Shown here piece by piece: positions 1-20,861 of a stretch of 20,861 bases of DNA. The stretch lies in IMG/VR virus record IMGVR_UViG_3300047274_000148, positions 1 to 20,861 of that record; one strand, written 5' to 3'. The notes below the pieces were generated by a model. That model was given only the letters and a program-made list of their open reading frames with translations. It was not told the DNA's origin and ran no database searches. A program made the translations under genes and the position numbers. The DNA comes from a virus. The stretch's first letter is position 1; every line of letters begins with the position of its first letter.

Positions 1-408
1 GGCAAGCACAATCTAATGTTAGATCATTCAATGTTTCTTTGTCGCTGTGATTACAGCGGCGAAGCACGTGAACAATTAATAAAACTTAAATCTACTATAC
101 CCACAGCAGACTATCTATTAAAAACTCGTGTAAAGTGGGGATATGACTTTGCCCTTGATGCAGTTCAAGACGGCACAGTTTTCGAAGTCCTGCACGTAGA
201 ATATGACAATACTGATTTTGAATCATTCGGGAATCATATGATACAGTTTGACTGGCAGGTTCGACACACAGATTGGCAAGATGCGGCCAACCGAATCTGG
301 CAACATAGATCAGAATGGCAACATCTTAAGGGGTTTGAACAAAACAATTGGAAAGCACAGTTCTTGCTAAATTGGAAGAAAGCAGAGTATACTGAAAAAT
401 CAGTATAG
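1..408 (+). CDS. Conserved hypothetical phage protein, 5' end outside window
   Basis: The reading frame is open from base 1 (Gly-Lys-His-Asn-Leu before the first Met at 16) and ends at TAG 406-408. The ATG at 16 has no Shine-Dalgarno sequence, so the gene most likely starts upstream and only its C-terminal part (about 135 residues) is seen. The visible part is soluble, rich in Trp and aromatic residues, and includes KTRVKWGYDFALD and a Trp-rich C-terminal half (DWQDAANRIWQ, NNWKAQFLLNW). I see no catalytic motif or membrane segment. From memory it resembles a conserved unknown of T4-like marine phages. The gene converges on the minus-strand operon, and a terminator follows immediately. Confidence 0.7.
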   Translation, partial: GKHNLMLDHSMFLCRCDYSGEAREQLIKLKSTIPTADYLLKTRVKWGYDFALDAVQDGTVFEVLHVEYDNTDFESFGNHMIQFDWQVRHTDWQDAANRIWQHRSEWQHLKGFEQNNWKAQFLLNWKKAEYTEKSV

Positions 409-432
409 AAAAAGGACCCGAAGGTCCTTTTT
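409..432. terminator. Bidirectional intrinsic terminator between convergent genes
   Basis: A perfect 10-bp stem, AAAAAGGACC / GGTCCTTTTT, with a 4-nt loop (CGAA on +, TTCG on -) begins one base after the TAG of the first gene. The A-tract and T-tract make it work in both directions. Read on the minus strand it has the very stable C(UUCG)G tetraloop, so it should also stop the minus-strand operon. Between it and the first minus gene (433-495) lie only AT-rich sequence and a small CCGC-TAT-GCGG hairpin (458-468). Confidence 0.9.
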
Positions 433-495
433 CACGTCGTATCAATAATGTATATAACCGCTATGCGGGGATAATTTAATATATTAAAATAATAT

Positions 496-765
496 TTACT
501 TCTTTACACCTGCGTTAACAAATGCGTACATCTTTTCAGCAGTTTCTAGAACTTTATCAAGACCTGGGAATTCTGGCATGTTAACCTTGCTAACAATTTG
601 TCCAGTCTTTTCATCGCGCTCGGCGCTCATTTCCCAACCGTGAAACTTCATAGAATATTCTGATTGAACCATGTCCTTGGCCATCGCCAAGATGTCTGTA
701 CGGATTTCATAACCGTTTTTGTTAAACTTTACTTCTGGTAGTTTTGGTGTGTTAAATTCTGACAT
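496..765 (-). CDS. Small hypothetical protein (89 aa)
   Basis: The start is the ATG at 765, preceded by AAGGAGAAAATT (strong Shine-Dalgarno), rather than the longer frame, which would run back into the upstream gene. The protein begins MSEFNTPKLPEV, is charged and mostly helical, and ends FVNAGVKK. I recognise no family and see no signal or membrane segment. It is the last gene of the minus-strand operon and ends before the bidirectional terminator. The helical upstream neighbour has a similar size and spacing, so the two may work as a pair, but nothing in the sequence proves it. Confidence 0.75.
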   Translation of the reverse strand: MSEFNTPKLPEVKFNKNGYEIRTDILAMAKDMVQSEYSMKFHGWEMSAERDEKTGQIVSKVNMPEFPGLDKVLETAEKMYAFVNAGVKK

Positions 766-799
766 AATTTTCTCCTTGTATGTGTGTATGTCTTGTACC

Positions 800-1009
800 T
801 TAGGCGGTACCTTCCTTCTTCGGATAAGCCTTATCCAATGAATACTTGGTAAGATCGATAGCATTAGATACTAGCATCTTAGCGAATTCTGTTTGAGCGT
901 TTAAGTAGCGATCTGCTACTTGTTGTAGTTCTTTGTCTTGAACTATTCTGTTGAATACAGATCTTTTAGTAGACTGTATTGTATCGATGATAAATTCTGG
1001 TGAAAACAT
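800..1009 (-). CDS. Small helical hypothetical protein (69 aa)
   Basis: ATG at 1009 with an AGGAG Shine-Dalgarno 8 nt upstream (AGGAGTTTATATT). The protein is almost wholly helical and amphipathic (for example DRYLNAQTEFAKMLVSNAIDL) and ends in a basic/acidic tail, KKEGTA. Length and pattern recall small helical phage accessory proteins or phasin-like segments, but I do not recognise the family. It lies in the minus-strand operon, with 34 bp between its stop and the next start. Confidence 0.75.
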   Translation of the reverse strand: MFSPEFIIDTIQSTKRSVFNRIVQDKELQQVADRYLNAQTEFAKMLVSNAIDLTKYSLDKAYPKKEGTA

Positions 1010-1063
1010 AATATAAACTCCTCTGTGTGTTGTGTGTTATTATATATCTCTTTAAGAGAAAAA

Positions 1064-1141
1064 TCAAGACTTAACTGGAATTTTTCCTGGGTTATTTACC
1101 CAGTCAACATCATCGTCGGTCATTGGTATCCATTGTGTCAT
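1064..1141 (-). CDS. Mini-gene, 25-aa acidic peptide
   Basis: A 25-codon frame starting MTQWIPMTDDDVDWVNNPGK. It has an ideal ribosome binding site, AGGAGA with a 7-nt spacer, lying inside the last codons of the upstream gene, whose stop codon (1143-1145) is one base before this ATG. Spacing, coupling and a Trp/Asp-rich peptide favour a real translated mini-gene. It may act as a peptide or mainly keep ribosomes on the mRNA. At this length chance cannot be excluded. Confidence 0.5.
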   Translation of the reverse strand: MTQWIPMTDDDVDWVNNPGKIPVKS

Positions 1142-1142
1142 T

Positions 1143-1385
1143 TTAAAATCTCCTGTCCTGTTCGATCAATTCTACGTAGTCGGCGCAGTCTTCCCAATCG
1201 CTAAAATACTTTATAACTTTAGTTCTATTTGGTCTGATAGTTTTAAGCAATATGTCGTCTGGACTAAACTGCGCTATAGTCGTGACATAGCCCCAGTGGT
1301 TTTGCCACGGCCCCCAGACCTGTGCGGGTAATTCTGTTAGTTGAATTTCGTTTAATTTCGAAACAGATCTTGAGCTTCTTTCCAT
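1143..1385 (-). CDS. Small hypothetical protein (80 aa)
   Basis: ATG at 1385 preceded by AGGAAC with a short spacer. The first 34 bp lie in a different frame inside the end of the upstream 43-aa gene. The protein has a basic N-terminus (MERSSRSVSK), a Trp/Gly-rich centre (VWGPWQNHWGYV) and an acidic C-terminus (DWEDCADYVELIEQD). No family recognised; likely a small soluble early or accessory protein. Its end carries the binding site for the 25-aa mini-gene. Confidence 0.7.
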   Translation of the reverse strand: MERSSRSVSKLNEIQLTELPAQVWGPWQNHWGYVTTIAQFSPDDILLKTIRPNRTKVIKYFSDWEDCADYVELIEQDRRF

Positions 1386-1483
1386 TTTCCGTTCCTAGCT
1401 AGATATGCACCAGCACGGGCTTTGCCTAGATTTTCAAAAATTCCGTAAAGGAATTCAAGGGTGCTTTTGATTAGATTAACCAT
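1352..1483 (-). CDS. Small basic protein (43 aa), overlapping genes on both sides
   Basis: ATG at 1483 with a perfect GGAGG Shine-Dalgarno and a 5-nt T spacer; stop TAA at 1352-1354. It encodes an amphipathic helical peptide (MVNLIKSTLEFLYGIFENLG) followed by a basic segment, AYLARNGKWKEAQDLFRN. It overlaps the upstream 54-aa gene by 8 bp and the downstream 80-aa gene by 34 bp. The strong binding site and coupling make it a likely real gene. Function unknown; the YLARNGKWKEA pattern resembles a short helical-repeat unit. Confidence 0.7.
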   Translation of the reverse strand: MVNLIKSTLEFLYGIFENLGKARAGAYLARNGKWKEAQDLFRN

Positions 1484-1640
1484 AAAAACCTCCAGATCTA
1501 CGATCAAACTCTCGAGTCCAGTGTTCTAGTTCTGCTGTGGAACTTGGGCGTTTAGAAATAATAAAACGCTCTAGATCAGATTGATATTCGCACGAACTGG
1601 CGAACATTTTCTGTAAAATTGCTTTGATTTGTGTTAGCAT
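1476..1640 (-). CDS. Small phage protein (54 aa), first gene of minus-strand operon
   Basis: ATG at 1640 preceded by AGAGGACACACA (AGGA Shine-Dalgarno). The protein begins MLTQIKAILQKMF, continues EYQSDLERFIISKRPSS, and ends with an HWTREFDRR motif and a Gly/Tyr tail. Small proteins with a SELE-FI-SK-P ... E-WxREFDRR pattern are, from memory, common in tailed phages of proteobacteria; their role is unknown. It opens the six-gene operon, downstream of a TAAATA motif and a 5'-terminal hairpin. Confidence 0.75.
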   Translation of the reverse strand: MLTQIKAILQKMFASSCEYQSDLERFIISKRPSSTAELEHWTREFDRRSGGFYG

Positions 1641-1659
1641 TGTGTGTCCTCTGAGTGTG

Positions 1660-1693
1660 GTAGAAACTTATGGTTTCTACTGATTTATTTATC
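1660..1693 (-). promoter_or_regulatory. Late-type promoter motif plus 5' mRNA hairpin for the minus operon
   Basis: On the minus strand GATAAATAAATC holds the TAAATA core (1691 down to 1686), itself inside a CTGAT/ATCAG inverted repeat. Transcription should begin about 7 nt beyond the core, near 1679. A perfect 8-bp inverted repeat, GTAGAAAC / GTTTCTAC (loop 5 nt, 1660-1680), would then form at the extreme 5' end of the mRNA, a place where hairpins are known to slow decay. The first gene starts 20 nt beyond the hairpin. Confidence 0.5.
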
Positions 1694-1740
1694 AGAGAGA
1701 TGTGCAGTCGCACAATAAGTAGATTGTCAAAACAAAACGG

Positions 1741-1746
1741 TAAATA
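1741..1746 (+). promoter_or_regulatory. Late-type promoter motif TAAATA
   Basis: The motif GGTAAATATAAA ends 20 nt before the ATG at 1767 and matches the TAAATA core of T4-type late promoters. It faces away from the minus-strand motif at 1686-1691, making 1641-1766 a divergent control region. Also in this gap are a 5-bp hairpin, TGTGC/GCACA (1701-1714), and an A-rich stretch ending in the AAGGAAAAAG ribosome binding site. Confidence 0.5.
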
Positions 1747-1766
1747 TAAAAAAAGGAAAAAGTGTG

Positions 1767-2030
1767 ATGCGAAAGAGCACTAGATCAATCCTGCAAGAAC
1801 TCAGTGATTTGGGCATAAGCAGGGACAAAGACCAGGTCATAGAAAGCCGTGGTTCTAACCTAATCGAATCTGCGATTAATCTACTATCTTTGATCAAGGA
1901 AAACTACGATCTTGAAACAGCATCTGAATTAGAGCGTAGATTTTTAAATGCCATTCGTTCAGGCGATCCAGCTAAATTTAAACGAGGCATCAAGAAGATA
2001 CAAGAAGGTAAAAGTAATGATACTCAATGA
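1767..2030 (+). CDS. Conserved helical phage protein (87 aa)
   Basis: Start codons GTG (1764) and ATG (1767) are adjacent; ATG is chosen because its spacing from AAGGA is better. The protein is basic at the N-terminus (MRKSTRSILQEL), then includes SRGSNLIESAINLLSLIKENYD and RRFLNAIRSGDPAKFKRGIKKI. From memory this is a conserved unknown found just before the nucleotidyltransferase in T4-like marine phages. Its last 14 bp overlap the next gene, which implies coupled translation and perhaps joint function. Confidence 0.8.
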   Translation: MRKSTRSILQELSDLGISRDKDQVIESRGSNLIESAINLLSLIKENYDLETASELERRFLNAIRSGDPAKFKRGIKKIQEGKSNDTQ

Positions 2031-3078
2031 AGGCGGTAATGTATTTGCTGATGCTATGCCCTTTGATCACAAGGACGTACCAGAGATACTCAACACAGTT
2101 AACGGAGCACTGGACGGAACAGGCATACGTGCTATTCCCGTTGGTTCTGCGGCAACGCCAACTCCTGGCAAACAAAGCGGAGATATGGATGTTATCGTAG
2201 ATGAGAAATCTGTGCTAGAATTTTTCAAAGCCAAAGATGCTAAGACTGCTAGAAAAGCCCTTAATGACTATATCGCATCCAAAGGCCTACAAACCGCTCA
2301 AAGTGGAATTAATGTACACGTTCGGGTTCCTGTTGGCAACGAAGCACACCAAGTTGACATCATGGTCGCTGGAAATGCAGAACGTGTAGCGAAATTCCAT
2401 ACACATAAGATTCCTCAAGGAAGCCCATACAAGGGTGTTAACAAACAATTAATGTTGGCTATTCTAGCTAAGAGCAAAGGCTACATGTGGTCAGCATGGC
2501 AAGGATTATTTGATCGAAATGCCGAAGGCAAGAAGGGAGAATTTGTAACCGATGACCTAGATGCAATAGCACAATTATTGTTTGGTAATGAAGCTACCGC
2601 TGAAGCACTAGGCAGTGTAGAAAGTATCTTACAGGCTCTGCCCAAAGACCAAGCAGAAGCATTGTTAGCTCGTGCTAAAGAAGATCCTAATTGGAAAGAA
2701 ATAGCCAAAGAAGCCATTGATAAAAATGTTGGTCGAGTACCAGATCTTCTTAGATCGGCCATGGATGATCCTGTCGTGGCCAAGTATGCTAAAAATTATG
2801 TTAGGATTGATCAACAATCTTCAGATGAAGAAATTTTTAAGAACTTGGATAAGTTTATGGAAATCAATCCAAACTTCCCTATTAAATCTTCAATGGCTAA
2901 ATTTATATTGATTCGAAACGGTGTAAGTAAAAATGCTGTACAAGATCTGTTACAAGCTCGCGACGAATACTTTAAACAATCGAATATTAAAAAGGTAAGT
3001 TCAATTAAGCCAGTCCCGACACACGAAGGGTCGTCTGATTGGTTTAGACAATACATTGACATTGCGAGTACTAAATGA
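2017..3078 (+). CDS. Pol-beta-fold nucleotidyltransferase (353 aa)
   Basis: Start ATG 2017 has AAGG 8 nt upstream, and the protein begins MILNEGGNVFADA; the frame is open further upstream but that part only overlaps the previous gene. The nucleotidyltransferase signature is visible: G43-S44, then D56-x-D58 (GDMDVIVD), and a third acidic residue D114 (HQVDIMVAG), the usual metal-binding triad. This family moves a nucleotide onto RNA, protein or a small molecule; the substrate cannot be read from sequence. The C-terminal half is helical and unassigned. It ends in an ATGA overlap with the ligase-like gene, so the two are translated together and may act on the same substrate. The fold call is firm, the role unknown. 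Confidence 0.85.
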   Translation: MILNEGGNVFADAMPFDHKDVPEILNTVNGALDGTGIRAIPVGSAATPTPGKQSGDMDVIVDEKSVLEFFKAKDAKTARKALNDYIASKGLQTAQSGINVHVRVPVGNEAHQVDIMVAGNAERVAKFHTHKIPQGSPYKGVNKQLMLAILAKSKGYMWSAWQGLFDRNAEGKKGEFVTDDLDAIAQLLFGNEATAEALGSVESILQALPKDQAEALLARAKEDPNWKEIAKEAIDKNVGRVPDLLRSAMDDPVVAKYAKNYVRIDQQSSDEEIFKNLDKFMEINPNFPIKSSMAKFILIRNGVSKNAVQDLLQARDEYFKQSNIKKVSSIKPVPTHEGSSDWFRQYIDIASTK

Positions 3079-4223
3079 GAGCAAGAGATTTTTTACGTGA
3101 AGCCGAGCAGAATCTAGTCAAGAAACTAGGTCGTGCGTTTAACCACTTAGAAGATCTAGTTTTCTTTTACGGTAGCAACGGTACAATCGAAGCACTACAG
3201 CACATTAGAGAAATAGCCACAGAAGAAGGCGCAAAAACTGTGCGTATGAAATGGGACGGCAATCCTCAAATTTATTGGGGTAGAGAAACTAAAAACGGGC
3301 CGCTGGTGCTTGCTGGTCACAATGGATGGAGCCGAGGAGCAAAGACTGACAGCCCAGAAGAGCTAGAAGATTTTATTCTTAATAAGAGTGGAAGTCCAAA
3401 GACACCTGAAGAACGTACAGCTAGACAACAATTCGCCAAACAGTTTGCTGGACTATACTCGTTGTTTGATCGTGCTACACCTAAAGATTTTGTAGGCTTC
3501 GTCTATGCCGACGGATTATTCTTAACTCCACCAGAACTAGATGAACAGAACGTTTATAATTTCTGCCCAAACCCTAAGAGCAAAACCTGTTATCATGTAC
3601 AAGGCGACAGTGAACTAGGACAACGTATCGCTAAGGCTCAAGTTATGGTCGTTGGTCATGCGTTCTTTCCCGAGTTTGGCATGGATGACTCAGAACAAAA
3701 ACCATTAGATGATTTCAGCATGTTTAATGGAACAGAAGAACTTATAGTTCAAGGTCCCGTTTACAATGTAAGACCAGTTACGATAGACACACAAGAAATA
3801 CAAGCAGTTGAACGTTACCTACAGCAGAACGCCGGCCGAATTGATAGCTTCTTAAATGGCGCTCCTGGACTTAGCGATTTAAAAAATATTATCTATACCT
3901 TTGTTAATCAAACAGCTAAAGCTAAACAGCTAGACAGCATTGACACGGATATGTTCTTTAATTGGCTACAAAATAGCAAAGTTAGCAAACCTAAACAAGA
4001 AAAGATCCTAGAATTAAGCGGCCAGTATTCTAGTGCCCTTGACGCTATCTTTAACCTTGTTCGTATGGTCATGGACATCAAAGACAAGATCATTGATCAA
4101 GTGGAGCAGGGCCGTGCTGAAATTTGGGACACACACGGTGAAGGTCGTGTGCGATATGCTGGTCCAGATAAACAATTTGGCAACGTCAAACTAGTTCCTC
4201 GCAAACGCTGGACTCCAACTTAA
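3075..4223 (+). CDS. Ligase-like nucleotidyltransferase-superfamily protein (382 aa)
   Basis: ATG 3075 overlaps the upstream stop (ATGA). Residues 59-62 are KWDG, matching motif I (KxDG) of covalent nucleotidyltransferases (DNA/RNA ligases, capping enzymes), where Lys takes the AMP/GMP. A YADGLF block near 149-154 could be motif III, GEGRVRY at 355-361 resembles motif IV (EGxV), and NVKLV at 370-374 resembles motif V. The order and spacing fit a ligase-type core, although the family (which I believe is a DUF common in T4-like phages) has no assigned role. It is coupled to a pol-beta nucleotidyltransferase, suggesting a two-step end-modification or repair job. Catalysis is inferred, not shown. 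Confidence 0.75.
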   Translation: MRARDFLREAEQNLVKKLGRAFNHLEDLVFFYGSNGTIEALQHIREIATEEGAKTVRMKWDGNPQIYWGRETKNGPLVLAGHNGWSRGAKTDSPEELEDFILNKSGSPKTPEERTARQQFAKQFAGLYSLFDRATPKDFVGFVYADGLFLTPPELDEQNVYNFCPNPKSKTCYHVQGDSELGQRIAKAQVMVVGHAFFPEFGMDDSEQKPLDDFSMFNGTEELIVQGPVYNVRPVTIDTQEIQAVERYLQQNAGRIDSFLNGAPGLSDLKNIIYTFVNQTAKAKQLDSIDTDMFFNWLQNSKVSKPKQEKILELSGQYSSALDAIFNLVRMVMDIKDKIIDQVEQGRAEIWDTHGEGRVRYAGPDKQFGNVKLVPRKRWTPT

Positions 4224-4235
4224 TCTCCTAAAAAT

Positions 4236-4258
4236 AGCCCTGATCGGGCTGTTTTTTT
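4236..4258 (+). terminator. Intrinsic terminator after the nucleotidyltransferase pair
   Basis: AGCCC (4236-4240) pairs with GGGCT (4246-4250) around a 5-nt loop and is followed by G and seven T residues. It closes the 1767-4223 transcription unit. Confidence 0.85.
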
Positions 4259-4268
4259 CTCCTTTTGG

Positions 4269-4274
4269 TAAATA
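4269..4274 (+). promoter_or_regulatory. Late-type promoter motif TAAATA for the 116-aa gene
   Basis: GGTAAATAATTATAC lies between the upstream terminator and the structured leader of the gene at 4344. It is the only promoter-like element after the terminator. A weak inverted repeat (CCTTT 4261-4265 / AAAGG 4282-4286) flanks it. Confidence 0.5.
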
Positions 4275-4286
4275 ATTATACAAAGG

Positions 4287-4320
4287 CTTGCAAGGTGCAA
4301 GTCCCCCATAGAGAATGGGG
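4287..4320 (+). promoter_or_regulatory. Structured 5' leader with two tandem hairpins
   Basis: Hairpin 1 is CTTGC/GCAAG (4287-4301, loop AAGGT). Hairpin 2 is CCCCAT/ATGGGG (4304-4320, loop AGAGA). Both lie in the predicted leader, before the GAGGAG ribosome binding site (4331-4336), and leave that site free. The likeliest role is mRNA protection for a highly expressed gene. I could not match it to a known riboswitch. Confidence 0.5.
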
Positions 4321-4343
4321 AAGACATATCGAGGAGAAATATT

Positions 4344-4694
4344 ATGTCAGCAACAACACGTTATAATGGTAGTTATGGTAACTACTCAACAGGTACACTA
4401 CGTTCAGTTTACCAAATGAAAGCATTTGTTATTGATGCTGGTGCATCATTAGCAGATCAAGACGCAGACGCCGCAGGTGAAGTAGATCAAGCAGTTGAAG
4501 CAGTTATCCGCGAAGTACAACCTTTAATGTATTTCACACCAACAGCAACTGACGGTATCATTCACGTTATCGTTGACGGACACGCTGTAGATGCAACAAC
4601 TCTACAAGCTCGTATCCGTGCAATGGGCACAGTTAACAGCTTTGACCTAAGCGGTGCAACTGTAACTTTAGGTACATCAATCGTAGTATCTTAA
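4344..4694 (+). CDS. Hypothetical protein, own transcription unit (116 aa)
   Basis: ATG 4344 follows GAGGAG with 7-nt spacing. The N-terminus is polar and rich in Tyr/Gly/Ser/Thr (MSATTRYNGSYGNYSTG). The middle is acidic and Ala-rich (ADQDADAAGEVDQAVEAV), and the rest is beta-prone (DGIIHVIVDGHAVDATTL, GATVTLGTSIVVS). There is no signal peptide or membrane span. The gene has its own promoter motif, a structured leader, a strong binding site, and terminators on both sides, as expected for an abundant late product such as a small virion or decoration protein. That role is inferred; I recall similar proteins in T4-like marine phages without assigned function. Confidence 0.85.
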   Translation: MSATTRYNGSYGNYSTGTLRSVYQMKAFVIDAGASLADQDADAAGEVDQAVEAVIREVQPLMYFTPTATDGIIHVIVDGHAVDATTLQARIRAMGTVNSFDLSGATVTLGTSIVVS

Positions 4695-4721
4695 TCAGTA
4701 ATTCCCCGGGATGGGAAGGGA

Positions 4722-4748
4722 GCCTCGCTTTTAAAGCGGGGCTTTTTT
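4722..4748 (+). terminator. Strong intrinsic terminator
   Basis: GCCTCGCT (4722-4729) pairs with AGCGGGGC (4735-4742), 8 bp with one G-T pair, loop TTTAA, followed by six T residues. It ends the single-gene unit 28 nt after its stop codon. Confidence 0.92.
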
Positions 4749-4750
4749 AC

Positions 4751-4780
4751 GGCTGTTAAATACTCTGATGATTTACAGCC
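4751..4780 (+). promoter_or_regulatory. Late-type promoter embedded in a hairpin over a leaderless start
   Basis: TAAATA (4757-4762) ends 5 nt before the ATG at 4768 and no Shine-Dalgarno exists. GGCTGT-T-AAAT (4751-4761) is complementary to ATTTACAGCC (4771-4780), giving 10 bp with one bulged T and the ATG in the 9-nt loop. Read-through RNA would hide the start; RNA starting at the promoter would lack the left arm and begin at or next to the ATG. Confidence 0.5.
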
Positions 4781-5142
4781 TATATACACTTGTTGATATT
4801 ACTGCCACAGGACACTATAAATCTAGGAATGATCTAGAGCGTCTTCAGCAACAGAATTTTGACACAGTTATGCAGACTATAAGTCTCGCTGGCAACATCT
4901 ATTATAAAGAACAGCCACAGATCATTACTGCTGAAAAATTTAGCAGACCCGACGATCGTTGCTGGTTTTTTATGTGGCAGATGGAGCTAGATCACTTGTT
5001 TGAAAAAAATGGAGACGAACTGCACGGACTCCGAGAATTATTTAATTTTGTTCCTTTTATCAGTGATTTGACAGAAACTGCGCAGTTCGATCGTCCTTTG
5101 TTCAAAGTTAATGAGAATATTATTTTTGATTTCAAAAAATAA
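4768..5142 (+). CDS. Conserved hypothetical phage protein (124 aa)
   Basis: The start at 4768 is chosen because the following residues (MIYSLYTLVDITATGHY) match, from memory, the N-terminus of a conserved T4-like phage protein, although no Shine-Dalgarno is present. The protein includes RLQQQNFDTVMQTISLAGN and an aromatic core (CWFFMWQMELDHLF). No catalytic motif or membrane span is evident. It has its own late-type promoter directly at the start codon, just after a strong terminator. Function unknown. Confidence 0.85.
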   Translation: MIYSLYTLVDITATGHYKSRNDLERLQQQNFDTVMQTISLAGNIYYKEQPQIITAEKFSRPDDRCWFFMWQMELDHLFEKNGDELHGLRELFNFVPFISDLTETAQFDRPLFKVNENIIFDFKK

Positions 5143-5145
5143 ATA
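5140..5145 (+). promoter_or_regulatory. Late-type promoter motif TAAATA
   Basis: AATAAATACTAC overlaps the TAA stop (5140-5142) of the upstream gene and lies 78 nt before the start at 5224. The 81-bp gap also holds an imperfect GCTC/GAGC stem and ends with the AAGGAG ribosome binding site. Confidence 0.45.
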
Positions 5146-5223
5146 CTACATTAAGGCAAACAAGGCATTTTAGTTTAGGCTCACCTAGTAACACAAATAC
5201 TGAGCAAATAAGGAGATGCCGGA

Positions 5224-5598
5224 ATGGCCACACAAGCAGAACGTCTAGCTATTGTAGAGACTAAGACAGCAATTATTGAACATAAAGTTGATGACCTTAA
5301 AGGTGATGTTAAGGAAATGCACGATTGTCTTGATCGTACAAGAGATTTATTAGATTCTAAGCTAGATAAGATGATGAGCGAGTATGAGTTTAATCGAGAT
5401 AAATTTTATCAGCATGCTGATGCTCTACATAAAGAAAATAAACAAGAACACGCTACATTAGCTAATAAAATTTCCGATCTTGAAAAAGAAAAGCATAAAT
5501 TTACACTATACGCTCTAGTAGTTCTAGGGTTCGCTGCCGGAGCAGGTTGGATAGGACACATCGACCTTGCGAAATTAATAAGGTTTGTTGGTCTTTAA
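5224..5598 (+). CDS. Coiled-coil protein with C-terminal membrane anchor (124 aa); holin-like candidate
   Basis: ATG 5224 has AAGGAG 8 nt upstream. Residues about 5-95 are strongly charged heptad-like helix (RLAIVETKTAIIEHKVDDLK onward). Residues about 97-115 form one membrane span (FTLYALVVLGFAAGAGWIG), with a short tail IDLAKLIRFVGL. This layout resembles XhlA-type hemolysin/holin-accessory proteins and other tail-anchored phage proteins, so a role in lysis or at the membrane is possible. No lysin gene is next to it to support that. The 3' end overlaps the apparent start of the second nucleotidyltransferase by 52 bp. Confidence 0.8.
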   Translation: MATQAERLAIVETKTAIIEHKVDDLKGDVKEMHDCLDRTRDLLDSKLDKMMSEYEFNRDKFYQHADALHKENKQEHATLANKISDLEKEKHKFTLYALVVLGFAAGAGWIGHIDLAKLIRFVGL

Positions 5599-6314
5599 GA
5601 GAGTTTACAAGAGAAAGTATCGTAGATTCGGCGGTTGTTTTTCATGATCAACTGAATAATAATCTATGGCAGGATAATGCTCTCAAACCCATAGTTAGAT
5701 ATAAATTACTCGAGATAGCCAAAGACTTTATAGAGTTCATTAACATACCGTCTATTAGGCTTAGAGACATAACAATTTCTGGATCTAACGCGGCCTATAC
5801 ATATACAGAAAATTCAGATATCGACCTACACCTAGTCGTTGATGTACCAACGGCCGCAAAGTTTCATTTGAAGCCTTTGTACGATGCAAAGAAAAATCAA
5901 TATAACTTTAATCACGATATAAAGATCAAAGGCATCGATGTCGAAGTTTATGTACAGCCTAGTGACGACGAGCATCACAGTGCTGGAATCTATTCAATTC
6001 TAGACGACAAATGGATCAGCGAGCCAGTTAAAGAAAAAGTTAATATCAGCGACAGTGATGTTGAAATTAAAGTAAGAAATTATCTTAATAAAATTAAATT
6101 AGCACTTCGATCTAGTGATATTGAAGTTGCTAATAAAGTAAAAGATAGATTAAACAGTTTACGTAAAACTGGCCTAGAAAGAGAAGGCGAGTTTTCGGTT
6201 GAGAATATTGCATTTAAAGTCTTGAGATCAAAGGGCTACATCGATCAACTAAGACAGCATATATACGATTTACAAGACAAGGCTCTAAGCCTGGAGAACA
6301 AACATGAAAATTAA
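5547..6314 (+). CDS. Second pol-beta-fold nucleotidyltransferase (about 255 aa)
   Basis: The signature is clear: G79-S80 then D91-x-D93 (SDIDLHLVVD) and D131 (GIDVEVYV), numbered from the TTG at 5547. The conserved block SIVDSAVVFHDQLN near residue 24 matches, from memory, the N-terminus of a widespread T4-like phage nucleotidyltransferase. The frame contains no ATG before that block. TTG 5547 (GGAG 4 nt upstream, inside the previous gene) is the best standard start; ATT 5574 after the overlap is another possibility. The substrate is unknown. The C-terminus is a helical, Lys-rich region overlapping the next gene by 11 bp. Confidence 0.8.
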   Translation: MDRTHRPCEINKVCWSLREFTRESIVDSAVVFHDQLNNNLWQDNALKPIVRYKLLEIAKDFIEFINIPSIRLRDITISGSNAAYTYTENSDIDLHLVVDVPTAAKFHLKPLYDAKKNQYNFNHDIKIKGIDVEVYVQPSDDEHHSAGIYSILDDKWISEPVKEKVNISDSDVEIKVRNYLNKIKLALRSSDIEVANKVKDRLNSLRKTGLEREGEFSVENIAFKVLRSKGYIDQLRQHIYDLQDKALSLENKHEN

Positions 6315-7416
6315 ACACGTTATTGAAGGGCTAAAAGATCCTAAGGATAATCCTTGTTGGAAGGGCTACAAACCAGTTGGAACTAAAAAGAAAAATGGTA
6401 AGACTGTACCTAACTGTGTGCCTAAAGAAAGTGTAGAAGAAGGATACGGAAGATACTACTGCTCTACAGATAAAAAGTGGAAAGAACGCAAAGGTCCTAA
6501 GCAGACTAGAGAAAGTGTGGCGGAAGGCTCTGAACCAAATGTAGAAGAGTTTTTTCAGAAAGTTGCACAAGAGGGTGACTACGACATGCTCTATGATGCT
6601 CAAATGGGCAAATATGGTAAAGAGATTGAACGAGCCGTCCAAGACATGTATGATAATGTCAGCATCAATAGTAGAATGCACCCCGATGATGACTTTGAGG
6701 AAATCTATGATCGTATGTTAGATATGATCGAAGACGACTACGGTGTAGTAGGCGAAGAAAACACAGCCAAAGTAACAGACATTAAACCCGGAGATACTGC
6801 TACTATCGACACGGGCACCGGTGTAACCACAACTGTAGATCTTAAGAAAAATCCAACGGCCTTAACCAAGGATCCAGAGTCAGGTAAACTAAAATTAACA
6901 ACCAATCCAATGAGCAATAAACCACCAGAGCAAGGTGGAGATTCTGCAGAACAGCCAATTAAACCAGGTGATGAGATTGAACTAGCTACAGAGGCTGAAA
7001 CTTCTGAAACAAACATACCTCCCATGCCTGATATCACAGGACTACAACCTGGACAAAGTAAAGATCTAGGCGACGGTGAAGCAGTTACATTAAACAGGGA
7101 CAGTACAGTATCTCTCAGCGGAGGATTTGGAACTATTGTTTACAGCAGCCAAGGAAAGCCTTTAAAATATATGCTTCCTCGTATGGGAGGTCTAGGAAAG
7201 ACTATCGACCTAACAACCAATAAAGCAACAACTTCATATAGTGCAGGTCCTATGAACATAACACAGGGTCCAGACGGCGAAGTCGATGCTGAGTACGACT
7301 TTGGAACTGCAAAGGCTAAAATGTCAAGAGATTCTCAGGGTAAGACTACGAGCAGTCTAACTGCTAGAGAAAGTGCCGACCTTGAAGCTATGCTACGTAT
7401 CGCAGGTCTAAAATGA
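6304..7416 (+). CDS. Probable virion-internal protein with short modular motifs (370 aa)
   Basis: ATG 6304 follows CTGGAGAACAAAC (GGAG). Near the N-terminus is DNPCWKGYKPVGTKKKNGK then VPNCVP (about residues 15-40), a module I recall in many T4-like marine phage proteins of likely capsid or prohead origin. Three copies of a basic-ESV/A-x-E tag follow (41-46, 69-74, 355-360). Residues about 75-150 are acidic and helical, 150-235 are low-complexity Thr/Pro/Gly-rich, and the rest is beta-prone and Gly/Ser/Thr-rich, ending LEAMLRIAGLK. There is no enzyme motif. An internal or core virion role is inferred from the shared modules. It ends in an ATGA overlap. Confidence 0.8.
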   Translation: MKIKHVIEGLKDPKDNPCWKGYKPVGTKKKNGKTVPNCVPKESVEEGYGRYYCSTDKKWKERKGPKQTRESVAEGSEPNVEEFFQKVAQEGDYDMLYDAQMGKYGKEIERAVQDMYDNVSINSRMHPDDDFEEIYDRMLDMIEDDYGVVGEENTAKVTDIKPGDTATIDTGTGVTTTVDLKKNPTALTKDPESGKLKLTTNPMSNKPPEQGGDSAEQPIKPGDEIELATEAETSETNIPPMPDITGLQPGQSKDLGDGEAVTLNRDSTVSLSGGFGTIVYSSQGKPLKYMLPRMGGLGKTIDLTTNKATTSYSAGPMNITQGPDGEVDAEYDFGTAKAKMSRDSQGKTTSSLTARESADLEAMLRIAGLK

Positions 7417-7616
7417 AAATAAACGAACTAGTACAAGGGTTTGAGATCTACACATCGAATGCTGAAAAGCAGATGTTAGAACAACTATCTACACCTCGAC
7501 CCTTGCATAGTTTTTCTGAAAACGATCAGTTCACGATCGAGTCGCTGATTAGAAAAAGTTTGGTAATTAAGATAGGAGACATTAATCCTAGAGTAATTGC
7601 TAATGAAATACACTAA
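7413..7616 (+). CDS. Small conserved phage protein (67 aa)
   Basis: ATG 7413 overlaps the upstream stop by 4 bp. The protein begins MKINELVQGFEIYTSNAEKQ and contains FTIESLIRKSLVIKIG and NPRVIANEIH. The pattern (N-terminal MKxNEL-GF, central E-LIRKSL, C-terminal ANEIH) is one I recall from small conserved genes of T4-like marine phages, with no known role. The last 14 bp overlap the next start. Confidence 0.8.
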   Translation: MKINELVQGFEIYTSNAEKQMLEQLSTPRPLHSFSENDQFTIESLIRKSLVIKIGDINPRVIANEIH

Positions 7617-8031
7617 ACAAGCCGAAAAATTAGAAAGATTTCTTGAAGACGAGTTTAAAAACAATATTAAACTTGTTGTAGTTTCTAAAGACGTTGTGAT
7701 CTACAAAAACTTTAAGATCACGAAGATTGCTAACGGCTGGCAATTAAGCTATAATAGTGGCGATAAAATTGCTGATTTTAAGCTAAAAGCCTGTGCGGCC
7801 TTGGCAGCTAAGTTTTATGATATTAATTCTATGCAACGAATTAATGAAATTAAAGCCCTAGATCTAGGATATTGGACTAACTATACGGATTCAACGATTT
7901 TTAAGATAAGAGCTGAAAATGCGTCGACTCTTGAAAAACGCGAGCTTTATTACTGTAGATGGGACATCACCAGACATAGAGCATTGAAGTATAAACAAGA
8001 AATTTCTCAAATGTTTAAGCAGAGCTTTTGA
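7603..8031 (+). CDS. Hypothetical protein (142 aa)
   Basis: ATG 7603 is preferred to an upstream TTG at 7597. It lies inside the end of the preceding gene and has only a weak GAG upstream, so translation probably depends on coupling. The protein has a basic helical N-terminus (MKYTKQAEKLERFLEDEF), a beta-rich middle (IKLVVVSKDVVIYKNFKITK), a helix with KACAALAAKFYD, and a basic C-terminus ending QMFKQSF. No family recognised. The TGA stop is directly followed by a TAAATA motif. Confidence 0.8.
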   Translation: MKYTKQAEKLERFLEDEFKNNIKLVVVSKDVVIYKNFKITKIANGWQLSYNSGDKIADFKLKACAALAAKFYDINSMQRINEIKALDLGYWTNYTDSTIFKIRAENASTLEKRELYYCRWDITRHRALKYKQEISQMFKQSF

Positions 8032-8037
8032 TAAATA
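8032..8037 (+). promoter_or_regulatory. Late-type promoter motif TAAATA
   Basis: TTTTGATAAATAAAAATAAC begins in the last codons of the upstream gene and lies 28 nt before the ATG at 8066, which has an AGGGA ribosome binding site. It is the same GATAAATAAA sequence as the minus-operon motif at 1686-1693. Confidence 0.5.
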
Positions 8038-8065
8038 AAAATAACAATCTTTCAGGGATTAAAAA

Positions 8066-8983
8066 ATGCAAGTTAAAGACCTTTCACATCCAAAAACAAC
8101 TAAAGCACTAAATGAAAGTGCGGCGAAACAATTTGGCTACAAATTAAATGTAGACGGCTTCACTATGGAACAACTTTGTTCAGCTAGAGATAATCTTGTT
8201 GAAAAGATTTCCCAGTTTGAAGTTAGCAAAAACTATGATGCTGTTTACGAGAATACAGATTATCAAAAGAATAGAATGTTCCTAGACATTATTACACAGG
8301 CTATCGCAGAGCGTACACTAAGCCCAGGCGAAGAAAAGAAGCGTGAAAAGTATGTTAAAGGCATGAAGAAAGTTAAGGGTGATTTTTCGAAACGCTATGG
8401 CGATAAAGGCGAAGAAGTCATGTACGCTACAGCGACTAAAATGGCAAAGAAAGAAAGTGTTGAAGAGGCAATGGATGTGCTACGCTCTGCACTTAATGAA
8501 AGAGTCTTAACAGAAGGCGAAGAAGAAAGAGCGGCTCTCATAATGAAAGCTCGCGACATGGTTGACAAGTTAACAGGCTGGTTAGAAGACACAGCTTCGC
8601 TAAAAGCAGAAGCACTATTAGAATTACTAGACTCTATAAGAGATGAATTAGGCTCAGATGTCAGCGCACAGTTCGCTGAGAAAGTAAAGCCAGCACTAGA
8701 AGAAGTTTATACAACATTAGAAACAAATCGTCAAGCTCTAGCACAGGCTGTAGCAGTTATCACAGGCGAAGAAGCCCCAACAATGGGAGCAGAAGGCGCA
8801 CCAGAACCTGCACCAGCAGAAGAAGAAGGTGCTGACCTTGAAGCTGATCTAGCATCCGCAGGTGATGAATTTGCGGCTAGCACACCAGCAACCGGTGGCG
8901 AAGAAGAAGCAGGTCGCGCAAAACGTGAAAGCGTCGAGCGTAGCCGCAGATTAGGCCAAATTTTAAGCTCAAAAAAAAACTAA
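8066..8983 (+). CDS. Probable virion-internal/core protein, zero-frame product (305 aa)
   Basis: ATG 8066 follows CAGGGATTAAAAA. Residues about 1-85 are a helical domain (AAKQFGYKLNVDGFTMEQL). A basic module at 88-130 (KKVKGDFSKRYGDKGEEVMY then ATATKMAKK) recurs, from memory, in T4-like marine phage internal proteins. Next come an ESVEE tag (130-134), an LTEGEEE site resembling a T4 prohead-protease site (L-x-E), a helical domain to about 245, and an acidic Ala/Pro/Glu linker (AEGAPEPAPAEEEGADLEA). It ends GRAKRESVERSRRLGQILSS-KKN-stop. The stop immediately follows a slippery A9C run and a hairpin, so a -1 fusion of 412 residues is also expected. A core or scaffold role is inference. Confidence 0.85.
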   Translation: MQVKDLSHPKTTKALNESAAKQFGYKLNVDGFTMEQLCSARDNLVEKISQFEVSKNYDAVYENTDYQKNRMFLDIITQAIAERTLSPGEEKKREKYVKGMKKVKGDFSKRYGDKGEEVMYATATKMAKKESVEEAMDVLRSALNERVLTEGEEERAALIMKARDMVDKLTGWLEDTASLKAEALLELLDSIRDELGSDVSAQFAEKVKPALEEVYTTLETNRQALAQAVAVITGEEAPTMGAEGAPEPAPAEEEGADLEADLASAGDEFAASTPATGGEEEAGRAKRESVERSRRLGQILSSKKN

Positions 8984-9012
8984 CTGAAGATACGGACGAT
9001 CTAGTCCGTATC
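8974..9012 (+). promoter_or_regulatory. Candidate programmed -1 ribosomal frameshift signal
   Basis: Nine A residues (8971-8979) followed by C contain the in-phase heptamer A AAA AAC (8974-8980). The zero-frame stop TAA is next (8981-8983). After an 8-nt spacer comes a perfect 9-bp stem, GATACGGAC (8989-8997) / GTCCGTATC (9004-9012), with a 6-nt loop. Slippage of -1 enters a frame open to 9303. No U-tract follows, so this is not a terminator. Transcript slippage on A9 would give the same fusion. Confidence 0.7.
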
Positions 9013-9303
9013 CTCTCTACTCTGCAGGGCCGCGCAGACAGCAAACGTACTACCGCTAAGTTCACATGGGACGCCTTGTCCAACATGTCTCAAAACCTTA
9101 CAGGTCAGCAAATTGACTATGAAGCGTTCAAGCTCGAATACGATAACAATCCACAGATTAAAAATCTAGTTAAGAGTTTCAACGGTCGTGGGCTAGTGAT
9201 CAAAACCAAAGCTAAAGACAAAGAAGAAGTTCGAAATAAGAAACCATCCGGTAATTCAGGTGCATTGGCCGCGGCCAATGCCGTGCTCAAGAGACCAGGT
9301 TGA
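8980..9303 (+). CDS. C-terminal extension reached by -1 frameshift (107 codons)
   Basis: From 8980 this frame reads LTEDTDDLVRILSTLQGRAD, then KFTWDALSNMSQ, IDYEAFKLEYDNNPQIKNLV and SFNGRGLVIKTK, ending in a Lys-rich tail and Ala-rich LAAANAVLKRPG. The FTWDAL...YEAFK...YD-NP-IKNLV...F pattern looks like a real conserved fold and begins well before the first possible starts (TTG 9076, ATG 9085), neither of which has a good Shine-Dalgarno. A separate short protein from 9085 is possible, but the frameshift signal just upstream fits better. A single-base sequencing error in the A9 run would also create this picture. The stop TGA lies within the -35 box of the next promoter. Confidence 0.65.
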   Translation, partial: LTEDTDDLVRILSTLQGRADSKRTTAKFTWDALSNMSQNLTGQQIDYEAFKLEYDNNPQIKNLVKSFNGRGLVIKTKAKDKEEVRNKKPSGNSGALAAANAVLKRPG

Positions 9304-9328
9304 CAGGTAGTGTCAAGTAATATATAAT
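9300..9328 (+). promoter_or_regulatory. Perfect sigma70 promoter with -35 inverted repeat, leaderless start
   Basis: TTGACA (9300-9305), 17-bp spacer, TATAAT (9323-9328): both boxes match the bacterial consensus exactly. The 7th base after the -10 is the A of ATG 9335, so the mRNA should start at the start codon. TTGACA-GGTAG-TGTCAA (9300-9316) is a perfect 6-bp inverted repeat over the -35 and could be an operator; a second repeat, AGTAA/TTACT (9316-9334), brackets the -10. The -35 contains the upstream TGA stop. Confidence 0.85.
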
Positions 9329-9334
9329 GTTACT

Positions 9335-10024
9335 ATGACCTTATTAAAACCTAAATTTGAATATAAATCTTTAACTAGAGACGAATCAACTGGCAAAAGA
9401 CTTTATGCAACACCAGATGGACACAAAGTTCCATCTGTTACTACTATCCTTGATAAAACCAAACCGGCAGAATCTAGAGAAGCCCTAGCTAGATGGCGGG
9501 CCGCAGTTGGAGCAGAAAAGGCACAACAGATTACCACAGAAGCCGCTAGCCGCGGAACTAGGATGCACACGTTCTTAGAGCGTTACATCAAAGGCGAAGA
9601 ACTTCCGGAATCCGTAACCAATCCCTATGCTCAACAAAGCCTTGTGATGGCCAAGAAAGTAATCACCCATGGCATGAATTTTGTTGATGAAGTTTGGGGT
9701 TCAGAAGTTCCTTTATACTTCCCCGAACTATATGCGGGAACTACTGACTGTGTAGGCGTACATCAAGGCGATGAAGCTATCCTAGATTTTAAGCAGACTA
9801 ACAAGCCTAAAAAGCGTGAATATATTGACGATTACTTTTTACAGTTAACAGCCTACGCTCTTGCACACAACGAAATCCACGGAACTAACATCCGCAAGGG
9901 TGTTATCCTAATGTGTTCAAAAGACTACGAGTATCAGGAGTTTATCTTAGAACCCAAGGATTTTGACTACTGGACAGAACGTTGGTGTGCTAGGGTATCA
10001 GAATACTACAAGCTAAACAGCTAA
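9335..10024 (+). CDS. PD-(D/E)XK (RecB/Cas4-like) nuclease (229 aa)
   Basis: The RecB-family nuclease pattern is complete: a GTRMHTF block with H78, GTTDCVG with D138, AILDFKQT with D151 and K153 (the D...DxK core), and the downstream QLTAYA block with Q170. The N-terminal part includes VPSVTTILD, common in phage members of this family. It should be a Mg-dependent DNA nuclease acting in replication, recombination or host DNA breakdown; no Cas4-type cysteine cluster is visible. No ribosome binding site is present, matching a leaderless mRNA from the sigma70 promoter directly upstream, and suggesting early expression by host polymerase. Confidence 0.9.
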   Translation: MTLLKPKFEYKSLTRDESTGKRLYATPDGHKVPSVTTILDKTKPAESREALARWRAAVGAEKAQQITTEAASRGTRMHTFLERYIKGEELPESVTNPYAQQSLVMAKKVITHGMNFVDEVWGSEVPLYFPELYAGTTDCVGVHQGDEAILDFKQTNKPKKREYIDDYFLQLTAYALAHNEIHGTNIRKGVILMCSKDYEYQEFILEPKDFDYWTERWCARVSEYYKLNS

Positions 10025-10047
10025 ATATCCTATATAGAGGGATATTT
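10022..10047 (+). promoter_or_regulatory. Late-type promoter inside a hairpin that covers the ribosome binding site
   Basis: TAAATA (10022-10027) overlaps the TAA stop of the nuclease gene. AAATATCC (10023-10030) and GGATATTT (10040-10047) form a perfect 8-bp stem with a 9-nt loop, and the GAGGGA binding site (10037-10042) of the fibre gene lies partly in the right arm. Read-through RNA from the nuclease promoter would have a masked site. RNA started at this late motif (about 10034) would lack the left arm. Confidence 0.6.
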
Positions 10048-10049
10048 CA

Positions 10050-11639
10050 ATGGCTGTTTATCAGATTTCACGCATACAAATCCGTAGAGGTAAGAAAAAC
10101 GAGGGCACTGGCATGCCTCAGCTTGCTGGTGGAGAACTAGCTTGGGCTATTGATACACAAGAGCTATACATTGGTAGCGGCTCTGTGAGCGATGGTGCTC
10201 CGGCGGTTGGAAACACAAAGATCTTAACAGAATATGATAATATTTTAGATCTAGCAGAACAGTATCAGTATAAGTCCAACAACGCTGACATACAGACCGG
10301 AACAGATGCTAATTACCCAGTTAGACGAACTCTGCAAGATAGACTAGATGATCGAGTTTCTGCGGCGGCCTACGGCATTGTAGCAGACGAAACCGATCAA
10401 GCTGAAAAGATACAAAATGCGATTGATAACTTATTTTTAAACCCTGCAAACGTTTCTGAAACATCCAGCAGAGTTATTTTAGAATTTGCTCCAGGGACCT
10501 ATGTAATAAATCAAACAATCTACATTCCAAGTAATACTACTATCCTAGGCAGTGGTATTGAAAAGACTGTGTTTGCATTTACAGGAACTGGCCCAGTATT
10601 TGAATTTATCAATGATACATCCTCACCATTGGATAGAAATACAGTTGACGGCATCGAATACAACTACCAACCTAAATTTATTTCAATGAAGAACTTTTCT
10701 GTGACCACAATCGACGTTGCAGAAATTTTAAGATTGTACTCAGTTAGAGATTCACAATTTGAAAACATTAGAGCTACTGGTACTTGGGAATCCGCCGACG
10801 GAAATGAAAGCGGAAGCATCGGATTGGGTTTATATGCGTTCAGCAACTCAGTCACCTGCCAAAGAAATAAATTTGTAAATGTTACTGCGGATGGTTTCTG
10901 CTACGGCGTTTATTCTAAGACAGATATTTTTAATAACACGTTCGATGACTGCAAGTTTCAAAATGCGCAGTATGGCATAGCATTTGGTATCGGAACTAAC
11001 GGAAGCTCGACCGGTGAGGTGTATGGTCCAAGAAAGAATATAATCAAGAATTGTTTATTTGAAACGATCGATAGACAGGGTATCATAGTCGATACTGGCT
11101 ACGGAAATAGATCTAGAGGAAATACATTTATTGACGTAGGCAATGACGGTGGTGGAAATTCTAACAATACCTACAGTCAGATTACTTTTACCCAACCTGG
11201 TAATACTAGTAATCAAGACAACTTCGATCGAGCCATCGACCTAGCTTCAGATAATTGGACTGATCCGTATCTTGCAGAAGTTGAAGGATCTGTTTTCAGA
11301 TCAGACTTTGAAACTAAACAAATAAACATCACACAGAGTCCAACTCCAGTTGAAGCGTTTAGAATACCAGTAAACAAAAATACTGGAATCATTATCAACT
11401 ATGTATTCAAAAGCACAGCTTATGATCAAATGCGTTCAGGAAAGTTAACTGTAGCAGTTGACTATGCAAACAGCACTATTCAATTAGTTGACGACTTTGA
11501 GTACACAGGAACCATCGGTGAAGAAGAAAACCTAATGTTTTCATCTAGTCTCGTTGATGATAATATCATCATTTACTATGCAAACGACAACGTTGGCGAC
11601 TCTGCAACATTAACCTATACACATAGCACACTCAGTTAA
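10050..11639 (+). CDS. Tail-fibre/spike-like protein with beta-helix (529 aa)
   Basis: ATG 10050 has GAGGGA upstream. The N-terminus, YQISRIQIRRGKKNEGTGMP then QLAGGELAWAIDTQELYIGS, is the typical attachment module of phage fibre and structural proteins (ELAWAxDTxxLYIG). Residues about 105-360 resemble a pectate-lyase-like right-handed beta-helix: SRVILEFAPGTYVINQTIYI, then repeating N-x-F/I turns such as NKFVNVTADG, NTFDDCKFQNAQYGIAFG and KNIIKNCLFETIDRQG. The C-terminal region is beta-rich without an obvious chaperone domain. It is likely a host-recognition or glycan-binding virion component. No catalytic residues could be assigned. Confidence 0.85.
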   Translation: MAVYQISRIQIRRGKKNEGTGMPQLAGGELAWAIDTQELYIGSGSVSDGAPAVGNTKILTEYDNILDLAEQYQYKSNNADIQTGTDANYPVRRTLQDRLDDRVSAAAYGIVADETDQAEKIQNAIDNLFLNPANVSETSSRVILEFAPGTYVINQTIYIPSNTTILGSGIEKTVFAFTGTGPVFEFINDTSSPLDRNTVDGIEYNYQPKFISMKNFSVTTIDVAEILRLYSVRDSQFENIRATGTWESADGNESGSIGLGLYAFSNSVTCQRNKFVNVTADGFCYGVYSKTDIFNNTFDDCKFQNAQYGIAFGIGTNGSSTGEVYGPRKNIIKNCLFETIDRQGIIVDTGYGNRSRGNTFIDVGNDGGGNSNNTYSQITFTQPGNTSNQDNFDRAIDLASDNWTDPYLAEVEGSVFRSDFETKQINITQSPTPVEAFRIPVNKNTGIIINYVFKSTAYDQMRSGKLTVAVDYANSTIQLVDDFEYTGTIGEEENLMFSSSLVDDNIIIYYANDNVGDSATLTYTHSTLS

Positions 11640-12070
11640 TGCTGACAGCCGAGAAAGCTTCTCAAAAAAGACTAACATCGTGGTATGACCTCAGGCAACG
11701 GATAGAGTTATCCTCGAATCCGTTTGAAGAGGTCAGTAAATATTTCTCACGACTGCCTAGAGTCAAAATCTACACCGATCCATACGACAGCTCAACATGG
11801 CCGTCACCATGGGAACTCATAGATGAAAATGAATATTGTGAATTCAACATCATATTGGGTATTTGTTATACTATTCAATTAACTGAGCGTTTTAAACATG
11901 TTCAGCCAAAGATAAATGTGGCCATTGACAATATCAATAAAACTGTTTATTATTTGTTGATTATTGATGATAAAGTATATGGTTACGCCAATGAAGAATG
12001 GACTACCATAGATCAACTTCCAACTACGCTGAAGATGCAAAAGATCTATGCTATGAAACCTCTTCACTAA
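11639..12070 (+). CDS. Conserved hypothetical protein downstream of fibre (143 aa)
   Basis: ATG 11639 shares one base with the fibre stop (TAATG) and has no Shine-Dalgarno, so translation is probably coupled. The protein contains TDPYDSSTWPSPWELIDENE followed by CEFNIILGICYTIQLTERF, a pattern I recall from a conserved partner of fibre genes in T4-like marine phages. It is soluble, mixed alpha/beta, with no catalytic motif. Position and coupling suggest a virion or fibre-assembly role; this is inference. Its stop overlaps the TAAATA motif before nrdA. Confidence 0.85.
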   Translation: MLTAEKASQKRLTSWYDLRQRIELSSNPFEEVSKYFSRLPRVKIYTDPYDSSTWPSPWELIDENEYCEFNIILGICYTIQLTERFKHVQPKINVAIDNINKTVYYLLIIDDKVYGYANEEWTTIDQLPTTLKMQKIYAMKPLH

Positions 12071-12073
12071 ATA
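12068..12073 (+). promoter_or_regulatory. Late-type promoter motif TAAATA before nrdA
   Basis: ACTAAATATTG overlaps the TAA stop (12068-12070) of the upstream gene and lies 27 nt before the nrdA ATG. A weak 5-bp stem (TCTTC/GAAGA) surrounds it. The only ribosome-binding-like sequence before ATG 12101 is the purine run AGAAAGAG. Confidence 0.4.
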
Positions 12074-12100
12074 TTGTTCCAGAAGAAAGAGAAAAATCAG

Positions 12101-14443
12101 ATGTCAAATATTACCGTAATTAAAAGAAGCGGCGAAAAAGAACCGCTCCATATTGAAAAGTGGCAAGCTCAGATAACCAAGGTCTGTCAAGGAGTAGCAG
12201 ATGTTAGTCAATCAATGATCGAGATCAAGAGCCAGCCACACTTTTATGACGGTATCACTACAAAAGAAATTGATGAGATTACCCTAAGAGCTATCGTTGA
12301 TCTCATCGATGTTGAAAACAACCCAGATGTTGGCCACACCAATTATCAATATGTAGCAGGCAAACAGCGTTTGAGCATGTTACGTAAAGATGTATATGGT
12401 AGCTACGAAGTCCCCAACATCTACGAAATCGTTAAAAAGAATGTAGCAGTAGGTCTTTATACACCAGAGCTTCTTGAGTGGTATACTGAAGAAGATTGGA
12501 ATCGCATGAATGAAATGCTTGAGCACGACAAAGACGAGCAATACAGTTATGCGGCCATTGAGCAGTTGATTGAAAAGTATCTAGTACGCAATCGTGCTAC
12601 TAAAGAGATTTATGAAACACCGCAGATTCGCTACATGGTTGCCGCGGCAACTGTGTTCCATAAAGAAGAGCCTAACACGGCTCGTATGCGTTATATCAAG
12701 GAATACTACAATGCTGCCTCAGATGGTTTATTCACACTTGCGACACCTGTCCTTGCAGGACTCGGTACTCCTACTAAGCAGTTTAGTAGTTGTGTACTCA
12801 TTCGTAGCGATGATGATTTGGATAGTATATTTGCTAGTGGCGAAATGATGGCCAAGTATGCCAGTAAGAGAGCGGGGATTGGATTGGAAATCGGTCGACT
12901 TCGCCCATTGGGCTCCCCGATCCGTGGCGGCGAAATCATGCACACTGGTATGATTCCTTTCCTTAAGAAATGGTTTGGCGACCTACGTAGTTGTTCACAA
13001 GGAGGTATTCGTAATGCTTCGGCTACGGTTTTTTATCCCATCTGGCATCATCAGTTTGATGACCTTATCGTTCTTAAGAACAACCAAGGTACAGAAGAGA
13101 CTAGGGTACGACACATGGATTATGGTGTCGTTCTATCTGCATTCTTCTGGCGCCGCTTTAAGAACAAGGAAGACATTACGTTCTTCGACCCTAATGAAGT
13201 ACCTGACCTTTATGAAGCCTTCTATAAGGATACTGCCTTATTCGAAGAACTATATGTAAAATATGAAAAACGTAAAGATCTACGCAAGAAAACAATGAAC
13301 GCTGAAGATGTGTTCAAAGGTGGTATACTAAAGGAGAGGACTGATACAGGACGCATCTACCTAGTGTTCATTGACAATGTAATGAACCAAGGACCATTTG
13401 ATCCAGAGTACCACACCATTTATCAGTCAAACTTATGCTGTGAAATTCTTTTACCTACTAGGCCTTTTAAGCGCCTCGATGACGATGCTGGCCGCATCGC
13501 TTTATGTACTCTTGGCAGCATCAACTGGGGAGCGTTCCGTAATCCCGAAGATATGCGTCGCGCTTGCCGTATACTTCAGCGTAGCCTTTGCAATATATTG
13601 GACTACCAAGACTTTCTCTCAATACAGTCTAAGTTAAGTAACGATGAGATCCAACCGTTGGGTATTGGAGTTACTAACCTAGCCTACTGGCACGCCAAGC
13701 GCGGCCACAAATACGGAGAAAAGGATGCCCTACAAGAAGTTAAATCATGGATGGAACATCAGGCTTACTATTTGACTGAAGCTACAGTTGAACTAGCCAA
13801 AGAGCGCGGTGCGTGTCTGCACAGTGACAAGACTCGTTACGGTCAGGGAGTGTTTCCTTGGGAATTACGTGCCAGGGGTGTTAACGAATTAGCAGACTTT
13901 ACACCCGAACTTGATTGGGAAACATTACGCACCAATATGAAACAATATGGTGTACGAAATGCTACACTTATGGCCATTGCTCCTGTCGAATCTAGTTCTG
14001 TAGTAATCAACTCTACTAATGGCATCGAAATGCCTATGAGCCTTATTTCTACTAAAGAGTCGAAGGCAGGCTCCTTTACACAAGTAGTTCCTGATTATCA
14101 TAGATTAAAGAACAAGTATCAATTAATGTGGGAACAGCGTGACTGTCAGGGCTATCTGAAGACTGCGGCAGTACTAGCGGCCTATGTGGATCAGAGCATT
14201 TCAACTAATACATTCTACAATCCTGCACACTTCCCGGATCGTAAAGTGCCAACTACATTAATTGCTAAAAACTTAATGCAGGCTCAACTGTGGGGTATCA
14301 AAACTTTCTACTATAGCTTAATTAATAAAGCTGGCGCCAAGCACGAAGACAGAACACCTGAAGTCCACTACAATGGATTCCACAACGAACGAGAACTAAT
14401 TGAAGAACTAATTGATGACGATTGTGAGGCATGTAAGTTGTAA
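12101..14443 (+). CDS. nrdA: Ribonucleotide reductase class Ia, alpha subunit (780 aa)
   Basis: Reduces ribonucleoside diphosphates to deoxy forms for phage DNA synthesis, with NrdB as radical donor. Residues 1-90 are an ATP-cone (ITVIKRSGEKEPLHIEKWQ). Active-site residues are visible: C231 (FSSCVLI) and C469 (IALCTLG) as the redox pair; N444, C446 and E448 in SNLCCEI as the radical site; the tyrosine pair in TFYYS near the C-terminus; and the C-terminal CEACKL tail cysteines (C775, C778) that accept electrons from glutaredoxin. The length is normal for the family. ATG 12101 is chosen over TTG 12074 because the ATP-cone starts there. A glutaredoxin gene lies in the same cluster. The next gene starts at the base after the stop. 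Confidence 0.97.
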   Translation: MSNITVIKRSGEKEPLHIEKWQAQITKVCQGVADVSQSMIEIKSQPHFYDGITTKEIDEITLRAIVDLIDVENNPDVGHTNYQYVAGKQRLSMLRKDVYGSYEVPNIYEIVKKNVAVGLYTPELLEWYTEEDWNRMNEMLEHDKDEQYSYAAIEQLIEKYLVRNRATKEIYETPQIRYMVAAATVFHKEEPNTARMRYIKEYYNAASDGLFTLATPVLAGLGTPTKQFSSCVLIRSDDDLDSIFASGEMMAKYASKRAGIGLEIGRLRPLGSPIRGGEIMHTGMIPFLKKWFGDLRSCSQGGIRNASATVFYPIWHHQFDDLIVLKNNQGTEETRVRHMDYGVVLSAFFWRRFKNKEDITFFDPNEVPDLYEAFYKDTALFEELYVKYEKRKDLRKKTMNAEDVFKGGILKERTDTGRIYLVFIDNVMNQGPFDPEYHTIYQSNLCCEILLPTRPFKRLDDDAGRIALCTLGSINWGAFRNPEDMRRACRILQRSLCNILDYQDFLSIQSKLSNDEIQPLGIGVTNLAYWHAKRGHKYGEKDALQEVKSWMEHQAYYLTEATVELAKERGACLHSDKTRYGQGVFPWELRARGVNELADFTPELDWETLRTNMKQYGVRNATLMAIAPVESSSVVINSTNGIEMPMSLISTKESKAGSFTQVVPDYHRLKNKYQLMWEQRDCQGYLKTAAVLAAYVDQSISTNTFYNPAHFPDRKVPTTLIAKNLMQAQLWGIKTFYYSLINKAGAKHEDRTPEVHYNGFHNERELIEELIDDDCEACKL

Positions 14444-14635
14444 ATGAATTCGTTTGAAAAAATATGGGCTAGAGCTACAGGTCATCTAATGGGTAATACC
14501 GATGATGACCGCCCAGATGTACCTATCCTAACTTTAAAAGAAGCAAGAATAGCATTATTTTTAAAAACGTTCTGGGTCGTTATACATGTGGTAACATGTT
14601 TTTTTATTATTGCAAACACAATTAGACATTGGTGA
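14444..14635 (+). CDS. Small membrane protein between nrdA and nrdB (63 aa)
   Basis: ATG 14444 directly follows the nrdA stop. The N-terminal half is soluble (MNSFEKIWARATGHLMGN, then DDDRPDVPILTLKEA). Residues about 38-59 form one membrane helix (ALFLKTFWVVIHVVTCFFII) with a short ANTIRHW tail. From memory a similar small gene occurs in other T4-like marine phages. Its role is unknown; it could anchor or regulate at the inner membrane. Confidence 0.8.
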   Translation: MNSFEKIWARATGHLMGNTDDDRPDVPILTLKEARIALFLKTFWVVIHVVTCFFIIANTIRHW

Positions 14636-14641
14636 AATGAA

Positions 14642-15301
14642 ATGTTAGAAACAATATGTGACATAATGGTTGACGCTTATAAGCGTAACTGGATCACAAG
14701 CCGTGACGGTAACGTGAGCATTCGTCACCACGACCGTGATCATTTTTATATTACACCAAGTGGTGTACGTAAACAAACACTACAACCAGATCAATTTAAA
14801 AAAATTAAAATTAATCGATGGATACCTAGTGGTAATGGAACGGCCGATTATAAGTATTCTTGGGAGGAAATGCCCTACAGCGACATAAGCAGTGCATTGA
14901 GACCCAGCGGCGAGATTCCCTTACATTTTGGATTGCAAAAAGAAATGGGACAACACAAAGATGATGTTCGTGTAGTAGTACATGTTCATCCTACGTATTG
15001 TGTTGCGGCCATGCATGCTGGTATTGATTTGAGCACGGTAGTAGATAGTTTCCCAGAACTAAGCCGTTATACTAAGGTCGCCCCTAATGTAGGAGATGTT
15101 CCGCCTATTAGTCAGGAACTTGCAGATCGTTGCTTTGAGAAGCTACAATTAGATAATGCTGGAAACCTTTCCCACGATATAGTAGGTATCAAAGGCCATG
15201 GAGTTGTTGCCATAGACACTAGTCCGTGGCGAGCATACGAGCACATCGAACGACTAGAACATATTTGCAAGATTGTACTTGCATCAGGAAATTACAAATG
15301 A
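14642..15301 (+). CDS. Class II aldolase/adducin-family protein (219 aa)
   Basis: The class II aldolase pattern is complete: RDGNVSIR (21-28), TPSG (38-41), PSGEIPLHFG with E91 as the likely catalytic acid, the zinc ligands H114 and H116 (HVHPTYC), and H186 (KGHGVVA). Members include fuculose- and ribulose-phosphate aldolases/epimerases, acting on sugar phosphates such as ribulose 5-phosphate. The exact substrate is not readable here. An insert at about residues 50-85 is longer than I expect for FucA-type enzymes. Sitting between nrdA and nrdB, it may feed pentose phosphate towards nucleotides; this is inference. It overlaps nrdB by ATGA. Confidence 0.88.
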   Translation: MLETICDIMVDAYKRNWITSRDGNVSIRHHDRDHFYITPSGVRKQTLQPDQFKKIKINRWIPSGNGTADYKYSWEEMPYSDISSALRPSGEIPLHFGLQKEMGQHKDDVRVVVHVHPTYCVAAMHAGIDLSTVVDSFPELSRYTKVAPNVGDVPPISQELADRCFEKLQLDNAGNLSHDIVGIKGHGVVAIDTSPWRAYEHIERLEHICKIVLASGNYK

Positions 15302-16398
15302 GTAGACAACAATACAACTTAAAAACTAAAACAGATTACCTTAATCGTAAGATGTTCCTAGACCCAGCAGGTCCAGTTACTATACAACGATTTGAAGAAG
15401 TCAAATATAATAAAATTGCAGACTTTGAAAAAACAGCACGTGGTTTCTTTTGGGTGCCAGAAGAGATTAGTCTAACAAAAGATGCACAAGACTTTAAGGA
15501 TGCATCGGATGCAGTTAAACATATCTTCACTAGCAACCTGCTTAGGCAAACTGCTCTTGACAGTCTGCAAGGTCGCGGCCCAAGTCAAATCTTTACTCCG
15601 GTCATAAGCCTACCGGAACTAGAAGCATTGGTCTACAACTGGACGTTCTTTGAGACTAACATCCATAGTCGTAGTTACAGCCACATCATTCGTAACATCT
15701 ATAACGTACCTAAGGATGTGTTTAACACTATCCACGATACTAAAGAGATCGTAGACATGGCATCAAGTGTTGGACTTTATTACGATAAGCTACATACGAT
15801 TAATTGTCTAATAGAATCTGGTGAAAAAATTGACGAAGAAAAGCATATCAAGGCAATCTATCTAGCCTTACACGCAAGTTATGCCTTAGAAGCATTCCGA
15901 TTTATGGTTAGCTTTGCTACAAGTCTAGCAATGGTAGAGAACAAGATCTTTATCGGCAATGGCAACATTATCAGTCTTATCCTACAAGACGAATTGCTAC
16001 ATAAAGGTTGGACTGCTTACTTGATCAATCAAGTAGTCAAAGAAGATCCTCGTTTCGCTCGTGCGGCACAAGAATGCCAAGAAGAAGTATTACAGATCTA
16101 TCGTGATGTTATTGCAGAAGAAAAAGCATGGGCAGATTATTTGTTTAAGAAAGGTCCTGTAATTGGTCTTAACGCAAACATCCTAAAAGAATTTGTTGAC
16201 TACACAGCAGTCGGTGCTTTGAAGGATATTGGAATTAAGTATTGGGGTCATGCTCCAAAGTCAACACCAATCCCTTGGTTCAACAAGCACAGCGATACAA
16301 GTAAGAAACAAACTGCTCTACAGGAAAACGAGTCAACTAACTACGTAATTGGCGTGATGTCCGATGCGATTGACTACGACGAACTTCCTGCATTATAA
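15298..16398 (+). CDS. nrdB: Ribonucleotide reductase class Ia, beta subunit (366 aa)
   Basis: Provides the diiron-tyrosyl radical for NrdA. ATG 15298 (AGGAAATTACAA upstream) overlaps the aldolase stop; the longer frame is only overlap. Likely metal ligands are D88 (ALDSLQGR), E119, H123, E198 (YALEAFRF), and E232 and H235 (DELLH), with radical Tyr127 (HSRSYSH). The C-terminal tail, DYDELPAL, is the usual NrdA docking peptide. One oddity: the first ligand pair reads E-T-N-I-H, whereas E. coli NrdB has E-T-I-H (ExxH), so one residue is added between Glu and His. Confidence 0.96.
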   Translation: MSRQQYNLKTKTDYLNRKMFLDPAGPVTIQRFEEVKYNKIADFEKTARGFFWVPEEISLTKDAQDFKDASDAVKHIFTSNLLRQTALDSLQGRGPSQIFTPVISLPELEALVYNWTFFETNIHSRSYSHIIRNIYNVPKDVFNTIHDTKEIVDMASSVGLYYDKLHTINCLIESGEKIDEEKHIKAIYLALHASYALEAFRFMVSFATSLAMVENKIFIGNGNIISLILQDELLHKGWTAYLINQVVKEDPRFARAAQECQEEVLQIYRDVIAEEKAWADYLFKKGPVIGLNANILKEFVDYTAVGALKDIGIKYWGHAPKSTPIPWFNKHSDTSKKQTALQENESTNYVIGVMSDAIDYDELPAL

Positions 16399-16416
16399 TT
16401 AATATTGGAGATTTAA

Positions 16417-16641
16417 ATGAAAGCTATTGTATGGTCAAAGTATCACTGCCCCTATTGCGATCAGGCCAAGGCCTTGCTAACGCAAAAAGGCATTGAATTT
16501 GAAGAAAGAAAAATTGGTGACGGGTATACTCGAGAAGAACTGCTCGAAGCTGTGCCAAATGCTAGGACAGTTCCGCAGATTTTCATAGATGGGGAACTCA
16601 TCGGTGGATTTACAGAATTAAAACAACACTTACAGGGATAA
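16417..16641 (+). CDS. Glutaredoxin (74 aa)
   Basis: A dithiol glutaredoxin with CPYC (11-14), the cis-proline TVP motif (51-53) and the GG pair (63-64) for glutathione. It should pass electrons from glutathione to the NrdA C-terminal cysteines, as phage and host glutaredoxins do. The ribosome binding site TTGGAG is well placed. Length is typical of minimal phage glutaredoxins. It lies directly after nrdB, which supports the RNR-partner role. Confidence 0.95.
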   Translation: MKAIVWSKYHCPYCDQAKALLTQKGIEFEERKIGDGYTREELLEAVPNARTVPQIFIDGELIGGFTELKQHLQG

Positions 16642-16643
16642 TA

Positions 16644-16961
16644 ATGTTATTACAAAAATCAAAATTTGATCAAGGCGACATCATCAGCATGAAGCTGTCT
16701 AACGGCGAAGAAGTCATTGGAAAATTTGTCAGTGAAGACATGTCAGAAATCGTAGTTTCAAAACCAGTTATGCTAGCCATGACTCAAAAAGGACCAGCTA
16801 TGGCTCCGGTAATGATGACCGTGGATCCGGATAAAGATTACGCTATAAATAAGAATGTGATCATGTTCAAAAATCCTACAGTCAAGGAAATTGCAGATCA
16901 GTACACTTACCAGACCACAGGCATTCAGCCCGTCAGTGCTGGTAGTATTGTAACAGGATAA
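16644..16961 (+). CDS. Small beta-barrel (Sm-like) phage protein (105 aa)
   Basis: ATG 16644 lies 2 nt after the glutaredoxin stop, with AGGGA upstream. The N-terminal half, GDIISMKLSNGEEVIGKFVS then EIVVSKPVML, has the strand pattern of an Sm/LSm-like barrel (I-x-L-x-NGEEVxG). The rest is Met/Pro-rich and polar. From memory it is a conserved unknown of T4-like marine phages next to the PAAR gene. Function not assigned; the Sm-like fold is inference. It contains the exact T4 late consensus TATAAATA at 16844-16851, 114 nt before the PAAR start. Confidence 0.85.
   Translation: MLLQKSKFDQGDIISMKLSNGEEVIGKFVSEDMSEIVVSKPVMLAMTQKGPAMAPVMMTVDPDKDYAINKNVIMFKNPTVKEIADQYTYQTTGIQPVSAGSIVTG
16844..16851 (+). 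promoter_or_regulatory. Possible internal late promoter, exact TATAAATA
   Basis: The only exact 8-base match to the T4 late promoter core that I noticed. It lies inside the 105-aa gene and upstream of PAAR, a structural gene that would be needed late. It could let PAAR be transcribed apart from the RNR genes. A chance match in AT-rich coding DNA is possible. Confidence 0.3.
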
Positions 16962-16964
16962 TAA

Positions 16965-17261
16965 ATGCCAGCAGTTGCTAGATTAGGAGATACTATTGCT
17001 ACCGGACACGGATGTGATGGAACTACGACCTTAACTAGCCCATCTGGTGATGTTTTTGCCAATAACATTGGAATCGAACGTCAAGGTGATCCAACAGTAA
17101 CTCATAGATATGGCGGCCGTGGCTGTTCAGCCCAACATGCTGTATCTATTGTTGCTGGATCTGGAACTGTGTTTGTGAACAATAAACCAATCGCAAGGAT
17201 TGGAGATCCGGTAGACAGCGGATCAATTACATCTGGCTCACCAACAGTATTTGCTGGTTGA
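16965..17261 (+). CDS. PAAR-domain tail-spike tip protein (98 aa)
   Basis: A full-length single-domain PAAR protein: MPAVARLGDTIATGHGCDG, SPSGDVFANN, RQGDPTVTH, GRGCSAQHAVSIVAGSGTVF and ARIGDPVDSG...ITSGSPTVFAG. It has the typical GD/GS strand repeats, with His (GHG, VTH, QHA) and Cys (GCD, GCS) residues as probable Zn ligands. PAAR proteins such as T4 gp5.4 cap the membrane-piercing tail spike. ATG follows AGGATAATAA. The stop TGA lies within the -35 box of the next promoter. Confidence 0.93.
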   Translation: MPAVARLGDTIATGHGCDGTTTLTSPSGDVFANNIGIERQGDPTVTHRYGGRGCSAQHAVSIVAGSGTVFVNNKPIARIGDPVDSGSITSGSPTVFAG

Positions 17262-17286
17262 CAAACTCAAAAAACTCTATTACAAT
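17258..17286 (+). promoter_or_regulatory. Sigma70 promoter for a leaderless gene
   Basis: TTGACA (17258-17263), 17-bp spacer, TACAAT (17281-17286). The 7th base after the -10 is the A of ATG 17293, exactly as at 9300-9335. No Shine-Dalgarno is present. The TGA stop of the PAAR gene is inside the -35. This should drive host-polymerase (early) transcription of the nucleotidase-carbamoyltransferase-Hc1 group. Confidence 0.8.
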
Positions 17287-17292
17287 TTGTGT

Positions 17293-17793
17293 ATGAAAAT
17301 ATATCTAGACATGGATGACGTAGTCGCCGATTGGATTAACTACGCCAAAGACTTTTTAAAACTACGATGGGATCACGAAGCTGGTGAGCGTATCCCACAA
17401 AATGAATGGGATCGTCTCAAAGACGATAGCCGTTTTTATCTAAACTTGCCTCTCAAAGCTGGGGCTATGGATCTAGTATCTCATTGTAGAACTCTAGTAG
17501 ATACAGGCCGAGCAGAAAGCCTACAGTTCCTAACAGCTCTTCCACATGACTATTCTATGCCATATGCGGCACAGGACAAGGTTTGGTGGGCTGATAGACA
17601 CTTTAAAGGTATACCGGTGTTTCTCGGACCATTTAGCTACGATAAATGGCGTCACTGTAAACCCGGAGACATCTTAATTGATGATCGACACAGTAATTGT
17701 TCAGAATGGAGAAGTGCAGGAGGTCTAGCTCATGAATATCGTACCTGGGAAGCCTGCAAACTATGGTTAGATCAGGAGTTCGGTCCTTTATGA
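17293..17793 (+). CDS. HAD-family 5'(3')-deoxyribonucleotidase-like protein (166 aa)
   Basis: The start is the leaderless ATG 17293, since the N-terminus MKIYLDMDDVVADW is HAD motif I (nucleophile D6, acid D8), with the D-x-D-x-V-x-AD form of deoxyribonucleotidases. Motif II is FLTALP (T81), motif III Lys is probably K96 (DKVWW), and motif IV is DILIDDR (D130, D131). The family removes phosphate from deoxynucleoside monophosphates, which fits nucleotide balancing beside RNR. A Trp-rich segment at 97-120 shapes the pocket. It overlaps the carbamoyltransferase by ATGA. Confidence 0.88.
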   Translation: MKIYLDMDDVVADWINYAKDFLKLRWDHEAGERIPQNEWDRLKDDSRFYLNLPLKAGAMDLVSHCRTLVDTGRAESLQFLTALPHDYSMPYAAQDKVWWADRHFKGIPVFLGPFSYDKWRHCKPGDILIDDRHSNCSEWRSAGGLAHEYRTWEACKLWLDQEFGPL

Positions 17794-19454
17794 AAGTACT
17801 AGGCATAAGCCCCTGGCATGACAGTTCTGTTGCAGTATACTCTGAGAAAGGTCTAGAGTTTTACTGCAAAGAAGAACGTATCACCGGTGTTAAGAGAAAA
17901 AAGAATCCTATCAAATCTATTGAACTAGCCATAGCCGAACATCCTGATATCAACGAAGTTGTTATCGCTAGTCCTGGGAGCTCGGGTCCCGAGAACGAAT
18001 TTATAAAATTATTACTTGATGCAAAACTGCCGTGTCCTACACATGATATCAGCGAGTTCCATCATCTACAACACGCCAGTCTAGCATTTTACAACAGCGG
18101 ATTTGATCGAGCTCTAGTGCTGGTCGTTGACCGAAACGGATCTTATATAGCCAACGGTCTAGCAAGAGAATCTGAAAGCGTATTCGAAGCGTCATATCCT
18201 TGTAACTTTAAACCACTGTTAAAGAATTATTGGGTTAAGCACCTGGGAGAAGATACCAGCCCGTCAATCGACGCGGCCGCCGAAGCCCTAGCCAAAGATA
18301 AAGACTGTATAGTAAATGTTCGTAGTGCCTTTAGCATTGTCAAGGTGTATGAGACAGCTACTAGCCTAATTGGTCAAGGACATTTAGAAAACGGTAAGAC
18401 GATGGGTCTAGCCAGTTACGGTAAACCTAGGTTCAATATCCCGTTGTTCATTGATGGATATCATCCTATTGACTATCATTTTAGCCATGCCTTCAAGGAG
18501 TTTGGAGGCAAGATGCCAATGGCTATCTCTAGGGAATTAGATCCTTTCGCAGTCACTGAAGTCACTGAGGAAAATCATCAAGCCTATGCAGACTATGCTT
18601 ATCTAGTACAACAAGAAACGCAGAAGGCTGTGCTTGCTCTAGTTAAAGAACATGTAGAAAAAACTGGCATAAAGAAAGTCTGCCTTACCGGGGGATATGC
18701 TCTTAACATAGTCGCCAATGAATTCTTAGCCATGAGCTTGCCTGATGTGGAATTTTATTTCGAACCTCTGGCAGATGACTCTGGCAACAGTATCGGAGCT
18801 GCCATGTATCTGTATCGATCTAAAACAGAAGACATGACCATAAAGCCGATCGAACATACATTTGTCAATGGCGTTAGATGTCCTTTAGATTTTATCAGCG
18901 GCCAAGAAACTTCAGTGGCCTCTGTGGTAGATCTACTCGTCGATCAAAAAAGCGTAGCAGTCTATCAAGGCTTAGCCGAATCTGGACCAAGGGCTCTGGG
19001 CAATCGAAGTATTCTATTTGATCCACGTAACCCAGATGCCAAACATATTGTTAACCAAATTAAGCGTAGAGAATGGTATCGTCCATTTGCAGCCATGGTC
19101 TTAGAAGAAGATGCTCAAGAATACTTTGAAATGGCGCATATCAAACACTGTCCGTTTATGACCATGAGCTTCAAAGTAAAAGATCATGTAAAATCAAAAA
19201 TACCCGGTGTAACGCATGTTGACGAAACTTGCCGGATTCAGACGGTCTCACCTGCGGACGGTGTTATATACAATGTATTGAAAGAATTTAAAGCAAAGAC
19301 AGGTGTTCCTGTATTGCTTAATACTAGTTTTAATCTTTCGGGCAAGCCTTTAGTAGAAACTCCAGATGATGCGATTACTACACTAAAGTACTCAACGTTA
19401 GATTATGTATGGTTTCCAGAGATTGGAAAAATTTTAACAAAAGGAGAGACATAA
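17790..19454 (+). CDS. Carbamoyltransferase, NodU/TobZ family (554 aa)
   Basis: ATG 17790 overlaps the upstream stop. The N-terminal Kae1-like domain has GISPWHDSSVAV (5-16), FHHLQHASLAFY and LTGGYALN. The C-terminal (YrdC-like) part has the family hallmark SGPRALGNRSILFDPRN, then REWYRPFAAMV and LNTSFNLSGKPLVETPDDA. These enzymes use carbamoyl phosphate and ATP to O-carbamoylate an acceptor hydroxyl. In phages the acceptor may be a hydroxymethylated base, a nucleotide or a sugar. A coupled nucleotidase upstream hints at nucleotide chemistry. Length is normal for the family; the acceptor cannot be read from sequence. Confidence 0.93.
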   Translation: MKVLGISPWHDSSVAVYSEKGLEFYCKEERITGVKRKKNPIKSIELAIAEHPDINEVVIASPGSSGPENEFIKLLLDAKLPCPTHDISEFHHLQHASLAFYNSGFDRALVLVVDRNGSYIANGLARESESVFEASYPCNFKPLLKNYWVKHLGEDTSPSIDAAAEALAKDKDCIVNVRSAFSIVKVYETATSLIGQGHLENGKTMGLASYGKPRFNIPLFIDGYHPIDYHFSHAFKEFGGKMPMAISRELDPFAVTEVTEENHQAYADYAYLVQQETQKAVLALVKEHVEKTGIKKVCLTGGYALNIVANEFLAMSLPDVEFYFEPLADDSGNSIGAAMYLYRSKTEDMTIKPIEHTFVNGVRCPLDFISGQETSVASVVDLLVDQKSVAVYQGLAESGPRALGNRSILFDPRNPDAKHIVNQIKRREWYRPFAAMVLEEDAQEYFEMAHIKHCPFMTMSFKVKDHVKSKIPGVTHVDETCRIQTVSPADGVIYNVLKEFKAKTGVPVLLNTSFNLSGKPLVETPDDAITTLKYSTLDYVWFPEIGKILTKGET

Positions 19455-19648
19455 TGGCTCAAAATAGATTTCAAGAATTTACAGCAATCGTAGAAGGTAT
19501 GGAAGGCGACTTTGAAAAGTTTTACGATAAAGAAGTAGGTGCGGCAGGTACTCGTGTGCGTAAACATCTACAAGAATTATCCAAGCTCTGCAAAGAAATT
19601 CGCAACGACGTTACCGCAGTTAAAAACGCACGAAAAGAAGCAAAATAA
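19454..19648 (+). CDS. Histone H1-like (Hc1-type) DNA-binding protein (64 aa)
   Basis: ATG 19454 shares a base with the upstream TAA and has AAGGAG 7 nt upstream; the longer frame is overlap only. The protein is helical and Lys-rich, with the GAAGTRVRKHLQELSKLCKE block and a KNARKEAK tail resembling the N-terminal domain of chlamydial Hc1 (NKAAAxRVRxxxxKLEK). Such small phage proteins probably bind phage or host DNA. The family call is from memory and moderate. Confidence 0.8.
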   Translation: MAQNRFQEFTAIVEGMEGDFEKFYDKEVGAAGTRVRKHLQELSKLCKEIRNDVTAVKNARKEAK

Positions 19649-19653
19649 TGCAC

Positions 19654-19686
19654 TAAATATTAATACACTCTAAAAGGAGAGTATTA
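19654..19686 (+). promoter_or_regulatory. Late-type promoter with hairpin over the ribosome binding site
   Basis: TAAATA (19654-19659) is followed by TAATACACTC (19661-19670), complementary to GAGAGTATTA (19677-19686) at 9 of 10 positions, loop TAAAAG. The AAGGAG binding site (19674-19679) spans the loop and right arm, and the A of the ATG pairs too. Transcripts starting near 19666 would lose most of the left arm and free the site. Confidence 0.55.
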
Positions 19687-19802
19687 TGTTAGATACATTA
19701 TTTTGGGTAGCAGTTGGGGCCTTTGTTGGTTGGAATTTTCCTCAGCCATTTTGGGCTAAGATCGTTCAAGAAAAAATTCAAGCAATGATCGCTAAAAAAT
19801 AA
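19686..19802 (+). CDS. Mini membrane protein (38 aa)
   Basis: A 38-codon gene with an AAGGAG ribosome binding site and ATG 19686. It encodes MLDTLFWVAVGAFVGWNFPQ then PFWAKIVQEKIQAMIAKK: one membrane helix with a GWNFPQP turn and a basic amphipathic tail. From memory the GWN-PQP mini-protein recurs in T4-like marine phages, which supports it as real. Function unknown. It ends 2 nt before iscU. Confidence 0.8.
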   Translation: MLDTLFWVAVGAFVGWNFPQPFWAKIVQEKIQAMIAKK

Positions 19803-19804
19803 TT

Positions 19805-20191
19805 ATGGCGTATTCTGATAAAGTTATAGACCACTACGAGAACCCACGCAATGTGGGTTCTTTCTCTAAGGAAGATACCTCAGTTGGTACCGGTATGGTT
19901 GGAGCACCTGCCTGTGGTGATGTTATGAAACTACAGATCAAAGTCGAAGACGGCATTATCACTGATGCACGTTTTAAAACTTATGGTTGTGGATCAGCCA
20001 TTGCAAGTTCAAGCCTTGTTACAGAGTGGGTCAAGGGCAAAAGTCTTGACGAAGCTATAACTATTAAGAACACACAGATAGCTGAGGAACTTGCACTACC
20101 TCCAGTTAAAATACATTGTAGTATTCTAGCTGAGGATGCTATCAAAGCCGCAGTAGAAGATTATCGAAAGAAGCATGATAACTCTAACTGA
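19805..20191 (+). CDS. iscU: Fe-S cluster scaffold protein IscU (128 aa)
   Basis: Full-length IscU, the scaffold on which IscS sulfur and iron are built into [2Fe-2S] clusters. All cluster ligands are present: C37 with D39 (GAPACGDVMK), C62 (TYGCGSAIAS), and H104-C105. The HscA chaperone motif LPPVK (98-102) is intact. The sequence is strikingly close to proteobacterial IscU from its first residue (MAYSDKVIDHYENPRNVGSF), pointing to fairly recent acquisition from a host. IscS, HscA/HscB and ferredoxin are absent from the window, so it probably works with host proteins. No clear Shine-Dalgarno; likely coupled to the mini-gene 2 nt upstream. Overlaps iscA by 17 bp. Confidence 0.96.
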   Translation: MAYSDKVIDHYENPRNVGSFSKEDTSVGTGMVGAPACGDVMKLQIKVEDGIITDARFKTYGCGSAIASSSLVTEWVKGKSLDEAITIKNTQIAEELALPPVKIHCSILAEDAIKAAVEDYRKKHDNSN

Positions 20192-20501
20192 AATAGCCGC
20201 TGAAAAAGTCAAAGAACAATTAGAAAAGCGTGGACGGGGTATAGGCATACGGATAGGGGTCAAAACTACAGGATGCAGTGGATTGGCCTATGTATTAGAA
20301 TTCGTTGATATCGCTCCCATCACTAGAGATCAATTTGTCTATGAAAGTCACAGCGTGAAAGTTTGGGTAGATGGAAGATCTATCCCTTATGTCAACGGTC
20401 TTATCATGGATTGGCAAAAGAAAGGCCTTAACGAAGGCTTTGAGTTTATGAATCCAAATGAAAAGGATCGATGTGGGTGCGGAGAAAGTTTTAGAGTATG
20501 A
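20175..20501 (+). CDS. iscA: A-type Fe-S carrier IscA (108 aa)
   Basis: An IscA/HesB-family carrier that receives clusters or iron and passes them to apo-proteins. The three essential cysteines are present: C34 (TTGCSGLAY), and C100 and C102 (RCGCGESF). Other hallmarks are YVLEFVD, VKVWVDGRS and GLNEGFEFMNPNEKD. It looks more diverged from host IscA than the neighbouring IscU is from host IscU, as if it had been in the phage longer. ATG 20175 lies inside the 3' end of iscU, so translation is coupled; its stop overlaps the next start (ATGA). Confidence 0.95.
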   Translation: MITLTEIAAEKVKEQLEKRGRGIGIRIGVKTTGCSGLAYVLEFVDIAPITRDQFVYESHSVKVWVDGRSIPYVNGLIMDWQKKGLNEGFEFMNPNEKDRCGCGESFRV

Positions 20502-20827
20502 TCAAACGGTGGACTCGAGAACATACAAAAGAATGGATAATACAATTAGAAAATCGATTGGAAGACATCGATTACTATTTGAAACGTACAGTCGAATGGT
20601 GTGAGAACAACGGCATCTGGGACGACGAACATGTTTTCATCTTAAGCTTCATGACAATTCTTTGGGTCAGTAACATGAGAGAAGAGTCGGTAACCAAAAA
20701 AGAAATTTTTGAATTGGTTGGTATAGAAGGTTGGGAAGAAACTATAGATCAAGAATACCAATTAGGTAAAGAATACCAAAATTTAGATTTCGAAGAAATG
20801 CTCAATTTTGTTGTATCAAAACTCTAG
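20498..20827 (+). CDS. Hypothetical protein downstream of iscA (109 aa)
   Basis: ATG 20498 overlaps the iscA stop (ATGA). The protein is acidic and helical: a basic N-terminus, MIKRWTREHTKEWIIQLENR, then RTVEWCENNGIWDDEH, a hydrophobic helix HVFILSFMTILWVSNMRE, and a Glu-rich C-terminus. The hydrophobic helix is too polar at its edges for me to call it a membrane span. No family recognised. Coupling to iscU-iscA may mean shared expression only. Confidence 0.8.
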   Translation: MIKRWTREHTKEWIIQLENRLEDIDYYLKRTVEWCENNGIWDDEHVFILSFMTILWVSNMREESVTKKEIFELVGIEGWEETIDQEYQLGKEYQNLDFEEMLNFVVSKL

Positions 20828-20853
20828 ACTTTTTCCAAAATTTCTAGTACAAT
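20825..20853 (+). promoter_or_regulatory. Sigma70-like promoter at window end
   Basis: TAGACT (20825-20830), 17-bp spacer, TACAAT (20848-20853). The -35 begins with the TAG stop of the upstream gene, the same arrangement as at 9300 and 17258. By analogy the next gene should start at or just beyond 20860, outside what can be read. Confidence 0.55.
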
Positions 20854-20861
20854 ATTAACTG

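Follow-up and report, generated by a model that had tools for sequence, protein, structure and literature searches.

We conclude that a −1 programmed frameshift, most likely ribosomal, probably makes a fraction of a phage protein, itself probably of the head core, carry a second and putatively internal protein; neither a product nor a ratio has been measured. The window, meaning the whole stretch of DNA analyzed, is itself a virus record of 20,861 bases. In it, the zero frame of the upstream gene terminates in TCA AAA AAA AAC TAA (see the table). The sequence-only reading had described A_AAA_AAC in phase with this gene, an adjoining TAA, an 8-nt spacer (8981–8988), a 9-bp hairpin and a −1 frame of 107 codons, and every one of these features was present when we checked again. 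That reading named A_AAA_AAC only; the A9 run in fact contains two tandem in-phase heptamers. Chance can be excluded, since the A9 is the sole A-run of eight or more in the whole window, among the heptamers lying in phase in the listed window genes A_AAA_AAC alone runs up to a stop codon, and the layout recurs in relatives.

In the mechanism that we propose, ribosomes would meet A_AAA_AAA and A_AAA_AAC in tandem, with the downstream hairpin acting as stimulator. Most would end at the adjacent TAA and yield a virion protein of 305 amino acids, and a fraction would slip back by one base and add the 107-residue domain, for a predicted trans-frame product of 412 amino acids.

Features of the frameshift junction, the flanking genes and the candidate protease sites (window coordinates).
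Feature	Position	Strand	Remarks
Upstream zero-frame gene	8066..8983	+	305 aa, mostly helical; homologue of 121Q gp27 / CBB_298
LNE motif, residues 15-17	8108..8116	+	candidate prohead-protease site; [LI]NE in 70/70 family members
LTE motif, residues 148-150	8507..8515	+	second candidate protease site, by alignment inspection
A9 run	8971..8979	+	followed by C8980
First in-phase slippery heptamer, A_AAA_AAA	8971..8977	+	
Second in-phase slippery heptamer, A_AAA_AAC	8974..8980	+	
−1 frame extension	8980..9303	+	107 codons/aa; stop TGA 9301-9303
L-T-E codons at junction, −1 frame	8980..8988	+	candidate protease site
Zero-frame stop TAA	8981..8983	+	adjoins heptamer; its first two bases with base 8980 form the first extension codon
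Hairpin, putative frameshift stimulator	8989..9012	+	9-bp stem 8989-8997/9004-9012, 6-nt loop, perfect
PD-(D/E)XK exonuclease	9335..10024	+	comes after the pair in the window as in Rak2-like phages; serves as synteny anchor, outside the mechanism

Viral contigs were scanned with the exonuclease, the upstream protein and the upstream alignment, which gave about 160 loci with the upstream gene. The junction set consists of 75 non-identical junctions with an A-run, all from metagenomic phages and drawn from many separate metagenomes. In 74 of them, an A-rich slippery site in phase with the upstream gene precedes a homologue of the extension encoded in the −1 frame, and the layout recurs down to about 40% identity of the upstream protein. 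The commonest form is A9, then G, A or C, then TAA. Run length almost always preserves phase: A9 is found in 64 junctions, A10 in eight, and A7, A8 and A11 in one each. The heptamer at the last codon is AAAAAAG in 58 cases, AAAAAAA in nine and AAAAAAC in six, together 73 of the 75. In the A8 member (L140), A_AAA_AAA sits one codon earlier, in phase; the A7 member (L168) reads CAA AAA AAG TAA and also retains phase, as do three members (L123, L163 and L169) whose stop comes one codon later. The sole exception is L016, in which A11 places the extension in the +1 frame; this run, at about 3640–3665, may be genuine or may come from faulty assembly.

In the rest of these genes, A-runs of eight or more occur once, and only one of 35 other Lys-Lys-Lys tracts starts with AAA AAA. 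Where the slip site carries Ser, the codon is TCA in nearly all members, versus a usage of 25%.

The downstream hairpin was assessed by folding z-scores computed in the 48 nt after the slip codon. The score is −3.5 for the window and averages −4.0 for the family, with 78% of members below −2. At most control offsets, 3–11% of members fall below −2, and the mean is between −0.08 and −0.32 at six of the seven other offsets; the +60 control, with a mean of −1.1, may partly catch displaced hairpins. Among 33 members with a common register, pairing holds in 97.6% of cells over the nine base pairs of the stem, seven of which have double changes, a result matched by none of 500 shuffles. Pairing in that register was the criterion by which these 33 were picked, which inflates the percentage; the selection does not account for the double changes. 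Codon choice within the stem is also unusual, with Ala encoded by GCG in 26 of 28 cases (5% usage), Arg by CGC in 26 of 32 (15% usage) and Ile by ATC in 27 of 29 (26% usage). Judged from these codons, stem pairing dictates the use of rare codons.

Hairpins are not uniform across the family. Some members have hairpins of quite different sequence, for example CCCCTTAG with CTAAGGGG; others have a weak one (L012, L022, L114/L115, L163 and L168), and in a few no strong hairpin is apparent. In the subgroup formed by L044, L050, L052, L164 and L165, the hairpin lies about 28 nt from the slippery site. Here, a short insertion displaces a conserved CCCTTAG/CTAAGGG hairpin to a distance that is unusually far for a frameshift stimulator.

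The alignment of relatives that the sequence-only reading had called for thus contains a conserved A-run and phase and a hairpin with compensatory changes. Relatives in which the extension is fused in frame without a slippery site, which according to that reading would refute it, were looked for and none was seen. Together with the conserved stop, these observations support programmed −1 frameshifting. Multiple tests were not corrected for and the sequences are related, so small P values are descriptive, and those for codon bias ignore kinship. As far as comparison of sequences can take it, the argument for frameshifting is carried by covariation and by conservation of phase over deep divergence.

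The extension evolves as a protein-coding sequence, with a median pairwise dN/dS of 0.11, indicative of strong purifying selection. Codon 35, within the conserved domain, is the commonest place for the first ATG of the −1 frame, some members having none at all, and most members, including the window, have no ATG, GTG or TTG near the start of the extension. The earlier claim that no ATG covers its conserved part consequently holds for the window and for most members; an ATG is present at the second extension codon in 12 of 75. Searches of the extension against Pfam and PHROGs gave zero matches, and a Foldseek search with its model found no solved structure at E < 0.001. Winged-helix domains make up most of the best Foldseek matches, all with an E-value of 0.15 or higher, and among viral models only two unnamed phage proteins match at E < 0.001. 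Since the winged-helix matches are so weak, we claim no function for the extension.

What are the two proteins? The AlphaFold model of the upstream protein is helical and of low confidence. Within a set of only seven proteins, a profile of the upstream protein finds 121Q gp27 (E 2.7e-13) and CBB_298 (E 6.9e-12); for the extension, the corresponding matches are CBB_299 (E 6e-7) and 121Q gp28 (E 5e-4). Each half has a gene of its own in these Rak2-like giant phages, the two lying side by side as 121Q gp27/gp28 and CBB_298/299. In both phages, the pair is followed by an exonuclease and a ribonucleotide reductase, an order also found in the window, where the neighbors of the pair are the exonuclease, a pectate-lyase-like ORF and ribonucleotide reductase. 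Because synteny agrees, we regard the homology assignments as safe. Mass spectrometry of CBB virions identified ten unique peptides of CBB_298 and two of CBB_299 (PMC5259590, Table 4); the numbering of that study was equated with gp298/gp299 of the record because the pattern of structural genes agrees. Scanning bacterial genomes with the upstream alignment revealed no relatives, and the window has no nucleotide-level match in the phage collection.

The 305-residue protein is probably a head-core or internal virion protein, a view that has good but indirect support. The sequence-only reading had called it a core or internal protein, and the virion homologues in CBB and the conserved protease-like motifs described below favor this indirectly; an identity with the T4 gp22 scaffold gene does not stand. 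In relatives, another ORF of about 364 amino acids lies between gp21 and gp23, and the present gene is located elsewhere. A tail assembly chaperone of the gpG/gpGT kind was also considered and rejected, as no tape-measure gene was recognized next to the pair and the homologues CBB_298 and CBB_299 are present in virions.

Several other genes in the window deserve comment. In the nucleotidyltransferase-like ORF at 5547–6314 (+), which runs in the −1 frame over the last part of the gene before it, there is no ATG near the conserved start. Most relatives encode the first residue of M[YLF]LREF there with ATG, and the window has TGG instead. The ORFs at 3075–4223, 6304–7416 and 7413–7616 (+) begin with M[KR]xx-type leaders (MRARDFLREAE, MKIKHVIEG and MKINELVQG) and possibly form a head-targeted cluster. 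By eye, the ORF at 1948–3078 (+) is nucleotidyltransferase-like, and the DUF6267 protein at 3075–4223, near the nucleotidyltransferase-like ORF at 5547–6314, has a KWDG ligase-like motif. Also recognized by eye, at 19805–20501 and 17763–19454 (+), were IscU-like and IscA-like iron-sulphur proteins and a carbamoyltransferase-like protein.

In T4, L/I-x-E is the motif after which the prohead protease gp21 cleaves, and internal proteins reach the head by means of a leader of about ten residues that this protease removes (PMC9026906). Motifs of this type occur within the upstream protein. At the second of the two sites listed in the table, the alignment mostly has [LI]xE followed by G or S, corresponding to QLNE|SNIEKAE of 121Q gp27. 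At the junction, [LIVM]xE lies no more than eight residues from the slip in all 74 frameshift members, versus 29 of 3552 background windows, and it is present even where its distance from the slip varies. The strict T4 letters, [LI]xE, are found there in 29 of the 74, including the L-T-E of the window, with V in first position in most others. A recognizable gp21-type protease is encoded in half of the ten larger relatives searched, whose records are possibly fragments, and the capsid proteins of four relatives contain YLxE41|S. That the [LIVM]xE beside the slip is a prohead-protease cut site remains our inference from motif comparison, as the motif is short and there are no cleavage data.

Separate genes for the two halves are also present in about 30 metagenomic relatives. 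In 23 of 29 distinct separate-gene cases, the second gene starts in a TAATG overlap (offset 2). The separate proteins often begin with short leaders, some of which resemble the T4 capsid-targeting sequence. The start is MRFRDLTE in 121Q, MRFSQITE in CBB and MRASEFLAES in L017, the last close to the T4 leader MKTYQEFIAEA. All 29 distinct proteins have [LI]xE at their very start, in several only at residues 3–5. A tree of the upstream protein and extension, rooted on the Rak2-like phages, places the frameshift arrangement in one clade with support of 100; it derives from a quick search and has some long branches elsewhere. The exonuclease tree conflicts with it, scattering the frameshift trait over six changes. 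As the exonuclease, by this comparison, has probably recombined relative to the adjacent genes, we used the gene's own tree to infer its history. On that tree, the frameshift arrangement is of single origin. From the motifs, fusion to the upstream protein seems to have taken the place of the leader in this clade, and the candidate cut site was retained.

Could the extension be expressed in some other way? The sequence-only reading had offered two alternatives, of which a homopolymer assembly error fails and transcript slippage on A9 is not excluded. Although A9 is a classic site of assembly or sequencing error that could split one gene, and the A11 of L016 does break phase, there is practically no room for this explanation: phase agrees in 74 of the 75 distinct junctions, to which many separate metagenomes contributed, and no run length joins the frames. 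Very unlikely, too, is that the extension is made alone by TAATG stop-start coupling, with the slippery site incidental. The TAATG overlap of 23 of 29 separate-gene relatives is the arrangement that such coupling would use, and re-initiation is possible in the 12 of 75 frameshift-clade members with an ATG at the second extension codon; separate translation may therefore add to expression in some members. However, it cannot explain the whole family, since most members lack a nearby start codon, and it accounts neither for the covarying hairpin nor for the conservation of the slippery phase. Transcriptional slippage, in which RNA polymerase adds one A on A9 so that a fraction of mRNAs carry A10 and are translated in the ordinary way, would give an identical 412-residue protein. 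We consider this unlikely. Six A's and one further base would suffice for a ribosomal heptamer, yet 73 of the 75 runs are A9 or longer, and on nine A's or T's slippage by bacterial RNA polymerase is efficient, a property that some bacteria exploit (PMC5009743). The surplus A's also create the second in-phase heptamer, however, so conservation of the run does not discriminate. Slippage by polymerase does not require an adjoining zero-frame stop, and the covarying hairpin at its fixed spacing would still be untranscribed while the polymerase was on the A-run. Because of this hairpin, and because the A7 and A8 members retain an in-phase slippery heptamer, we favor ribosomal frameshifting; slippage, or a mixture of the two, stays possible, as A9 exceeds what one heptamer needs and polymerase slips on nine A's.

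If ribosomal frameshifting produces the longer protein, what becomes of the extension? One possibility is that the second protein, carried by the fusion, would enter the prohead in a fixed proportion and that a protease of the T4 gp21 type would then cut at the conserved [LIVM]xE beside the slip, much as a viral protease acts on Gag-Pol; both steps are inferred. The corresponding history, that of a phage Gag-Pol, is one in which, in a single lineage, an internal protein gave up its capsid-targeting leader and a −1 frameshift fusion to a core protein evolved instead, with packaging at a fixed ratio and release by protease. We put this forward tentatively, as a proposal that could well prove wrong, since packaging and release have not been observed. 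It is also possible, if more doubtful, that the same frameshift makes the extension a permanent C-terminal domain on a minority of subunits, with no proteolytic release. Known phage structural frameshifts yield extended subunits, as in T7/T3 gene 10 and the phage A2 capsid (PMC5009743), and the weak winged-helix-like matches would suit a domain that could tether DNA. Against a permanent domain are the [LIVM]xE beside the slip in 74 of 74 members, even at varying distance, and the fact that homologues of the extension are separate virion proteins.

These findings concern a large family of uncultured T4-like giant phages in which a frameshift replaces a separate pair of virion genes, and the separate-gene state is still visible in relatives and in the cultured phages 121Q and CBB. 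The family offers a test of frameshift-based dosing of cargo proteins into a phage head. It also matters for annotation, as automatic pipelines truncate the upstream protein and miss or misplace its partner. Apart from tail chaperones and a few capsid or tail proteins, hardly any conserved frameshifts are known in phages (PMC5009743, PMC10885494), and we found no earlier report in the open-access literature of a frameshift in a prohead core or internal protein. The signals themselves belong to known −1 frameshifting. What has not been described, as far as that search shows, is this gene family, a frameshift that replaces two separate virion genes, or a junction with a protease-like motif.

The closest parallels each share part of this arrangement. 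As in the gpG/gpGT tail chaperones of lambda, an in-phase X_XXY_YYZ near the end of the first gene would fuse two adjacent ORFs in a set ratio; here, however, homologues of both parts are virion proteins, no tape measure is recognized alongside, and relatives with separate genes encode two independent virion proteins. The capsid frameshifts of T7/T3 gene 10, Lactobacillus phage A2 and Listeria phage PSA produce a short and an extended virion protein, as proposed here. Theirs extend a major capsid or tail protein, whereas ours would extend a minor and probably internal one, with an extension homologous to a separate gene product and a protease-like motif at the junction. E. coli dnaX and the IS-type A_AAA_AAG sites have the same type of heptamer and a downstream hairpin, but here no Shine-Dalgarno-like element is apparent upstream by eye, the heptamers are in tandem within A9, and the zero-frame stop adjoins the site.

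For the fate of the second protein, the relevant comparisons are with T4 and with retroviruses. T4 IPII/IPIII and gp21 resemble the separate-gene relatives in their short leaders and [LIVM]xE motifs; members of the frameshift clade seem to have exchanged the leader for fusion with the upstream protein, and we claim no homology of the mature parts. Retroviral Gag-Pol differs in that ours is a DNA phage with unrelated proteins, in which release and packaging have not been demonstrated. The likeness that we propose is one of strategy: fusion to an assembly protein would dose a second protein, and a viral protease would free it.

Follow-up and report, generated by a model that had tools for sequence, protein, structure and literature searches.

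A putative translation lock combining a leaderless promoter with a start-hiding hairpin at a phage exonuclease gene

Introduction

In phage T4, the start regions of genes e, soc, 49 and I-TevI, as well as of segB and of mobE in phage Aeh1, fold into a hairpin in read-through RNA, with a promoter located inside the hairpin (PMC3014915, PMC2988022). In the e/I-TevI type, long RNAs arriving from upstream carry both arms and keep the start hidden, and translation occurs on RNA that was initiated at the inner promoter and is devoid of the 5' arm (PMC3014915, PMC2988022). The transcriptome of phage AR9 displays leaders of 26-491 nt, and the same paper mentions in passing that leaderless transcripts are frequent in phages (PMC5312081). 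Here we analyse a viral DNA of 20,861 bases, which represents a complete IMG/VR record and is referred to below as the window. Its exonuclease gene appears to be expressed from a leaderless mRNA. As in the T4 e/I-TevI type, a predicted hairpin covers the translation start, and the 5' arm of this hairpin lies upstream of the RNA start.

Results

The gene in question (9335..10024, plus strand) encodes a PD-(D/E)XK exonuclease of 229 aa, with domain matches to PF12705 (E 8.5e-6) and to the exonuclease family PHROG 298 (E 3.8e-60). Its start region, 9300-9337, has the layout TTGACA-N17-TATAAT-N6-ATG on the plus strand: the -35 element TTGACA occupies 9300..9305, the -10 element TATAAT 9323..9328 and the 6-nt discriminator GTTACT, the spacing of which is kept in relatives, 9329..9334. 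The A of the start codon (9335-9337) is the predicted RNA start. A sequence-only reading of this DNA had described an exact consensus promoter with the ATG 7 nt after the -10 element and no Shine-Dalgarno (SD) sequence. The description is accurate: TTGACA-N17-TATAAT spans 9300-9328, the A of ATG is the seventh base after the -10 element, and SD-like tetramers are absent upstream of the ATG both in the window and in all 62 non-redundant nuclease copies. The promoter scan of bases 1-20000 found no other 12/12 sigma70 match.

A similar layout, TTGACA-N17-TACAAT-N6-ATG (17258..17295, plus strand), precedes a 5'(3')-deoxyribonucleotidase-like gene (NT5C; 17293..17793, plus strand; PF06941, PHROG 2643), and some members of the NT5C family retain this second leaderless promoter. 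The window contains two matches to TTGACA-N17-TAYAAT-N6-ATG, whereas 100 dinucleotide shuffles gave 0.00. At both copies the upstream reading frame terminates via a TGA within TTGACA; at the nuclease, this is the stop codon (9301-9303) of a gene on the same strand. A site at 16370 (11/12, 18-nt spacer) was set aside, as its gene possesses a GGAG and is separated from the -10 element by 17 nt. The T4 late promoter class, TATAAATA, shows no enrichment in the window.

The structural gene upstream of the nuclease (8066-9303) is probably subject to a programmed -1 frameshift. Its zero frame ends in TCA AAA AAA AAC TAA with a dnaX-like slip site, A_AAA_AAC, at 8974-8980; a 12-bp hairpin follows at 8986-9015, and the -1 frame continues to 9303. 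The A-run followed by (G/C)TAA is kept in nearly all of the 19 relatives examined, and many of these carry a different yet self-complementary hairpin sequence behind the slip site.

The promoter is conserved well beyond the window. A strong promoter is found 5-9 nt before the same ATG in 45 of the 80 IMG/VR nuclease homologs, with a gap between the -10 element and the ATG of 6 nt in 22 copies, 5 nt in 12, 9 nt in 6 and 7 nt in 5; conservation of spacing in related genomes, suggested earlier as a check, is thus seen in dozens of loci. In the NT5C family the gap equals exactly 6 nt in 14 of the 17 copies that have a strong promoter at most 40 nt from the ATG. The nuclease gene of the cultured Pseudomonas phage PA5oct, PQE65_gp244, whose product has 43% protein identity to that of the window, likewise has the promoter; in PA5oct and in MIJ3, also cultured, the homologous gene starts with TTGACA-N17-TATAAT-N7-ATG, and the hairpin arms read AUAGCCU..AGGCUAU. 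The conserved promoter and spacing, the lack of SD-like tetramers and the recurrence of the layout at a second gene strongly support, by comparison between genomes, the leaderless mRNA postulated by the sequence-only reading, the RNA ends themselves being predicted. The accompanying remark that leaderless genes are unusual is weakened by the IMG/VR matches to TTGACA-N17-TATAAT-N6-ATG, 76 out of 120 of which open ORFs of at least 60 aa.

Other arrangements are seen in further genes and homologs. TTGACA-N17-TATATT-N6-ATG, or a near match to it, is also seen in a family of small proteins about 97 aa long (MTLLLIFSAQVLFNIFKVLEIRY...; L176, L194, L109, L114). In the related jumbo phages GAP32, CBB, XbC2 and Kaldavass (L283, L291, L293, L296) the homologous exonuclease gene has TATAAT, but with a short SD-bearing leader, and the TATAAT lies inside a small GUGCU/AGUAC hairpin; this may be an intermediate version of the lock proposed below. 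Several promoterless nuclease homologs (L036-L039, L044, L052, L075) have their start at the stop of a gene end of the IscA/HesB type, which resembles the end of 20175-20501 in the window. The coincidence of start and stop suggests that translational coupling replaces a promoter of their own in these homologs.

The predicted hairpin at the nuclease start comprises a 5' arm at 9306..9323 and a 3' arm at 9327..9345 (both plus strand), the latter including the end of the -10 element, the discriminator, the start codon and the first codons. The -10 element sits at the tip. RNA begun at the promoter would not contain the 5' arm, which confines the hairpin to read-through RNA from the virion-type genes upstream. 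In the window the fold is of moderate strength, with -11.0 kcal/mol (z -2.16) for the sense and -6.1 (z -0.47) for the antisense strand; the NT5C copy in the window has a weak hairpin, almost none. Across relatives, the spacer between the -35 and -10 elements pairs with the discriminator, the start codon and the first codons, and the -10 element remains at or near the tip. The sequence and register of the hairpin vary between phages, while the pairing is kept. The predicted probability of the AUG being unpaired is 0.29 in the read-through RNA and 0.89 in the leaderless RNA, against 0.43 at other gene starts.

The pairing was assessed at the 62 non-redundant loci by setting the spacer against the discriminator plus 9 nt of coding sequence and swapping the partners between loci. 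The Watson-Crick stem averages 5.58 against 4.34 +- 0.12 with swapped partners (z 10.3), and the minimum free energy -9.35 against -5.36 +- 0.29 kcal/mol (z -13.8). When partners are exchanged only between nearest relatives, with a median protein identity of 85%, the energy still changes from -9.45 to -5.91, a loss of 3.5 kcal/mol (p 4e-7), which indicates that the arms change together over short times. The fold also weakens, by 1.2 kcal/mol (z -5.3), when only the first 12 nt of the coding sequence are swapped, which indicates that the region of the start codon itself contributes to the pairing. We conclude from these sequence comparisons that the pairing between spacer and start region is under selection.

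The selected fold has features of an RNA structure. The difference between sense and antisense strands in the nuclease loci amounts to -1.32 against -0.49 +- 0.20 (z about -4.2), and the sense strand is favoured in NT5C as well (z -2.6). Allowing G-U pairs gives z 9.9 in the nuclease loci, compared with z 6.2 when A-C pairs are allowed instead; in the unrelated NT5C family the corresponding values are 3.5 for WC+GU and 0.2 for WC+AC. Direct counts of mismatches, with few events, do not separate the two (4 G-T against 3 A-C). The sense-strand bias and the tolerance of G-U pairs point to RNA rather than to a DNA-binding site.

The hairpin accompanies the promoter unevenly. Nuclease homologs without the promoter have no hairpin (mean z -0.28, against -2.76 with the promoter), and a z of -2 is reached in 36 of 61 promoter-bearing rows against 2 of 31 promoterless ones. 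Some promoter-bearing copies have almost no hairpin, and about 40% are without a strong one. The tree needs 21 hairpin changes, implying repeated gain and loss; a tree-independent test of promoter-hairpin pairs, with only 4 usable pairs, was not significant. The hairpin is not a general trait of leaderless-spaced promoters, as 74 unrelated phage genes with leaderless spacing display only a slight excess of pairing (-3.79 against a null of -3.39). Nor is it a terminator: it has no U-tract and is missing from the list of the terminator scan. A few unrelated phage genes with the leaderless spacing (L382, L343, L323 and L298) fold strongly around the -10 element and the ATG, with -8.6 to -15.0 kcal/mol, and the arrangement may for this reason serve other genes too.

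Discussion

The explanation that best accounts for these data, and one we regard as probable on the strength of the sequence comparisons, is a translation lock conditional on the promoter used, in which a leaderless start is combined with silencing of read-through RNA by the hairpin. A sigma70-type promoter would make the first base of the nuclease AUG the 5' end of the RNA, producing a leaderless mRNA. Longer RNAs from upstream would also cross the nuclease, because the gene lies directly behind virion-type genes (in several isolates, the nuclease is located amid virion structural genes) and the terminator scan lists no terminator-like site at 9300-9345, between the upstream gene and the nuclease. 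In such read-through RNA the stretch between the -35 and -10 elements would pair with the discriminator as well as with the AUG and the first codons, hiding the start codon, and the promoter-initiated RNA without the 5' arm would leave the AUG free. Nuclease translation would thereby depend on the gene's own promoter, probably used early by host RNA polymerase, and would be prevented on the RNA of structural genes, which is probably late; this timing is suggested by the promoter type and the virion neighbours. Silencing of nuclease translation on read-through RNA is the likeliest role of the hairpin, the loss of translation being deduced from the fold. The hairpin could be partly redundant, as an internal AUG without SD may be poorly translated anyway.

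The architecture might alternatively serve transcription and start placement only, with the hairpin as a by-product or of minor importance. The promoter is indeed more regular than the hairpin, which about two-fifths of promoter-bearing rows lack in strong form, and nearby sequence is partly complementary to the -10 element and the ATGAC start. Composition effects of this kind are, however, preserved in the swapped-partner (z ~10) and nearest-relative tests, and generic leaderless-spaced genes display little hairpin, which makes a promoter without a lock an unlikely account of the locus. A more radical version, in which RNA synthesis begins at another site and the match to a promoter is not used, draws on the fact that consensus matches alone do not prove a start and that the 5' end at the AUG is a prediction; with both hexamers and the distance to the ATG conserved in dozens of diverged relatives and at a second gene, we deem it the least probable of the alternatives. 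Stable stems at gene borders are common RNase targets, and the presence of a stem would fit a processing site at which read-through RNA is cleaved by an RNase of host or phage, making or destroying the leaderless message. This is improbable in view of the consensus promoter conserved at the same place. Many stems also continue past the AUG into coding sequence, the 3' arm ending at +3 or beyond in most copies, so that a cut at the hairpin base would not free the AUG as a 5' end.

Regulation at the DNA level was the proposal of the sequence-only reading, which saw a repressor operator in the inverted repeat TTGACA-GGTAG-TGTCAA. The repeat is real and perfect (9300-9305 and 9311-9316), but a repressor operator is unsupported. 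Complementarity of the TTGACA/TGTCAA type is found in 3 of the 62 non-redundant relatives, compared with 1.7 +- 1.3 in shuffled spacers, which is about the level of chance, and we rejected this repeat as an operator; a different dyad is the one under selection. The repeat is at least partly explained by the TGAC common to the -35 element and the start ATGACC, as TGTCAA includes its complement GTCA. Moved to the dyad over the -10 element, where a bound repressor would block the promoter, the operator hypothesis gains from the overlap with the core promoter, a common place for operators, and from the excess pairing of the antisense strand (z -12.5). It remains highly improbable, since the arm sequence differs even between phages whose nucleases are 85% identical, the start codon and first codons participate, and the strand bias and G-U tolerance described above favour RNA. 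Instead of a conserved dyad sequence at a fixed position, we find that both sequence and centre vary, the centre within a span of 17 bp relative to the -10 element, a drift that a protein operator would hardly tolerate.

A translation lock conditional on the promoter would, if true, bring together in a single small module two known devices, leaderless mRNA and the silencing of read-through RNA by a hairpin, and would let the nuclease gene stay in a virion gene cluster without nuclease being made from virion RNA. We also lean, with less assurance, towards a general phage device in which the promoter acts as an anti-start element and carries in its spacer the complement of the region around the start codon. 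One module of 45 bp would then allow leaderless translation of RNA begun at its own promoter and keep all read-through RNA silent, in at least two unrelated genes and in phages as remote as PA5oct. With their rapid turnover, the arms would offer a naturally recorded case of selection on RNA base pairs that overlap both a promoter and the start of a coding sequence, and the module is directly testable in the cultured PA5oct.

Our literature search found no description of a leaderless promoter combined with an anti-start hairpin, which does not prove that none exists. We know of no anti-start hairpin in read-through RNA described for leaderless mRNAs of the lambda cI type. Such phage mRNAs share with the nuclease message an RNA that begins at the AUG, with no Shine-Dalgarno sequence (PMC9031893). 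The read-through hairpin of Bacillus subtilis sigG is unlike the present one in belonging to a cellular gene that has a leader with a ribosome-binding site and no leaderless start (PMC5942855). The T4 e/I-TevI type employs an SD leader and a phage late inner promoter (TATAAATA), and it is the early RNA that is silenced. Here, an apparently leaderless mRNA goes with a sigma70-like promoter, and virion genes would be the source of the silenced RNA, so that the timing suggested for this locus is opposite to that of T4 e, soc, 49 and I-TevI.
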